This document shows, piece by piece, positions 1 through 64,000 of a stretch of DNA of 64,000 bases. The notes under the pieces were generated by a model. The model saw only the letters and a list, made by a program, of their open reading frames with translations. It did no database searches and was not told the origin of the DNA. The first letter of the stretch is position 1, and each line of letters starts with the position of its first letter. The stretch covers positions 186,001-250,000 of the forward strand of contig NC_015658.1 of assembly GCF_000217715.1 (NCBI RefSeq), in the 5' to 3' direction. The DNA is from Halopiger xanaduensis SH-6 (GTDB taxonomy: Archaea; Halobacteriota; Halobacteria; Halobacteriales; Natrialbaceae). Position numbers and translations under genes: made by a program.

Positions 1-1897
1 CTTCGGGTTCGGTGACAACCCACTGCTGGTTGGTCGCTTCGCCGATCGTCTCGTTGTAGACGTTCGCGCCGTCGGTCAGTCCGTCCTCGTCGTCGACGCT
101 CATCACGATGTCGTCGCCGTTGAGTTGGGCGGTGATTCGGTACGTTCCGGGCTCGAGGTCGTCGACCAGATCGATCTCCTGACCGGCGTCGCCGGTGCCG
201 AGGTTCGCCCGCGGATTGTCGACGACGTACTGGACGTCGACGTCCCGGCTGGGGTCGTGCTTCCACTCGAAGACGAGATCCCACTCCCCGCGGCCGTCGT
301 TCCACAGGAAGTAGTGATCGTAGGCGAACGTCGCGCCGGTCGCGTCGACGGGGTCGGCCCGCAGCGACGGCTGCTGGTACTCGAACGAACTGACGCCCTG
401 GACGGTTGCGGCCGGATCTGCGCCACCCTCGAGGGTGACGGTGCCCAGGTCGAGCCCGCCGCCGTGGTTGTTCTCGAGGATCGTTTCGTCGGCGGCGACG
501 CGGATGTTCTCCTCCGTCCCGCCCTCGCGGACGTCGCAGTTGACGATCCGGACGTTCGAGGTCTGCCCGCCGGAGACGTGAATGCCGTACGATTGCTCGC
601 GCTCGCCCTCCTCGCGGTCGTCGTACGTCCGGAGGTTAGAGATCGTGACGCCGTTCGTGGGATCGTGTCCGAAGTCGTCCCGCGAGTGAATGCGGACGGC
701 TTCGCCGTCGCAGTTCGCGACGACCCCGCCCTCGACCGTGAAGTTCTGGTTGTCCTCGATGAAGATCCCGCAGACGTCCATCTCGGAAATGTTCACCTCG
801 CCGACGGTGATGTTGTGCGAGCCCGAGACGCCGAAGACGCCGCGAGCGCCGCCGCGGACGACGACCTGATCGCAGGTCACGTCGTGGGTGCCGTTGGCGA
901 CGCGGAAGCCGGCGTAGCCGCCGCCGGGGTCGATCTCCTTTCCGACCACCGAATTGACCGTCGCGTCGGTCGTGTCGTTGAGCAGGACGCCACAGCCCGA
1001 TTCCACGCCGTTCGCGATGACGTCGCCGACTTGGATGCGGTCGACGGCGTAGGTTTCGAAGGCGTGGCCGCCCGAGTTCTCGACGTAGACGGTGTCGACC
1101 TGGACGTCTTTACAGCGGACGGTGTCCTCGCCGCGGCCGTGTGCGAAGCCGTCGATCCGCACGCCGATGTTGCCGCGCGGGTCCGAGCCGGTCATCTCGA
1201 TGCTAATGTTGCCGAGTCGGAGGTTCCGCACGCTCTGGAGGAACATGCCGAACCGCGGGTTGCCGACGACGTGCAGATTCGGGATTTCGACGTGTTCCGC
1301 GTCGGCGGCCATGACTGGAATGACCATCGCCTGATCGCCCTCGTCCTCGACGCGCATTCGCGCCGGTACGTCCAGCGCGGTGTAGCTCGGCAGTTCGATT
1401 CCCGCGAACTGGTCCGACGGATCGTATTCGCCGATATCCCCGTCGCCGTGGACCGGCCCGACGGTGCTCGGCGAGACGACCGCGACTTTCTCCATCCAGT
1501 CGCGCCCGTCCGTGAGGCTGTCGACCGCAGACTGGGTCACCTCGAGGACGTCCTCGCCGCTGGCCACGGTCTCCTCGCGATTGTCGGCGTGGAAGATCCC
1601 CTCCTCGTCCTTCCAGACGATCACGTCCGCATCTCTGGCCGCCGCGTAGACGTGGTCGACCTCGAGCGCGTGGAGATTGAACAGGTCGTGGTCCTGCGCG
1701 TCGATATCCTGATTCCACGGCCGCGCGTTTTTGCCGCGGTTCTTGCCGTCGCCGTGATCCGCCGCGGCTGAACCGGTCATCGCTGCCCCGACGGTACCGA
1801 CGCCGAGCAAGCCGAGTGCGGTCCGGCGCGTCAGCGACAGCCCGCTGTCTTCGTGCCCGTGCCTCTCACTAGCCTCTGACAAGCTATCACGTGCCAC
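1..1897 (-). CDS. Secreted right-handed beta-helix protein (Tat signal), C-terminus beyond window
   Basis: Seen: a reading frame of at least 632 codons that runs off the left edge. It begins with GTG at 1897; an in-frame TAA lies upstream and a TATA-like box at 1919-1927 is about 26 bases away, so a leaderless GTG start fits. Residues about 22-45 give a twin-arginine signal (SLTRRTALGLLGVG, then a hydrophobic stretch ending near SAAA). The body is rich in N-x-x-I/V-x-N/V turns such as VRNLRLGNISIEMTG and NFTVEGGVVANCDGEAVRIHS, typical of parallel beta-helix (pectate-lyase-like) folds. The visible C-terminal part changes character and may be a separate beta-sandwich. Inference: an extracellular polysaccharide lyase, hydrolase or binding protein acting on pectin, given the GH28 and GH78 neighbours. 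I recognise no catalytic motif, so activity is not assigned. Confidence 0.8.
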   Translation of the reverse strand, partial: MARDSLSEASERHGHEDSGLSLTRRTALGLLGVGTVGAAMTGSAAADHGDGKNRGKNARPWNQDIDAQDHDLFNLHALEVDHVYAAARDADVIVWKDEEGIFHADNREETVASGEDVLEVTQSAVDSLTDGRDWMEKVAVVSPSTVGPVHGDGDIGEYDPSDQFAGIELPSYTALDVPARMRVEDEGDQAMVIPVMAADAEHVEIPNLHVVGNPRFGMFLQSVRNLRLGNISIEMTGSDPRGNIGVRIDGFAHGRGEDTVRCKDVQVDTVYVENSGGHAFETYAVDRIQVGDVIANGVESGCGVLLNDTTDATVNSVVGKEIDPGGGYAGFRVANGTHDVTCDQVVVRGGARGVFGVSGSHNITVGEVNISEMDVCGIFIEDNQNFTVEGGVVANCDGEAVRIHSRDDFGHDPTNGVTISNLRTYDDREEGEREQSYGIHVSGGQTSNVRIVNCDVREGGTEENIRVAADETILENNHGGGLDLGTVTLEGGADPAATVQGVSSFEYQQPSLRADPVDATGATFAYDHYFLWNDGRGEWDLVFEWKHDPSRDVDVQYVVDNPRANLGTGDAGQEIDLVDDLEPGTYRITAQLNGDDIVMSVDDEDGLTDGANVYNETIGEATNQQWVVTEPE

Positions 1898-1918
1898 AGT
1901 CGCTCTATCAGGAAATAG

Positions 1919-1927
1919 TATTTATAA
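1919..1927 (-). promoter_or_regulatory. TATA-like promoter of the beta-helix gene
   Basis: TTATAAATA on the minus strand is centred about 26 bases before the GTG at 1897. This matches archaeal TATA to transcription-start spacing and implies a leaderless mRNA. Confidence 0.55.
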
Positions 1928-1991
1928 TTAATGAAAATAGACGAAAGAGATAAGCGAGTACGATTACCGATACTCCTAATAAATCCGAAAG

Positions 1992-3611
1992 CTACTGGGC
2001 CGGCGGAACGTTGCCGTACTCGCTGAAACCGTGCTCACCATCGGCGTCAATCGCAGTCCCGGCATCGACCAGATCGTTGCCCGCGAACAGGCGCTCGTCT
2101 TCAGTCCCCTCGAGCGAGCAGAACGTCCCCGCTCCCGCTCGAGCGCGCGAGTTCCTGATCGAGACCGTCCGGACGTCCTGGAGTGCGACGGCCGCGTCGG
2201 CGGCATCTTCGTGCGCCTGTCGTCCGCTGAACCCCTCTATCTCCAGATTTCGGATGTCGGTACACCGGATTCCGTTGGCGTAGTACGCGGGCAGGTCGGT
2301 TCCCCACTCGAGGTCGATCCCGCGCAACTCGAGGTCGCGGACTCCCTCGCAGTCCACGCCGGCGATCTCGCGTTCGGCGATCGGCGCTTCGACGGCCGTC
2401 GGCTGGAGGTCGACGTTCCCGCCGACGCGGTCGGCGTACGGACTGTCCTCGATCTCGATGCGGACGTTCTCGAGGGAGACGGCGGCCACGTCGGCGTCTT
2501 CGTGGGCGTAGACGAGCGCCCCGTTCTCGCTTCGGGCGACGATATTCGAGAATCGGACGTTGCGGATCCGTCCGAGGTTCGTCTCCTCGGTTCGGGGCAC
2601 TGACGTCACGTAGATCGGTTCGGCTTTGCCCCACCACGGCCCCGGTAGCAGGCCGGTCTCGACCACGATGTTCGAAAAGAGGACGTTCTCGAGGTCGCCC
2701 GCGTCCCGGTGCTGGATGCCGAGGCCGCGGTTCGAGTCGCGAACCACGCAGTTCTCGAAGACGCAATCGCGGATCGGAGCGTGAGTTTCCGAGCCGAACT
2801 TGATCGCGCAGGCGGCCGAGGCCAGCGTGCAGTTGGTGACGGTAATGCCGGCCGTCGGGTCCTCGCCTTCCGCGCGCGTCCCGATCGTGATCGAGTCGTC
2901 GCACGAGCGGATCGAGCAGTCCGAGATACGGACGTCGCGCGAGTTCATGATCGAGATCCCGTCGCAGTTCGGAATCCGCATGTGGTTGTCGATCGTGACG
3001 CCGCAGACAACGACGTCGTCGCAGTCGTGCAGGCTGATCGTCCACGCCGGCATGTCTCGCAGCGTCACGCCCTCGAACCGCACGTTCGTCGCGTCCTCGA
3101 GGAGGAACATCGGCCCCGGGCGGAACGCTGATTTCGCCCGCGGCCACTCCTCGGTGCCAAGCGAGGGATCGAGATAGTCCTCGCCCTGCCGCGCCTCGTG
3201 CGGGGCGTTCGCGATGAGCGGGTGGTGGTCGCTCTCGCCGGAGTGGCCGCGCAACGGGTCGTCCATCTCGTGAAAGTCGGTTCCGCGACCGTCGAAGACG
3301 CCCCGACCCGTGATCGTGACGTTCTCGACGTCTTCGGCGCGTACGAACGGTCGCTCGCCGTCCGGGCCGTACGCGTCGCCGTACGCCGACTGCTCCCGCG
3401 CGGCGTACACGGTTGCCCCCGCCTCGAGCGAGAGCGTGACGTGACTCCGGAGGTTGATCGTGCCGATTTCGTACTCGCCGCTCGGCACGACGACCGTGCC
3501 GCCGCCCGCGTCAGCGCAGGCGTCGATGGCATTCTGGAATGCTTCGGTTGCGAGGTTGGCCTCGGGATCAAGGTACTCGCCGATCGAAATACGTGCTCCT
3601 GGGTCGGCCAT
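1992..3611 (-). CDS. GH28 family polygalacturonase / rhamnogalacturonan hydrolase
   Basis: Predicted GH28 glycosidase, hydrolysing galacturonosyl bonds in pectin. Seen: an N-terminal strand region with AIDACADAGGGTVVVPSGEY, typical of the GH28 entrance, then beta-helix repeats. The catalytic region has NCDGISI (about residue 216, the N-x-D motif), SCDDSITIG (about 237, the paired Asp) and then GSETH and RGLGIQHR where other GH28 proteins have the G-H-G and R-I-K motifs. No signal peptide is visible, so a cytoplasmic location is inferred. I chose ATG 3611, which has GGGAG about 8 bases upstream; an in-frame GTG at 3650 would add 13 residues. It is divergent from the GH78 gene, sharing a short intergenic region, and this pairing fits attack on the GalA-Rha backbone of rhamnogalacturonan I. 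Endo or exo mode and exact linkage cannot be told. Confidence 0.88.
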   Translation of the reverse strand: MADPGARISIGEYLDPEANLATEAFQNAIDACADAGGGTVVVPSGEYEIGTINLRSHVTLSLEAGATVYAAREQSAYGDAYGPDGERPFVRAEDVENVTITGRGVFDGRGTDFHEMDDPLRGHSGESDHHPLIANAPHEARQGEDYLDPSLGTEEWPRAKSAFRPGPMFLLEDATNVRFEGVTLRDMPAWTISLHDCDDVVVCGVTIDNHMRIPNCDGISIMNSRDVRISDCSIRSCDDSITIGTRAEGEDPTAGITVTNCTLASAACAIKFGSETHAPIRDCVFENCVVRDSNRGLGIQHRDAGDLENVLFSNIVVETGLLPGPWWGKAEPIYVTSVPRTEETNLGRIRNVRFSNIVARSENGALVYAHEDADVAAVSLENVRIEIEDSPYADRVGGNVDLQPTAVEAPIAEREIAGVDCEGVRDLELRGIDLEWGTDLPAYYANGIRCTDIRNLEIEGFSGRQAHEDAADAAVALQDVRTVSIRNSRARAGAGTFCSLEGTEDERLFAGNDLVDAGTAIDADGEHGFSEYGNVPPAQ

Positions 3612-3735
3612 GCGAACGACTCCCGGGCGCTCGTGCTTAGTCGTTCTCACTCATGATTGAATTCCGGATTCTCGAGCACCGGATCTGACACGTCGGCACC
3701 TATTACTGGGTCCGCGACCAACCGCGGTGCAAGAG

Positions 3736-6450
3736 ATGACGCGGATGCAACCAACAGACCTGAGAACCGAGTTCGTCCGGACCCCGCTGGGCATCGACGA
3801 GCGGAATCCGGACCTTCGCTGGCGAGTCGACACCGACCGTCGCGGCGCGGCTCAGACGGCCTACCGCGTGCTCGTGACCTCGAGCCGCGACCGCCTCGCC
3901 GACGACGAGGGCGACGTTTGGGATACGGGTAAGCGCGAGAGCGAGACGCCGTCTGTCACCTACGACGGGCCACCCCTCGAGGCCGGAACGGACTACTACT
4001 GGAAAGTCCGCGTCTGGGACGACGACGAGGCCGGCGCGTGGAGCGAGCCCGCGATGTGGGGCACGGGCCTGCTCGAGGCTGATGATTGGGAGGCAAACTG
4101 GATTCGGCGACCCGAGGAAGTCGACGTCGACGCCGTCGACGACTTCGAACGCGGCCAGTTCACCTACGCCCGCCGCGAGTTCGCGCTGCCCGACGACGCC
4201 GACGTCGAGCGGGCTCGTGCGTCGGTCGCCGCCTGCCACCAGTACGAACTGTCGGTCAACGGCGAGCGGGTCGACCGCGGCCAGTCGTTTTCCTACCCCG
4301 ACTACCACTACTACAAGACCGTCGACCTGACCGACGCGCTCGAGGCGGGCGAAAACGCCGTCGGCGCGCTGTTCACGTGGCAGGGCGAGGGCCAGGGCCG
4401 GCCGACCGCCGAGCCCGGCTTCATCTGTCAACTCGAGATCGACCTTGCCGACGGAAGCGAGCAGACGATCGTCACCGACGATTCCTGGCGGCTCCGCGAG
4501 GCCGAGTGGGACGAGGACGCGCCGCTGCGAAACGACGAAATCGGCGAGGCGGTCGAACTCGTCGACGGACGCGACGAACCTCGCGGCTGGGCTGAACCCG
4601 ACTTCGACGATACCGACTGGACGGCGGCCGGCGTCGTCGGCGAGCATCCGACCGATCCCTGGGAGCGACTCATCGCGCAGAACCGCGAGGTCGTCAGTCG
4701 GGAGATCGAGCCCGAATCGATCACGCAGGTCGACGACGAGACGTACGTCGTGGACTTCGGGCGGGTCTACACCGGCCTCCCGGAGCTTCGGTTCGCGGAC
4801 GGCACCGCCGGCCACCGCGTCGGGATGCGAGCGGGCTATCACCTGCGCGAAGACGGAACCGTCCACGAGCAGGAGGGAACCCAGTGGACCGACATGCGCT
4901 ACGCGTACGTGCAACGCGACGGCGCGTGTACGTTCCGGCCGTTCAACTACCTCGGCGTCCGCTATCTGCAGCTCGAGTCGCCCGGCGAGGAGTTCAGTGC
5001 TGATCAGGTGTCGCTGCGGGCGCTCCACAACGAGGTACCAGACGAGCGCGCGGCGACATTTGCGTGCTCGGACGAGACCCTCGAGGAGGTCTTCGAACTC
5101 GCGCGCCACTCGGCGCTGTACGGCAGCCAGGAGCAGTTCATCGACACGCCGACCCGCGAGAAGGGACAGTTCCTCATGGACGCGTTGAACATCTCGGCGG
5201 TCTCGCGGCGCGCGTTCGGCGAACGAGCGCTGACGCGACAGGCGATTCGGGAGTTCGTCCGGTCGCACTACCGCTACTGGGAAGAAGAGGGACGGCTGAG
5301 CGCCGTCTACCCCAACGGCGACGGCAAGCGCGACATCCCCGATTTCACCGAAGGGTTCCCCGACTGGGTCTGGCAGTACTACCGCGAGTCGGGCGACCGA
5401 GCGATCCTCGAGACGGCCTACCCGGTGGTACAGGCGGTTGCCGACTACGTTGCCGAGCACGTCGACGACGAGACCGGTCTCGTCACCGAACTCTCGGGCG
5501 GCGAGGGCGGCCCCTACGAGGAGGGGATCGTCGACTGGCCGCCGGAGATGCGCTACGGCTACGACCGCGACTGGCCCGCCCGAACGACGGTCAATATCCT
5601 CGGCGCCAACGCGTTCGACAAAGCGGCGGCCATCGCGGATGCCCTCGAGCGGCCCGACGAGGAGGTCGAGACGTACCGCGACCGAAAGCGGGCGCTCGAG
5701 GCCGCAATCGGAGCACACCTGTTCGACGGCGACCTGTTCGTCGACGGCTGCGACGCGACCGACGCCAGCGAGGGTCGCTCCCAGCACGCCAACGCGTTCG
5801 CGCTCGCGTTCGGACTCGTCCCCGACGACGCGATCGACGGGGTCGCCGACCACATCGCCGAGATGGGCATGCAGATGGGACCGATGATGGTCCCGCGGCT
5901 ACTCGAGGCGCTCGAAGCGGCGGATCGAACCGACGCGCTGATCGAACTGCTCACGAACGCCGAGGACGACGGTTGGGCGAACATCCTCGCGCAGGGCGGG
6001 ACGTTCACCTGGGAGACCTGGCACTGTCGCGATCCGGAGCTGCCGACCGACGAACGGCAAAACCGCAGCGAGTCCCACGCGATGGGTGCGCCGGTGCTCG
6101 TGAGTATCCAGCGGGCCCTGCTCGGCGTCCGTCTCGCCGATAGGGAGGGGTCCCACCTCGAGATTCGGCCGGCGATCGGCCACCTCGAGCACGCGTCGGG
6201 TCGAGTCCCGACCGAACGCGGCCGCGTCGAGGTTGCCTGGTCCAGATCGGACGGGAAATGCGACCTCGAAGTGACGGTGCCGTGGAACGCGACCGCCTCG
6301 ATTTCGCTTCCGTCCGACGCCGAGACCGACCGAGTCGGCGTGACGCCAGTCGCCTCGTCATTACCCGACGGCGTCTCGGACGTACAGCGCGGGGACGGAT
6401 CGATCGTCGTCGACGTCGAATCCGGGACGTATCAATTCACGCTCGAGTGA
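3736..6450 (+). CDS. GH78 alpha-L-rhamnosidase
   Basis: Removes terminal alpha-L-rhamnose from rhamnogalacturonan fragments or glycosides. Seen: about 904 residues with the usual GH78 order. An N-terminal fibronectin-like domain (PDLRWRVDT...AYRVLVTS...YYWKVRVWDD) is followed by a beta-sandwich with SVNGERVDRG and a (alpha/alpha)6 barrel from about residue 420. The barrel has DTPTREKGQFLMDA near residue 470, the equivalent of the family D-C-P-x-R-D-E acid motif, and EGFPDWVWQYY. A C-terminal beta domain carries the HASGRVPTERGRVEVAW stretch. No signal peptide is seen, so it is probably cytoplasmic. The start is uncertain between GTG 3727, ATG 3736 and ATG 3745. L-rhamnose released here would suit the mutarotase at 12084. 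Divergent from the GH28 gene. Confidence 0.92.
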   Translation: MTRMQPTDLRTEFVRTPLGIDERNPDLRWRVDTDRRGAAQTAYRVLVTSSRDRLADDEGDVWDTGKRESETPSVTYDGPPLEAGTDYYWKVRVWDDDEAGAWSEPAMWGTGLLEADDWEANWIRRPEEVDVDAVDDFERGQFTYARREFALPDDADVERARASVAACHQYELSVNGERVDRGQSFSYPDYHYYKTVDLTDALEAGENAVGALFTWQGEGQGRPTAEPGFICQLEIDLADGSEQTIVTDDSWRLREAEWDEDAPLRNDEIGEAVELVDGRDEPRGWAEPDFDDTDWTAAGVVGEHPTDPWERLIAQNREVVSREIEPESITQVDDETYVVDFGRVYTGLPELRFADGTAGHRVGMRAGYHLREDGTVHEQEGTQWTDMRYAYVQRDGACTFRPFNYLGVRYLQLESPGEEFSADQVSLRALHNEVPDERAATFACSDETLEEVFELARHSALYGSQEQFIDTPTREKGQFLMDALNISAVSRRAFGERALTRQAIREFVRSHYRYWEEEGRLSAVYPNGDGKRDIPDFTEGFPDWVWQYYRESGDRAILETAYPVVQAVADYVAEHVDDETGLVTELSGGEGGPYEEGIVDWPPEMRYGYDRDWPARTTVNILGANAFDKAAAIADALERPDEEVETYRDRKRALEAAIGAHLFDGDLFVDGCDATDASEGRSQHANAFALAFGLVPDDAIDGVADHIAEMGMQMGPMMVPRLLEALEAADRTDALIELLTNAEDDGWANILAQGGTFTWETWHCRDPELPTDERQNRSESHAMGAPVLVSIQRALLGVRLADREGSHLEIRPAIGHLEHASGRVPTERGRVEVAWSRSDGKCDLEVTVPWNATASISLPSDAETDRVGVTPVASSLPDGVSDVQRGDGSIVVDVESGTYQFTLE

Positions 6451-6645
6451 GGAGGAAACGGTGCTGACGGGTTCGCCGCAGCGCAAGTCGACTCCGTTTA
6501 GTACGTCACAGACCTAAACGAGACGGCAATACTCGGGCCGTCGTCAGTCTCAAACACCGATTTTCGTTCTCCGGCAGGATACTGCTGAGAGCAGTGGTGT
6601 TTGTTTGGCCATAACAAACATTACATGTGATAAAAAATTAATGTC

Positions 6646-9162
6646 ATGGTTCAGGACGAGCTGTGGGCCCGCGTACGGGAGAGACTACCCGGGAAGGGGC
6701 TCCTTCCGGATCGAGTGCGGAGCCGATATCTGGTGAAATTTGGCGTCGTCATCACGATCATCGCGATTCTGTTAATCGCGTCGTCTGCGTATTTTTATCT
6801 GGACATCACGAGTCAGATCACTCGCGACGTGCAGGCGGAGATGGAGGACAATACGGCCCACAACGCCGACGAGTTTGAGGGATGGATCTCCGACTACGAG
6901 ATGACGGCCAATACGATAACGCGCTCCAAAGAGTTCGTCAACGGCTCCGAAGCGAAAATCGGCAGCGAATTACGAAAGCATCGACGGACGCTCCCCGCCG
7001 AGTCACAGGGGGTCCACTATTTCGATTTGGGGTCGAAGGAGGTCGTTCGAAGTACGAACTCACAGATGAACGGCGAACGGATCGCCAATCTCGACGTGCA
7101 AGTATACGATCGCAGCGGTGCCGCTACCACCGAACTCGCCTATGACGAGATAGACAGCCGGGAGTTTGCCGGCGGGTTCACCGACGTGTACGAACGGAAC
7201 GGCGAGAAGCTGCTCGCGTTCATCTCGCCGATCGCCGGCTCCGACGACCGTGCGGTGATGATCGAGGTCGACATCGCCGACGTCGCGTACTTGTTCGACG
7301 GTACCGTCGACGAGGAGGAAATCCGAGTCTTCGACGCGTCCGCCGAGACGACCGTGTACGCCGAAAACGAGAGTGCGATCCTCGCGTCCGGACTGGGATA
7401 CGCCGGCGCCGAACTCCCGGACGGCGACGCCGGGGCCGGAATATTCGAACACCAGTCGACGGACAGCGTACTCTCCTACGCGACGGTCGGCGAGACCGAC
7501 TGGGTCGTCGTCTCCCGCGCGCCGCAATCGACCGCCTACGCGCTCGCCGACAGCGTCGCCACGTCGTTGCTCCTGTTGATCGCGATCGCGATCGCCGGCT
7601 TTCTGGTCGTCGGGGCGACGCTCGGTCGATCGACGGCCGCCGCGATGACCGACCTCGCGACCAACGCCCGCGCGCTCTCGAACGGCGACACGGCGATCTC
7701 GATCAGCGACGACGACCGGATCGACGAAGTCGGCCGCGTTCGCGGGGCGTTCGCCGACACCCGCGACTACCTCGAGACCGCAGCCGACCAGGCCGACGCG
7801 ATCGCCCGACAGGAGTTCGACGATCCGGTTCTCGAGGCCGACGTTCCCGGGAAGCTCGGCGACTCGCTCGCGACGATGCGCGCCGATCTCGAGCAGTCGA
7901 TCGCGGATCTCGAACGCTCCAAGACCGAAGCCGAGACCGCGCAGGCGGACGCCGCCGAGGCCCGCCGCGAGGCCGAACGACTCGCCGATCGTCTCGAGCA
8001 GAAGGCCGCCGAGTTCGGCGACGTCATGTCGAAGGCCGCCGAGGGCGACCTCACCCAGCGGCTCGACGAGGACGTCGACAACGACGCGCTGGCCGAAATC
8101 GCGACCGCGTTCAACGAGATGCTCGAGGATATCGAGGGGACGATCGTCGACATCCAAACGCTCGCCGAGGACGTCGACCGAACCAGCGCGGACGTCACCG
8201 AGCGCGTCAGCGAGATCGAACGGGCCAGCGACGAGGTAGGCCGGTCGACCGAGGAGATCGCGTCCGCCGCGTCCGACCAGAGCGAGCGGTTCCAGGCGGT
8301 CTACGGCGAGATGAACGACCTCTCGGCGACCGTCGAGGAGATCGCCTCCACCGCCGGCGACGTCGCAACCGTCTCCGCGGCGGCCGCCGACCGCGCCGAC
8401 GACGCCAGCGAAGCGAGCATTGAAATTCGCGCCGAGATGAAACGGCTCGAGGATCGCGCCGAAGCGATCACCGAGCAAGTCGGCCAGTTAGAATCGGAGA
8501 TGGGCGAGATCGGCGACATCGTCGATCTGATCGACGACATCGCCGGCCAGACGAACTTGCTGGCGCTGAACGCCTCGATCGAGGCAGCAGGCGCCGGCGA
8601 AGAAGGCGACGGATTCGCCGTCGTCGCGAACGAGGTCAAGAGCCTCGCCGAGGAGACTGGCGAAGCGACGCAGGAAGTCGACGCGTTAATCGACGCGGTC
8701 CAGGCGTCGGTCGAAGAAACCGTCGTGGAGATCGACCGCATGCGCGAGCAAGTCGATGACGGCGTCGACGTCGTCGAGGACGGCATCGACGCGATCGACG
8801 CGATCGCCGACCAGGTCGAGACGGCGAACGACAGTATTCAGTCGATCGACGAGGCGACCGACGAGCAGGCTCGAGCGAGCGAACGGGTCGTCACCATGGT
8901 CGACGAGGCCACCGAGATCAGTTCTGAAACGGAGTCCGAAACGGAGAACGTCGCAGCTGCCGTCGAGGAACAGACGGCCTCGATCTCGGAGGTCTCTTCG
9001 GGGACGCGCTCGCTGACCGAGATGGCCGACGACTTGCGCGTCTCGTTAGCCGAATTCGACGTCGACGAGAGCGAAGGCGATGCCAACGCGATTGACGCCG
9101 ATGAAGGTGCGGATATCGTTTTGAAACACGATTCTGACGAGAGCGGCAGCGAGGGAGAGTGA
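6646..9162 (+). CDS. Methyl-accepting chemotaxis transducer (membrane, extracellular Cache-like sensor)
   Basis: Signal transducer passing ligand binding to CheA/CheW. Seen: 838 residues. TM1 is about residues 30-52 ([19 protein letters not shown]) and TM2 about 306-328 ([19 protein letters not shown]). The roughly 250-residue segment between them is extracellular, with a FDLGSKEV... [19 protein letters not shown] pattern resembling double-Cache sensors. A HAMP region follows, then a second HAMP-like segment, then a long coiled-coil signalling domain. The hairpin tip [20 protein letters not shown] sits near residues 630-650 and is diagnostic of the family. An acidic C-terminus lacks an obvious CheR pentapeptide. 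It stands alone between GH78 and the DUF2264 gene, so sensing of a plant sugar or oligosaccharide is a reasonable but unproven guess. The ATG at 6646 follows an A+T-rich promoter. Confidence 0.93.
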
Positions 9163-9251
9163 GAACTCGCTGTATCGACCGTTTCGTGCCGGGCGTTGGC
9201 TCTGGACGCTCGAGTCCTGACGATGGGCGCTCGTGATTGAACGGCGCGGAA

Positions 9252-9260
9252 GAATTAACT
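9252..9260 (+). promoter_or_regulatory. TATA-like promoter of the DUF2264 gene
   Basis: GAATTAACT lies about 28 bases before ATG 9284, consistent with a leaderless transcript. Confidence 0.4.
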
Positions 9261-9283
9261 GTTCGCCTCGAGAGTCGGCCGGT

Positions 9284-11137
9284 ATGAACGCCGTTACAGA
9301 CAATCCGCTGGAGACCCGCGCCGACGTGCAGCGCGCGGTCCGACAGCTGGTCGAACCGCTCGAGACACATCGTAGTCCCGGCGGCGCCCGCCTGAAGCCG
9401 AGTGAGACGGGCGCCTGGTTTCCGGACACCGCGGCGGAACTCGAAGGCTTCTCGCGGCCGCTGTGGGGACTCGTCCCGCTCGCCGCTGGCGGCGGCGAGT
9501 TCGACGGCTGGGAGCGGATCCGCGAAGGGCTGCGAAACGGCACGGACCCGAACCATCCGGAATACTGGGGATCCGCGGGCGATTACTCCCAAAAGCACGT
9601 CGAGACGGCCGCGATCGGCTTCGGCCTCGCGCTCGCTCCCGACCGGCTCTGGGACCCTCTCGACCCGGAGGCGAAAGACCGCGTCGCGGCGTACCTCCGG
9701 CAGGTCGACGACGCGTCGCTGCACGACTGTAACTGGCTGTTCTTCCGGATACTCGTTCACCTTGGCCTCGATGGCGTGGACGAAGCGTACGACCGCGAGC
9801 TATCCGAGGAGACGCTCGATCGCCTCGAGTCCTTCGCCGCGACCGAGGGCTGGTACGCCGACGGACCGCCCGAAGAGAGCGCGCGCGATTACTACATCCC
9901 CTGGGCGATGCACGCCTACGGCCTCATCTACGCGGCGCTGGCCGACGGTGACGACGAGCGGGCCGATCGCTTCCGCGAGCGAGCCGCCGAGTTCGCCCCG
10001 GAATTTCGCCACTGGTTCCGCGAGGACGGTGCCGCGCTCCCTTACGGTCGGAGCCTCACCTACCGATTCGCGCAGGCGGCGTTCTGGGGCGCGCTCGCGT
10101 TTGCAGACTGCGAGGCGCTCCCCTGGAGCCAGATCAAGGGGCTGTGGCTGCGCAACCTCCGGTGGTGGCTCGAGCAACCGATCTTCACCGACGGCGGCGC
10201 CCTCTCGGTCGGCTACCGGTACTCGACGCTGAAGACGAGCGAGCCGTACAACTCCCCCAGTTCGCCCTACTGGGCGCTGAAGGCGTTCCTCCCGCTCGCG
10301 CTCGAGTCCGACCATCCGTTCTGGCAGGCAGACCCGGAGCCGCTTCCGGAGCTTCCCGAACGAACCGTCCAGCCGGAACCGGAGTTGATCGTTTGCCGGG
10401 ACCGGACCGCCGACCATCACTACGCGCTCGCCGCCGGTCAGTCGACCCACTATCGCGAGAAATACACCAAGTTCGCCTACTCGATCGAGTTCGGCTTCGG
10501 CGTTCGGGGTCGCCGCCCCGGACTCGAGGGTGCGGGCCACGACAGCGCGCTGGCGCTGAGCGAGGCGGGCCGCGAGTACCGAATCCGAGAGTCGGTCGAG
10601 GAAACTGCCGTTCGAGACGGAACGCTCTACTCGCGGTGGACGCCCTGGAACGACGTCCGCGTCGATACCTGGCTCGCGCCCGCGTCGCCGTGGCACGTTC
10701 GGGTGCACCGACTCGAGAGCGATCGACCGCTCCGCAGCGCCGAAGGCGGGTTCGCACTGCCGAAGGGTGATGACGACCGGCCGGAAAACCACGAGCACCG
10801 GACGGGTACGGGACGTGCGTGGTGTCTGACGCCCGGCGGCACGAGCGGGGTTCGCGACCTCCGAGCGAACGCCGACGGGTACGAGCGACGCGAGGGCGAG
10901 GCGGCGGATCCGGAACCGAACACGAACGTCTGCCACTCGCGAACGACTGTCCCGACGCTCGTCGGCGAGCACGAGCCCGGTACCCACTGGCTGGTGACGG
11001 CGGCGACGGCGGCTCGCGACGGGGCCGACGAGCGGTGGGAGCAGGCCCCGCAACTCGAGTCCGTCGACCCGCTCGTCGTCACCGACGTCGACGGCGCGGA
11101 ACTGCTGCGTCTCGAGCGGCCGTTCGATCCGGCATAG
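9284..11137 (+). CDS. DUF2264 family protein, probable glycoside hydrolase (GH154-like)
   Basis: About 617 residues matching the DUF2264 layout. An N-terminal alpha-helical toroid has FSRPLWGLVPLAAGGG, YWGSAGDYSQKHVETAAIG, CNWLFFRILVHLGL and ARDYYIPWAMHAYGL. An all-beta C-terminal half follows (HYREKYTKFAYSIEFGFGV and onward). As I recall, DUF2264 proteins were placed in CAZy family GH154, where glucuronidase activity on plant glycans has been reported; that link is from memory. No signal peptide is seen, so cytoplasmic action is inferred. The start at ATG 9284 is backed by a TATA-like GAATTAACT at 9252-9260. A start at 9233 would place translated sequence over that promoter. Its place between a rhamnosidase and a CBM9-like gene suggests unsaturated or simple uronic-acid removal from pectic fragments. 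Confidence 0.85.
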   Translation: MNAVTDNPLETRADVQRAVRQLVEPLETHRSPGGARLKPSETGAWFPDTAAELEGFSRPLWGLVPLAAGGGEFDGWERIREGLRNGTDPNHPEYWGSAGDYSQKHVETAAIGFGLALAPDRLWDPLDPEAKDRVAAYLRQVDDASLHDCNWLFFRILVHLGLDGVDEAYDRELSEETLDRLESFAATEGWYADGPPEESARDYYIPWAMHAYGLIYAALADGDDERADRFRERAAEFAPEFRHWFREDGAALPYGRSLTYRFAQAAFWGALAFADCEALPWSQIKGLWLRNLRWWLEQPIFTDGGALSVGYRYSTLKTSEPYNSPSSPYWALKAFLPLALESDHPFWQADPEPLPELPERTVQPEPELIVCRDRTADHHYALAAGQSTHYREKYTKFAYSIEFGFGVRGRRPGLEGAGHDSALALSEAGREYRIRESVEETAVRDGTLYSRWTPWNDVRVDTWLAPASPWHVRVHRLESDRPLRSAEGGFALPKGDDDRPENHEHRTGTGRAWCLTPGGTSGVRDLRANADGYERREGEAADPEPNTNVCHSRTTVPTLVGEHEPGTHWLVTAATAARDGADERWEQAPQLESVDPLVVTDVDGAELLRLERPFDPA

Positions 11138-11269
11138 CCGATTTCGCCGTATCCGTTCGACGCCGATCAAACCGCAGCCGCGGCCGATTCGTCGCCGCAC
11201 AGCCTTCGAGCCGACGCTGCGAGAGCGCCGAGATTTATGCCGGTCGCAGCAGAATTCGAATTCATATCG

Positions 11270-11947
11270 ATGAAGACGTACACCATCGCTCGCGCGACCG
11301 ACGACGTCCCACTGACCGGCGCGATCGAAGGGACGGTTTGGGAGGACGTTCCCGCGGTCGATCTCGAGGAGTTTACCTGGCACGACGGCGGCTCGGATCC
11401 GAAACTGACGACGACCGCTCGCGTCTGTTACGACGAGCGAGCGCTGTTCCTGCAGTTCCACGCCGAAGACGACGATATCACCGCGTCGGTGACCGAACTC
11501 AACGGGCCGACGTTCGAAGACAGCTCAGTTGAACTCTTCGCCGATCCGACGCCCGACGCGGACTCGCGGTACTTTAACTTCGAACCCAACTGCTGCGGTC
11601 AGTTCAAACTCGCCTGGCAGGAAGCAGGCTGGGAGGAACGAGGCATCGGCCGGACGCTGATCGATCCCGACCTCGCCGAGCGGATCGACGTTCGAACGTC
11701 CGTTCCGGGACCGACGAAAGAATCGCGGCCGGACGACGAGGACTGGTGGCTCGCCGCCAGGATTCCCTTCGACGTCCTGAGCGACGTGACCGGGCTCGAG
11801 ATCCGACCGACGTCGGGGACCGAGTGGCGAGGAAACTTCTACCGCAGCGGGCTTCCGGATCACCAGAAGTCCACGTGGAATCCGATCGAGAAAGCAACTC
11901 CCGACTACCATTCGCCGGAGTATTTCGGTCGGCTTCGATTCGAATGA
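11270..11947 (+). CDS. CBM9-like carbohydrate-binding protein
   Basis: Small beta-sandwich protein of 225 residues resembling the CBM9-like/DOMON group. Seen motifs are PLTGAIEGTVWEDVPAVDL at the start, LTTTARVCYDERALFLQFHAED (the usual A-x-V-x-Y-D-x-x-x-L-Y-L-x-F core), FEDSSVELFADP, YFNFEPNCCGQFKLAW, and a C-terminal TEWRGNFYRSGLPDH. No catalytic residues and no signal peptide are apparent, so a cytoplasmic sugar-binding role is inferred, perhaps holding oligosaccharides. ATG 11270 was chosen because a TATA-like TTTATG lies about 33 bases upstream; an in-frame start at 11237 would cover the promoter. It follows the DUF2264 gene on the same strand by 132 bases, with its own promoter. Confidence 0.75.
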   Translation: MKTYTIARATDDVPLTGAIEGTVWEDVPAVDLEEFTWHDGGSDPKLTTTARVCYDERALFLQFHAEDDDITASVTELNGPTFEDSSVELFADPTPDADSRYFNFEPNCCGQFKLAWQEAGWEERGIGRTLIDPDLAERIDVRTSVPGPTKESRPDDEDWWLAARIPFDVLSDVTGLEIRPTSGTEWRGNFYRSGLPDHQKSTWNPIEKATPDYHSPEYFGRLRFE

Positions 11948-12053
11948 TGGCAATTCCATTGTGAGCGAGATCGCGTCGTCTCGCCAAGATGGAGTTTGCC
12001 GCCCGTGACGAAGACGGACTGACCGGGTGTGACTGTGGTCACGGACCCCAACG

Positions 12054-12061
12054 TCTATACT
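12054..12061 (+). promoter_or_regulatory. TATA-like promoter of the rhamnose mutarotase gene
   Basis: CTATACT lies about 27 bases before ATG 12084, so the transcript is probably leaderless. Confidence 0.45.
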
Positions 12062-12083
12062 GTCGTGAGAAAACGGTCTTCGT

Positions 12084-12389
12084 ATGGAGCGAATCGCGTT
12101 CCACCTGGAAATCGTCGATGGACAGCGAGACGCGTACCGTGAGGAACACCAGAACGTTCCGGACGCACTCGAGGAAGCGTACCTCGAGTCCGACGCCGGG
12201 ATCGAGACCTATTCCGTGTTCGAGCGCGACGGCCACGTCTTCGGCTATCTGGAACTCGAGGATCCGGACGTTATCAAGGAGATCATGGAAGAAAGCGATG
12301 CACAGGCGGACTGGGACGAAGTCATGGACGGCATTCTCGAGCCGGATGACGGCGATATCTGGATGGACGAAGTATACCGAATGAAGTGA
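12084..12389 (+). CDS. rhaM: L-rhamnose mutarotase
   Basis: Interconverts the alpha and beta anomers of L-rhamnose so that released sugar enters catabolism. Seen: 101 residues, the usual length of the RhaM/YiiL family (about 100). Typical features are AFHLEIVDGQRDAYREEHQNV (the conserved Y-x-x-x-H region with the catalytic His near residue 22), GIETYSVFERDGHVFGYLELED in the middle, and the closing DIWMDEVYRMK. It has its own promoter and lies a few kilobases from the GH78 rhamnosidase. This makes L-rhamnose a likely product of the locus. No rhamnose dehydrogenase, kinase or aldolase is seen nearby, so the rest of the pathway must lie elsewhere. Confidence 0.88.
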   Translation: MERIAFHLEIVDGQRDAYREEHQNVPDALEEAYLESDAGIETYSVFERDGHVFGYLELEDPDVIKEIMEESDAQADWDEVMDGILEPDDGDIWMDEVYRMK

Positions 12390-12515
12390 TCCGACGTCGA
12401 CGTGCAGTTGTCGCGACCGTGCGGAGATCGATCACGGTTAGCCGACAACGGATAGTTTGTTCCAACGGAAACGTGGTAGTCGCGTCCGCTCCGGCGTCGA
12501 TTTCGGCCGGACTAC

Positions 12516-15647
<3,132 letters not shown>

Positions 15648-15697
15648 TCAGATTCGAGTATTGGCACTTATTCTTTTAGCTGAATCGAGGTGCTAAG

Positions 15698-15748
15698 CTC
15701 TCCCTCAGTGAGCGCCGACCGAAGGGACGGCGCAAGCAGGGTGGGGAG
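15698..15748. repeat. Interrupted stem-loop
   Basis: Seen: CTC (15698-15700) and CCCT (15702-15705) pair with AGGG (15738-15741) and GAG (15746-15748). The inner arm GCGCCG (15712-15717) pairs with CGGCGC (15728-15733) around a ten-base loop. Each outer arm has a small bulge. It could be a terminator-like element, a regulatory hairpin or the end of a lost IS200/IS605-type element; I cannot decide. Confidence 0.5.
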
Positions 15749-15802
15749 TTCTCATTCTCGTCTAACAATATGTCTACTAACGCCAATACTTGTCTATAGA
15801 GA

Positions 15803-15819
15803 GCGGGGGTCTTTCAGAA
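15803..15819 (+). repeat. Left copy of direct repeat flanking the PHP/IMPase/ECF module
   Basis: GCGGGGGTCTTTCAGAA. A nearly identical copy on the same strand lies at 22305-22322 (one extra G and one A-to-G change). The pair brackets the lower-G+C module. Confidence 0.55.
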
Positions 15820-15975
15820 CCCGAATTCATCACGTCTGTTTTTTGGGAGGTACCGAGTAACCGAAGAGCAAAAGCCCCGTTAGAGACCACATAGGGGCCC
15901 AAATACTCGAGTTAAATAAAATAGTTTTTATTTCATATATTATATCAGAACGCTTTTATCTACGGTCCCTTCTGA

Positions 15976-17046
15976 ATGGCTATGGAAACATTACACCCGT
16001 ATGATGGATTGGAGTGGGATGAGCACGAGCAACAGCTAACGCAGTTTCACACGCACGAACCACGGAACACGATACGCGACGACACATGCATTCACGAGCC
16101 GAGCATCGATGCAGAAACGGTTCCGATCGACGATCTTGGGAAAAACAATCTCTCACCAGCGTCTTCGCCCAGAACGTTATTGAAGAAGTATAGAAATGTG
16201 GGATACACCGTCTTCTCGCTAACAGAGCACGAATACTACGTAGAGCGGTCGAAGTACAAGAACGTCCCCTACGAAGAGATGCCCGAGCGACTCGAGCAAA
16301 CGAGTTGGCCTTGGGCGAAGTGGAACGTCGATCCGGCGGAATTAGGTGTGGTCGCGCTTCCGGGAACCGAATTACGGGCATCGCATCATGGTTCGCTGCA
16401 CGATGTGATCGGCCTGGACACGGATATCGGACACGGACGACAGGCCTCGATGACTGCGCTACTCGAACGTATCGCGGATCAGGACGGCCTGGCAATTCTC
16501 CCACACCCTTCGAAGTACAACGAAGCGTCGGATTACGAGCGATACGTCTCTGTATTCGAAGCCGCTGATGTCCTCCTCGGGATGGAAATCTTCAACGGGA
16601 ACGATCGGTACCCGAGTCGCGCCCTGTGGGATCGATTACTTACGCACTTCGGACCCGAGCGACCGATCTGGGCGTTCGCCGGCGATGACTACCACGGCCG
16701 CGCCCGCCCGCAAGACGGTAAACGGTTCAACCGGTCACGGATCGTCTTGCTCCTGTCTACTCATTCGAAGGCTGCCGTCCGAGAGGCATTGACTGAGGGA
16801 CGGTTTTACGTACAGCACAACGGAGATCATCACGCACCATTCATAGACGCTATCGAAGTAACGAACGACGCAATTACCGTTGATTCCCCCGATGCAGTGG
16901 GAATCGAGTGGGTCGCTGACGGCGAAGTCGTCGCGACCGGAGAAACGATTCTGAACGATCGACTCGAGGATCGGACGTACGTACGGGCAGAAGTCCACGG
17001 AGACGGGCGAGCCGTTAGCTGTACTCAGCCGTTCTATCCGGTCTGA
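15976..17046 (+). CDS. PHP-type metal-dependent phosphoesterase
   Basis: 356 residues with the metal-ligand pattern of PHP (polymerase and histidinol phosphatase) domains. Visible are FHTHE (H25, H27), SLTEHEYY (E84, H85), PGTELRASHHGSLHDVIGL, ILPHPSKYNE, GMEIFNGN and FAGDDYHG. These would bind two or three divalent metals and cleave a phosphoester. The C-terminal 80 residues form a small beta domain (DGEVVATGETILNDRLEDRTYVRAEV shape). No signal peptide. Start ATG 15976 follows A+T-rich promoter sequence. The gene opens a module that continues with an IMPase-family gene on the same strand and, convergently, a second IMPase gene plus an ECF transporter. Substrate unknown; a phosphorylated small molecule handled by the module is the natural guess. 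Confidence 0.75.
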   Translation: MAMETLHPYDGLEWDEHEQQLTQFHTHEPRNTIRDDTCIHEPSIDAETVPIDDLGKNNLSPASSPRTLLKKYRNVGYTVFSLTEHEYYVERSKYKNVPYEEMPERLEQTSWPWAKWNVDPAELGVVALPGTELRASHHGSLHDVIGLDTDIGHGRQASMTALLERIADQDGLAILPHPSKYNEASDYERYVSVFEAADVLLGMEIFNGNDRYPSRALWDRLLTHFGPERPIWAFAGDDYHGRARPQDGKRFNRSRIVLLLSTHSKAAVREALTEGRFYVQHNGDHHAPFIDAIEVTNDAITVDSPDAVGIEWVADGEVVATGETILNDRLEDRTYVRAEVHGDGRAVSCTQPFYPV

Positions 17047-17135
17047 ACGAGAATGCAGACCGGGTTTACTGGAGATATATAGGCCACCATAGAACTCATA
17101 GCAAACGAATAGATGGTTACCCGAGCACGAACCGT

Positions 17136-17900
17136 ATGGCCCGGCATCCCCACCTGTGGGCTGCGCTGTTAGCTGCTCGTCGCGGTGCTGAAGCGCTTGC
17201 AGTTTGGGACGAACACCATCCTAATTGCACGGCAGACCGAGAAACGAACGAAACCTGTGATGTCGCCACCGAAAAAGCAATTTTAACCGAACTCGAGCGT
17301 CACTTTCCCGAACACAACGTGATTTCGGAGGAGAGCTATCCGGAGTTCTCGACGAAACCGCGATGGATCGTCGATCCGCTGGACGGACGGATTAACTATC
17401 TCAACGGGATTCCCCACTATTCCGTGTCGATCGCGTTCGAGGGGACAGGGGCAGCGGACGTGAGCGTCGTCTATCATATCCCTTCGGATCGGCTATTTAC
17501 AGCTATTGAGGGGCAGGGCGCGTACCTGAACGGACGCCCGATTTCAGTATCGGAAACGGCCACACTCTCGGATGCGCTGGTGGTCACAGGGTTCGATCCG
17601 ACGACGATCGAGTCACAACACTTCGACCAGTTTCGGTCGCTGCTCGACCGAACTCAAGGAGTGAGACGGTTCGGATCCGCCGCTACTGAACTCGCAATGG
17701 TTGCCGACGGGCAGTTCGACATTTTCTTCGAGCGAGAGCTCAGCGTCTGGGATACGGCCGCGGGAATCCAACTCGTCGAGGAGGCAGGCGGCGAGATCAC
17801 CCGGATCGAGCGAGTGAACGGGAGTAACCGCGAGATGGTCCTCGCATCGAATCCACAAATTCACCAGGAAGCCGTCTCACTCATCTCCTCGAGTAGTTAG
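17136..17900 (+). CDS. Inositol-monophosphatase-family protein with altered active site
   Basis: 254 residues, normal for the IMPase/fructose-1,6-bisphosphatase/CysQ family of metal-dependent sugar-phosphate phosphatases. Seen: VISEES (E65, metal ligand), VDPLDGRINYLNG (D80, D83), AIEGQGAYLNG, FGSAATELAMVADGQFD, and SVWDTAAGIQLVEEAGG with its metal-binding Asp. The oddity is residue 85: the family signature D-P-L/I-D-G-T has Arg where the Thr that helps activate water normally sits. The enzyme may therefore have changed substrate or lost phosphatase activity. It lies 89 bases after the PHP gene and runs convergent to a second, canonical IMPase gene only 30 bases away. Confidence 0.85.
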   Translation: MARHPHLWAALLAARRGAEALAVWDEHHPNCTADRETNETCDVATEKAILTELERHFPEHNVISEESYPEFSTKPRWIVDPLDGRINYLNGIPHYSVSIAFEGTGAADVSVVYHIPSDRLFTAIEGQGAYLNGRPISVSETATLSDALVVTGFDPTTIESQHFDQFRSLLDRTQGVRRFGSAATELAMVADGQFDIFFERELSVWDTAAGIQLVEEAGGEITRIERVNGSNREMVLASNPQIHQEAVSLISSSS

Positions 17901-17930
17901 GGATAGTCGAGTGGCGACTCGATCGACGAT

Positions 17931-18749
17931 TCAGTTCGTGTTGGGGTTCGCTGTTTCGTTTCGATAGAGCTGACGTAGGTCGGCGTGAACGCGGCCGTTC
18001 GAGGCGATAATGCCTACGTCCCGCTCCTCGGCCGTGAAATTCACCGGCGATCCGTCCCAATCGGTTACCTTGCCACCGGCTTCCTCGACGAGCAAACTCC
18101 CCGCAGCAACGTCCCAGGGCGATGTGTACTTGTCTAGAAAACACTCGAACGTTCCGTTCGCAACGAACGAAAGATCACACGCGCCGGCTCCGAGTTGGCG
18201 AAGCCCCCGCGACCGGTCAGGTGGAAAGAGGTGCTGATACACCCGACGGAGCCGGCAGTCATCGATAATGGGCGGCGAGATACCGAATAGCACGGCACTC
18301 TCCGGAAGCGAGTCAGCCGACGACACGGATATGCGTTGTCCGTTCCGTTGCGCACCACTACCCGCAACTGCCGTGTACGTCTCCTCGCGTTGGGGATGGA
18401 CGACGACACCGACGACCGGTTCTCCCTCGTCCAGCAACGCGATTGACGCGCAGTAATGTTCGAAACCGGCAACGTAATTTGCGGTCCCGTCGAGCGGATC
18501 GACGACCCACGTGAATCGCGCCGCTCCATCTCGTCCGGTCTCTTCGCTAATAATCGCGTGATCCGGGTAGGCCTCCGTGATGATCGAGCGAATCGTCCGC
18601 TCGGCGCGGAGATCGATCTCCGTTACCAGCGTCCCCTCTCGTTTCTGCGTCATGTCGTAGTCGGACTGAAAGTTCGCTCGGAGTAGCGTACTTGCCTCCG
18701 TCGCTGCTGCCTTCGCTGTCGTCAGGAATTCGTCGAATGCAGTTCCCAT
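17931..18749 (-). CDS. Inositol-monophosphatase-family phosphatase (canonical motifs)
   Basis: 272 residues. Seen: AIISEETG (metal-binding Glu), WVVDPLDGTANYVAG (full D-P-L-D-G-T-x-N signature), AVAGSGAQRNGQ, LGAGACDLSFVANGTFECF and SPWDVAAGSLLVEEAGG. All catalytic positions are present, so it should be an active Mg-dependent phosphatase of inositol, sugar or nucleotide monophosphates; which one cannot be told. It is the last gene of the minus-strand half of the module (EcfS, EcfA, EcfT, IMPase), about 76 bases after ecfT, suggesting co-transcription with the transporter. Together with the altered paralogue at 17136 it forms an active/altered pair. Confidence 0.88.
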   Translation of the reverse strand: MGTAFDEFLTTAKAAATEASTLLRANFQSDYDMTQKREGTLVTEIDLRAERTIRSIITEAYPDHAIISEETGRDGAARFTWVVDPLDGTANYVAGFEHYCASIALLDEGEPVVGVVVHPQREETYTAVAGSGAQRNGQRISVSSADSLPESAVLFGISPPIIDDCRLRRVYQHLFPPDRSRGLRQLGAGACDLSFVANGTFECFLDKYTSPWDVAAGSLLVEEAGGKVTDWDGSPVNFTAEERDVGIIASNGRVHADLRQLYRNETANPNTN

Positions 18750-18825
18750 GTGTTATGATGCTCTTTCTCGTGTCCGTATTCGGATTCGACTGGACTCGAT
18801 TAGATTGATACAAAACGACGAGTGG

Positions 18826-19641
18826 CTACACGAACGGAAGAATAATACCCGCGACGATGATCGCTGAGCCGCCCATGAAGAGCACGTCAAACCGGCCGAC
18901 GCGCAGGTCTCCTAACTGTAACTCACGGCTTTTATCGTTCTCTAACGAATGAGAGAATCCTCTCGTTTCGAGCGCTTCGACCGTCACGCGACTTCGTTTT
19001 GCGACGTCGAAGATCATCGGATAGAACGCCCTGATCGAGAGTCGGATCAGATACATGTAATATCGCCATTTGAAGCGACCGGGCGATTCCGGTGCACGGC
19101 TTCGAAGACGGTAGACGTTCACCGTCTCGTGGTACTCCTCGATGAGAACGGGTAACATCCGGTATCCGTAACTGATCGCGAACGTGAACTGGCGCGGAAT
19201 ACCGATGCTCATGAATGCGCGGCTGATGTCCTTCGGGGACATCCCGGAGAACACGGCAATTGACGTCACCGAGATGATCGTCAGCTTCGTCGTGTACGGA
19301 ACCAGCGCCATCGCACTCCGTACGAAACTCCCGCCCATCAGCACCGTTACGAACGCGTACAAGAGCACGTTCGTGACGACGCCGAACGCGAGGAGCGCAA
19401 TGAGGTACTTGCTGACTCGGGATACCACCGCGAGGACGGACACGAACGCGAGCAGCCCACCGAGAATCCGCATATCGTAAAACAACCACGGAATGACGAG
19501 GAATGCGGCGTACCACGCGAGTAGCACGCGAGGATCGAGTCGATTGAAGATCGTTCCCTCGTTGTCGTACGCAGTGCGGAGCAGATCCTGCTTCAACGAC
19601 TCGATCGACAGCGCGTCGCGAAACTCTTCCTGGTAGCTCAT
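18826..19641 (-). CDS. ecfT: ECF transporter transmembrane component (EcfT)
   Basis: 271-residue integral membrane coupling protein of an energy-coupling-factor importer. Seen: membrane segments near residues 40-58, 62-78, 82-105 and 110-135, and a final one at 253-270 (LFMGGSAIIVAGIILPFV). The long cytoplasmic region has ISRAFMSIGIPRQFTFAISYGYRMLPVL and RVTVEALETRGF, matching the conserved coupling helices whose A-R-G-type motifs contact the ATPases. Overlaps the ecfA stop by 4 bases, so it is translationally coupled. The complex imports a micronutrient or small organic substrate captured by the S component. Confidence 0.85.
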   Translation of the reverse strand: MSYQEEFRDALSIESLKQDLLRTAYDNEGTIFNRLDPRVLLAWYAAFLVIPWLFYDMRILGGLLAFVSVLAVVSRVSKYLIALLAFGVVTNVLLYAFVTVLMGGSFVRSAMALVPYTTKLTIISVTSIAVFSGMSPKDISRAFMSIGIPRQFTFAISYGYRMLPVLIEEYHETVNVYRLRSRAPESPGRFKWRYYMYLIRLSIRAFYPMIFDVAKRSRVTVEALETRGFSHSLENDKSRELQLGDLRVGRFDVLFMGGSAIIVAGIILPFV

Positions 19642-21359
19642 CGGTTGCCCCCCTCGAGTTCCGGTGGGTGTCCGGAGAGTCTATCAGCCAACTCAGAGAC
19701 GGTCATCGCAGGCGGCGAGATATCGAGCTCGTCGCTCAGTCGAACGACTTGCGGTGCCCGTAGGTTACACCGTTCGAGACGATCAAGGTCGGAAAACACG
19801 TCTCTCAGCGTCCCGTCCGTTTCGATGGCACCGTCGTTCAAAACGATCACCCGCGTCGCCCATTCGGCGACCAGTTCGAGATCGTGTGTGGCAATGATAA
19901 CTGTCTCGACGCGGTTTTCAGCGCGGTTTATCGTCTGTTCGACTTCACGGCGACTCGCTAGATCGAGGCTCCCAGTCGGTTCGTCGAACAATACGATCGA
20001 TGGGTCTGTCGCTAGCCCAATCCCGAGCGATGCGCGACGCTGCTCGCCGACGCTCAACAGTCGCCCGTCACGGTCCTGTAGTTGTTCGAGATCCAGAAAC
20101 TCGATCACCTCGTCGACTCGTTCCTCGACGTCCGCAACGTCACGCTCTCGTAAATAATAGGAAATATCTCCTCGGACCGAGTCCTGAATGAACATGTCCT
20201 CCGGGTTTTGATCGACGTAGGTGATGTCCGCTGCCAGTTCTTCCGGAAGAACATCCTCGGTGTCGGTTCCGTTGATAGTTACGCGCCCAGCATCGGGCTT
20301 CTCGATACCGGTAATCAACCGTAGCAGCGTCGATTTCCCGGCACCATTCGCACCGACGAGAGCGACCCGTTCGTCAGGATAAAGGTCCAACGAAAAGTCT
20401 TCCAGTACCCGTACATCACCATCGCGGAGCGTCGTATACCCGTGGTCGACGTGCTGGAACGAGATGACCGGCTCGTCTCTCGGTTGGCCTCGAGCAATTT
20501 CGTAGTCGTCCGGTTGCTCTGTTTCGTGCTCGAGCGACCGATACCGAGTGACCGCATCGGCGTACGTCGTCGGGGGATTCCCGTCGTCTTCGACCGTTCT
20601 GGCGACTCGAGTTACCTGTGGTGGATGAATACGATGTTCTCGTAGTTCTTCGATTCGATTGAGCCCTTCGTCGGTCGGTCGCTTCCATTTGACGGTGCCG
20701 TCAGAAACCAGTGCGACGGTATCGCAGTACTCGGCGATGAATTCGGTATGGTGCTCGATCGTGACGATCGTTATTCCGTTCTCGTTTAGCGCCTGTAACC
20801 GTTCGTACGTTTCGTGTGCACGGACGGGATCGAGTTGTGCTGCCGGTTCGTCGACGACGAGGATGTGCGGATTCATCGTCAATGCTGCACCGAGGGCAAC
20901 CAGGTGCTGTTGACCACCGCTCAACTCCCATATGAACCGCCCATCGACCGTTTCGATGTCTAACTGTGAGAGCGTGTTGAGTGCTCGCTCGCGGTAATCG
21001 TCTCGCCCGTAATTGACCGGCCCGAACGTCAGTTCGTCGTAGACGGTCGGCGTTACGAGCTGATTTTCGAACTCCTGAAACACGTAGCCGACATTGCGGG
21101 AAAGGTCTGCAACGGACGCATCACGCGTATCCTGACCGGCGACACGTACTTGCCCCTCGAACTCGCCCTCGAAGAAGTGGGGGACGAGTCCGTTGAACGT
21201 TTTACACAGCGTCGTCTTTCCGCTCCCGTTTCCGCCCAGGATAGCGATAAACTCGCCGCGATCGATGCGCAAATCAGCCTTCTCTAGCGTCGGTTCGTCA
21301 ACCCCCGGATATCGGAAGGTGACATCCGACACGTCGATCGCTGTCTCTGTCATGCTCAC
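19638..21359 (-). CDS. Fused double ATPase of an ECF transporter (EcfA-EcfA')
   Basis: 573 residues with two complete ABC ATPase domains in one chain. Domain 1 has Walker A GGNGSGKTT (about residue 42), the Q-loop in VFQEFENQL, signature LSGGQQ and Walker B VVDEPAAQLDP. Domain 2 has Walker A GANGAGKST (about 336), VDQNPEDMF, an unusual signature LSVGEQR and Walker B LFDEPTGSLD. The QEFENQ and QNPEDMF Q-loops are characteristic of ECF ATPases. Position between the S component (6 bases upstream) and ecfT (4-base overlap) confirms the assignment. Fused ECF ATPases are common in archaea. Confidence 0.92.
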   Translation of the reverse strand: MSMTETAIDVSDVTFRYPGVDEPTLEKADLRIDRGEFIAILGGNGSGKTTLCKTFNGLVPHFFEGEFEGQVRVAGQDTRDASVADLSRNVGYVFQEFENQLVTPTVYDELTFGPVNYGRDDYRERALNTLSQLDIETVDGRFIWELSGGQQHLVALGAALTMNPHILVVDEPAAQLDPVRAHETYERLQALNENGITIVTIEHHTEFIAEYCDTVALVSDGTVKWKRPTDEGLNRIEELREHRIHPPQVTRVARTVEDDGNPPTTYADAVTRYRSLEHETEQPDDYEIARGQPRDEPVISFQHVDHGYTTLRDGDVRVLEDFSLDLYPDERVALVGANGAGKSTLLRLITGIEKPDAGRVTINGTDTEDVLPEELAADITYVDQNPEDMFIQDSVRGDISYYLRERDVADVEERVDEVIEFLDLEQLQDRDGRLLSVGEQRRASLGIGLATDPSIVLFDEPTGSLDLASRREVEQTINRAENRVETVIIATHDLELVAEWATRVIVLNDGAIETDGTLRDVFSDLDRLERCNLRAPQVVRLSDELDISPPAMTVSELADRLSGHPPELEGGNR

Positions 21360-21365
21360 GGCTGT

Positions 21366-22226
21366 TTACGCGGAGTGTTTTGCGCGCTGCCAGACGACGA
21401 TCGCGACGAGCGCAGCCACGACGATCGGGATGACAATAAACATCTCACCGTAGGCATCCATGAATTCGGGCTCCCACACAATATTCAGTCCGAAGCCAGC
21501 TTCCTCGGCCGCTGCAAACCCGAACGCGAGGGGGAACGCGAGCAGTACGGCGAGTGCTGCTTTCCACGAGAAGCCACGTACCATGGATGCTCCTCGTGTC
21601 CCCTTGTACGGTTCCATTCCCATCAGCGGCTCAATCTTCCCGTGGAGTTTGGGATACAGATAGAGCGCCGGAATGACCCCGAAGATGATTCCCGTAATCA
21701 CCATCTGCGTGATGAAGTCGACACCCTCGAGAACGAGTATGCTCTCGGGGAGTCCCGGCACTGCTTCCAGTTCTTCAACGCCGATGTACACCTTCCCGAT
21801 ATCGACGAACATAGCGAGGAACTCGTTGAGTCCCTCGGCAATGAGGACGACTGCGGCGAGCTGACGGCGGTTTTTCGGGTCCTGGAACAGCAGCGCCGCG
21901 AAAAAGAAACACGTCGAGACGAGCAGTAGATCTTCCATCACCCCGAGTCCATTAAAGTCGCCTAATAGAATGTCCTCGAAAACAATTTCCCCCATCGGAA
22001 CCGCAAGTGCGGCCCAAAAGGTTCGAAACAGCAATACCAGCACGATTGGAATAAATATAAAGTCACCAACTCCCAGTTCCAACGGTCCGACGTCGAATTC
22101 GGGTAATACCTCTGTAATTGCGTATTGCAGTCCACTGAGGGACATGACGAAAATGAACACCGTCATATCCCGTTGACCAAAGCTGAACCAGTTCGTATTC
22201 TCCGTAGCCATCTCTGACATACACAT
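21366..22226 (-). CDS. Probable substrate-binding (S) membrane component of the ECF transporter
   Basis: 286 residues and very hydrophobic, with roughly seven or eight membrane segments. Examples are TVFIFVMSLSGLQYAITEVL near 22-41, VGDFIFIPIVLVLLFRTFW near 52-70, LLLVSTCFFFAALLF near 100-114, ITQMVITGIIFGVIPALYLY near 173-192, one near 225-243 and one near 262-281. It is first in the operon, 6 bases before the ECF ATPase, where S components usually sit. It is longer than the usual 180-200 residues of S components, and I recognise no known vitamin- or metal-specific signature. The partner phosphatases hint at a polyol or sugar-like substrate, but that is inference. A TATA-like sequence near 22256-22270 precedes ATG 22226. 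Confidence 0.7.
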   Translation of the reverse strand: MCMSEMATENTNWFSFGQRDMTVFIFVMSLSGLQYAITEVLPEFDVGPLELGVGDFIFIPIVLVLLFRTFWAALAVPMGEIVFEDILLGDFNGLGVMEDLLLVSTCFFFAALLFQDPKNRRQLAAVVLIAEGLNEFLAMFVDIGKVYIGVEELEAVPGLPESILVLEGVDFITQMVITGIIFGVIPALYLYPKLHGKIEPLMGMEPYKGTRGASMVRGFSWKAALAVLLAFPLAFGFAAAEEAGFGLNIVWEPEFMDAYGEMFIVIPIVVAALVAIVVWQRAKHSA

Positions 22227-22304
22227 CCGTGGTCGGCAGATATCGGTTTGAAGTTTGATATTATTTATATATCTGAGGATAGAGGTACATAGATCACTAC
22301 ATAG

Positions 22305-22322
22305 GCGGGGGGTCTTTCGGAA
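22305..22322 (+). repeat. Right copy of direct repeat flanking the PHP/IMPase/ECF module
   Basis: GCGGGGGGTCTTTCGGAA, matching 15803-15819 in the same orientation apart from one inserted G and one transition. Confidence 0.55.
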
Positions 22323-22337
22323 GGACAGGTAGACTGG

Positions 22338-22459
22338 CTCTGTTGAAGCCCTCTTGTCGTCTTGCGATTTTCTGAGAAGCCAGTTTCACAGCGGGTCCGC
22401 GAAATCCAGTGCGAGGAGTAGCTCTTCCCGATGTCAACGCTGGAGGGATTTCAACAGAG
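22338..22459. mobile_element. Short non-coding element with transposon-like inverted ends (MITE or IS remnant)
   Basis: CTCTGTTGAAGCCCTC at 22338-22353 is matched in inverted form by GAGGGATTTCAACAGAG at 22443-22459, one mismatch and one indel apart. About 120 bases lie between the outer ends and hold no transposase. Ends reading (GG)CTCTGTTGAA resemble those of haloarchaeal IS5-group elements as I remember them; that family assignment is tentative. No clear target duplication is seen. Confidence 0.55.
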
Positions 22460-22535
22460 GTTTGTGTCCAGATTTGCAGGTAGAGTTCATAGCAATATCA
22501 CTCCCGAGGCTGTCGTAATGATCACGGTATCTCAG

Positions 22536-23051
22536 CTACGACGATTGGCGGCGTACTTCAGCGATCGTGTCGGGAACCTCGTCGATATGTTCGATTGCGA
22601 CCTTCAACAGGGCGTCGTGGATCTCCCTCGTCTCCTCGTCCCGAATCCCCATTCGACGGAGTTCGGGCGTGACAGTAATTCCGAGTTCGTCCTCGAGTTC
22701 GTTCCACGTCTCGTCACGAGCGTACAGTGGTTTCTGTCGCACTTCGCTGTATTCGAACGCCGGGCCGGTCTCTGCAGGAGACTGCTGTTCTTCTTCGGTA
22801 CCGTCGCTCGTCGTCGCGTCGTTCGGCTCGTCTCGTTGTGACGACTGACTCGAGTTAGTGTCGTCGTCGCTCGGTTCCGATGAGTCCGATGCCGTTGTTT
22901 CGGTCGTCGATGTCGCAGCATCCGCGTCGACGGAGTCTGTGGATTCCGCTGCGGACTGGTCGTCGTCCGAATCCGACACTGATTCCGATTCCGACTCGGA
23001 CTCCGTCGACGGCTCGTCGTCCGCTTTGAGGTCGTCGAACGGATTGCTCAT
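22536..23051 (-). CDS. ParA partner protein: acidic low-complexity N-terminus plus small C-terminal domain
   Basis: 171 residues. Residues about 10-90 are almost entirely Ser, Asp, Glu and Thr (for example STESESESESVSDSDDD), a disordered acidic tail. The C-terminal 75 residues (EVRQKPLYARDETWNELEDELG, RRMGIRDEETREIHDALLKVAIEHIDEVPDTIAEVRR) look folded and helical. The start overlaps the parA stop by 4 bases (ATGA), so the two are co-translated. By position it should be the centromere-binding adaptor of a type I partition system, replacing ParB. I see no ParB nuclease domain and no confident ribbon-helix-helix, so the DNA-binding claim is inference. Confidence 0.75.
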   Translation of the reverse strand: MSNPFDDLKADDEPSTESESESESVSDSDDDQSAAESTDSVDADAATSTTETTASDSSEPSDDDTNSSQSSQRDEPNDATTSDGTEEEQQSPAETGPAFEYSEVRQKPLYARDETWNELEDELGITVTPELRRMGIRDEETREIHDALLKVAIEHIDEVPDTIAEVRRQSS

Positions 23052-23938
23052 CGATCGATCCCTCCGTTGACGACGATGTCAGCCAGTTCTTCGTAACACG
23101 GGATCTGATCGCTTTCCGAGTCGTAGTCCTGCAACGGTTGATTGTGCTGGAGCGAGCGGGACAATGCGGATCGGTGTCGGATCCCCGGCTTCGGAGCATC
23201 CATCTCGCCGGCGTCGATCGACTCGAACTCTTCGGCCGTGATTCGGGCAAAGTCCGGCACGGCCTCCTGCAGCGGCTGGCCGGGATTGACTTCGTAGGTC
23301 GCCGTGTTCAGGTTCTCGAGAAGTTCGCGATCTTCGGTCTGCTGGTCGATTCGATCGCCGAGTTTGTTCGGCACGACGGACAGCACCTCCACGTCGATGT
23401 ACTCGCGCGCCGGTTCGATCAACCGCTCCATCGTTCGCTTGTAGCCGCCGATCGCGCTCGAGCCGGGTTCGATCGGGATCATGACGTTGCCCGTCGCGAC
23501 GAGCGCGTTGTTGTTGAGCATCCCCGGATACGCCGGGCAGTCGAAGACGACGTAATCGTAGACGTCGCCGAGCAGGGGATCGACGATCTTCGATTTGACG
23601 CGGGCCGACCCCTGCATCGCACCGGCGAGATCCTTCTCGACGTCCTCGAGGGTGTTCGACGACGGGAGCAGATCGAAGCCGTGGTCCGTCGGACGGATCA
23701 GATCCTGCGGGGTAGCGTTGCCCTCGAGGATGACGTCGCCGAGATTGATATCGCCCTGGTAGGCTTCCTCGTATCCCAGCCCGTTCGTCGCGTGGCCGTT
23801 CGGGTCGAGGTCGGCGAACAGCGTGTCGCCGCGCTCGGCGAGCTGTCGCGCGAGGTTCATCGCGGTCGTTGATTTGCCGACACCGCCTTTCAGGATCACG
23901 ACGCTTACGGCGCGTGGCTCGGTCGTTGTTGTCTCCAT
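23048..23938 (-). CDS. parA: ParA family partition ATPase
   Basis: 296-residue ATPase of the ParA/MinD/Soj group that moves replicon DNA before division. Seen: deviant Walker A KGGVGKSTT at residues 17-25, Walker A' FADLDPNGHATNGLG (about 41-55) and Walker B DYVVFDCPAYPG (about 128-139). The C-terminal extension is acidic and helical. The lack of a long N-terminal HTH makes it the short Soj-like class. Transcription starts from an A+T-rich, repeat-filled region upstream, so autoregulation by binding of the partner protein to those repeats is plausible. Its presence suggests the window belongs to a plasmid, megaplasmid or secondary chromosome. Confidence 0.92.
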   Translation of the reverse strand: METTTTEPRAVSVVILKGGVGKSTTAMNLARQLAERGDTLFADLDPNGHATNGLGYEEAYQGDINLGDVILEGNATPQDLIRPTDHGFDLLPSSNTLEDVEKDLAGAMQGSARVKSKIVDPLLGDVYDYVVFDCPAYPGMLNNNALVATGNVMIPIEPGSSAIGGYKRTMERLIEPAREYIDVEVLSVVPNKLGDRIDQQTEDRELLENLNTATYEVNPGQPLQEAVPDFARITAEEFESIDAGEMDAPKPGIRHRSALSRSLQHNQPLQDYDSESDQIPCYEELADIVVNGGIDR

Positions 23939-24053
23939 GGTATCTCTGCCCGCCCGATCGTATTTCGATAGGTGCCTATTGTTCCGTATGTGGTTGGTTC
24001 AGCGGGCAAGAAAGACATTTTATTCTACCTTCTTAATTCTACCTACTGCAACT

Positions 24054-24098
24054 ACGATAGCTTCAATGGGTACAATAGGTGCAATAGCTACAATAGAA
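24054..24098 (+). repeat. Iteron-like cluster A: five 9-base units
   Basis: Consecutive units ACGATAGCT, TCAATGGGT, ACAATAGGT, GCAATAGCT and ACAATAGAA share the RCAATAG core at a strict 9-base spacing. Weaker units continue on both sides with the same period. Confidence 0.75.
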
Positions 24099-24406
24099 CA
24101 GCCACCTAAGTCACCTATTCCAGCTATTATCCCTGGAATAGGCAGCGTACGTGCAGTATCTCTGTTAGCTGTCTAACGTGGTTCATGTGCTCGAACTACA
24201 GGAGAAGCAGCAGGTACGCTACTAATCGCTCCGCGAGCTATCTTTCAATAGCTACCTACGCCACCTATTGTACCTCTCGCAGCTCCCGCACGCTCAGAAC
24301 GTTCGTCAGTTGGTGCTCCTCAGCGGTCGGCTCAAAGGCGGACGAGACAACTGGTGGTCCTAGTGAGGATCAGCAGCCTACCCCAACTACTACACCGATT
24401 AGAAAT

Positions 24407-24451
24407 ATTCCATCTATTGTAGCTATTGTATCTATTGTAGCTATTCCATCA
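24407..24451 (-). repeat. Iteron-like cluster B: five 9-base units, opposite orientation
   Basis: On the plus strand the units read ATTCCATCT, ATTGTAGCT, ATTGTATCT, ATTGTAGCT and ATTCCATCA. ATTGTAGCT is the reverse complement of AGCTACAAT in cluster A, so the two clusters face each other about 310 bases apart. Confidence 0.75.
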
Positions 24452-24967
24452 GTACAGCCGTTTATTCCGCCAAATACCCCGGGCAATAATCCGAATGACG
24501 AGATTCGGTTACAAGGAACCAGCGCTCAATAATTGCACGGCAAAGAAGAGCGACTTACACAGAGTCGGTCACGAGTGAGTGATCATCTTATGGATATAAT
24601 AAGGGACCACTCAAAATAATAGAACAAGCTAGATCTGACCGTACAGAGAATCGTGGTATAGCCATTAATGGCCGTATAAGAAGTTAAAACGCTAATCTAG
24701 AGCTATTTTTCTCAGGCAAATCGAGTCAAGAGGCACCATCACAGAACCTATCTAACTCACCCCAATTAGCATCCCTCAGAGCATTTAAGGTCAGAATAGG
24801 TGCAATAGGCACCTTTTGTATATGGGCGTGGAGTCCATTACATCTCTACTCAAATAATAGTCTCAGGAAATGGTAGTATAGAGAGAGGCTATGTTATCTG
24901 GCGCAGAGGCATCAAAAACGACCGTAGCTCGCGGAGACTGTGAGAGCGCTGTTTGACCTCTCACGAA

Positions 24968-27193
24968 TTAGTCGCTCGAGGCTTCCTCTCCTACACCCGT
25001 CCCGGAAGCGGGCCGGGGTTCGTCGACGATCGAGTCGCTGTCCCAGTAAGGATGGTCGGAACCGTACTCCCGGAAACACGCCGTCGCGTGCTCGTCCGCG
25101 ACGGCATCCGAGTCATCGATCGACGGACACTGCGAGCGACAGATCTCCCTGGCCTCCGGACAGCGCGTGTGGAACCGACAGCCGGAGGGTGGATCGACGG
25201 GGTCGGGAATGTCGATTCCGCGGACCGGCGGCTCGCCGGCCTCGGCGTCGGAGTCGAGATCCTCCGTCGACCATTTTAGTACCTTCGTGTACGGGTGGCG
25301 CGGATCCTGAATGATCTCTTCCGCGGGTCCGATCTCGATGATCTCTCCGAGGTACATGACGCCGATTCGGCCCCCGACGCCGCCCGCAAAGTACCGGGCG
25401 TTCGAGAGATTGTGCGAGATAAAGAGGTACGAGGTGTCGAACCACTCCTGCAACTCGAGCATGAGATCCATCATCTCGACCCGCAGGGAGACGTCCAGCG
25501 CCGAAACGGCTTCGTCCGCGAGGATCACGTCGGGATTCATCAGCAGGGCTCGAATCAGCGCGACGCGTTGCTGTTCGCCACCGGAAAGCTGGTGTGGATA
25601 CCGGTCGGCGTAATCCTCCGGCGGACGCATGCCGACGTACTCGAGCATGCCGAGGATACGCGCGTTCCGATCGGCGGAGTCCATATCCGGCTTCCAGAGT
25701 TTCAGCGGCGACTCGAGGCTCTTCCGGACGGTCTTGTTCGGGTTCAGCGAGCTCCCCGGATCCTGGTGGATCATCTGGAGCGAGCGGCGAATCTCGTCGA
25801 ACTCGACGTCGGTATCACCCTGATCCCGGGCTTCCCAGATATCGACGTCCCGGTAGGAGACGCGACCGCCGGTCGGCCGCTGGGCGCCGATCGCGGCCTT
25901 GCCCAGCGTGGTCTTTCCGCAGCCGCTCTCGCCGACGAGGGCGACGACGTCGTTCTCGTAGATATCGAGGTCCACGCCGTCGACCGCACGGACGACTTCG
26001 GGATCCGAAAAGAAGTTTCGCAGGCCCCGCTTTTCCTGTTCGAAGTGCACCTCAACGTCCTCGAGGGAGAGTACAGGCCGTTCGGATTGAGAGCCGTCGA
26101 CGATCGTCTGTTCGTCGGGGTCGTACTCCCGATCGAGATCCAACGGCACTGCATCGGGAGCGTCCTCCCAGTGGAAGCAGGCGGCGACGGCGTCCTCGTC
26201 GGTTTCGCGAAGCGGTGGATCATCGGTTCGACACTGATCGTCGGCCAGGGGACACCGAGGATGGTACGAACAGCCGGCCGGCACGTTGACCGGGTCGGGC
26301 GCCGATCCCTCGATCGGCTGCATCTCCGCCAGCGGCATGTTCAGGTTCGGCACCGCCTTCAGCAGCGACCGCGTATACGGGTGGACTGGGCGATCGACGA
26401 TCCGGTCGGCATCCGCGATCTCGACGAACTCGAACGCGTACAACACCGCGAGTCGATCGGACAGTCCCGTCACCAGCGGGAGGTCGTGCGTGATGAACAC
26501 GACGGTCAGGTTGTACTTCTCCTTGAGGTTCTCGAGGAGGTCCAGGATCGACCGCTGCATCAACAGGTCCAGCGCCGCCGTCGGCTCGTCCATCACGAGT
26601 ACGTTCGGCTCGAGGACCAGCGAGAGGGCGATGAGCGTCCGCTGTTTCATGCCGCCGGAAAGCTCGTGAGGGTAGGAATCGAGGACGCGATCCGGTTCCA
26701 TGTGGAGGTCGGCGATGAGTTCCCGCGCGTGAGCCATCGCTTCGCCGACCTCACGACCGTGGGCGTTGATCGTCTCCTCGAAGTGCTCGCGGATCGTGAT
26801 GACCGGATTGAACGAACTCTGTGCCCCCTGGAACACCATCGACACTTCTTCCCAGCGGAAGCGACGAAGTTCGTCTGCTCCCAGCTCGAGCACGTCGACC
26901 GGCGGTCCCGAGTCGGGGTAGTACGTGATCTCACCGTCGACGCGGCCGGGATCGACGACGGCGTCCAACAGCGCCGACGCGAACATCGACTTGCCGGAAC
27001 CAGACTCGCCGACGACGCCGAGGACTTCCTCGCGAGCGATATCGAGGGAGACGTCGTCGAGCACTCGCGACTCGCCGCGGTCCATATCGAACGTGACCGA
27101 GACGTCCCGAACCGAAAAGATCGGATCGTCGACCTCGATCAGCTCGAGGGCGTCGACGGTCCCGCGGTCGGTGTGGACGGTCTCGGCGCTCAT
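24968..27193 (-). CDS. Fused double ATPase (OppD-OppF type) of an Opp/Dpp-family ABC importer
   Basis: 741 residues carrying two oligopeptide-type ABC ATPases in one chain. Half 1 has Walker A GESGSGKSM (about residue 58), signature LSGGMKQR, Walker B VLVMDEPTAALD, and the C-terminal Cys-rich oligopeptide/dipeptide tail CSYHPRCPLADDQC. Half 2 has Walker A GESGCGKTT (about 421), LSGGEQQR, ILADEAVSALD and tail CRFHTRCPEAREIC. The tails are usually Fe-S-like or zinc Cys clusters found in OppD/OppF. Half 1 closely resembles the protein at 61414 and half 2 that at 62465, so this is a fusion of an ancestral pair. It serves the permeases at 27783-29739. With GH95 and GH42 upstream, oligosaccharide transport is more likely than peptides, though that is inferred. 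Confidence 0.93.
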   Translation of the reverse strand: MSAETVHTDRGTVDALELIEVDDPIFSVRDVSVTFDMDRGESRVLDDVSLDIAREEVLGVVGESGSGKSMFASALLDAVVDPGRVDGEITYYPDSGPPVDVLELGADELRRFRWEEVSMVFQGAQSSFNPVITIREHFEETINAHGREVGEAMAHARELIADLHMEPDRVLDSYPHELSGGMKQRTLIALSLVLEPNVLVMDEPTAALDLLMQRSILDLLENLKEKYNLTVVFITHDLPLVTGLSDRLAVLYAFEFVEIADADRIVDRPVHPYTRSLLKAVPNLNMPLAEMQPIEGSAPDPVNVPAGCSYHPRCPLADDQCRTDDPPLRETDEDAVAACFHWEDAPDAVPLDLDREYDPDEQTIVDGSQSERPVLSLEDVEVHFEQEKRGLRNFFSDPEVVRAVDGVDLDIYENDVVALVGESGCGKTTLGKAAIGAQRPTGGRVSYRDVDIWEARDQGDTDVEFDEIRRSLQMIHQDPGSSLNPNKTVRKSLESPLKLWKPDMDSADRNARILGMLEYVGMRPPEDYADRYPHQLSGGEQQRVALIRALLMNPDVILADEAVSALDVSLRVEMMDLMLELQEWFDTSYLFISHNLSNARYFAGGVGGRIGVMYLGEIIEIGPAEEIIQDPRHPYTKVLKWSTEDLDSDAEAGEPPVRGIDIPDPVDPPSGCRFHTRCPEAREICRSQCPSIDDSDAVADEHATACFREYGSDHPYWDSDSIVDEPRPASGTGVGEEASSD

Positions 27194-27454
27194 CGGTTCG
27201 TCTCTCGAGGGCCGGCAGCTGGCTGCTCGACGACCGGCGATGGCAGCGACCGTTCGAACGGTCGCGACGATCGAGACGGCAGTCGTCGCTGGTCGATATC
27301 GACGCTAATCATGGTGGATGGTACCTCGTAGCTTACCTTCCGTCTTAATGGTTACGATGCTGAAAGTACGGGCGAGCGCAGTGGCCGCCGTTTCACCGCC
27401 GCGGGCGTACCAACACTGAAGTTCACGTCGGGCGAACATTTGGAGACTGAGTCT

Positions 27455-27700
27455 ATGTCCGACGACAACGGGAGGCGAACGCGATCGTTCCGGGCCGCAC
27501 TCGAGGCCGTGATTCGGGATAACCGACACGCGATTCCGCTGCTGATAGTGCTCTGTGTCATCTTGCTGGCGCTGTCCGTTCTGTCGCTGCTCTTCATCGA
27601 CCGTGAGTCGCCGTCGTTCGTCCTGCTGCAGCTCAACTTCGCGATGCTCGGTTCGTTTCTGGCGCTCCTCGTCGGTCTCCGCTATCGATACGGGACGTGA
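27455..27700 (+). CDS. Small two-helix membrane protein, unknown function
   Basis: 81 residues from ATG 27455 (an in-frame TTG lies 15 bases earlier). It has a short charged N-terminus, then hydrophobic segments near residues 28-47 (AIPLLIVLCVILLALSVLSLLF) and 56-74 (LLQLNFAMLGSFLALLVGL), and a basic end RYRYGT. I recognise no family. It sits on the opposite strand between the second permease gene and the fused ATPase gene of the ABC importer, so it interrupts the operon. A different small two-helix protein follows the other importer at 63646. Confidence 0.65.
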   Translation: MSDDNGRRTRSFRAALEAVIRDNRHAIPLLIVLCVILLALSVLSLLFIDRESPSFVLLQLNFAMLGSFLALLVGLRYRYGT

Positions 27701-27782
27701 TCGCGTCACCCCTCTCGTTTTGGGTTAGCCTCGAGCGCGGAGTCAAAAGCGTGTGAAAACGAGAGCCCACCAGCGTGAACGA

Positions 27783-28736
27783 TTAGTCTCGCTTCCGGGC
27801 TCGCACGCGCGGGTTGAACAGCCGATCCATTCCCTGCGAGAGCATGATCAGCCCGTAGGACAGGGCGATGATGACGACCGTCGGAACGATCACCCAGTGG
27901 ATCGTCGACGTGCTCGAGAGCGCGCCGTTGCTCGAGGCCATATCGAGGATCACGCCCCAATTCAGCGCGGTGAACGGTAACAGCCCCAGGAAGTAGAGAC
28001 CGACGGCGCTGAAGATGACCGACCGGCCGGCCATCATGAAGTTGATCAGCACGTACGGCATGATGTTCGGGACGATATCCTCCGCGATGATGCGCCAGGT
28101 CGGCGTCCCCATGAGGCGTGCGGCTTCGACGTAGTTGTCGTTGCGCAGCGAGAGAACCTCAGCACGGATCGTTCGCGCGAGCCCCGCCCAGGTGTTGATC
28201 GTGAGTAACACGCCGATGAGCAGCGGATTCGACGGCTCGATCGTCGCCGCGAGGACGATGATCAACGGGAGCCCGGGAACCGTGAGCATGACGTCCATGA
28301 CGAGCGTCAAGACGTCGTCGGCGAGGCCTCCCTTGTACCCCGCAACCGTTCCGACGACCGTTGCGACCGCGGTTGCGAACACCGCACCGGCGAGGATCAT
28401 CTGCAGCATCTGCGGCGTCGCGTGGACGATCATCGCGAGAAGGTCGTGGCCCATCGCGTCGGTTCCGAGCGGGTACTCGAGCGACTGGAACGGCGCCTGC
28501 AACCGGGGGCCGTCCGTCGTCGGCTCCGGGACTAGCAGGACGCCGACGGTTCCCATGAGGACGTAGACGGTCAGGATCGAGACGCCAATGATCGTCTTCC
28601 GGTCCTCGGCGAGAATCCGCACCGGAACGAGGACGTGTTCCTCGAGCCACCGCGAGAGGTCGAACCCGTCGGTACTCGAGACCTCGGAAACCCGCTCGAA
28701 CGGGTGATCCGTGGACGACCGATCAGTACTCTTCAT
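27783..28736 (-). CDS. ABC importer permease, DppC/OppC type
   Basis: About 317 residues. Features are an N-terminal membrane helix near residue 45 (TIIGVSILTVYVLMGTVGVLLV), the conserved FQSLEYPLGTDAMGHDLLAMI segment that marks DppC proteins, five further helices, and an EAA-type loop (NYVEAARLMGTPTWRIIAEDIVPNIMPYVL) that contacts the ATPase. ATG 28736 is chosen because it is preceded by an excellent Shine-Dalgarno sequence GGAGGTGA at 5 bases, unusual in this window and typical of an internal operon gene. It overlaps the upstream dppB-type stop by 14 bases. Homologous to the permease at 60419. Confidence 0.93.
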   Translation of the reverse strand: MKSTDRSSTDHPFERVSEVSSTDGFDLSRWLEEHVLVPVRILAEDRKTIIGVSILTVYVLMGTVGVLLVPEPTTDGPRLQAPFQSLEYPLGTDAMGHDLLAMIVHATPQMLQMILAGAVFATAVATVVGTVAGYKGGLADDVLTLVMDVMLTVPGLPLIIVLAATIEPSNPLLIGVLLTINTWAGLARTIRAEVLSLRNDNYVEAARLMGTPTWRIIAEDIVPNIMPYVLINFMMAGRSVIFSAVGLYFLGLLPFTALNWGVILDMASSNGALSSTSTIHWVIVPTVVIIALSYGLIMLSQGMDRLFNPRVRARKRD

Positions 28737-29739
28737 CGGAATCACCTCCGGCGGCAATCCGCGGATCGAGTTTGCCGTAGGTCAGGTCGGCGAACAGCAG
28801 CCCGAAGACCACTGCGAGCGTTAGGACGAGGAACGTCCCCATCACAAGCGGGTGATCGTTGGCCTGCACGGCGTCGACCATGTAGTAGCCGATCCCCTCG
28901 TAGGTGAACACCTGCTCGAGGATGACGCTGCCGCCGATGACGAACCCGATCGCGATCATGAAGTTCGTGTACAGCGGCAGGATCGCGTTTCGCCCGATGT
29001 AGGTGAAGGCGATCCGTCGATCGGAGAGGCCGCGAAGGCGGGCGACGCGGAGGTAGTCATTACCGAGGATGCTGATACTGTTGCCCCGCATCGAGAGCGC
29101 CCAGCCGCCGGCCTCGGTGAGGACCATCGAGAGGACCGGCAGCGTCGCGTGTACGAGGACGCCCCTGATGAACGGGTAGTTCAGTCCGGGATCCGTCCGC
29201 GGATTCATGTTCCCGCCCGTCGGGAGGAAATTGAGCTGGTACGCGAAGACGAACAGGAGCAAGAGCCCGAGGAGGTAGAACGGGGTGGAGTTGAGAACCG
29301 TCCCGATCGTCGACGTGACGAAGTCGAACCGCGTGCCCTCGTAGTAGGCCATCACCGCGCCGAGGGAGATCCCGATGACGAACGTCAGGATTAGCGAGAC
29401 ACCCATCACGAAGATCGTCCACGGAAGCGCGTCCGCGATGATGCCGACGACCGGCTCGTTCCGGATGATCGACTCGCCGAGGTCGCCCTGTAGCACCGCG
29501 GTCACGTAATCGATGTACTGTTGCCACACGGGTTTGTCCGGCTGGACGTTCGTGTACCGTTCCATCAACTGGTTCAGGCGTTCGGGATCGATGCTGCCGC
29601 CCTCCCGGGAGACGAGTTGCGCCTGAATGTGTTGGGCCGGCCCGCCCGGCATCAGGTGACTCAGTGCGAACGTCAGCGTCACGACGCCCCAGACGGTGAG
29701 CGCGGCCTTGACGAGTCGTTTCGTGAGCCAGTTAGTCAT
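28723..29739 (-). CDS. ABC importer permease, DppB/OppB type
   Basis: 338 residues. The N-terminal segment has LVKAALTVWGVVTLTFALSHLMPGGPAQH (the DppB-type first helix followed by P-G-G-P), then a long extracellular loop, and five more membrane helices. The EAA-like loop is NDYLRVARLRGLSDRRIAFTYIGRNAILP, and the closing part TLAVVFGLLFADLTYGKLDPR is diagnostic for the family. It forms the membrane pore together with the DppC-type protein encoded next. It starts 42 bases after the binding-protein gene, in the same operon. Close relative of the permease at 59395. Confidence 0.93.
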   Translation of the reverse strand: MTNWLTKRLVKAALTVWGVVTLTFALSHLMPGGPAQHIQAQLVSREGGSIDPERLNQLMERYTNVQPDKPVWQQYIDYVTAVLQGDLGESIIRNEPVVGIIADALPWTIFVMGVSLILTFVIGISLGAVMAYYEGTRFDFVTSTIGTVLNSTPFYLLGLLLLFVFAYQLNFLPTGGNMNPRTDPGLNYPFIRGVLVHATLPVLSMVLTEAGGWALSMRGNSISILGNDYLRVARLRGLSDRRIAFTYIGRNAILPLYTNFMIAIGFVIGGSVILEQVFTYEGIGYYMVDAVQANDHPLVMGTFLVLTLAVVFGLLFADLTYGKLDPRIAAGGDSDEEY

Positions 29740-29781
29740 CGGTCGTGGCAGGGTCTCGAGATGTGGTCGGTAGTACCATCG

Positions 29782-31599
29782 TCACTCGTTTCCGTCTCCG
29801 CTCGGACTGACAAGTCCGTAAGCGGTCAGTTTCTCGTGATTGCGCTCGACGCCCCAGATGGGATCGTCTCGGCCCGGGAACGCCCAGTCGTCGGTCCAGT
29901 AGGTAACGCCCATGTTCTCGCTGACCAGCGGGACGACGGGTAGGCTCTGGTTGAACGCCCACGAGAGTTCGACGAGCGTCTCCGACAGCTCCTCGCCGGT
30001 CTGGTCGGGAATCTGCTGGGTCAGTTCGCGGACGTTGACCGTCTCGAGATCGCCCTCCGGGTCGCCGATTGGCATCGGAACCTCGAGCTCCGCGGGCGTG
30101 TTCCACTGGCTCCAGTCGCTGAACGCCTCCTGGAAGGCCGGGTACGGGTGACCGTCGCCCCACGTCGCGAACGCCGCTTCCAGCCCGGAGCCCTCGCCCC
30201 AGATCATGTCGACGTACGACGACTCCTGCATCACTTCGAACTCCACGTCGATGCCGAAGGACTCGAGCAACTCCGTCGACTGGTTGCCCAGTTCCGGATA
30301 GCCGTCCCACTGGGTCGTATCGAGCTGGAGGACGACCTGTTCGCCGCCGTCGTCAACCCACGCGTCGCCGTCGCGTTCGTAGCCGGCTTCGCGCATCAGT
30401 TCCGCCGCCCGGTCGGTGTCCCGTTCGTACAGTTCGAAGTCGCCGATGCGGTCGCCGAGGATGTCCTCGGCCTGTTCGGTCGTGATGAGGTTGGTCGCCG
30501 CGTACTCGGGGACGCCGTACAGCAGCGGGTTCGATCCCTCGGCGATACGCTGGGCGTCCAGTACGTATGCGACCGCCCGGCGGAAGTTGCGGTCGGTGTA
30601 GGGGCCGTCGCCCTGCAGATTGAACCCCAGCCCGACACCGAATGCGCCCTGCTTGATCGCCATGTGAAGCGCTGACGCCATCTCCTCGAGCATCTCGGGC
30701 GTCAGAATCGGGCCGAGATCGGTCTCGTTCGACAGCACCTGTTGCGTGTCGGCTCCGGTCCCGCCGAGTCCGACCGTTCTCGTCTCGAACTCGTCGAACG
30801 CGACCGGCTCCCAGAAGCCGTCGTTCGGCTCGAGGATGAGCGTATCCCGCGTCACCGTCTCGACGCTGTAGGGCCCAGCCAGCGCGAGATCGCCGGGGGC
30901 CCAACTGTACTCCATCAGTTCGGTCATCCGGTCGTCGATCTCGCTATCGGTCGTCGACTCCTCGAGCGCCTCGAGGATTTCGCCGAACTTCGTCTGCTCG
31001 CCGTCGATCTCCGGCGGGGTGTTGACCGTCATTCCCGGGAGGAAGAACGTGTGGAGGAACAGCTCCTCGTCGTACTCGGCGTCGAACTCGAGCACGACGG
31101 TTTTCTCGCCGTCGGCGTAGACCTGCTCGACGAAGTCCCAGGTGTCCGTCTCGTCGTACTTGTCGAGTCGCAGTCGCGTGACGAGATCGTCCGCGGTCAC
31201 CTCGTCGCCGGAGTCCCACTGCCAGTCCTCGCGGAGCGTGATCGACATTTGATCGCCGGTGTGGTCCCACTCGGCGGCGCTTCCGGGGCGGAACTCCCCG
31301 TAGGTGACGTGTTCGTCCTCGGAACCGCCCTCGTAGAACGTCGCTTCGGTCGAGTAGAGGGCCAGCGCCGGGAAGAATCGCCAGATCGCGCCGCCGGTCG
31401 AGTCGCCGGCGTACGGATTGAGTTCCGCCTCGTCCATCCAGTGGTGGTCGCCGTCGACGAGGATTTGATCGTCGCCGGATCCGGTGCCACCTGCACACCC
31501 TGCAGCCAGTACCGTCGCCCCGCCGGCTGTCGTTTGGAGCAGCCGGCGGCGGGACAGTGACCGATACCGAGCCCTAGTCTTGTCAGTCGTCCGTACCAT
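29782..31599 (-). CDS. Tat-exported lipoprotein, family 5 solute-binding protein of the ABC importer
   Basis: About 605 residues. The N-terminus has a twin-arginine motif (SLSRRRLLQTTAGG) and a lipobox LAAGC, so it is exported folded and anchored by a lipid at the Cys. The body has SBP_bac_5 features: ITLREDWQWDSGDEVTADDLV, then NFRRAVAYVLDAQRIAEGSNPLLYG, and VVLQLDTTQWDGYPELGNQ near the C-terminal lobe. It captures oligomers for the permeases that follow. ATG 31599 is preferred; an in-frame TTG at 31614 would add five residues. The family was named for peptides, but many archaeal members bind oligosaccharides. The divergent GH95 gene starts 163 bases away, pointing to a glycan substrate. Confidence 0.9.
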   Translation of the reverse strand: MVRTTDKTRARYRSLSRRRLLQTTAGGATVLAAGCAGGTGSGDDQILVDGDHHWMDEAELNPYAGDSTGGAIWRFFPALALYSTEATFYEGGSEDEHVTYGEFRPGSAAEWDHTGDQMSITLREDWQWDSGDEVTADDLVTRLRLDKYDETDTWDFVEQVYADGEKTVVLEFDAEYDEELFLHTFFLPGMTVNTPPEIDGEQTKFGEILEALEESTTDSEIDDRMTELMEYSWAPGDLALAGPYSVETVTRDTLILEPNDGFWEPVAFDEFETRTVGLGGTGADTQQVLSNETDLGPILTPEMLEEMASALHMAIKQGAFGVGLGFNLQGDGPYTDRNFRRAVAYVLDAQRIAEGSNPLLYGVPEYAATNLITTEQAEDILGDRIGDFELYERDTDRAAELMREAGYERDGDAWVDDGGEQVVLQLDTTQWDGYPELGNQSTELLESFGIDVEFEVMQESSYVDMIWGEGSGLEAAFATWGDGHPYPAFQEAFSDWSQWNTPAELEVPMPIGDPEGDLETVNVRELTQQIPDQTGEELSETLVELSWAFNQSLPVVPLVSENMGVTYWTDDWAFPGRDDPIWGVERNHEKLTAYGLVSPSGDGNE

Positions 31600-31732
31600 G
31601 GTCTGTGTTCCCAATGTTCATTAATAAGGGTTTTGGACGTGTGCTGACAGTAACGGGAGCGCCCCGATCTCGGGCCAGCCGCGGCGAGCAACGGCCGAAT
31701 CGAGAACGACGGCAGCCCCGAGGAACCCGTAC

Positions 31733-31740
31733 GATTATAC
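31733..31740 (+). promoter_or_regulatory. TATA-like promoter of the GH95 gene
   Basis: GATTATAC lies about 26 bases before ATG 31763, fitting a leaderless mRNA. Confidence 0.5.
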
Positions 31741-31762
31741 GGCTCGCCGAACGGAACGGTGT

Positions 31763-34123
31763 ATGGACGAGGGAGCGACCCACACCCTGTGGTACGACGA
31801 GCCGGCCGACGAGTGGATCGACGCGCTGCCGCTCGGCAACGGCCGACTCGGTGCGATGGCCTACGGCGGGCTCGAGCGCGAGCGCATCCAGTGCAACGAG
31901 GAGACGCTGTGGGCCGGCGGCCACGAGGAGAAAGTCGTCGAGGGGGCGTCCGAGCACGGAGAGGAGATCCGGCAGTTGTGCTTCGAGGGAGAGTACGAGG
32001 AGGCCCAACGGCGCTGCAACGAACACCTCCAAGGGGAGCCGCCCGGAATTCGGCCGTACCTTCCCTTTTGCGACCTGCTGATCGAGCAGCCGGGCCACGA
32101 CGAGGCGACGGCCTACCGTCGGGAACTCGACCTCGCCGACGGCTGCTACCGGGTCGAGTACGACCTCGAGGGAACGACCTATACACGCGAGTACTTCGTC
32201 TCTGCGCCCGACGACGTCCTGGTCGTCCGTCTCGAGTGCGACGGGCCGAGGTCGATCGACGCGTCGATCCGACTCGACCGCGATCGCTGTGCGCGCGCCG
32301 GCGTCGACGAGGAGAATCGCCTCCTTCTGCGCGGACAGGTCATCGACGTGCCGAACACGGCCGATATGTATCAGGGCTCGGGCGGCTGGGGACTCCGGTT
32401 CGAAGGCCGAGCGGCGGTGCGGACTAGTGGTGCGTCCGTCGAGCCTAACGTCGACGACGACTGGGGACAGTCCCCGAGCGCAGTCACTGTCACAGGAGCG
32501 GACGCCGTAACGGTCGTCTTCGCCGCAGCGACGGACTTCGACGGCGACGATCCCAGCGACGCGACGACGGCGACGCTCGAGGCGGCCGCCGACCGACGCT
32601 ACGAAGAACTCAAGCGCCGCCACGTCGACGATCACCGCGCCCTCTTCGATCGCGTCTCGCTCGAGTTGGGTGATCCCGTCGACGCACCGATCGACGAACG
32701 GTTAGCCGCTGTCCGGAACGGCAGCCGCGATCCGCATCTCGTCCAACTGTACTTCCAGTACGGGCGCTACCTCCTGCTGGCCAGTTCGCGACCGGGAACC
32801 CTCCCGGCGAATCTGCAGGGGATCTGGAACGAGGAGTACGACCCGCCCTGGCACAGCTGTTACACGCTCGACGTCAACCTCGAGATGAACTACTGGCACG
32901 CCGAGGTGGCGAACCTCGCGGAGTGTGCCGAACCGCTGGTCGCGTTCGTCGACTCGATGCGCGAGTCCGGGCGGCGGACGGCCCGCGAGTACTACGACTG
33001 CGACGGGTTCGCCGCCCACGTCGACACCGACCTCTGGCGGACGACCGTCCAGACCGTCGACGCGCGCTGGGGCCACTGGCCGATGGCACCCGCCTGGCTC
33101 TGTCGGAACCTCTGGGACCACTACGCGTTCTCCGGCGATCGGACCGACCTCGAGACGATCTATCCGATCCTGAAAGACGCCGCACGGTTCCTGCTCGATT
33201 TCCTCGTCGAACATCCCGACCGCGGCTGGCTCGTCACCGCGCCGTCGGCCTCGCCCGAAAACCAGTTCCGGACGCCGGACGGTCAGGAGGCGACCGTCTG
33301 CGAGGGGCCGACGATGGACGTCCAACTCGCGACCGACCTCTTTACGCACTGCATCGAGGCTGCGACCGAACTCGGCGTCGCCGACGGCGCCGACGAGTCG
33401 TTCGTCGCCGACCTGTCCGACGCACTCGAGCGGCTGCCGCCGATGCAGATCGGCGAGCACGGTCAACTCCAGGAGTGGCTCGAGGACTACGAGGCGGTCG
33501 ATCCGGGCCACCGCCACGTCTCGCACCTGTTCGGCTTCTACCCCGCGGACGTAATCACCCGCCGCGACGATCCGGCTCTCGCCGACGCCGTCCGAACGTC
33601 GCTCGAACGCCGCCTCGAGCACGGCGGCGGCCACACCGGCTGGAGTTGCGCGTGGACGATTGCGCTGTTTGCACGGCTGGAAGACGGCGACCGCGCCCTC
33701 GAGGCCGTCCGGAAACTCCTCTCCGAGTCGACGTACGACAGCCTGCTCGATTCTCACCCGCCGTTCCAGATCGACGGCAACTTCGGCGGTGCGGCCGGCA
33801 TCGCAGAACTGCTCCTGCAGAGTCACGGCGACGAACTCCGACTGCTCCCGGCGCTGCCGGAAGCGTGGACGGACGGGAGCGTCGAAGGGTTGCGCGCCCG
33901 CGGCGGCCTCGAGGTCGATCTTCGTTGGACGGACGGCCGACTCGAGTCGGCGGTTCTCAGGCCGGAGCACGAGTCGGAAATTCGGATTCGGACTCGAACG
34001 CCCATCGAACGAATCACGACTGAGTCGAGCCAGCGAGTGCCGTTTGCGTCTCCCGAACCGAACGTCGTCAGCGTGTCGGTCGAACCGGATCGGACGTACG
34101 CGATCGAAACCGAGAGCGAGTGA
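31763..34123 (+). CDS. GH95 alpha-L-fucosidase / alpha-L-galactosidase
   Basis: 786 residues with GH95 architecture. The N-terminal beta domain begins LWYDEPADEWIDALPLGNGRLGAMAYGG and has CNEETLWAG. A (alpha/alpha)6 barrel follows with LDVNLEMNYWHAEVANL (catalytic-site Asn residues near 371-374), SASPENQFR (the conserved Glu near residue 500) and FQIDGNFGGAAGIAELL (Asp near 671). These match the residues known from the bifidobacterial 1,2-alpha-fucosidase. The C-terminal beta domain has the LPEAWTDGSVEGLRARGG stretch. No signal peptide, so intracellular. GH95 members remove alpha-L-fucose or alpha-L-galactose, both caps on plant glycans such as rhamnogalacturonan II and xyloglucan; I cannot choose. 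Divergent from the ABC importer and followed by a GH42 gene. Confidence 0.92.
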   Translation: MDEGATHTLWYDEPADEWIDALPLGNGRLGAMAYGGLERERIQCNEETLWAGGHEEKVVEGASEHGEEIRQLCFEGEYEEAQRRCNEHLQGEPPGIRPYLPFCDLLIEQPGHDEATAYRRELDLADGCYRVEYDLEGTTYTREYFVSAPDDVLVVRLECDGPRSIDASIRLDRDRCARAGVDEENRLLLRGQVIDVPNTADMYQGSGGWGLRFEGRAAVRTSGASVEPNVDDDWGQSPSAVTVTGADAVTVVFAAATDFDGDDPSDATTATLEAAADRRYEELKRRHVDDHRALFDRVSLELGDPVDAPIDERLAAVRNGSRDPHLVQLYFQYGRYLLLASSRPGTLPANLQGIWNEEYDPPWHSCYTLDVNLEMNYWHAEVANLAECAEPLVAFVDSMRESGRRTAREYYDCDGFAAHVDTDLWRTTVQTVDARWGHWPMAPAWLCRNLWDHYAFSGDRTDLETIYPILKDAARFLLDFLVEHPDRGWLVTAPSASPENQFRTPDGQEATVCEGPTMDVQLATDLFTHCIEAATELGVADGADESFVADLSDALERLPPMQIGEHGQLQEWLEDYEAVDPGHRHVSHLFGFYPADVITRRDDPALADAVRTSLERRLEHGGGHTGWSCAWTIALFARLEDGDRALEAVRKLLSESTYDSLLDSHPPFQIDGNFGGAAGIAELLLQSHGDELRLLPALPEAWTDGSVEGLRARGGLEVDLRWTDGRLESAVLRPEHESEIRIRTRTPIERITTESSQRVPFASPEPNVVSVSVEPDRTYAIETESE

Positions 34124-34561
34124 TCGTCAACCGGTCGACAGACCACGTAGACTGGATTTACCGAACAGAACGTCGACGGCAAACTGGCAGTCCGGGATAC
34201 CCCTGAATCAGCGTCTCTTCGATAGATCCGTCGGTTCAACCCGTATTCGGACGAATGAGCGCCGTAAACCGTATTGGAAGAACGTTCGTCCCATATTGTT
34301 GAACGAAACCCCTATTACAATCATACCAGTGTAAATTAGCGGCGTATATAGCCCATTAATTACTCGTCAACGGGTCGAATCATCACGATCGGAGTTGAAT
34401 ACCCGTTCTACATTGTGGAAAACGGTTCGATAATAGACGATAACCGGTCGTCAGTACGGCCGACGGTTCGGCAGTCCCCGCTCCGGGTCGGGGTGTCGAT
34501 TCGAATCGGGATGACGTGCGATAACAATACAACTAAGATGCATGCCTTCGCTTGATAGCGT
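34124..34561. other. Intergenic region upstream of the GH42 gene
   Basis: About 440 bases with no gene. The left part is a GH95 tail region, the middle is A+T-rich and the last 50 bases hold a weak promoter (ATAACAATAC at 34520-34529). I see no hairpin or repeat worth naming. Confidence 0.5.
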
Positions 34562-36562
34562 ATGTCAATCGGAACGTGCTACTTTCCGGAACACTGGCCG
34601 AGCGAACGATGGGAAACGGACGTCCAACAGATGGCCGATGCAGGCCTCGAGTACGTCCGGATGGGCGAGTTCGCGTGGGCGCGGTTGGAACCCGAACGCG
34701 GCGAGTTCGACTTCGAGTGGCTCGAGACGGCTCTCGAGTATATCGGCGACCACGGAATGCAAGCCGTTCTGTGTACGCCGACGGCGACGCCGCCGCGGTG
34801 GCTCGTCGACGACCATCCGGACATGCTGCAGGAAGAACCGGACGGGACGACGCGCGAGTTCGGCGGTCGTCGCCACTACTGCTTTAATTCCGAGGCGTAC
34901 GCGCTAGAGACGGATCGCATCGTCACGCGGCTGGCGGAACGGTTCGCCGACCACCCCGTCGTCGCCGGCTGGCAGACCGACAACGAGTACGGCTGTCACG
35001 GGACGATCCGGTGTTACTGCGACGACTGTTCGGCGGCGTTCAGCGAGTGGCTTCAGGACCGGTACGGCGACATCGAAACGCTCAACGAGGCGTGGGGAAC
35101 GACGTTCTGGAGCCAGCGGTACAACGACTTCGACCAGATTCAGCCGCCGCGCCACTCCGCGGCCAGCCAGCACCCGTCGCTGCTCCTCGATTACTACCGG
35201 TTCAGCAGCGACAGCGCCGTCGCGTACAACGAGCGGCAGGTCGACATTCTACGAGAGGCCGACGACGACTGGTTCGTCACGCACAACTTCATGAGCCACT
35301 TCGGTCCGCTCGACGCGTACGACGTCAGCGAGAGCCTCGACTTCGCTTCGTGGGACTCCTATCCGACCGGTCACGTTCAGGTCCAGGCCCAGGGGGAACC
35401 CTCGACCGACGAATACCTCGTCGGGAGTCCCGACGTCACCGGCCTCGATCACGACCTCTACCGCTCCGCCGCGGACGCGCCGTTCTGGGTGATGGAACAG
35501 CAGCCCGGCGACATCAACTGGCCGCCCTATTCGCCCCAGCCCGCGGAGGGGGCGATGCGGCTCTGGGCCCACCACGCCGTCGCCCACGGCGCCGACAGCG
35601 TCGTCTACTTCCGCTGGCGCCGCTGCCGGCAAGGCCAGGAGCAGTACCACGCCGGGCTCCTCGAGGCCGACGGCAGCCCGGATCGCGGCTACGCCGACGC
35701 CGCCGACGCGGCTGCCGACCTCGAGTCGCTTCCGGAGCTCGAGGGATCCGAGGCGTCGGTCGCGATCCTCCACGAGTACGACAACCTCTGGGCGCTGAAC
35801 ATCCAGCCCCACGCGCCCGAGTTCGACTACTGGGCCCACCTCGAGACCTACTATCGAGCGCTTCGTAAGCGCGGTGTGGCGGTCGATATCGTGCCGCCGA
35901 CGCGCGACCTCGAGGACTACGCCGCCGTCGTCGCGCCGACGCTACACCTCGTCGACGACGAGCTCGCGACGCGGCTCACGGAGTACGTCGACGGCGGGGG
36001 GAACCTGCTGCTGACGATGCGCTCCGGCGTCAAGGATCGGGCGAACCAACTGCTGAACGAACCGGCGCCGGGCCCGCTCGCGGACCTCGTGGGCGCGACG
36101 GTCGACGCTCACGAGGCGCCGCATCCGAAGCAGGAGCGCGCGCTCGAGTACGACGGCGAGTCGTTCGACTACCGCGTCTGGGACGAGTGGCTCGAGCCCG
36201 AGACGGCGACCGTGACCGGAACCCACCGGGCCGGGACTGCAGCCGGCACCCCCGCGATCACGACGAACGACGTCGGCGACGGTCGCGTCCGCTACTGCGG
36301 CGTCTGGCCGGAAGACGAACTGGCGGATGCGATCGTGACCGACCTGCTCGAGGACGCGAACGTGGCGACGACTCCGGAGCCACTACCGGCGAACGTCCGC
36401 GCCATCGGTCGAAACGGCTACTCGTGGGTCCTGAACTTCACGGGCGAGGAACGGGTCCTCTCGCTGCCGACCGATGCGTCGGTAGTAGTGGGCTCGGACA
36501 CGGTTCCAGCGTACGATTTCGCTGTCGTCGATACGTCGGTGACCGAACTCGAGGTCGAGTAA
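34562..36562 (+). CDS. bgaH: GH42 beta-galactosidase
   Basis: 666 residues, the length of the characterised Haloferax BgaH. It starts MSIGTCYFPEHWPSERW with a TIM barrel in the first 390 residues. The acid/base Glu is in WQTDNEYGCHG (about residue 142) and the nucleophile Glu in FWVMEQQPG (about 312). The zinc-site cysteines are visible as RCYCDDC just after the acid/base, with another Cys in HYCFNSEAYAL. A trimerisation domain with a flavodoxin-like fold and a C-terminal beta domain complete the protein. Cleaves beta-galactosides inside the cell, here probably pectic galactan fragments; it partly duplicates the GH2 enzyme at 12516 but likely differs in linkage. Confidence 0.95.
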   Translation: MSIGTCYFPEHWPSERWETDVQQMADAGLEYVRMGEFAWARLEPERGEFDFEWLETALEYIGDHGMQAVLCTPTATPPRWLVDDHPDMLQEEPDGTTREFGGRRHYCFNSEAYALETDRIVTRLAERFADHPVVAGWQTDNEYGCHGTIRCYCDDCSAAFSEWLQDRYGDIETLNEAWGTTFWSQRYNDFDQIQPPRHSAASQHPSLLLDYYRFSSDSAVAYNERQVDILREADDDWFVTHNFMSHFGPLDAYDVSESLDFASWDSYPTGHVQVQAQGEPSTDEYLVGSPDVTGLDHDLYRSAADAPFWVMEQQPGDINWPPYSPQPAEGAMRLWAHHAVAHGADSVVYFRWRRCRQGQEQYHAGLLEADGSPDRGYADAADAAADLESLPELEGSEASVAILHEYDNLWALNIQPHAPEFDYWAHLETYYRALRKRGVAVDIVPPTRDLEDYAAVVAPTLHLVDDELATRLTEYVDGGGNLLLTMRSGVKDRANQLLNEPAPGPLADLVGATVDAHEAPHPKQERALEYDGESFDYRVWDEWLEPETATVTGTHRAGTAAGTPAITTNDVGDGRVRYCGVWPEDELADAIVTDLLEDANVATTPEPLPANVRAIGRNGYSWVLNFTGEERVLSLPTDASVVVGSDTVPAYDFAVVDTSVTELEVE

Positions 36563-36741
36563 GGAAGTAAACACAAAATCTAGCGGATTTATTATAATAG
36601 CTGCCAGAGGGAGTGGTTTTGCTTTGTGAGGAATAATCCAAATTCGCACATCAGACGTTCAATTATATAGTATATAAATCCTCTTCGGACATAATATTCG
36701 GAAATATAGAAACAGTAGACTTTGTGAGAGCACGAATGCTA

Positions 36742-37020
36742 CTACAGACGATGGTTAAAATATACCGAAACGATCACGAGCGCAGTAAGCGTATAGAAGA
36801 TGGCACCGCCGTCGATCCCCACAGTCAACGCGGCTGAGACGGCAGTGCTCGCGACGGCGACTGCGGCACCTTCGAAAACCGGGCTGATTGGACGAACGAA
36901 TTGGTGCCAGCACGTCGCAGTGAACTCGAGTACGGCATCCCCGACAGCGCGCACCCGGTCGTTCGATCCCCAACTAGTCGCGTACAGTGCCCCGAATCTA
37001 TCGGCCCCATCGTCGCTCAT
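36742..37020 (-). CDS. Small hypothetical membrane protein
   Basis: 92 residues. The polar first half (MSDDGADRFGALYATSWGSND) is followed by two likely membrane helices near residues 50-68 (GAAVAVASTAVSAALTVGI) and 71-88 (GAIFYTLTALVIVSVYF). No family recognised. It stands alone between the GH42 and sfsA genes in A+T-richer surroundings. Base composition is compatible with a real haloarchaeal gene, but I have no homology support. Confidence 0.5.
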   Translation of the reverse strand: MSDDGADRFGALYATSWGSNDRVRAVGDAVLEFTATCWHQFVRPISPVFEGAAVAVASTAVSAALTVGIDGGAIFYTLTALVIVSVYFNHRL

Positions 37021-37406
37021 TCTGCCACGCCGGCGATCGATTTCGCAGTAACTTCAAGCTGTATGCTCGAGGACTACCGACCGCCGTCGTGATTAAGTCG
37101 GTCACCAGTTCTACTCCCGAGTCGGCGAATCTACCAGCCATCCCGAACCCCGTAGCAACCGTCAAGAGCAAGGGAGACCATCGGTTTCGCCCATTCCCAG
37201 AATGTAGGAGCGCGTTCCGCGCTTTATTATCTACCCCCGCCAAACGACGGGTGCGGTCAACCAGTGACCGCGTCCTCAGCCGATCCACGCACCCATCACC
37301 TCAAGGCACCGTCCACTTGCCGTAGTCTGTCCCACGCGTTGCAAGCGCCTTCGCGACCCGCTTTTCGCGCTGTCGCTATCCACAGCCTCACGTTGAAGTC
37401 GAGCGA
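37021..37406. other. Intergenic region with one short hairpin
   Basis: About 390 bases. The only structure seen is a 6-base stem AGCGCG/CGCGCT with a three-base loop at 37209-37223. Short frames on either strand are broken and look non-coding; a decayed insertion sequence cannot be excluded. Confidence 0.45.
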
Positions 37407-38120
37407 TTACGCCTCGAGATCGATCGGAAGCGCACGTTCGTGGAGCCGATACTGCGGCGGATCGAATGCGGTCGCGAGCGCGTGCACCGTCACGCCGGCG
37501 TTGCGTACCTGTGCGAATAGCTCGGCGAAGTCAGGGTCGACCTCGCGGTACGGCCGGAATCGATCGACGTCGGGCCGTTGCACCACGAATACGACGTGTG
37601 CCTCGTGCCCGTCGTCGACGAGACCGGCGAGACTGCGGAGGTGTCGACGGCCGCGTTCGGTCTGTCGATCGGGAAACTTCGCAATCCCGTTATCGACGTG
37701 CGTACAGGACTTGACCTCGACGTACGCGGGTGAATCGGACCGGTCGTGGAGGAGAAAGTCGGCCCGACCGTGGTCGGGGAGTTGCGGTTCCCGCTTGCGA
37801 AACGCGTACTCCTCGAAGGCGGGGAGCGCGTCGGCCGCCAGTAGTTGTTCGAAGAGGTCGTTCGCGAGCGCCGCGCGGACGCTCACGTACGTCCCGTCGA
37901 CGTCGATCGCGATCGCGTCGTAGTCGGTCGATCTGTCGGGGTCGTCGACGGGCGAACAGAGGATCTCACGTCCTGGCTCGAGGATGCCCTCGAGTGCGCC
38001 GGGATCGCCTAAGAACACCCGTTCGGGCTCCTCGTCGAACCGAACGCGAACGACGAATCGGTTCGGCCGGTCCACGATCCGCCCCGCCGTGAGTTCGTCA
38101 TCGAACGTGAACAGTTCCAT
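37407..38120 (-). CDS. sfsA: SfsA family protein (sugar fermentation stimulation homologue)
   Basis: 237 residues, normal for SfsA. Seen: an N-terminal OB-like part (TAGRIVDRPNRFVVRVRFDEEPERVFLGDPG) and a nuclease-like core with GRADFLLHD, AYVEVKSCTHVDNGIAKFPDRQTERGRRHL (E-x-K motif) and AHVVFVVQRPDVDRFRPYREVDPDFAELF. The core resembles PD-(D/E)XK endonucleases. The E. coli protein was linked to maltose metabolism and binds DNA, but the cellular role remains unclear. Not part of an obvious operon here. Confidence 0.93.
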   Translation of the reverse strand: MELFTFDDELTAGRIVDRPNRFVVRVRFDEEPERVFLGDPGALEGILEPGREILCSPVDDPDRSTDYDAIAIDVDGTYVSVRAALANDLFEQLLAADALPAFEEYAFRKREPQLPDHGRADFLLHDRSDSPAYVEVKSCTHVDNGIAKFPDRQTERGRRHLRSLAGLVDDGHEAHVVFVVQRPDVDRFRPYREVDPDFAELFAQVRNAGVTVHALATAFDPPQYRLHERALPIDLEA

Positions 38121-38519
38121 GCTGAGGTAGACGAGCGATTCGACGCCAGCAATACGAATACGTCGATATTTGAGCAGATCGACTCGAGAGCGACAAATTG
38201 CCGCTGCTACGGCAGGAAGGAATTACCGGAGAAGCGTCGTCCCGTCATAGCTTTACCTTGTGTCCAGAAGCACTTAAAGGACGAACGGAAGCGTGGTGCT
38301 CGAGTCGATCGGAGAACCCGCCTAGTTGCGTTCTGGTAACAGCGATGGAATCGGATCGAAGGCACCGTCGCGAGACGGGGGCAGAACACTCGCGGGGTGG
38401 TGCCTCTGACACAGGGGGATGGGGAGTGACGGCCGAGTGAATCCCCGCGAGTGTATTGAAATGTAGGATATCTATTCAGAAGAGACTGCGGCCAAATAGT
38501 GTTGGACCCAACTGTTGAA
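38121..38519. other. Intergenic region, nothing identified
   Basis: About 400 bases between the sfsA start and the msrA stop. No frame, repeat or hairpin stands out. Confidence 0.5.
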
Positions 38520-39134
38520 TTATGCTGAACGGCGAGCGGACGATGGTTCGAGAAAAGGAACGTCTACGTCGTGACCGGCGACGTGCGCGTTTAGTTTCGC
38601 TGCAGCGGGTGACTCCCGCACTGCAGTAGCATCGTAACCCGCGCTATCGAAGGCCTCTGTGATCCAGCGTTTTCCCCGGAGCTGGAATTTCTGGTGGTAC
38701 TCCTCAGCAACATGAAAGTCCTCGAGCGCTTCGAACCGCGTCTCGATCGTCTCTCGGTCGAACTCGGAGTCGGCCAAATACGATCGAAGCTGGGCCCGTT
38801 GGTCGGCCGTCTCGGTAAAGACGATGCGCTGATACTGGCGCTTCTTCGGCTGTTTGTACGGATGGTGCTCCGCGAACGCCCACTCGAGGAGGTTGCCGAA
38901 CGACAGCTGATCGGGATCGTACTCGAGTTGGACGACCTCCGTGTGATCGCCGATGACATCGTAGGAGGGATCGGGTTTCGTCCCGCCGGCGTAGCCGACC
39001 CGCGTTCGAACAACGCCGTCCAGTGCGCCAGCCGCTGCGTCGGGTCCCCAGAAGCAACCGAGGCCGAAGGTCGCCGTTTCACTGGCATCCGGTACCTTTG
39101 CATCGAATTCTTCGATAACTGTTGGTGTGAGCAT
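38520..39134 (-). CDS. msrA: Peptide methionine sulfoxide reductase A
   Basis: Repairs methionine-S-sulfoxide in oxidised proteins. 204 residues from ATG 39134. Seen: FGLGCFWGPDAAAGALDGVVRTRVGYAGG, with catalytic Cys27 in the GCFWG motif, then PSYDVIGDHTEVVQLEYDP, AFAEHHPYKQPKKRQYQRIVF, and FHVAEEYHQKFQLRG. The usual E-A-x-F after GCFWG is P-D-A-A-A-G here, a variant common in haloarchaeal copies. I chose the internal ATG because the sequence before it has no MsrA similarity and would add 41 arginine-rich residues. Cytoplasmic, single gene. Confidence 0.93.
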   Translation of the reverse strand: MLTPTVIEEFDAKVPDASETATFGLGCFWGPDAAAGALDGVVRTRVGYAGGTKPDPSYDVIGDHTEVVQLEYDPDQLSFGNLLEWAFAEHHPYKQPKKRQYQRIVFTETADQRAQLRSYLADSEFDRETIETRFEALEDFHVAEEYHQKFQLRGKRWITEAFDSAGYDATAVRESPAAAKLNAHVAGHDVDVPFLEPSSARRSA

Positions 39135-39307
39135 GGCAGTAACGGGTGACCGTGTTCGATACCGCCGTTCCGGGCTGTACGTAGTTAACCCTGTCTCCGC
39201 CGCCCGTCGTGTCCGCGCTCGATGGGAGCGAGTCGCTCGACGTTTTGTTCTGCACAACGGACTCGTAGTCCATCTACACTGGCAATGCGGTGCCCCCGTT
39301 TGCGGCG

Positions 39308-39496
39308 TTACTGAATTTCGTGGGTGAGTTCTGCAAAAACGTCGCCGTGTTTCTGGACGTCGACCAGTTTCAGGGACGGGCTGGTGATCCTGCGCGGCAG
39401 TAGTGGCGCACCCGAACCGAGCGTGACGGGTGCAACGCTGAGAAGGATTTCGTCGAGCAGTCCGTGATCGTGGAACTGCCCGACGAGGTCACCCCG
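39308..39496 (-). pseudogene. C-terminal fragment of a RibD/dihydrofolate-reductase-like domain protein
   Basis: On the minus strand a frame ending at TAA 39308 reads GDLVGQFHDHGLLDEILLSV, then APVTLGSGAPLLPRRI, then LKLVDVQKHGDVFAELTHEI. This is the typical end of the RibD_C/DHFR-like family (G-G-x-L...L-D-E-I-x-L-S-x-A-P-V-x-L-G-x-G-x-P-L). Only about 60 residues remain, an in-frame TGA lies upstream and there is no start codon, so it is a decayed remnant. It follows the asparaginase stop by about 40 bases. Confidence 0.8.
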
Positions 39497-39535
39497 GCTT
39501 ATAATTCTCTTTAGACTTCAACAAAGCCGTCGACC

Positions 39536-40510
39536 CTACTGGCGTTCGAACGTCTGCCGGACAGCCTCGTGATCATCGAAGGCCGATAGTGCCAACCCGA
39601 GTTTGATTCGTGCCTTCCACGGGGGAAGCTCGCCGGCTGGAATCGTCCCGTGATCACGGAGCGTTTGGCTGCCACCGGGCCCGCCGTATCGCGCACCGAC
39701 AGCGCCGTCGTAACAGCGCGTCGCGACGACGACCGGAATTCCGTCAGCAACCGTATCGGCGACAGCATCGCCGAGTTCGGGGGTTGTGTTCCCGATACCG
39801 CTCGCAGCCAGGACGATTCCGTCAACGCCGTCAGTAACGGCACGCTCGAGTTGTCGGCTATCGACGCCCAAGCCGCTGGTGACCACCTCGACTCGGGCCG
39901 TCGTCTCGAGGGCGGGTATCGATACCGACTCGCTGCGGGGCTCGCGTCGCAGCGCCAGTCCGTCGGCCGTGATTTCAGCGACCGGCCCCGCGTCGGGTGA
40001 GGCGTAGGCTTCCGGCCGGCCCGCCCGCGCTTTCGTCACCCATCTGGCCGCGTGGACGAGATTCCCAAAGGCGATGTAAACGCCGTCCTCGAAGCGGTCG
40101 TCAGCTGCGACTCGAACCGCCTGCAGCAGATTCGCAGGCCCGTCCGCCCCCGGATGATCTGCGGGTCGTTGCGCTCCCGTAAACACGACCGGGATCTCGG
40201 CGTCGATCGCTAGATCGAGGTAGTACGCCGACTCCTCCATCGTATCGGTGCCGTGAGTGATGACGACGCCGTCGACTCCGTCATCCGCTGCACGCTCGAC
40301 GGCGCGCGCCATCGACGCGACGTCCGCAAACGAGAGATGGAAGCTGAGTTCGTCGCAGACGGATTCGACGTCGACAGTCGCCACGTCCTCGAGTTCGGGA
40401 ACTGCCCCGACGAGGTCGGCGCCGTCCTCGGACGGCGTCGCCCCGTCCGGACCGTCCGTTGAGGCGATCGTTCCGCCGGTGCTCAGGACGCGAATCTGTG
40501 GGGGAGACAT
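39536..40510 (-). CDS. L-asparaginase (type I/AnsA family)
   Basis: Hydrolyses asparagine to aspartate and ammonia. 324 residues. Seen: VLSTGGTIAST with nucleophile Thr14, VVITHGTDTMEESAYYLD with the second catalytic Thr-Asp pair, VVFTGAQRPADHPGADGPANLLQAV, and WVTKARAGRPEAY near the catalytic Lys region. The C-terminal domain has GIVLAASGIGNTTPELGDAV and VVVATRCYDGAVGARYGGPGG. No signal peptide, so cytoplasmic. It could also act on glutamine. It appears to be a single gene; the RibD-like fragment follows it. Confidence 0.93.
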   Translation of the reverse strand: MSPPQIRVLSTGGTIASTDGPDGATPSEDGADLVGAVPELEDVATVDVESVCDELSFHLSFADVASMARAVERAADDGVDGVVITHGTDTMEESAYYLDLAIDAEIPVVFTGAQRPADHPGADGPANLLQAVRVAADDRFEDGVYIAFGNLVHAARWVTKARAGRPEAYASPDAGPVAEITADGLALRREPRSESVSIPALETTARVEVVTSGLGVDSRQLERAVTDGVDGIVLAASGIGNTTPELGDAVADTVADGIPVVVATRCYDGAVGARYGGPGGSQTLRDHGTIPAGELPPWKARIKLGLALSAFDDHEAVRQTFERQ

Positions 40511-40627
40511 GCGTCGCTATTCCGGTCGGAGCCACTTCGATGTTGCCTGTCGGTAGTAGCGCGGTTCCAGTACGCGAAGAACCGATCGCAACGGACTGCA
40601 GAATCCAGAATCGAACGGCGGCGCCCG

Positions 40628-40915
40628 TCACTCTATTTCTAACTGACCACTCCCTGCGTCCGTCTCGTCGCCGTTCTCGTCCCACTCGAGCTCGAACTCG
40701 ATGCTCAACTCGCCGGGACCGTCCGCCGGCCCCTCGCGTTCGGCTTTCACCTCGAAGGTCGGGCGTGCCGGCGGGTCCATCGTCACTGATTCTGATCCGG
40801 ATTTCAGCGTCACCGTCTCGCCTTGGTCGAGTTTATCGGCGACACTGCGCAGATACGAGGCGATTTCTTCTCGAGGCAAGTCACTTTCCGATTTGAATAG
40901 TACTTCTTCGGGCAT
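40628..40915 (-). CDS. Amphi-Trp domain protein
   Basis: 95 residues: MPEEVLFKSESDLPREEIASYL, RSVADKLDQGETVTLKSG and a strand-rich acidic second half (TFEVKAEREG, ELSIEFELEWDENG). This fits the small amphi-Trp domain family common in haloarchaea, named for an amphipathic beta strand with a conserved Trp (here in ELEWDE). Function unknown. Lies 117 bases before the asparaginase start on the same strand. Confidence 0.85.
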   Translation of the reverse strand: MPEEVLFKSESDLPREEIASYLRSVADKLDQGETVTLKSGSESVTMDPPARPTFEVKAEREGPADGPGELSIEFELEWDENGDETDAGSGQLEIE

Positions 40916-41007
40916 CGAACGGTACTACGTCATCAGTGCCGATAAGTGCATCTGTTATACCGTGGAACATTTACATGTATCGTTGGCCGATAGATACTGA
41001 CATTCAA

Positions 41008-41181
41008 TTAGCAGTAGTAGACCCAGAAGGTGTGTCCGTCTGAACAGTCGACCTTCGTGTGATCTCCGAATGCGGCTACATACGGACTGATTTTTAGTTC
41101 TACGTCTGCATCCGGAATCGGGACGGTACTGGTCTCGCCACATTTCGGGCACGCGACTTCTTCGGTTTCTTGGACTTGCAT
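41008..41181 (-). CDS. Small zinc-binding protein (57 residues)
   Basis: From ATG 41181 the frame reads MQVQETEEVACPKCGETSTV, continues through PDADVELKISPYVAAFGDHT and ends VDCSDGHTFWVYYC. Two Cys pairs or clusters (CPKC, and Cys with His and a terminal Cys) suggest one treble-clef-like or ribbon zinc site. Low-molecular-weight zinc-finger proteins of this kind are frequent in haloarchaea and usually lack assigned function. Encoded just upstream of the amphi-Trp gene on the same strand. Confidence 0.75.
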   Translation of the reverse strand: MQVQETEEVACPKCGETSTVPIPDADVELKISPYVAAFGDHTKVDCSDGHTFWVYYC

Positions 41182-41721
41182 CTGCACTAATCACGCACTA
41201 TACATCACGGATAATGATGTGCTTTTCTACGCTCAATTGAGAGAGTCGCTATCCGGATACTGACTGTGAGGTTCATCAGTCCCACCGGATGACAAACGAA
41301 TGGAGAACATCTGGTACGCAGACGAGTGCGTAGCATCAGTAGCTGAGACACGGTCGAGTTCCTGAGCGTTCGTCTCTCCGTTCACCATCACGAGGCAACC
41401 TTCGTCGGCTACTGCTGACCTATTGCCCGTTAGATCGAATGTGTCATATTACATCCGATCTAGCCGGTCCAGTTTCAGTTTCAGTTTCACTCTGGTTGGC
41501 TCGCCTATATACAACCCCGGATCCAAGAGTGGCTATAGAGGGGGCGACGACACCACCACACCTACATCGGCCTATCGCAGTCACGCGCTCCCTCCACACC
41601 ATCTTTCCCGATTCATGCCGCCAACGAACTCCCCATCTCTGATTCCGACACCGAACCGCTGTCTCGAGCCCACGTCCGTCGAGAAGCGCCGTGATTGCAA
41701 CTCGAGAGGGACACGTAGACG
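41182..41721. other. Intergenic region with a short tandem repeat
   Basis: About 540 bases with no credible gene. GTTTCA is repeated three times at 41472-41489. Otherwise nothing is recognised. Confidence 0.45.
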
Positions 41722-41874
41722 ATGCTAGTTGACAGAATGGACCGGTTGCTGTCCCTGCTGACGCGAACGGAGGCCGTATACGAGTGCCGTCGGTGTGGAA
41801 TGACCGTCGACGAAGACACTGACAGCTGTCCCGAGTGCGGTTCGGAAGCGATCGTGCAGTACCGACTCTCCTGA
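41722..41874 (+). CDS. Rubrerythrin-like zinc-ribbon protein (50 residues)
   Basis: The frame from ATG 41722 reads MLVDRMDRLLSLLTRTEA, then YECRRCGMTVDEDTDSCPEC and GSEAIVQYRLS. Two C-x-x-C pairs 15 residues apart form a rubredoxin/zinc-ribbon knuckle. Haloarchaea carry many such small proteins annotated as rubrerythrin-like. An internal Met at residue 6 (41737) is an alternative start. It precedes the flavodoxin gene on the same strand by 106 bases; a redox or metal role is possible. Confidence 0.8.
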   Translation: MLVDRMDRLLSLLTRTEAVYECRRCGMTVDEDTDSCPECGSEAIVQYRLS

Positions 41875-41980
41875 GCACTGCGAGACGTCTCTAGGGTCCA
41901 CGACCATCGTTGATTTGTGGCGGCCCCATCCCGAAGCAGTCCCCACGTTGCTTTATCCACATTGAGAGCGTATCTAACGC

Positions 41981-42571
41981 ATGGCATCGTTTCTCGTCGT
42001 GTACGGGACTGGAGAAGGACAAACAGCGAAAGTGGCGAACCGGATTACGGCGAGACTCGAGAACCGAGGGCACGACGTTGTGATGGTCGACATCGAATCA
42101 ATATCCGACGAGTTATCGATCGACGCGTTCGACGCTGCCCTCATCGGCTCGTCGATACACGTCGGGAAACACCACTCGGCGATCCCGGAGTTCCTCGCGT
42201 CGAATCGAGAAGCGTTGCACAGTCGGCCGACGGCGTTCTTCCAACTCTCGCTGTCGTCAGCGGTCGACGACGAAGAACGACGAGCGGAGGCGGCGGCGTA
42301 CGTGGACGGGTTGCTTGAGGAAGCGGACTGGCACCCCGATCGGATCGGGCTGTTCGGGGGTGCACTCCGGTACTCGAAGTACGGGTTTCTCAAGCGACTG
42401 CTGATGAAACGGATCGCCAAAGACGCGACGGGCGACGTGGATACCGCTCGAGACTACGAGTACACGGACTGGAACGAGGTCGAGGCGTTCGCCGACGATT
42501 TCGCAGCCTTCGTCGAGGGACGAGAAGGAGACGATGGAGGACGGGGAACTGCGGAAGCTGGGAATCAGTGA
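41981..42571 (+). CDS. Flavodoxin-domain protein, HemG-like
   Basis: 196 residues. FMN-binding flavodoxin fold: VVYGTGEGQTAKVANRITARL (phosphate-binding loop near residues 8-14), DAALIGSSIHVGKHHSAIPEF (second FMN loop), FFQLSLSSAVDDEERRAEA, and GLFGGALRYSKYGFLKRLLMKRI. The last two segments are typical of HemG-type protoporphyrinogen IX dehydrogenase relatives, so a role in haem synthesis or electron transfer is possible. I prefer a family-level call, since haloarchaea encode several paralogues. It has an acidic, Gly-rich tail. Confidence 0.85.
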   Translation: MASFLVVYGTGEGQTAKVANRITARLENRGHDVVMVDIESISDELSIDAFDAALIGSSIHVGKHHSAIPEFLASNREALHSRPTAFFQLSLSSAVDDEERRAEAAAYVDGLLEEADWHPDRIGLFGGALRYSKYGFLKRLLMKRIAKDATGDVDTARDYEYTDWNEVEAFADDFAAFVEGREGDDGGRGTAEAGNQ

Positions 42572-42670
42572 CCGATGCAGCGGCGGAGATCAGATCGGTC
42601 GCATCGACCGCTGAGCAAGACACAATCGAAGGGGAACGCGCTGGCTTGGAGTCGATCGGGCGACGCGTGA

Positions 42671-43075
42671 TCAGTTTTCGATCGGCGATGTCTGTCCGGA
42701 CTGGTCGCCGTACTTCTCACCGAATTCGCCGATGAGTTGGCCCATCTGTGCGTACCAGTCGTTGAGCATGCGCTGCAGTTCCTGCGCGATCTCGTCGCCG
42801 TCTCGCGGGAGGTAGACGTGGTAGTAGCCGCCCTGGTCGTAGTTGATCTGCTCTTTCTGGAGGAAACCGGCCTGCATCAGTCGCTGTACGGACCGGTAGG
42901 CGGTCGAGCGCTCGCGGTCGATCTCGTCGGCGATCTCGTCGACGGTAAGCGGGTCGTCGATCTCGTTCAGCAGTTGGAAGACGTCTTTGTCGATTTCCTT
43001 GAGATTGTGGAAACACTCCAACAGCCCCTCACACTCCATATCCTGCCGAAGCATTTCGCTCATTGAGTCGGGCAT
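42671..43075 (-). CDS. TrmB-like winged-helix regulator of the sulfur cluster
   Basis: 134 residues. Helical N-terminus, then a winged helix: DKDVFQLLNEIDDPLTVDEIADEI followed by the recognition region RERSTAYRSVQRLMQAGFLQK and a wing YDQGGYYHVYLP. The C-terminal helix is probably for dimerisation. Two Cys-containing positions near the N-terminus (MECEGLLECF) could sense thiol or sulfane sulfur; that is speculation. Starts ATG 43075 or 43063. Convergent with the flavodoxin gene and next to the YeeE/YedE pair, so it likely regulates sulfur handling. Confidence 0.82.
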   Translation of the reverse strand: MPDSMSEMLRQDMECEGLLECFHNLKEIDKDVFQLLNEIDDPLTVDEIADEIDRERSTAYRSVQRLMQAGFLQKEQINYDQGGYYHVYLPRDGDEIAQELQRMLNDWYAQMGQLIGEFGEKYGDQSGQTSPIEN

Positions 43076-43189
43076 CAGTTGCCGATACTACGCGATAGCC
43101 GCTCAAAAGTATTTGCATAGTCGGTACAATACTGTGCCCGGCTGTGAGAATCGCTGTGTCGAACGATCGGCGACGCAACGAGTCGACGG

Positions 43190-43660
43190 TTAGCCGGTGG
43201 CGGGCTCGGTCGCGTCGTCGGTACCGGCAGCTCGCCGCGTCCGCCAGTATCCCTGCACGTATGCGCCGAGGAACATCCCGGTGACGGCCCACAGGATCGG
43301 GTAGTTGCCGATACCGACGCTCGCGTATGCAGCCCCCGGACAAATTCCCGAAACGCCCCATCCGACGCCGAAAACCGCACCGCCGACGACGACGTTGCGG
43401 TCGAATTCCTTCAGTCGGCGCGCGTATTCCCGAGCCGTCAACGGTGCCCCGTCGAAGTATCGAGTCGCAACGGCGAACGTGAGCCCGGTCACGGCGGCTG
43501 CACCACCCATAACGAACAGCAGACCGAAATCCTCGAGTTGCAGGAAATCCAGAACGACCTCCGGACGGGCCATCCCGCTGATCGCGAGGCCGACGCCGAA
43601 GATCAGCCCGCCGAGATAGACGATCGGCACGAACAGCGGCTGTCGACTCGTCGTGCTCAC
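43190..43660 (-). CDS. YeeE/YedE-family membrane protein, second half (DUF6691-type)
   Basis: 156 residues from GTG 43660, which overlaps the stop of the upstream YeeE gene by 4 bases. Four or five membrane helices: VPIVYLGGLIFGVGLAISG, FGLLFVMGGAAAVTGLTFAV, VVVGGAVFGVGWGVSGICPGAAYAS and YPILWAVTGMFLGAYVQGY. The motif GVSGICPG with its Cys matches the conserved sulfur-handling Cys motif of the YeeE/YedE family, whose bacterial TsuA member imports thiosulfate. The family is often split into two halves in prokaryotes. Together with the next gene it should form one pseudo-symmetric channel for a sulfur anion. Confidence 0.9.
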   Translation of the reverse strand: MSTTSRQPLFVPIVYLGGLIFGVGLAISGMARPEVVLDFLQLEDFGLLFVMGGAAAVTGLTFAVATRYFDGAPLTAREYARRLKEFDRNVVVGGAVFGVGWGVSGICPGAAYASVGIGNYPILWAVTGMFLGAYVQGYWRTRRAAGTDDATEPATG

Positions 43661-44151
43661 GGCACCACCCCCATCGCCTGGACGAGCTGTGCGGTCCCGA
43701 TCGCGACGGCGAGGAACGTCGCCACGTTCACGAGCGAGGTTTTCGATAGCGATCCGACGCCGCAAACGCCGTGACCCGACGTACAGCCTTTGCCGAGTCG
43801 GGTACCGACGCCCACGAGAAAGCCGCCGCCGAGGAGCCGCCACCACTGGACGTCGGTCGTCCAAATTCCGTCTTGGGAGGCGATAGCGTAGACGGCCGCA
43901 CCGCTGACGATACCCGCAGTGAACACGACTCGCCAGCCTCGCGAGCGGACGTACGTGTGCCGGTTAAAGCGCGACACGTCGGAGACGTACGACAGCGCCG
44001 ACTCGAGAAACGTACTCGCGCCGGCGATGATCCCCGTGGCGAGGTAGATGATCGCGGTGCCGAGTCCGATGAGCAGGCCGCCGAGGAGATAGGGGACGAC
44101 GCCCCGGGGAAAGAGCTCGCCGAGCGCAAGCAGCGGTGTGAGGTCGCTCAT
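43657..44151 (-). CDS. YeeE/YedE-family membrane protein, first half
   Basis: 164 residues, starting ATG 44151. Membrane helices include VVPYLLGGLLIGLGTAIIYLATGIIAGAS, VVFTAGIVSGAAVYAIAS, WRLLGGGFLVGVGTRLGKGCTSGHGVCGVG and LVNVATFLAVAIGTAQLV. The GKGCTSGHGVCG motif is the hallmark of YeeE/YedE channels, with the Cys that passes persulfide-like contacts to thiosulfate in TsuA. It begins one base after the MBL-rhodanese stop and overlaps the second half by 4 bases, so the three are one transcription unit. Confidence 0.92.
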   Translation of the reverse strand: MSDLTPLLALGELFPRGVVPYLLGGLLIGLGTAIIYLATGIIAGASTFLESALSYVSDVSRFNRHTYVRSRGWRVVFTAGIVSGAAVYAIASQDGIWTTDVQWWRLLGGGFLVGVGTRLGKGCTSGHGVCGVGSLSKTSLVNVATFLAVAIGTAQLVQAMGVVP

Positions 44152-44152
44152 A

Positions 44153-45334
44153 CTAGTTCGTAAGCGCCTCCTCGCTGGCCGCGCAGTTGTTCGGGCCGAG
44201 CTCGAGTTCGAACGCCTCCGTATCGTCCGGCGTTTGCTGCCCGAGGTTTGCCGCGATGATCGCCTCGTAGTTCGCCGGCTGCGGCGGCATATCGGCGACG
44301 ACGGACTCGACGAACGCGGCTTCGTCCATCGACAGCGCGTCCATCGCGTCTCGCAGGGTACCGAGCGTCGCGGTGTACGTGCCGTCGTCGGCGGGCGTCG
44401 CGGCGTCGCTGAAGTGAGCGGGTGCGACGATCGTCTCGTCGGGCAGCGGTAGCACCTTCTCGGTGAGCGATTCGTACAGCGTCCGCGCCGCGTCGGTGGC
44501 CGCATCCGGATCCTCGAGGTCAGGGCGGGCGACGCTCTCCGTGAAGAGCCCGTCGCCGGTAAACAGTACGTTGCCGACCTTGTACGCGGTCATCCCTGTC
44601 GTATGACCCGGCGTGTGGATCGCGTCGATCTCGACGTCGCCAACTGCGAGCGTCTCCCCGTCGCCGATGGTCTCGTACGGGATGTCGTAGTCGACGCCGC
44701 GCGCCGCAGCATCGTCGGGCACGACCGGGGTTGCGTCGGTCCGATCCGCGAGCGACCGAACGCCGGAGACGTGATCCGCGTGAACGTGCGTATCCAGCGC
44801 GTACGCGAGGTCGGCGTCGAGGCGCTCCACGTCGCGGATGTAGTCGTCCGTGAACGTCCGGAGCGGATCGATGATCGCCGCTTCGCCGTCCGAAACGACG
44901 AGGTACGCGAGACAGCCGCTCGACGGACGCCGATACTGACCGATCGTCGCATCGACGTCGACGTCGAGTTCCGCGTACTCGTAGAGACGCGCCCAGCCGT
45001 TCATGCCGTCCTCGAGATGATCGACGTCGTAGCCCGCCTCGGCGAGCGTGTCCGCGATGAGCTCGCTGGAGCCGCCCTTTGCACACAGAACCGTGATCCG
45101 CCGGTCGTCGGGAAGCGCTGCGCGCAGGTCCTCCGGAACGCCGTCCAGCAGGTCGAAGTACGGATGGTTCACGATGTCGACGTTCGTCCCCTCGAGATGC
45201 CACTCGGCGAAATCGCTCTCCGAGCGAACGTCGAGGATGAATACGTCCGCACCGCTATCGATTCGAGCGCGTAACTCCGTCGGCGTGATCGCCGTGACGG
45301 CGTCGTCGCCGTCGGGGCTGTCGTCTTCGGTCAT
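44153..45334 (-). CDS. Rhodanese-MBL fold protein, persulfide-dioxygenase-like
   Basis: 393 residues, two domains. The N-terminal rhodanese domain (about residues 15-110) has ILDVRSESDFAEWHLEGT and an active-site loop CAKGGSS. The C-terminal metallo-beta-lactamase domain has ALDTHVHADHVSG (H-x-H-x-D-H), HTPGHTTGM and FTGDGLF, as in ETHE1-type persulfide dioxygenases with a single iron. It would oxidise glutathione-like persulfide to sulfite or handle sulfane sulfur; the haloarchaeal thiol would be gamma-glutamylcysteine. Most relatives have the rhodanese domain after the MBL domain; here it comes first. It is divergent from tusA and leads the YeeE/YedE operon. Confidence 0.88.
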   Translation of the reverse strand: MTEDDSPDGDDAVTAITPTELRARIDSGADVFILDVRSESDFAEWHLEGTNVDIVNHPYFDLLDGVPEDLRAALPDDRRITVLCAKGGSSELIADTLAEAGYDVDHLEDGMNGWARLYEYAELDVDVDATIGQYRRPSSGCLAYLVVSDGEAAIIDPLRTFTDDYIRDVERLDADLAYALDTHVHADHVSGVRSLADRTDATPVVPDDAAARGVDYDIPYETIGDGETLAVGDVEIDAIHTPGHTTGMTAYKVGNVLFTGDGLFTESVARPDLEDPDAATDAARTLYESLTEKVLPLPDETIVAPAHFSDAATPADDGTYTATLGTLRDAMDALSMDEAAFVESVVADMPPQPANYEAIIAANLGQQTPDDTEAFELELGPNNCAASEEALTN

Positions 45335-45539
45335 CGCTACCGCCGTCTACAGACCGATCGCCAATAAGGGTTTGCATAGTAATTCTATTTCTACACAATA
45401 CCATTTGCAGATTAGATGGATTGTATGCCCGTAAGAGCGCATTTATCGATTACATTCCCAAATAGTAGTGTGTATATTCCACATATCCACCGACACGCTT
45501 TTACCAACAGGTCCGGTATTGTACGATGAATCCAATACA

Positions 45540-45782
45540 ATGACCGACTACGAAATCGCGGAGACGCTCGACGTAACGGGACAGAACTGTCCGATGCCGG
45601 TCGTCAAGACGAAGCAAACCGTTGACGACCTCGACGACGGCGAGCTCCTGAAAGTCCTCGCGACGGATCCCGGAAGCATGAGCGACCTCGCCGGCTGGGC
45701 GGCAGCGACCGACGGCGTCGAACTCGTCGATCAGGAGGAGGGAGACGAGATCTTCACGCACTACGTGCGCAAGACGGAGTGA
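45540..45782 (+). CDS. tusA: TusA-family sulfur carrier protein
   Basis: 80 residues. Seen: ETLDVTGQNCPMPVVKTKQTVDDL with the signature C-P-x-P and catalytic Cys17, then ELLKVLATDPGSMSDLAGWAAATDGVEL and FTHYVRKTE. TusA proteins carry sulfane sulfur as a persulfide between sulfurtransferases and DsrE-type partners. The longer frame upstream is unlikely; ATG 45540 matches the family start and follows a promoter (TTTTACC near 45500). Followed 4 bases later by the DsrE-like gene. Confidence 0.93.
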   Translation: MTDYEIAETLDVTGQNCPMPVVKTKQTVDDLDDGELLKVLATDPGSMSDLAGWAAATDGVELVDQEEGDEIFTHYVRKTE

Positions 45783-45786
45783 GACA

Positions 45787-46371
45787 ATGAGTACGGACAC
45801 ATCACACGCACCCGAAGCCTCCGACGAGACGCCGGCCCGCGCCGAACTCGAGGCTCGAATTGCCGCCCTCGAGGAGCGACTCGCCGCCGCAGAAACTGAC
45901 GGGGACGAGACGCAGCCGAAGGTATCAATCATCGCGACGAAAGGGACACTCGACATGGCGTATCCGCCGCTGATTCTCGCGAGTACCGCCGCAGCGTTCG
46001 GCTACGAGGTCACGGTCTTTCACACGTTCTGGGGGTTAGACATCCTCCACGAGGAGAAGTCGACGGACCTGCAACTGAGTTCGGTCGGCAATCCGAACGT
46101 GCCCGTGCCGAACGCGGTCGCGGCGCTTCCGGGCATGGACTGGCTGACGACGACGCTGATGGAAAAACGGATCGCGGACAACGACACCGCCACGATCGAG
46201 GACCTCGTCGAGACGTCGCTCGAGCTGGGCGTCGAATTCCAAGCCTGCCAGATGACGATCGATCTCTTGGGCTACGACGAGGACGACTTTTACGACGGGG
46301 TCACCGTCGGCGTCGGGGCGGCAACGGCGCTTCAGGATATGGCCGATTCCGACATCCAACTGCTCGTCTAA
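45787..46371 (+). CDS. DsrE/DsrF/DrsH-like sulfur transfer protein
   Basis: 194 residues. Acidic coiled-coil N-terminus (ARAELEARIAALEERLAAAE), then a DsrE-like alpha/beta domain: VSIIATKGTLDMAYPPLILASTAAAFGYEVTVFHTFWGLD, PVPNAVAALPGMDWLTTTLMEKRI and VEFQACQMTIDLLGY. The Cys in FQACQM corresponds to the active Cys of DrsH-like proteins, which accept sulfur from TusA. Start is 4 bases after the tusA stop, and its own stop overlaps the DUF2270 start (TAATG), so all three are co-transcribed. The role is sulfane-sulfur relay, likely to or from the rhodanese-MBL protein. Confidence 0.92.
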   Translation: MSTDTSHAPEASDETPARAELEARIAALEERLAAAETDGDETQPKVSIIATKGTLDMAYPPLILASTAAAFGYEVTVFHTFWGLDILHEEKSTDLQLSSVGNPNVPVPNAVAALPGMDWLTTTLMEKRIADNDTATIEDLVETSLELGVEFQACQMTIDLLGYDEDDFYDGVTVGVGAATALQDMADSDIQLLV

Positions 46372-47069
46372 TGCCCCGCTCATCGGCGAAGGATATCGAT
46401 CCCAGCGACGCGGAGTACAGGGACCTCGGAGCGGGCCTTCTCGAGGAGGAGATGGGACCCAGTTCGGCGGTGGCACACCTGTACCGGGGCGAGATCCACC
46501 GGATGAAATTCTGGCGCGAACGGCTCGATCGGACGACGAACTGGGCCGTGCTCGTGATCTCGGCGATTCTCACGTGGGCCTTCTCGCGGCCGGGAATTCC
46601 CCACTATATCCTCCTCATCGGCGTCGCGACGCTCTCGGTGTTCCTGCTGATCGAGGCCCGTCGCTATCGAGCGTACGATATCTGGCGGAGCAGGGTCAGG
46701 ACGCTGCAGGAAAACGTGTTCGCGTACGGACTCGACCCGTCCGCTGGCGTCTCCGATCCGAGCTGGCGCGAAGCGCTGAGTCGTGACTATCGGACACCCA
46801 CGATCAAGATCAGCGCGGAGGAGGCGATCGCACACCGGCTCCGACGGGTGTATCTACCGCTGCTTACCGTCCTGCTCGCCGCGTGGATCGTACGAATCAC
46901 CGCCTTCGCGCCGACGTCGTGGGCGACGAGCGCCGCGATCGGAATGCTCCCCGGACCGATCGTCATCGGTGCCGTGGCGGCGTTCTATCTCGGCGCCGTT
47001 TTCGTCGCGGTCCGTCCGCGCACGTGGTACGCGAAGGGGGAACTCCGTTCCGAAGAGTTGCGGAGATGA
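46371..47069 (+). CDS. DUF2270 membrane protein
   Basis: 232 residues. Seen: a soluble N-terminus with HLYRGEIHRMKFWRERLDRTTNWAVLVISAILTWAFS, which is the DUF2270 signature and first membrane helix. A second helix follows (PHYILLIGVATLSVFLLIEARRYRAYDIWRSRVRTLQENVFA), then a long cytoplasmic part and two C-terminal helices near 160-178 and 190-210. Function unknown. Coupled to the DsrE-like gene by an overlapping stop and start, which may mean a sulfur-related role in this organism or only read-through. Confidence 0.88.
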   Translation: MPRSSAKDIDPSDAEYRDLGAGLLEEEMGPSSAVAHLYRGEIHRMKFWRERLDRTTNWAVLVISAILTWAFSRPGIPHYILLIGVATLSVFLLIEARRYRAYDIWRSRVRTLQENVFAYGLDPSAGVSDPSWREALSRDYRTPTIKISAEEAIAHRLRRVYLPLLTVLLAAWIVRITAFAPTSWATSAAIGMLPGPIVIGAVAAFYLGAVFVAVRPRTWYAKGELRSEELRR

Positions 47070-47136
47070 TCGCGTCCGTCGCGTCGGAGCCACCCGGTCA
47101 GCATGCTCCGGTCAGCGGGACCCGAACCCGCAGCTA

Positions 47137-47937
47137 CTAACAGGCGTCCACGAAGTCGGACAGGACGCGATTGAACGTCGCGGGCTGTTCGAGAAACGGA
47201 CAGTGACCGCTGTCAGCGAAGCGCTCGAGGTCGGCGTCCGGGATTCGCTCGGCGACGTACTCGACTCCGCCCGTCTCGAGCAGCGTTTCGTCTTCCCCGA
47301 GACAGACGAGCGTCGGGACGTCGACGTCCTCGAGGACCGGTCGGTAATCGCGGACCGACTGGTCGAAGAAAATGGCGCTCTTTACCGACGGCGGAACGCG
47401 TGCAATTTCGTCGAACAGCAGCCGTGCCACCTCGTCGCTCGGTTCGCCCGCGAACATCTGCTCGATGAAGACGCGCCCCAGTTCGTGTGGATCCGTCTGT
47501 GCGAGTTCCATCAACTCGACGAACTCGTCGAAATCGAACACGCCGTGCTCGTAGTCGTCCCCCTCGAGGTCGAGCGGTTGTTGTTCGACGGAGACGAACC
47601 CGCGAAGACGGTCGGTCCCGAACTGGTCGATGAACTCCCAGGCGACCAGCGACCCCATCGACCAGCCGACGAGAACGACGTCGTCGAGCTCGCGCTGCTC
47701 GAGGAAGGCTTCGACGTCGGCGGCGTACGTGGGGAGCGTATGCCCCGTTTCCGTTTTCTCCGATCGACCGTGGCCCCGGAAATCGAGGACGATCGGCCGG
47801 TAGTCGCCGGCGAGAGCGTCCTGCTGCTCGGTGAAAAATCGGCTGCCCATCATCACACCGTGTAAGAAGAGGATCGGCGTTCCGCTGCCCGATTCCTCGT
47901 AGTAAAGCCGTGCGCCGTTGACGGTTTCAGCCGGCAT
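47137..47937 (-). CDS. Alpha/beta hydrolase
   Basis: 266 residues. Seen: NGARLYYEESGSGTPILFLHG (oxyanion HG), DFRGHGRSE, nucleophile Ser93 in GWSMGS, and the catalytic His in FADSGHCPFLEQP near residue 245, with an acid likely in CLGEDETLLETG. Closest in layout to non-haem haloperoxidase-like and ester hydrolases. The substrate cannot be predicted. Convergent with the DUF2270 gene and divergent from the histidine kinase. Confidence 0.9.
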   Translation of the reverse strand: MPAETVNGARLYYEESGSGTPILFLHGVMMGSRFFTEQQDALAGDYRPIVLDFRGHGRSEKTETGHTLPTYAADVEAFLEQRELDDVVLVGWSMGSLVAWEFIDQFGTDRLRGFVSVEQQPLDLEGDDYEHGVFDFDEFVELMELAQTDPHELGRVFIEQMFAGEPSDEVARLLFDEIARVPPSVKSAIFFDQSVRDYRPVLEDVDVPTLVCLGEDETLLETGGVEYVAERIPDADLERFADSGHCPFLEQPATFNRVLSDFVDAC

Positions 47938-48143
47938 GTGCGTAGATACGCAGCCGATCGGTTAGAAAGTGGCCCCGGATACCGAAGTCGCGTCGGCCGC
48001 TGGGCGAGTACGGCGCGATCCGCTCGCCGGACCCCGTGGTATCGATCACAGAGGGAAAGGGATACGGAGCGACCGATCCGCGCGCTCCGTCGTCGACATA
48101 TCACACACTCTCCTTATACGGTGTCACACGCTAGGGGAAACGA

Positions 48144-50453
48144 ATGCCCTCTTCACCTCGAGCGGATACCGACGCGGCCGTCCGTGATCGCGTCCGTCAG
48201 CAGGAGGTTATCGCCAACCTCGGACGACGAGCGCTCGAGACCGATGACCTCGATCAGTTACTGCACGATACCGCCGATGCTGTGGCTGAAACGCTCGATA
48301 CAGAGTACGCAGCGGTTCTCGAGTTGCTTCCCGACGGCGACAACGCAATGCTCCGACAGGGCGTCGGCTGGCGCGACGGGCTCGTCGATTCGGAAACCGT
48401 TTCCGCCGATCGGGGTTCCCTGGCAGGCGCGACGCTTCGTTCCGACGAAGCGGTCGTTGTCACCGATCTCCGCACCGACGAACGAGTGTCCGGTTCCGAA
48501 CTGCTCACCAGCCACGACATCGTGAGCGGGATCAGCGTTCGTATCGGCGCTCCGGAAAATCCCTGGGGCGTCCTCGGAACGCACACGACCGACGAACAGG
48601 GGTTTACGGAGCACGACGCAACCTTCGTTCGAAGCGTCGCGAAGCTTCTCGAATCGGCGATCGAGAGCGACCGGTCGCAGGAGGAACGCGTCGCGATTTA
48701 CGACCGCATCTCCGACGGGTTCTTCGCGCTCAACGAAGACTGGGAATTCACGTATCTCAACGAGCGCGCTCACGAGTTGATCAACCCCGAAGGACGAGAA
48801 CTCGTCGGCAAGAACGTGTGGAACGAGTTCTCGGGAGCGATGAATCGGGCGTTCAAGCCGAAATACGAGCGAGCGATGTACGAGCAGGAGACCATCGCGT
48901 TCGAGGAGTACTACCCTGCGCCGCTCGACAGTTGGTTCGAAGTCCGAGCGTACCCCTCCGAAACGGGCCTGTCAGTCTATTTCCGGGACATCACCGAGCG
49001 CAAAGAGCGCGAAGAGGAGCTCGAGCTCTTCCGGACGTTGCTCGACAATACCTACGACAGCGTCCTGGTGATCGACCCGCCGACCGGGAGGTTCCTCGAC
49101 GCGAACGAGACCGCCTGTCAGCGCCTCGGTTACGACCGAGACGAACTGCTCGAATTGACGGTTCCCGACATGGACCACGTCTTCGCCGACCTCGAGGAGT
49201 GGCGATCCCACGTCGAGGACGTGAAAAACGAGGGTGCGGTGACGATCGAAGGCGAACACGAGCGAAAGGACGGGAGTACCTATCCGGCGGAAGTCAACGT
49301 GAGCTACATCGAACTGGATCGCGAGTACATGGTCGCCGTCGCCCGCGACATCACCGAGCGGAAGAAGCAGGAACAGCGCCTCTCAACGCTAATCGCGAAC
49401 GTTCCCGGCGTGGTGTATCGCTGTAAGAACGAGCGCGGCTGGCCGATGGAATTCGTCAGCGACGCCTGTAACGAGGTGACCGGTTACGATCCCGAGGCGC
49501 TCGAGCGGGGCGAGGTTAGCTGGGGCGACGACGTTATGCACGAGGATGATCGCGAGAGGGTGTGGGAGACGGTGCAACAACAAGCGGCGAAGGGAGAGCC
49601 GTTCTCCACGACCTATCGTATCGAAACTGCCGGGGGCGAGCGGCGGTGGGTCAGAAGTTACGGCCGGAACGTCTTCAACGACGAGCGGAATCGCGTCGAG
49701 GTCGAGGGAATCATCTCCGATATCACGGAACGGAAACGCCTCGAAGCCACGCTCAAGGAACGCCGGCGCCAGCTCGAGGAGTCGAACGAACGGTTAGAGC
49801 AGTTCGCCTACGCCGCCTCCCACGACCTGCAGGAACCGCTGCGGATGGTCACGAGCTACCTGCAACTCCTCGAGCGACGGTACGACGACGCCCTCGACGA
49901 CGACGGCGAAGAATTCCTCGAGTTCGCGGTCGACGGCGCCGACCGCATGCGCGAGATGATCGATGGGCTCCTCGAGTACTCCCGCATCGATACGCAGGGA
50001 GATCCGTTCGAACCGGTCGAGTTGGAGTCGCTCGTCGAGGAAGTACAGGACGACCTCCGGATGCGGATCGACGAGACCGATGCTCGAATTACCGTCGGCG
50101 ATCTCCCCCGCGTCAACGGCGACGAGAGCCAGTTGCGGCAGGTATTCCAGAACCTCTTCAAGAACGCGATTACGTACAGCGGTGACGAATCGCCGCGGAT
50201 TCGCGTCGATGCGAGTCGGCGAGGAGACAGGTGGGTAATTTCCGTTCACGACGACGGTATCGGCATCGATCCCGAGCAGCAGGATCGGATCTTCGACGTG
50301 TTCCAGCGCCTTCACAGCCAGAGCGAGCATTCCGGTACGGGAATCGGCCTCGCGCTCTGTCAACGCATCGTCGAGCGTCACGACGGCGAGCTCCGGGTCG
50401 ACTCCGAACCCGGCGACGGATCGACGTTCTCGTTCACGCTCCCCGCCGCGTGA
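48144..50453 (+). CDS. GAF-PAS-PAS-PAS sensor histidine kinase
   Basis: 769 residues, no membrane helices. GAF domain about residues 20-170 (TLDTEYAAVLELLPDGDNAML, ISVRIGAPENPWGVLGTH). PAS 1 about 180-290, PAS 2 about 295-410 (TYDSVLVIDPPTGRFLDANETACQRLGY), PAS 3 about 415-540 (GVVYRCKNERGWPMEFVSDACNEVTGY). HisKA contains AASHDLQEPLRMV with phospho-acceptor His near residue 560. HATPase_c has VFQNLFKNAITY (N-box), VHDDGIGIDP and GTGIGLALCQRIV. A soluble redox- or light-type sensor typical of haloarchaea. No response regulator gene is beside it, so it is an orphan kinase. Confidence 0.94.
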   Translation: MPSSPRADTDAAVRDRVRQQEVIANLGRRALETDDLDQLLHDTADAVAETLDTEYAAVLELLPDGDNAMLRQGVGWRDGLVDSETVSADRGSLAGATLRSDEAVVVTDLRTDERVSGSELLTSHDIVSGISVRIGAPENPWGVLGTHTTDEQGFTEHDATFVRSVAKLLESAIESDRSQEERVAIYDRISDGFFALNEDWEFTYLNERAHELINPEGRELVGKNVWNEFSGAMNRAFKPKYERAMYEQETIAFEEYYPAPLDSWFEVRAYPSETGLSVYFRDITERKEREEELELFRTLLDNTYDSVLVIDPPTGRFLDANETACQRLGYDRDELLELTVPDMDHVFADLEEWRSHVEDVKNEGAVTIEGEHERKDGSTYPAEVNVSYIELDREYMVAVARDITERKKQEQRLSTLIANVPGVVYRCKNERGWPMEFVSDACNEVTGYDPEALERGEVSWGDDVMHEDDRERVWETVQQQAAKGEPFSTTYRIETAGGERRWVRSYGRNVFNDERNRVEVEGIISDITERKRLEATLKERRRQLEESNERLEQFAYAASHDLQEPLRMVTSYLQLLERRYDDALDDDGEEFLEFAVDGADRMREMIDGLLEYSRIDTQGDPFEPVELESLVEEVQDDLRMRIDETDARITVGDLPRVNGDESQLRQVFQNLFKNAITYSGDESPRIRVDASRRGDRWVISVHDDGIGIDPEQQDRIFDVFQRLHSQSEHSGTGIGLALCQRIVERHDGELRVDSEPGDGSTFSFTLPAA

Positions 50454-50476
50454 TCGAGTCGGCGTTCTCCGACCGG

Positions 50477-51814
50477 TTACCGAGAGCTCTCGTCGGCGCC
50501 CGTCGCCTCGAGGACCTCCTCGACGGACAGTTCCTCGCCGTCGAGTTCGATCCACATCGCGTCGGGCTGGTCGACGTCAATCGACGTGATCGGGCCGACG
50601 ACGGTGAACGCGTCGCCGTAGCCGCCGCCCGTAACGCCGCCGGCGCGGGTCGTGCCGTCGTCAGCTTCCTCGACGAAGTCCTCCGCCTCGTACGTTCCGC
50701 CCTCGATCCGCCCGCCGGAGGGACTCTCGTACGGCGCGTCTGCGAATTCGACGGCGCCATCGGCCGAGAACTCGTAGCCGGCAAGCTGTGCGTCGGGTTC
50801 GGTGACGAACGCGAGCAGGTGTTCCTCCGGCTCGGTTTCGTCCGAGCCCTCGCCGTCGTCGCCGCTGCTGTCGTCCGGCGACGGGTCGGCGCCGTCACTG
50901 CCGCCGCCTGCCGCAGCCTCTTCGGCCGAAAGCGGGACGCCCTCGACCGCCTCGGGAGAGGTGCGCTGCGGCGAGCCCGCGGACGAGCCGTCGATCGATC
51001 CGGAGTGGATCACCTCCGTCTCGTAGCGGACGTTCTCGAGTCTGGGTGTCGCGTCGTCCTGCCACTGGCCGTCGCCGACGCGGATGTCGCCGATCTCCGA
51101 GTCGGAGAAATCGCAGTCGACGACTTTCGGCGCGTTGTAGAATCCCCAGAAGCCGCAGTCGGAGCCGACGGAGACGCAGTTCTCGACGCGGCTGCCGTCG
51201 GTCCCCACGCGGAACGAGGACGAGACGCAGTCGGCCGCGTAGCTGTTCGTGACGATCACGTCGCCGCCGCCCCCGGCGCCGAGGCTGTGCTCGGGCGGGT
51301 CGCCCGGCGAACTGCCGTAGATCGCGTTGTCGGGCAGGTCCTGGATGTTGACGTTGTTGATCTCGATCGTGCCGCTGTGGTCGTTCGCGACGTAGATGCC
51401 AGTCGGCCCGTTCGGGTACGTGTCGCCGGTGGCACCGTCGGCGAAGTAGTAGTTGTCGACGACGCCGTCGCCGCTGACGATAAACGGTTCGGCTTTCGTC
51501 GTCTCGTCCCAGTTCCCGCGGATCCCGAGGTTGCGGACTTCCCAACCCGACCCCCGTGCGGAGATCTGGAATTTCGCGTTCCGCGCCGAAATGTCGATCA
51601 GCGTGTTCTCGAGCGTGTCGTCGTCGCCGAGCGTGATCGTGTGCGTCTCTCCAGCGGGGACCTCGATAACGTCGTAGTCTTCCTCGGCAGCCGCCGCCGA
51701 GCTGGCACCGGTGAGAGCGAGCGCGACTCCGCTTGCGGCGGCTTTCAAGCAGGAGCGACGATCAACTAGCGTTCGTTCGTCCGCTTCCGAACGAGTCTCC
51801 TCGGTAGTAGTCAT
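50477..51814 (-). CDS. Secreted right-handed beta-helix protein (Tat-like signal)
   Basis: 445 residues. The N-terminus has DRRSCLKAAASGVALALTGASSAAAAEE, a Tat-type signal with two arginines and an Ala-rich cleavage region. About residues 50-300 form beta-helix turns (NTLIDISARNAKFQISARGSG, VENCVSVGSDCGFWGFYN, VVDCDFSDSEIGDIRVGDG). A linker of Ser, Asp, Glu and Gly (about 300-345) leads to a C-terminal beta domain (LLAFVTEPDAQLAGYEFSADG, GGYGDAFTVVGPITSIDVDQ) that may bind carbohydrate. No known catalytic residues recognised, so it could be a lyase-like enzyme or a surface binding protein. Same broad design as the protein at 1-1897. Confidence 0.85.
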   Translation of the reverse strand: MTTTEETRSEADERTLVDRRSCLKAAASGVALALTGASSAAAAEEDYDVIEVPAGETHTITLGDDDTLENTLIDISARNAKFQISARGSGWEVRNLGIRGNWDETTKAEPFIVSGDGVVDNYYFADGATGDTYPNGPTGIYVANDHSGTIEINNVNIQDLPDNAIYGSSPGDPPEHSLGAGGGGDVIVTNSYAADCVSSSFRVGTDGSRVENCVSVGSDCGFWGFYNAPKVVDCDFSDSEIGDIRVGDGQWQDDATPRLENVRYETEVIHSGSIDGSSAGSPQRTSPEAVEGVPLSAEEAAAGGGSDGADPSPDDSSGDDGEGSDETEPEEHLLAFVTEPDAQLAGYEFSADGAVEFADAPYESPSGGRIEGGTYEAEDFVEEADDGTTRAGGVTGGGYGDAFTVVGPITSIDVDQPDAMWIELDGEELSVEEVLEATGADESSR

Positions 51815-52302
51815 CTACTCGTTCCGAGGAACAGTTCACGGAAGCCAGATTCTCTTCAACTGATCGGTCTTTATCCGATACAATCTTGATTAGATGAATA
51901 TGTGTCTATACTAACAGTCAATCAGATCGTTTCGTATCGTGAGGAAATGTCCAAATAGTCTTGCGAGATTTAAGCAATATAACCCGGATCAAAATCAATT
52001 CTCGATATTTCGTTGTTTAGTCGATATGGTATACGCTTAGCAATTGTTCATTTCCAGAATTTCCGTATGAAACACAATATATCGGACCCTGTATTCCTCG
52101 GAGACCTACTCGCCGATCAGATTCCCTCTCTCGGCTACGGCTGAGCAGTCGAGCTAACGATATTGACTGAAATAGCATCGAACTGGCCCTATATTTCCAA
52201 GATTCGCATCGGCTGTTTCCATAACTCCTGAGGAACAGTTCGGCGATCGCCCGCCATAGAATTGTATATATTATACATTACTATAACTATCAGAGACCGC
52301 AG
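51815..52302. other. A+T-rich intergenic region, nothing identified
   Basis: About 490 bases between the beta-helix start and the GH4 stop, visibly richer in A+T. It must hold the beta-helix promoter. No repeat, RNA or frame stands out. Confidence 0.5.
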
Positions 52303-53622
52303 TCAGTAGAGGTCAGGGAGATACTCGGCGTTCGCAGCGAGCAGGTCGTCGATCATCTCGTCGATCGTCTCGAGATCGAGCGCGGCCGCCGTCAGCGGAT
52401 CGAGTTTCACGGCCTGTCGCAGGGCAGTCTCGTCCCGCTCGAGGATCGCGTCGACGGCGCGGTCCTGCACGGCGATGTTCGAACGGTTCAACGATGCGAG
52501 CTGCGGCGGGAGGGTGCCGACGGAGCAGGAACGAACTCCCCGACCGTCGATTAGACACGGAACCTCGACGCAGGCGTCGTCCGGGAGGTTGGCAATTGCA
52601 TCGGTGTCGTTCCGGACGTTGAGATTCATGCGGCGGGGCTCGTCGGTCTCGATCGAGTGGATGATCCGGGATCCGTAGTCGGCGGAGCGATCCAGTGCGA
52701 CGTCGTCCTCGGTAACCTCGAACTCGTCCTCGAGAGCCGGCTGGTAGGACCGCCAGTGTTCCAGATACCGCCCCGTCGGCATCCATTCGATCGTGTAGTG
52801 GCCGAAGTCTTCGTCCGGCGTTAACTCCTCGATGAGGGCGTCGTCCGTCCGGAAGTACGGGAGATACTCGCTCAGGTGGTGGCTCGATTCGGTGATGAAC
52901 GCGCCGAAGTGGTCCATCACGTCGAACCGGACCGGATCCTGTTCGTAGATGTCGGGATCGGACGCCGCCTCGCGGAGTGCTGGATAGCAATCCTCGCCGT
53001 CGTGCTCTAACTCGAGGTACCACGCCATGTGGTTGATGCCGGCGACCCAGTGCTCGAGGTCGTCGCTCGAGACGTCGAGGTAGCGAGCCAGAGCCTCGGT
53101 CGTGTGCTGGACGCTGTGACAGAGACCGACGACGTCGACGTCGGTCGCCTCGTCGACCGCCCAGCAAAGCATCGCCATCGGATTGGTGTAGTTCAACAGG
53201 AGCGCGTCGGGACACAGCTCCTCCATGTCGCGGGCGATATCGAGTACCGTCGGGGCGGTCCGCAGCGCGCGGAAGACGCCGCCGGGGCCGAGCGTGTCGC
53301 CGACGGCTTGCTTCACGCCATAGTCTTCGGGGATGCGGATCTCGTTCTCGAACGGTTCCTCCCCGCCGACGTTGATCATATTCAGGACGTAGTCGGCCCC
53401 CTCGAGGGCCTCGCGCCGATCCGTCGTGGTTCGGATTTCGCCGGGGAGCTCGTGGTGGTCGACGACCGCCTCGCCGACCTCGGCGGTCCGTTCGACCCGG
53501 TCCGGGTCGATGTCCATCAGCGTGATCGTACTGTCCTGCAGGCGCTCGAACGAGTAGATATCGGTCAGCAGGTTCGTCGCGAAGACGACGCTCCCGGCGC
53601 CGATGAAGGTGATGTTCGTCAT
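52303..53622 (-). CDS. GH4 family NAD-dependent alpha-galactosidase
   Basis: 439 residues. NAD-binding Rossmann start (TFIGAGSVVFATNLLTDI), TLMDIDPDRVERT, NYTNPMAMLCWAV, the metal-binding Cys in GLCHSVQH (about residue 166) and His in GINHMAWYLEL (about 195). In this family the tetrapeptide after the metal Cys sorts activities; C-H-S-V is the alpha-galactosidase (MelA) type. GH4 uses NAD and a divalent metal for an oxidation-elimination-hydration route, so it must act in the cytoplasm. With pectin genes around it, an alpha-galacturonidase reading is a weaker alternative. It starts 281 bases after the MDR dehydrogenase on the same strand and probably has its own promoter. Confidence 0.92.
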   Translation of the reverse strand: MTNITFIGAGSVVFATNLLTDIYSFERLQDSTITLMDIDPDRVERTAEVGEAVVDHHELPGEIRTTTDRREALEGADYVLNMINVGGEEPFENEIRIPEDYGVKQAVGDTLGPGGVFRALRTAPTVLDIARDMEELCPDALLLNYTNPMAMLCWAVDEATDVDVVGLCHSVQHTTEALARYLDVSSDDLEHWVAGINHMAWYLELEHDGEDCYPALREAASDPDIYEQDPVRFDVMDHFGAFITESSHHLSEYLPYFRTDDALIEELTPDEDFGHYTIEWMPTGRYLEHWRSYQPALEDEFEVTEDDVALDRSADYGSRIIHSIETDEPRRMNLNVRNDTDAIANLPDDACVEVPCLIDGRGVRSCSVGTLPPQLASLNRSNIAVQDRAVDAILERDETALRQAVKLDPLTAAALDLETIDEMIDDLLAANAEYLPDLY

Positions 53623-53903
53623 TGGAGACCCTCAACTTCGGCGAGGCGGAGATACTGTGCCGAGCGAGCGTGTCGGGAACCCGTCCGAGTACGGTTCGGC
53701 GACGTGCGGGCGATGTCGGGCGGTCGTTGACGACGCTGTCGAGGGCGTTGAACTGGCATGCCTCATCGAGCGTTCTTATCGGTCATAAATCCCTCGACAA
53801 TTGGTCTCACGGACCGAACCGACTGCACAACCGGAACCCGACGGTGAAGAAATCGACACTGGCCGGTTTCGTCCCGCTCGACCGGTCGCTCGAGCGTCTC
53901 CTG

Positions 53904-54947
53904 TCAGTCGCGCAGCACCGATACGTCGAAGACCGGCTTACAGGTCCCGCCCTCGAGGAACGTCTCGAACGCCTCGTCGGCCTCGAGCAGGCTATAGCGG
54001 TCGTCCATGAACGTCTCGGCGTCGACGTCGCCCGTGTCGATCAGGCGCAGCGCGTTCTCGAAGTCCTCGTACTTCGACGCGTACGAACACTGCAGGTCGA
54101 TCTCTGAGCGGACGAGCGGCGAGTAGGGCATCGTCGTCTCGCCGGTCTGTCCGACGAGGACGATCTGGCCGCCCTTCCGGACCTCGTCGACGGCCGACGG
54201 CAGCCCCGACGGGTGGCCTGTCGTGTCGAAGACGACGTCGTAGCCGATGCCGTCGGTCAGTTCGTCGCGGACGGCGTCGAGATCGTCGTCGGCCACGTTG
54301 ACCGTCTCGAAGCCGAGTTCTTCGGCGAGCGGGAGGCGGTAGTCGGCGTCCTGACCGACGCCGCTGACGACGACCTCGGCGCCCTGTGCGCGGGCGATCT
54401 GGGCGGTGAGGAGTCCGATCGGACCGGGGCCCTCGACGAGGACTCGCGTGCCGGCGCGTACGCGGGAGTTCTGGATGACGGCGCGGGCACCGATGCTGGT
54501 CGGTTCGACCATCGCCGCGTGTTGCTGTTCGACGCTGTCGGGGACGGGGTGGAGCGCGTCCTCGGGGACGGCGATATAGGGCTCGTAGGCACCGTTGTGG
54601 TCGACGCCCGTGATGACCGCGTTCTGACAGACGTTCGATTCGCCGATCTCGCACTGATAGCAGTCGCCGCACCCGCGGATCGGCCGTTCGACGACTCGGT
54701 CGCCGACCGAGAACTTCGTCACGGCGTCGCCAACCTCGACGACGCGACCTGAGTACTCGTGGCCGATGATCGTCGGCAGTTCCATCCGCTCGAACGCCGA
54801 CTCGAACTCGTAGATGCCCGCGTCACTTCCGCACAGTCCCGCGTAGTCGACTTCGATCAGCGCCTCGTCCGGGGCGGGTTCCGGACGATCGCGATCGACG
54901 AGTTCCATCGCTCCTTCCTCTCGAGCAGTCTTGGCTAATCCTCGCAT
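53904..54947 (-). CDS. Zinc-dependent medium-chain dehydrogenase (sugar/polyol type)
   Basis: 347 residues. Catalytic zinc ligands Cys39 (GLCGSD), His63 and Glu64 (IGHEYSG). Structural zinc cysteines are 93, 96, 99 and 107 in CGDCYQCEIGESNVC. Rossmann motif VLVEGPGPIGLLTAQIARAQGA is near residue 170. This is the layout of sorbitol, threonine and sugar-acid dehydrogenases. Its substrate is unknown; with GH51 divergent at 55308 and the GH4 gene downstream, a released sugar such as L-arabinose, galactose or a derived acid is a fair guess. Confidence 0.9.
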   Translation of the reverse strand: MRGLAKTAREEGAMELVDRDRPEPAPDEALIEVDYAGLCGSDAGIYEFESAFERMELPTIIGHEYSGRVVEVGDAVTKFSVGDRVVERPIRGCGDCYQCEIGESNVCQNAVITGVDHNGAYEPYIAVPEDALHPVPDSVEQQHAAMVEPTSIGARAVIQNSRVRAGTRVLVEGPGPIGLLTAQIARAQGAEVVVSGVGQDADYRLPLAEELGFETVNVADDDLDAVRDELTDGIGYDVVFDTTGHPSGLPSAVDEVRKGGQIVLVGQTGETTMPYSPLVRSEIDLQCSYASKYEDFENALRLIDTGDVDAETFMDDRYSLLEADEAFETFLEGGTCKPVFDVSVLRD

Positions 54948-55307
54948 GATACCGGATCAGTGATACATGATTATAATTCTGTGGGGTTGGAATCGACGGA
55001 CTGAGACCCAGTCGGTACTCGAGGAAGCCGCCTAACCGCGGCGCGGAGAGCAGATTCGAGCGGCTGTCCGTGTTCGGTCCCGACAACAGTGTGTTCTCGG
55101 GGGATCGCGATCGAACGCTCCCCACGAATGTGGATTTCCGACCGATCGTTGGCAGCGCTCTCGTCTCGAGGACCGCACGGATAGCGAACCGCTCGCGGTC
55201 GTCGCTCGACCGTCTCGGTCACGCTCGGTCGTTCCGGTCGTGAGATCGAACACCATGGTGACATGAACCGAGGCACTTATACTACATTATCAGAAATGAA
55301 CGTGCAG
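54948..55307. other. Intergenic region between divergent MDR and GH51 genes
   Basis: About 360 bases with no gene. The A+T-rich part next to the MDR start (ATTATAATTCTG near 54969-54980) and the TATA-like box at 55278-55285 are the two promoters. No other structure recognised. Confidence 0.5.
55278..55285 (+). promoter_or_regulatory. TATA-like promoter of the GH51 gene
   Basis: TTATACTA is centred about 26 bases before ATG 55308, supporting a leaderless start there rather than the earlier in-frame ATGs at 55263 and 55296. Confidence 0.55.
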
Positions 55308-56816
55308 ATGGCTGACGCAGAGATCACAGTCCATACTGCAGCGAGTATCGACCGGATCGCGCCCGAAATCCACGGGCACTTCGCCGAACACCTGGGGCGG
55401 TGTATCTACGGCGGGATCTGGCACGCCGACAGCGCCGACGGGGACGGCTTCCGCGAGGACACCGTCTCCTTGCTCGAGGACCTCGAGTTGCCGGTGCTGC
55501 GGTGGCCGGGCGGCTGTTTCGCCGACGACTACCACTGGGAGGACGGCGTCGGCCCGCAGGACGAGCGGCCGCGCCGCCGGAACCTCTTCTGGGCGCAGGG
55601 TCCCGAAGAACTGCCCGAGGAATCCAATTCCTTCGGCAGCGACGAGTTCCTCGAACTCTGCGAGCGCATCGGCACCGAACCCTACCTGGCGGCGAACGTC
55701 GGCTCGGGCAGTCCCCAGGAAGCGGCCAACTGGGTCGAGTACTGTAACTACGACGGCGACACGGAACTGGCAGACCGACGCCGCGAGAACGGCCGCGAAG
55801 ACCCCTACGGCGTGAAGTACTGGGGACTGGGCAACGAGAACTGGGGCTGTGGCGGCCAGATGAGCCCCGAGCAGTACGCCCGCGAGTACCGCCGGTACGC
55901 CACCTACGTCGGCACCCAGGCGAACCTGATGTTCGACCACGACCTCGAGCTCATCGCCTGCGGTTTCGAGGGCCACGAGTGGAACCGCCGCTTCCTCGAA
56001 GAAATCAACGAGGCGCCGTGGGGTGCGGAGTTCCCGCTGGACCACCTCACGCTGCACCACTACTACGGCCGCGGGACGAACGTCGCCGAGGCCGACGAGG
56101 ACAAGTACGACCGCATGCTCGCGGAGGCCCTCGAGATGGAACGCCACATCGAGCGCATGGCCGGCGCGATCAACGCCGTGGCGACCACCCGCGACATCGG
56201 CGTCATCATCGACGAGTGGGGCACCTGGCACCCCGAAGCGACCGCCGACAACGGCCTCGAGCAGGAAGGGACCGTGTTCGACGCCCTCTCGGCGGCGGCG
56301 GTGCTCAACATCTTCAACGACAACAGCGACGTCGTCACGATGACCAACATCGCCCAGACGGTCAACGTCCTCCAGTGTCTCGTCGAAACCGACGAGGACG
56401 ACGCCTGGGCCCGCCCGACCTACCGCGTCTTCGACCTCTACGCGCCGCACAAGGGCAACGAGGCCGTCCGGACCTCCGTCGACACGCCGACCCGCGACGT
56501 CGTCGACGGCGATTCGAACGACGAACTCCCGCTCGTCAATGCCTCCGCGTCCGTCGGCGACGACGGCACGTACGTCACCGTGACGAACCTCGACTGCCGC
56601 AGCGCCCAGACCGTCGACGTCTCCCTCGAGGGAACGGACCTGAACGAGGACGACATCCGCGGTGAGATTCTGTTCGCCGAGCAGGAGCCCGACTACGCGG
56701 TGACCAAGCACAACGCCGACGAGTTTACCGCCGACGACCTCGCCGTCCCGGCGGACGGGAGTTCGATCGAAGTGGAACTCCCGCCGTCGACCGTCGCCGC
56801 GATCTCGGTCGAGTAA
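55308..56816 (+). CDS. GH51 alpha-L-arabinofuranosidase
   Basis: About 502 residues. Seen: PEIHGHFAEHLGRCIYGGIWH near the start, LRWPGGCFADDYHWEDGVGP, the acid/base Glu in LGNENWGCGG (about residue 181), LTLHHYYGRG, and the nucleophile Glu in VIIDEWGTWH (about 302). A C-terminal beta-sandwich has YRVFDLYAPHKGNEAV and ends ELPPSTVAAISV. These are the GH51 hallmarks. Removes terminal alpha-L-arabinofuranose from arabinan or arabinoxylan oligosaccharides. No signal peptide, so it acts on imported fragments. ATG 55308 is chosen from TATA spacing; ATG 55296 would add four residues. The second ABC importer follows about 725 bases later. Confidence 0.94.
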   Translation: MADAEITVHTAASIDRIAPEIHGHFAEHLGRCIYGGIWHADSADGDGFREDTVSLLEDLELPVLRWPGGCFADDYHWEDGVGPQDERPRRRNLFWAQGPEELPEESNSFGSDEFLELCERIGTEPYLAANVGSGSPQEAANWVEYCNYDGDTELADRRRENGREDPYGVKYWGLGNENWGCGGQMSPEQYAREYRRYATYVGTQANLMFDHDLELIACGFEGHEWNRRFLEEINEAPWGAEFPLDHLTLHHYYGRGTNVAEADEDKYDRMLAEALEMERHIERMAGAINAVATTRDIGVIIDEWGTWHPEATADNGLEQEGTVFDALSAAAVLNIFNDNSDVVTMTNIAQTVNVLQCLVETDEDDAWARPTYRVFDLYAPHKGNEAVRTSVDTPTRDVVDGDSNDELPLVNASASVGDDGTYVTVTNLDCRSAQTVDVSLEGTDLNEDDIRGEILFAEQEPDYAVTKHNADEFTADDLAVPADGSSIEVELPPSTVAAISVE

Positions 56817-57541
56817 GCGCTTCCGAACAACCGTTCTGTCCCGCGCCGTTCTTTTCTCGCGTCGTAATTGCGGACCTAGTCGGTCGAATTCGCGGAGACA
56901 CTGCTCGAACCGGCTGGTGATCCACCGACCACAGCTCGAGCGTACGGCCAGCAAGCAGGGATCGAGGGTACGTTCGGAGAACAGCATTCGGACGCACGTT
57001 CGGAGAGCGGCGTTGCCGCACCACTCCTACTCCGATCTCCGTGCTCTCGTGACGGAGTTCACATCGTCTCACGCCGCCGGTAATCGTCGTGACCGTCCGT
57101 TTCAGCACGAGATGGCAAGACGGCTGATTCGGTACCTCGAGTCCGCAGTAGACTACGTTTCCCAATGAGAAATACATCTACTCGTCGGAAGCATCCCGCA
57201 TTCTCCATGATTCTCAATACAGCCGCCCCATCTGATTACAACAGTACATTCGTAAATGTATTTTGTGTGATTCTGTTGTTTCTAATTAGGAAACACAGAG
57301 TGACAGTACATCCCACACGCAGTCCGCTTACACGATAGCGGTACCGATAGCACCCATTCGGTCGGCGATCGTACCAATAGGGGAGTAGGTGGACACCGAT
57401 CCGCTTCGAATAGAGGCCGGAAATCTAATTCGCCACCGTAGTACCGCGCGAGCAACCGTGACAAACGACGGTTCGTCTCAAACGCTCTGTAGGTCATTAT
57501 AGTCCACAATATTTTTTATCCCCTAAACAGAATAGAGGGCT
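56817..57541. other. Long intergenic region before the second ABC importer
   Basis: About 725 bases. The first 300 are G+C-rich but the frames there resemble nothing I know. The last 350 are A+T-rich and lead into a strong promoter. No RNA or repeat recognised. Confidence 0.5.
57512..57520 (+). promoter_or_regulatory. TATA-like promoter of the second ABC importer operon
   Basis: TTTTTTATC is centred about 26 bases before ATG 57542. The operon of five genes downstream has very short gaps, so this is probably its main promoter. Confidence 0.55.
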
Positions 57542-59317
57542 ATGCCACCATATGGCAATGAGCACACGGTAGAGTCAAGTCAGCGCTCTATCTCACGCAG
57601 AGGTCTTCTTCGCGCCGGCGCAGCTGGCGGTGCGATGGTCATGGCCGGTTGCGCGGGAAGCGACGAGGGGGAATCAGGAGGGACTGATACGTTCGTCGAG
57701 CCGACGACGACCCAGCCGACGAACTGGCAGTTCAATCACCTCAACCTGACCAATCCGTTCGCCCACGAGATGCAGTGCGATCCGCTCCAGCGATACCACA
57801 TCGCCGACGAGGAGTTCGACTCGTACGCGGTCTCGGTCGAGGAGTTCAGCGGTGAGACTGCAGTGTTGAAGGTGCGAGACGGCCTCACGTGGCACAACGG
57901 AGACCCCGGTGATCCGGTCAACGCCGACGACCTCTACACGAAACTGGCGACCGACGCCATCATCGGCGACACGATCTCGACCCTCTGGACCGACATGCAA
58001 CGGGCCGGCGACAAGTCCGTCGAGCTCACCCTCGACGGAACGGTCAACGAGCGGCTGTTCATGGACGCGCTCAACTACTACTGGCTCGAGACGCCACACC
58101 GGATGTACCGGGACTACGTCGAGCGGTGGGAGGATGCGACAACCGACGACGAAGTCGCCGATATTCGAAGCGATCTCCGCAACGACGCCTTCGACGAGCC
58201 GAAAGGGAACGGCCCCTTCCAGTTCGAGGAGCGGACGAACAACTATCTCCGGATGAGCCTCTACGAGCACCACCCGGACGCAGACAACATCAACTGGGAC
58301 TACTGGGAAATTCAACGGGTCTCGACCGACACTGCGAGCGTACTGCTCGGGGGCGATATCGACGGCATCCGGAACTACACCGCACCGGAGTCCGTCTTCG
58401 ACAGCGCTCCTGATAGTCTCTTGCACGCACAACTGCCCGCCCTGTGGGGCCACTCGTTGCCCTTCAACCACGAGGACGAGGACTTCGGCAATATCTACGT
58501 CCGCCAGGCCATCTGCGAGTTTATCGACCGGGACGCCTGCGCGAGCAATTACGGCCGCTTCGGACAGCCGGTCGAGGCGCCGAGCGGCCTCGTCGGAAAC
58601 ATCGACGGACAGAACGAACAAAGCGACCGCTGGCGGAACAAGGTCTCCGACGAGATGGCCGAGCAACTCCACCGGTACGACGATCCGGAGCGGGGCCGAC
58701 GGCTCCTCGAGGAAGAGGGCTACCAGAAGGACGACGGCGAGTGGTACCGTCCCGACGGCAGCCGGTTCGAAGTGACGGTCAAAACCGTCGCCGGCTTCAA
58801 CGACTGGCATCCCGTCTACGAGACGATCGTCGACAACCTCAACGGGGAGGGGATCGCCGCCGAGCTTCAGCAGATCGAGGAGTCGGCGTACTGGTCTAAC
58901 CACTACCTCGCCGGCGACTTCCAACTGGCGTCGACGGGGTGGACGCTCCAGCGATCGAGCCCGTACTACGTCTTCGACATGTACTACAACATCGATCCGG
59001 AGTTCATGAACCTCTCCCCCGACGACCTCGAGGCGCCGCCGATGGGCGACCCCGACGGCGAACTCGAGTCCGTCGATCCGCGCGGATTGATGGAGGAGCT
59101 ACTCGTTACGCAGGACGAAGCGGAAGCGACCAGTCTCGTCGACGAACTCGCGTGGATCACCAACCAGACGATGCCGATGCTGCAGATCAACGAAATTAAC
59201 GATCCGGTCTGGTTCTACACTGACGACTGGGAGGTCCCGGAACCGGACTCGCCGAAGTACCAGTCGAAGTGGCCGCTCTGGTGGTTCCCGCGGTTCGGCG
59301 ACCTACAGGCGAAGTAG
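57542..59317 (+). CDS. Tat-exported lipoprotein, family 5 solute-binding protein (second importer)
   Basis: 591 residues. N-terminus has SISRRGLLRAGAAGGAMVMAGCAG: twin Arg followed by lipobox MAGC, so it is a lipid-anchored Tat substrate. Body: TAVLKVRDGLTWHNGDPGDPVNADDLYTKL, NIYVRQAICEFIDRDACASN, RFEVTVKTVAGFNDWHPVYETIVDNL, typical SBP_bac_5 lobes. First gene of the operon 57542-63577. It is similar in design to the protein at 29782 but clearly diverged, so the two importers probably have different ligands. GH51 upstream suggests arabino-oligosaccharides. Confidence 0.92.
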   Translation: MPPYGNEHTVESSQRSISRRGLLRAGAAGGAMVMAGCAGSDEGESGGTDTFVEPTTTQPTNWQFNHLNLTNPFAHEMQCDPLQRYHIADEEFDSYAVSVEEFSGETAVLKVRDGLTWHNGDPGDPVNADDLYTKLATDAIIGDTISTLWTDMQRAGDKSVELTLDGTVNERLFMDALNYYWLETPHRMYRDYVERWEDATTDDEVADIRSDLRNDAFDEPKGNGPFQFEERTNNYLRMSLYEHHPDADNINWDYWEIQRVSTDTASVLLGGDIDGIRNYTAPESVFDSAPDSLLHAQLPALWGHSLPFNHEDEDFGNIYVRQAICEFIDRDACASNYGRFGQPVEAPSGLVGNIDGQNEQSDRWRNKVSDEMAEQLHRYDDPERGRRLLEEEGYQKDDGEWYRPDGSRFEVTVKTVAGFNDWHPVYETIVDNLNGEGIAAELQQIEESAYWSNHYLAGDFQLASTGWTLQRSSPYYVFDMYYNIDPEFMNLSPDDLEAPPMGDPDGELESVDPRGLMEELLVTQDEAEATSLVDELAWITNQTMPMLQINEINDPVWFYTDDWEVPEPDSPKYQSKWPLWWFPRFGDLQAK

Positions 59318-59394
59318 GGCTGCGACGCTCGGCGCCGATCCGTCAGTAAAACGGAACCATTATAGGACAACACCTACCACACTCATTCAAATTA

Positions 59395-60405
59395 ATGTAC
59401 ATAATAAAGCGTCTCGGGCAAGCAGTTATCACGTTTCTCGCCGTGATAACCGTGACGTTCGGGCTGATTCGAGCGATGCCTGGTGGTCCGGCGGAGTACA
59501 TCAGGGCCCAAGTCATGCAGAACCGCGGATCGAACGGCGTCGATATGTCCCAACTCAACTCGCTCGTCGAGTCGTACACGAACGTCGACCCGTCGACGCC
59601 GCTGTACGTCCAGTACTTCGATTATCTCACCAGCGTCCTGCAGGGGGATCTCGGGCAATCGGTGTGGTTCAACCGCCCCGTTAGCGGCATCATTATCGAA
59701 GCCGCCCCGTGGACGATCTTCCTCCTGACGATCGCAATCTTGCTTTCGTTCGCGATCGGGATCGTTCTCGGGGCCGTCATGGCGTATCAAGAGGGAAGCC
59801 GATTCGACGTCGGCTCGACGGTCGTCTCGATGTTTCTAAACTCGGTTCCTTACTACATCGCGGCGATCTTCCTGGTGTATGTTCTCTCCATCCAGCTGAG
59901 TGTCTTCCCGCAGTCGGGGAACTACTCGACCAGCATCGATCCGTCGCTGTCGGTCGCGTTCATTTCCGACGTCCTGTACCACGCGACGCTCCCGATCGCG
60001 TCCCTCGTCGTGACCGGCTTCGGCGGGACGGCGGTCACGATGCGAGGGAACGCCATCCAGGAGATCGGTGAAGACTACATTCGGGTTGCGAACCTCCGCG
60101 GCGTCCCCGGACGGCGAATCGCGATTCGATACGTCGGTCGAAACGCCGTGTTGCCGATGTACACGAGCCTGATGATCTCCATCGGATTCATGTTCGGCGG
60201 CTCGGTCATCCTCGAGGAGATTTTCGCGTACCCCGGGCTGGGGTACTACCTCCTGCAGGGAATCCACAGCGGCGATTACCCGCTGATGATGGGCATCTTC
60301 CTCGTTATCACCGTCGCGGTTCTGATCTGTATCCTGATCGCGGATCTCACGTACGGAAAGATCGATCCGCGGATCAGCGAAGGCCAGTCCAAAGAGGCAT
60401 ACTAA
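59395..60405 (+). CDS. ABC importer permease, DppB/OppB type (second importer)
   Basis: 336 residues. The first helix has VITFLAVITVTFGLIRAMPGGPAEY, then the extracellular loop with DLGQSVWFNRPVSGIIIEAAPWTIFLL, the coupling loop EDYIRVANLRGVPGRRIAIRYVGRNAVLP, and the closing VLICILIADLTYGKIDPRIS. It pairs with the DppC-type permease 13 bases downstream. Close paralogue of the permease at 28723. Confidence 0.94.
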   Translation: MYIIKRLGQAVITFLAVITVTFGLIRAMPGGPAEYIRAQVMQNRGSNGVDMSQLNSLVESYTNVDPSTPLYVQYFDYLTSVLQGDLGQSVWFNRPVSGIIIEAAPWTIFLLTIAILLSFAIGIVLGAVMAYQEGSRFDVGSTVVSMFLNSVPYYIAAIFLVYVLSIQLSVFPQSGNYSTSIDPSLSVAFISDVLYHATLPIASLVVTGFGGTAVTMRGNAIQEIGEDYIRVANLRGVPGRRIAIRYVGRNAVLPMYTSLMISIGFMFGGSVILEEIFAYPGLGYYLLQGIHSGDYPLMMGIFLVITVAVLICILIADLTYGKIDPRISEGQSKEAY

Positions 60406-60418
60406 GAGGTGACTGACA

Positions 60419-61411
60419 ATGGCTGAAACGAATTCGACGTTCGACGCGACCGACGACCGAGACGGAGCAAGCGACGGGCCGAGAGCGACTCGGTCGGAAC
60501 TGTACAGGGAGTGGCTTGACGTCGCCGTTCTCGCCCCGCTACGGGTCATCTGGGACGACTGGCGGACGCAGCTCGGCTCCCTCATTATCCTGTTTTACGT
60601 CTTGATGGGGACGGTCGGACTCTATCTCGTTCCTGCGCCGACGCAAGGACAGGGGCCGAACCGCACGCCGCCGTTCCAGAGTATGTCGTACCCGCTCGGA
60701 ACGGACAATCTCGGGACGAGCCTCCTGTCGGAGATCGTGTACGCGACGCCGCCGATGCTGAAGATGATCCTGGCCGGAGCGGTGTTCTCGACGATCATGG
60801 CAGTGGGTATCGGAACCGTCTCGGGCTACAAGGGTGGGTTCGTCGACAGGGTTCTGACTACCTTTACCGACATTGCGATGACTATCCCCGGCCTACCTCT
60901 GATCATCCTCCTGGTCGCCGTCTTCGACCCGCGGAGCCCGTACTTGGTCGGAATCTTCCTCTCGATCAACGCGTGGGCGGGCCTCGCGCGATCGATTCGA
61001 TCCCAGGTGCTTTCGATCAGGGATCACACGTACGTCGAGGTCTCGAGGATCATGGGTGCACCCCTTACGAGAATCCTCAAGGACGACGTTATCCCAAATA
61101 TCATGCCCTACGTACTGATCAACTTCGTTAACTCCGCGCGGGGGGTGATCTTCGGATCGGTCGCCCTGTACTATCTCGGGCTCCTGAACAGCGTCGGAAG
61201 CAACTGGGGAATCATGCTCAACAACGCCTACACGAACGCCGCCATCTACTCGCTCGAGATGGTATACTGGCTACTCATTCCGATGATAACGATCGTCACG
61301 CTCTCGTTCGGATTGGTACTGTTCGCACAGGGCACTGAAAAACTGTTCAACCCGCGGATTCGGGCGCGTCACGCGGAAACCGTCGAAGACACTGCGCCGT
61401 ACGAGGAATAA
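60419..61411 (+). CDS. ABC importer permease, DppC/OppC type (second importer)
   Basis: 330 residues. Acidic soluble N-terminus, helix SLIILFYVLMGTVGLYLV, the family segment FQSMSYPLGTDNLGTSLLSEI, then five helices and coupling loop YVEVSRIMGAPLTRILKDDVIPNIMPYVL. Ends with EKLFNPRIRARH as in the paralogue at 27783. Starts 13 bases after the DppB-type gene; the next ATPase gene begins 2 bases after its stop. Confidence 0.94.
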   Translation: MAETNSTFDATDDRDGASDGPRATRSELYREWLDVAVLAPLRVIWDDWRTQLGSLIILFYVLMGTVGLYLVPAPTQGQGPNRTPPFQSMSYPLGTDNLGTSLLSEIVYATPPMLKMILAGAVFSTIMAVGIGTVSGYKGGFVDRVLTTFTDIAMTIPGLPLIILLVAVFDPRSPYLVGIFLSINAWAGLARSIRSQVLSIRDHTYVEVSRIMGAPLTRILKDDVIPNIMPYVLINFVNSARGVIFGSVALYYLGLLNSVGSNWGIMLNNAYTNAAIYSLEMVYWLLIPMITIVTLSFGLVLFAQGTEKLFNPRIRARHAETVEDTAPYEE

Positions 61412-61413
61412 CG

Positions 61414-62472
61414 ATGCAACAACAACAACACGCACGAACGTCGTCGGTCGACGATCCGATCTTTGAGGTCCGTAACACGAGCGTCTCGTTCGACATGGAA
61501 CGCGGCGAATCGAAGGTATTGAACGAGGTTTCCCTCGACATCGAACGAGGCGAGGTCCTCGGCGTCGTCGGGGAGAGCGGGAGCGGGAAATCGATGTTCG
61601 CCTCGGCGTTGCTCGACGCGGTCGTCGATCCCGGCATCCTCACCGGCGATATCACCTACCATCCTGAGTCGGGCGAATCCATCGACCTGCTCGAGCTCTC
61701 CGACGAGGAGATCAAGCAGGTCCGCTGGGAGGAGATCGCGATGGTCTTCCAGGGCGCGATGAGTTCGTTCAACCCGACGATGACGATCGGAGACCACTTC
61801 CGAGAGACGCTGTCCGTCCACGATTACGACGTCGAGGAAGGGATGGCCCGCGCCGAGGAACTACTCTCTGACCTCTACCTCGAGGCCGACCAAGTGCTCG
61901 ACTCCTACCCGCACGAGTTGTCGGGCGGCATGTCCCAGAGGGCGTTGATCGCCCTCTCGCTCGTCCTCGAGCCCGAAGTACTGGTGATGGACGAACCGAC
62001 CGCCGCGCTGGACTTGCTGATGCAGCGCAGCATCATCCAACTTATCCGGGAGATCGCCGAACAGCGAGATCTGACGATCGTCTTCATCACCCACGACCTG
62101 CCGCTTGTCGCGAACCTGGCCGATCGGATCGCCGTCCTGTACGCCTTCGAGTTCGTCGAGGTCGGCGACGCGTACGAGGTGCTGAAGGCGGCGAAACACC
62201 CCTACACGCGAGCGTTGCTCAATTCGACGCCCAATCTCGATACGCCGCGCGAACAGATGAAGCCGATCGAGGGGGCGGCGCCGGATCCGGTGTCGGTTCC
62301 CGAGGGCTGTTCCTACCATCCCCGATGTCCGCTATCCGATGCGGTCTGCGAACGCGACGACCCGCCGCTAGATTCGGACGCGGACGACGGACACGTCGCG
62401 GCGTGTCACTACGTCGAAGACGTCCCCGATGCGGTACCGCTGACCCTTCAGGAGGTGAAGATCAATGAGTAA
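61414..62472 (+). CDS. ABC importer ATPase, DppD/OppD type
   Basis: 352 residues, one ABC domain: Walker A GESGSGKSM (about residue 55), Q-loop VFQGAMSSFNP, signature LSGGMSQR, Walker B VLVMDEPTAALD, H-loop THDLP. C-terminal oligopeptide-type tail has CSYHPRCPLSDAVC, the Cys cluster of OppD proteins. It corresponds to the first half of the fused ATPase at 24968. The short Gln/His stretch after the start is low-complexity. The stop overlaps the next ATPase gene by 8 bases. Confidence 0.94.
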   Translation: MQQQQHARTSSVDDPIFEVRNTSVSFDMERGESKVLNEVSLDIERGEVLGVVGESGSGKSMFASALLDAVVDPGILTGDITYHPESGESIDLLELSDEEIKQVRWEEIAMVFQGAMSSFNPTMTIGDHFRETLSVHDYDVEEGMARAEELLSDLYLEADQVLDSYPHELSGGMSQRALIALSLVLEPEVLVMDEPTAALDLLMQRSIIQLIREIAEQRDLTIVFITHDLPLVANLADRIAVLYAFEFVEVGDAYEVLKAAKHPYTRALLNSTPNLDTPREQMKPIEGAAPDPVSVPEGCSYHPRCPLSDAVCERDDPPLDSDADDGHVAACHYVEDVPDAVPLTLQEVKINE

Positions 62473-63577
62473 CGATCACGTCGTCGCCCTCGAGAACGTC
62501 GAGGTCCACTTCGAGTCGGATTCGTCGATGCTCTCTCGGCTGCGCGGCGACACTGACATCGTCAAGGCGGTCGACGACGTCTCGCTTTCGATCCCCGAGA
62601 ACGACGTCGTCGCGCTGGTCGGCGAGTCCGGCTGCGGAAAGACGACCCTCGGAAAGACGGCGATCGGCGTCCAGCGGCCGACCGCCGGCACGGTGTCGTA
62701 CCGCGGGCAAGACATCTGGAAGGCCAAAGACGGGGAAGGAACCGTCGAGATTCCCTTCGACGAAATTCGGCAATCGCTCCAGATCATCCCGCAGGACCCG
62801 GGTGCGTCGCTCAATCCGAACAAGACGGTCCAGCACTCCCTCGAGGCGCCGCTCAAGCTTCGCAAGCCGGAGATGGACGCCTTCGATCGCCGAGAGCGCA
62901 TCTACGAAATGCTCGAGCGAGTCGGCATGTCCCCGCCGGAGGACTACGCCAAGCGGTTCCCCCACCAGCTCTCGGGCGGCGAGAAACAGCGCGTCGCGCT
63001 CATTCGGGCGCTGTTGATGAACCCCGATCTCATCCTCGCCGACGAGGCGGTGTCGGCGCTCGACGTCTCCCTGCGGATCGACATGATGGACCTGATGCTG
63101 GAACTGCAGGGGCAGTTCAACACCTCCTTCCTGTTTATCAGCCACAACCTCTCGAACGCCAGCTACGTCGCCGGGAAGTCCGACGGTCGGATCGGCATCA
63201 TGTACCTCGGCGAGCTGGTCGAACTCGGCCCCATCGACGAGGTGCTCGAGAATCCGAAACACCCCTACACGAAGGCGCTGGTGTGGGCGACGCCGAACCT
63301 CGATCCCGATGTCGATGAACCGGACGGCTCGCCACTTCGGAAGATTGACGTGCCGGATCCGCGGAACCCACCTTCGGGCTGTCGGTTCCACACCCGCTGT
63401 CCGAAAGCGCGCGAAGCCTGTAAGCACAGCGCGCCCGACGCGGTGCCGGTCGACGGCGACGACGACCACACGGTGACCTGCTTCCGGGAACTCGACACCC
63501 ACGAGTACTGGGACAGTCCCGAACTTACGGACGAACCGGACGATACCGCACGGCTCGAGAACGAGCCGACGCAGTAG
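62465..63577 (+). CDS. ABC importer ATPase, DppF/OppF type
   Basis: 370 residues, one ABC domain: Walker A GESGCGKTT (about residue 54), VPEN-less start VALENVEVHFESDSSML, Q-loop IPQDPGASLNP, signature LSGGEKQR, Walker B LILADEAVSALD, H-loop SHNLS. Tail CRFHTRCPKAREAC. Corresponds to the second half of the fused ATPase at 24968. Its start lies inside the end of the DppD-type gene (8-base overlap), showing coupled translation. Last core gene of the importer operon. Confidence 0.94.
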   Translation: MSNDHVVALENVEVHFESDSSMLSRLRGDTDIVKAVDDVSLSIPENDVVALVGESGCGKTTLGKTAIGVQRPTAGTVSYRGQDIWKAKDGEGTVEIPFDEIRQSLQIIPQDPGASLNPNKTVQHSLEAPLKLRKPEMDAFDRRERIYEMLERVGMSPPEDYAKRFPHQLSGGEKQRVALIRALLMNPDLILADEAVSALDVSLRIDMMDLMLELQGQFNTSFLFISHNLSNASYVAGKSDGRIGIMYLGELVELGPIDEVLENPKHPYTKALVWATPNLDPDVDEPDGSPLRKIDVPDPRNPPSGCRFHTRCPKAREACKHSAPDAVPVDGDDDHTVTCFRELDTHEYWDSPELTDEPDDTARLENEPTQ

Positions 63578-63645
63578 CGGTTCCCACGATCTGGGCCTGA
63601 CAGTCTCCAGTACTTCTATTACGCCGCCGTCGAAACGAGCGTGCA

Positions 63646-63858
63646 ATGAACACGAGCGAAGCGATATTCCGGGGGCTCCTCGCGATCACCCTGACGCTGG
63701 CGGTTATCCTGCTGGCGCTGTTTCCCTTCCAAGAACCCGGATCGGGGGGATACGTTATCTCCGTGCTGACGCTGTCGATCCAGGGCGTGGTGATTCTCGT
63801 CGCGGCGGCCGGACTCTACTTCGGCTGGGAGCCGTTCTCGTTTCTCGACGAAAGCTAG
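63646..63858 (+). CDS. Small two-helix membrane protein, unknown function
   Basis: 70 residues. Two helices: GLLAITLTLAVILLALFPF near residues 10-28 and ISVLTLSIQGVVILVAAAGLYFGW near 38-61, with a short polar loop (QEPGSGGY). No family recognised. It follows the ATPase gene by 68 bases on the same strand. A differently built two-helix protein is linked to the first importer at 27455, so a link to the transporters is possible but unproven. Confidence 0.65.
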   Translation: MNTSEAIFRGLLAITLTLAVILLALFPFQEPGSGGYVISVLTLSIQGVVILVAAAGLYFGWEPFSFLDES

Positions 63859-63870
63859 CCCGCTGCAGGC

Positions 63871-64000
63871 TTACGTCCCGTTCTCGGCTTCAGCCGTATT
63901 CTCCCGGTCCGCGGTCAACCGAACCATCGAGTACGGCGGAAGCGACACCGTGACGCTATCCTCGTCGACCACCGCGCTGTCGGTCGTCGGCGTGATCCGG
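63871..64000 (-). CDS. C-terminal end of a probable carbohydrate-active enzyme (partial)
   Basis: On the minus strand a frame enters from the right edge and stops at TAA 63871, giving about 42 residues. It contains DEDSVTVSLPPYSMVRLTADR. A V-T-V-x-L-P-P-Y-S-x-V/M ending is the usual last beta strand of GH51, GH39 or GH43-like beta-sandwich domains. Family cannot be fixed. It is convergent with the ABC importer operon. Confidence 0.6.
   Translation of the reverse strand, partial: RITPTTDSAVVDEDSVTVSLPPYSMVRLTADRENTAEAENGT

Follow-up and report, generated by a model that had tools for sequence, protein, structure and literature searches.

The substrates known for ECF transporters are vitamins, cofactor precursors and metals. 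On a contig of 436,718 bp from Halopiger xanaduensis SH-6, the genes of such a transporter lie beside those for a PHP-domain protein and two proteins of the inositol monophosphatase (IMPase) family, raising the question of what is imported and whether the phosphoesterases belong to the transporter. We addressed this question in the stretch of 64,000 nucleotides that contains these genes (hereafter the window) and in the corresponding loci of other genomes. A preliminary description of the sequence had suggested a system that imports a polyol- or sugar-like compound or processes a phosphorylated nutrient, and as a whole this interpretation is partly supported by the results presented here. In the literature consulted, most of it outside subscription journals, no ECF transporter is described together with a PHP domain, an inositol monophosphatase or the phosphoesterases of this module.

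A predicted ECF transporter with an orphan S component

All six open reading frames of the module are found at positions 15976-22226, with the coordinates and on the strands given in the preliminary description. On the minus strand, the gene for the putative substrate-binding membrane subunit (S component; 21366..22226) is followed by the genes for a fused double ATPase (A; 19638..21359) and the transmembrane coupling protein EcfT (T; 18826..19641), and then by an IMPase gene (17931..18749). The S-A-T genes are tightly packed, with a gap of 6 bp between S and A and an overlap of 4 bp between A and T, and the IMPase gene begins 76 bp downstream of EcfT. The S protein comprises 284-286 amino acids, the likely start of its gene is position 22220, and the TATA-like sequence ATATAAATAA is located upstream at 22261-22270. 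The genes for the PHP protein (15976..17046) and an IMPase-like protein (17136..17900) are encoded on the plus strand, convergent with the S-A-T-IMPase genes. An Rfam search revealed no riboswitch at the module in the window.

In the vicinity of the module, the window contains a gene for a partition ATPase of the ParA type, accompanied by a small acidic neighbour (22536-23938), a locus whose DNA is 80-86% identical to loci on several haloarchaeal plasmids. Moreover, the plasmid-like regions 1992-15647 and 31763-63858 comprise many genes for the degradation of plant polysaccharides, among others for GH78-like, DUF2264, oligogalacturonate-lyase-like and GH2 lacZ proteins, together with two Opp-type ABC transporters.

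The EcfT protein matches the CbiQ family (PF02361, 2.7e-9) above the cut-off, and its relatives are annotated as EcfT. The ATPase comprises two ABC_tran stretches, indicating that EcfA and EcfA' are fused in one chain; it scores above the cut-offs of TIGR04520 and TIGR04521 and contains two Walker A and two Walker B motifs, as well as the motif LSGGQ in the first half and LSVGE in the second. Judged by these features, EcfT and the ATPases make the module an ECF transporter, in line with the complete importer that had been postulated before. Fused ATPases are known from dedicated ECF transporters of group II, for example YkoEDC, where S component, fused double ATPase and EcfT are likewise encoded together in one operon. 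However, the S component of the window is not assigned to the YkoE family by Pfam (no match to PF09819), and the neighbourhood of the module, in contrast to YkoEDC, includes phosphoesterase genes.

The hydrophobic segments and the operon position of the S protein are consistent with an S component, but its sequence matches none: searches of Pfam, NCBIfam and PDB yielded no family, and likewise the S proteins of the window, Niallia and Streptomyces gave nothing beyond chance in Pfam and NCBIfam and matched no described S family. In addition, we observed no profile similarity to the BioY-like proteins of relatives, though this comparison is a weak test, and the AlphaFold model obtained with an alignment of three sequences (window, Natrialba and Halopiger) reached a pLDDT of 34.7. 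By sequence, the S family is thus placed outside the named S families tested, as had been proposed, and it fell into no known vitamin family among them. The invariant charged residues of S are mostly acidic, which argues mildly against a bare phosphate ester or another strongly anionic ligand.

Distribution of the transporter genes and their partner enzymes

The genes around all haloarchaeal S matches were called and their proteins clustered, and two bacterial loci (Niallia and Streptomyces) were used for comparison. Homologues of S are present in 40 of 391 Halobacteria genomes, representing 18 of 86 genera, while a phylum sample yielded no archaeal homologue outside Halobacteria and a scan of viral contigs with the S alignment gave no match. 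Copies are also located on plasmids of Halobacterium hubeiense, Halostagnicola larsenii, Streptomyces cavourensis and Niallia taxi. The order S-A-T is constant in all 40 haloarchaeal and in both bacterial loci, and all 41 homologues of S are followed by A and T. This conservation indicates that the module is more than a chance assembly.

The preliminary description had regarded the six genes as one group with an IMPase as the coupled enzyme. The exact six-gene set is rare, being limited to the window genome and Natrialba aegyptia, where alone an IMPase corresponding to 17931-18749 is positioned downstream of S-A-T. A related grouping, however, is found in many genomes. A ComB-like protein (PF04029) is encoded near S-A-T in 35 haloarchaeal loci, within six called genes in 34 of these and at a distance of approximately 3.5 kb in L061. 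With ComB or beside S-A-T, 19 loci contain a HisJ-like PHP protein and 14 an Nfo/CbiR-like TIM barrel, and in three loci the ComB-like protein is the lone partner. In L059, which is located at a contig edge, the TIM barrel is the only partner visible. The combination of an IMPase with a CehA-like PHP protein and no adjoining ComB is restricted to four of the S-A-T loci, namely those of the window, of Natrialba aegyptia and of two genomes that belong to one additional genus, and the window genome contains no ComB at all. The widespread unit consists of S-A-T, a phosphomonoesterase-like protein and a metallo-phosphoesterase protein, the former being in most cases a ComB-like protein, not an IMPase, and combined with PHP or TIM. 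In Niallia, S-A-T is followed by a PHP gene and an RpiR/SIS regulator gene faces the cassette, and in Streptomyces S-A-T is preceded by genes for a double HAD hydrolase and a LacI regulator.

At the genome level, a ComB protein of the close type is present in 37 of 40 S-positive genomes (in one of them, G318, the copy carries a stop codon) as compared to 21 of 351 S-negative genomes, with a Fisher p of approximately 3e-33 that is not corrected for relatedness. The repeated re-association of the partners provides better evidence than this statistic. About ten changes of enzyme set are placed on the S tree, and the changes forced by well-supported branches amount to at least five for ComB with PHP, at least three for ComB with TIM and at least two for IMPase with PHP, the partners being arranged in many gene orders and orientations around S-A-T. 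The non-random tie between importer and phosphoesterases that had been suggested is therefore borne out by the repeated partner pairs, and the sequence data support a real transport-plus-phosphoesterase unit.

Two genomes of one genus (L042 and L078) share a chromosomal site, most of the genes around it being 79-94% identical. Here, the CehA-like PHP proteins are 84% and the IMPases 87% identical, whereas S, A and T are only 44, 54 and 50% identical and the cassette is inverted. In L078, one strand carries all five genes, arranged as PHP-IMP-S-A-T. These differences suggest that a distantly related importer took the place of the previous one and that the enzymes were retained.

Conservation of active-site residues

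The PHP protein of the window has no Pfam match of its own. Its assignment is based on a homologue that matches CehA/McbA (1e-13) and on profile matches to the solved PHP proteins 2anu and 7ug9, suggesting a metallo-phosphoesterase of the CehA/McbA type. The metal-site motifs HxH, H, E, H and DxH are invariant in the alignments, so that the PHP partners of the module resemble the phosphoesterases CehA/McbA and HisJ in this respect, although their scores do not reach the curated thresholds of NCBIfam's named PHP models. The TIM partner gave profile matches to MJ1311 (8.5e-24) and endonuclease IV (1.2e-6) and retains the His, Glu and Asp residues of the corresponding positions in endonuclease IV-type proteins, some of which we take to be the metal ligands. 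The metal-ligand positions of the AP-endonuclease-2-type barrels (CbiR, Nfo, MJ1311) thus appear to be kept, and the TIM barrel takes the place of PHP beside the same importer.

Both IMPases of the window are clear members of PF00459 (17136-17900, 4.1e-51; 17931-18749, 5.2e-63). The preliminary description had recognized the PHP protein and the two IMPase-family proteins correctly. The protein encoded at 17931-18749, a predicted phosphatase, contains the canonical DPLDGT version of the catalytic DPxDGT motif. In contrast, the IMPase-like protein 17136-17900, which is the one conserved adjoining the PHP gene and has homologues in L042 and L078, carries DPLDGR, and the Thr of DGT is also lost in its relatives, where DGS or DGA is found. 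The ComB-like partners, the main companions of S-A-T in relatives, belong to PF04029 (3e-24), the family of the 2-phosphosulfolactate phosphatase ComB, and show a profile match to the ComB protein 1vr0 (8e-15). They differ from ComB in that they score at most 62.9 bits against NCBIfam equivalogs with cut-offs of at least 175, and in that QF/HFST stands where solved ComB proteins have an LRAT-like motif. Since hallmark catalytic residues are missing from both the conserved IMPase-like proteins and the relatives of ComB, the textbook activities are not to be assumed. Taken together, the metallo-phosphoesterase step looks sound from the residues conserved, and the second step looks only phosphatase-like.

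Proposed function and alternative explanations

Members of the partner enzyme families use phosphates of sugars, polyols and nucleotides as substrates. We propose that the module combines an orphan S component and the other parts of a dedicated ECF importer with cytosolic phosphoesterases of its own, which would act on an imported sugar- or polyol-like compound or on an intermediate derived from it, and we give this proposal an even chance of being correct. S would capture a small polar compound, probably sugar- or polyol-like, and EcfT and the fused ATPases would power its import in the manner usual for ECF transporters. Inside the cell, the two enzymes may then take phosphate off the imported compound or off an intermediate made from it. 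The metallo-phosphoesterase of the pair would be the PHP protein in the window and a HisJ-like PHP protein or an Nfo/CbiR-like TIM barrel elsewhere; the phosphomonoesterase-like protein would be the IMPase in the window and ComB-like elsewhere. The direction of transport, the cytosolic action and the order of these steps are inferred. The substrate is probably a compound of the sugar or polyol type or its phosphoester; a ligand of this kind is favoured by the sugar-type regulators (RpiR/SIS, LacI) that adjoin both bacterial copies and by the usual substrates of the enzyme families. The hallmark residues missing from the conserved IMPase and from the relatives of ComB count against this proposal, as do the mostly acidic invariant charged residues of S.

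A broader formulation, in which the module represents a class of ECF transporters for sugar- or polyol-phosphate esters or diesters with interchangeable cytosolic phosphoesterase modules, common to haloarchaea, Firmicutes and actinobacteria, is tentative and somewhat unlikely. The orphan S family is represented in two domains of life, and its combination with swappable phosphoesterases and sugar-type regulators makes it a testable candidate for a new substrate class, and the module provides a context for assaying ComB-like, PHP and CbiR-like proteins of unknown function together.

Alternatively, the module could serve the salvage of a vitamin or cofactor precursor, for instance a corrinoid fragment, a riboside or a nucleotide-like precursor, with the phosphoesterases trimming the phosphate or nucleotide part. 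This would agree with the vitamins and metals carried by ECF transporters of known ligand and with the best NCBIfam match of the TIM partner, the cobamide remodelling phosphodiesterase CbiR (1.7e-21). However, this match remains under the cut-off (77 versus 105 bits), and the protein is missing from more than half of the loci. Given, in addition, that S matches no known S family, that no riboswitch was found at the window module and that the bacterial copies have sugar-type regulators, we regard vitamin salvage as unlikely.

The enzymes might also serve an intracellular pathway, such as the synthesis or repair of a phosphorylated metabolite, to which the importer adds an outside source or beside which it moves something else. 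ComB with PHP or TIM indeed occurs in S-less genomes as well, in six of them with an adjoining ATP-grasp-like protein. Moreover, one locus is known with and without the importer: in two genomes of another genus (L043 and L112) the SufS-IscU-ComB-PHP locus is otherwise 87-100% identical, but one of them contains S-A-T as a clean insertion-like block that the other lacks. This indicates that the importer behaves as a unit and that the enzymes can exist without it, which counts against the dedicated importer proposed above. Conversely, no haloarchaeal S-A-T without such enzymes was found, and the partners re-associated repeatedly on the S tree; an intracellular task with optional import is hence unlikely in our view.

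Finally, it is very unlikely that the PHP and IMPase genes belong to the adjacent carbohydrate cluster (lacZ, Opp-type transporters) with the ECF genes as a chance plasmid neighbour, because PHP and IMPase adjoin S-A-T in three other genomes, including the one-strand arrangement in L078, even though the window carries rhamnogalacturonan-type degradation genes and two Opp-type transporters and a further two genomes have PHP and an IMPase in the neighbourhood of an Opp-type ATPase (approximately 61% identical to one encoded in the window) with no ECF cassette nearby.

Additional observations at related loci

The uncharacterised ATP-grasp-like family is encoded near ComB with PHP or TIM in the S-less genomes of L113, L114, L115, L116, L117, L119 and L121, with two copies each in L117 and L119, and shows a weak similarity to inositol pyrophosphate kinase (E 0.13), to which we give no weight. 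The idea that this protein is an exclusive alternative to the importer was downgraded, since a genome-level search revealed the family in many S-positive genomes as well. In L118 and L122, the ComB relatives adjoin genes for PhoU-like and AbrB/PhoU-type regulators, which hints at a link to phosphate supply.

In L044, L045, L066, L067 and L072, a gene of the RdfA (rod-determining factor A) family and one for a membrane sensor kinase directly adjoin S-A-T, the pair being located on differing sides of the cassette in two separate S clades. RdfA is present in several paralogues per genome (PMC10869688). On the Niallia megaplasmid, we observed a guanidine-I riboswitch (L039:15105-15204) upstream of two small multidrug-type transporter genes.
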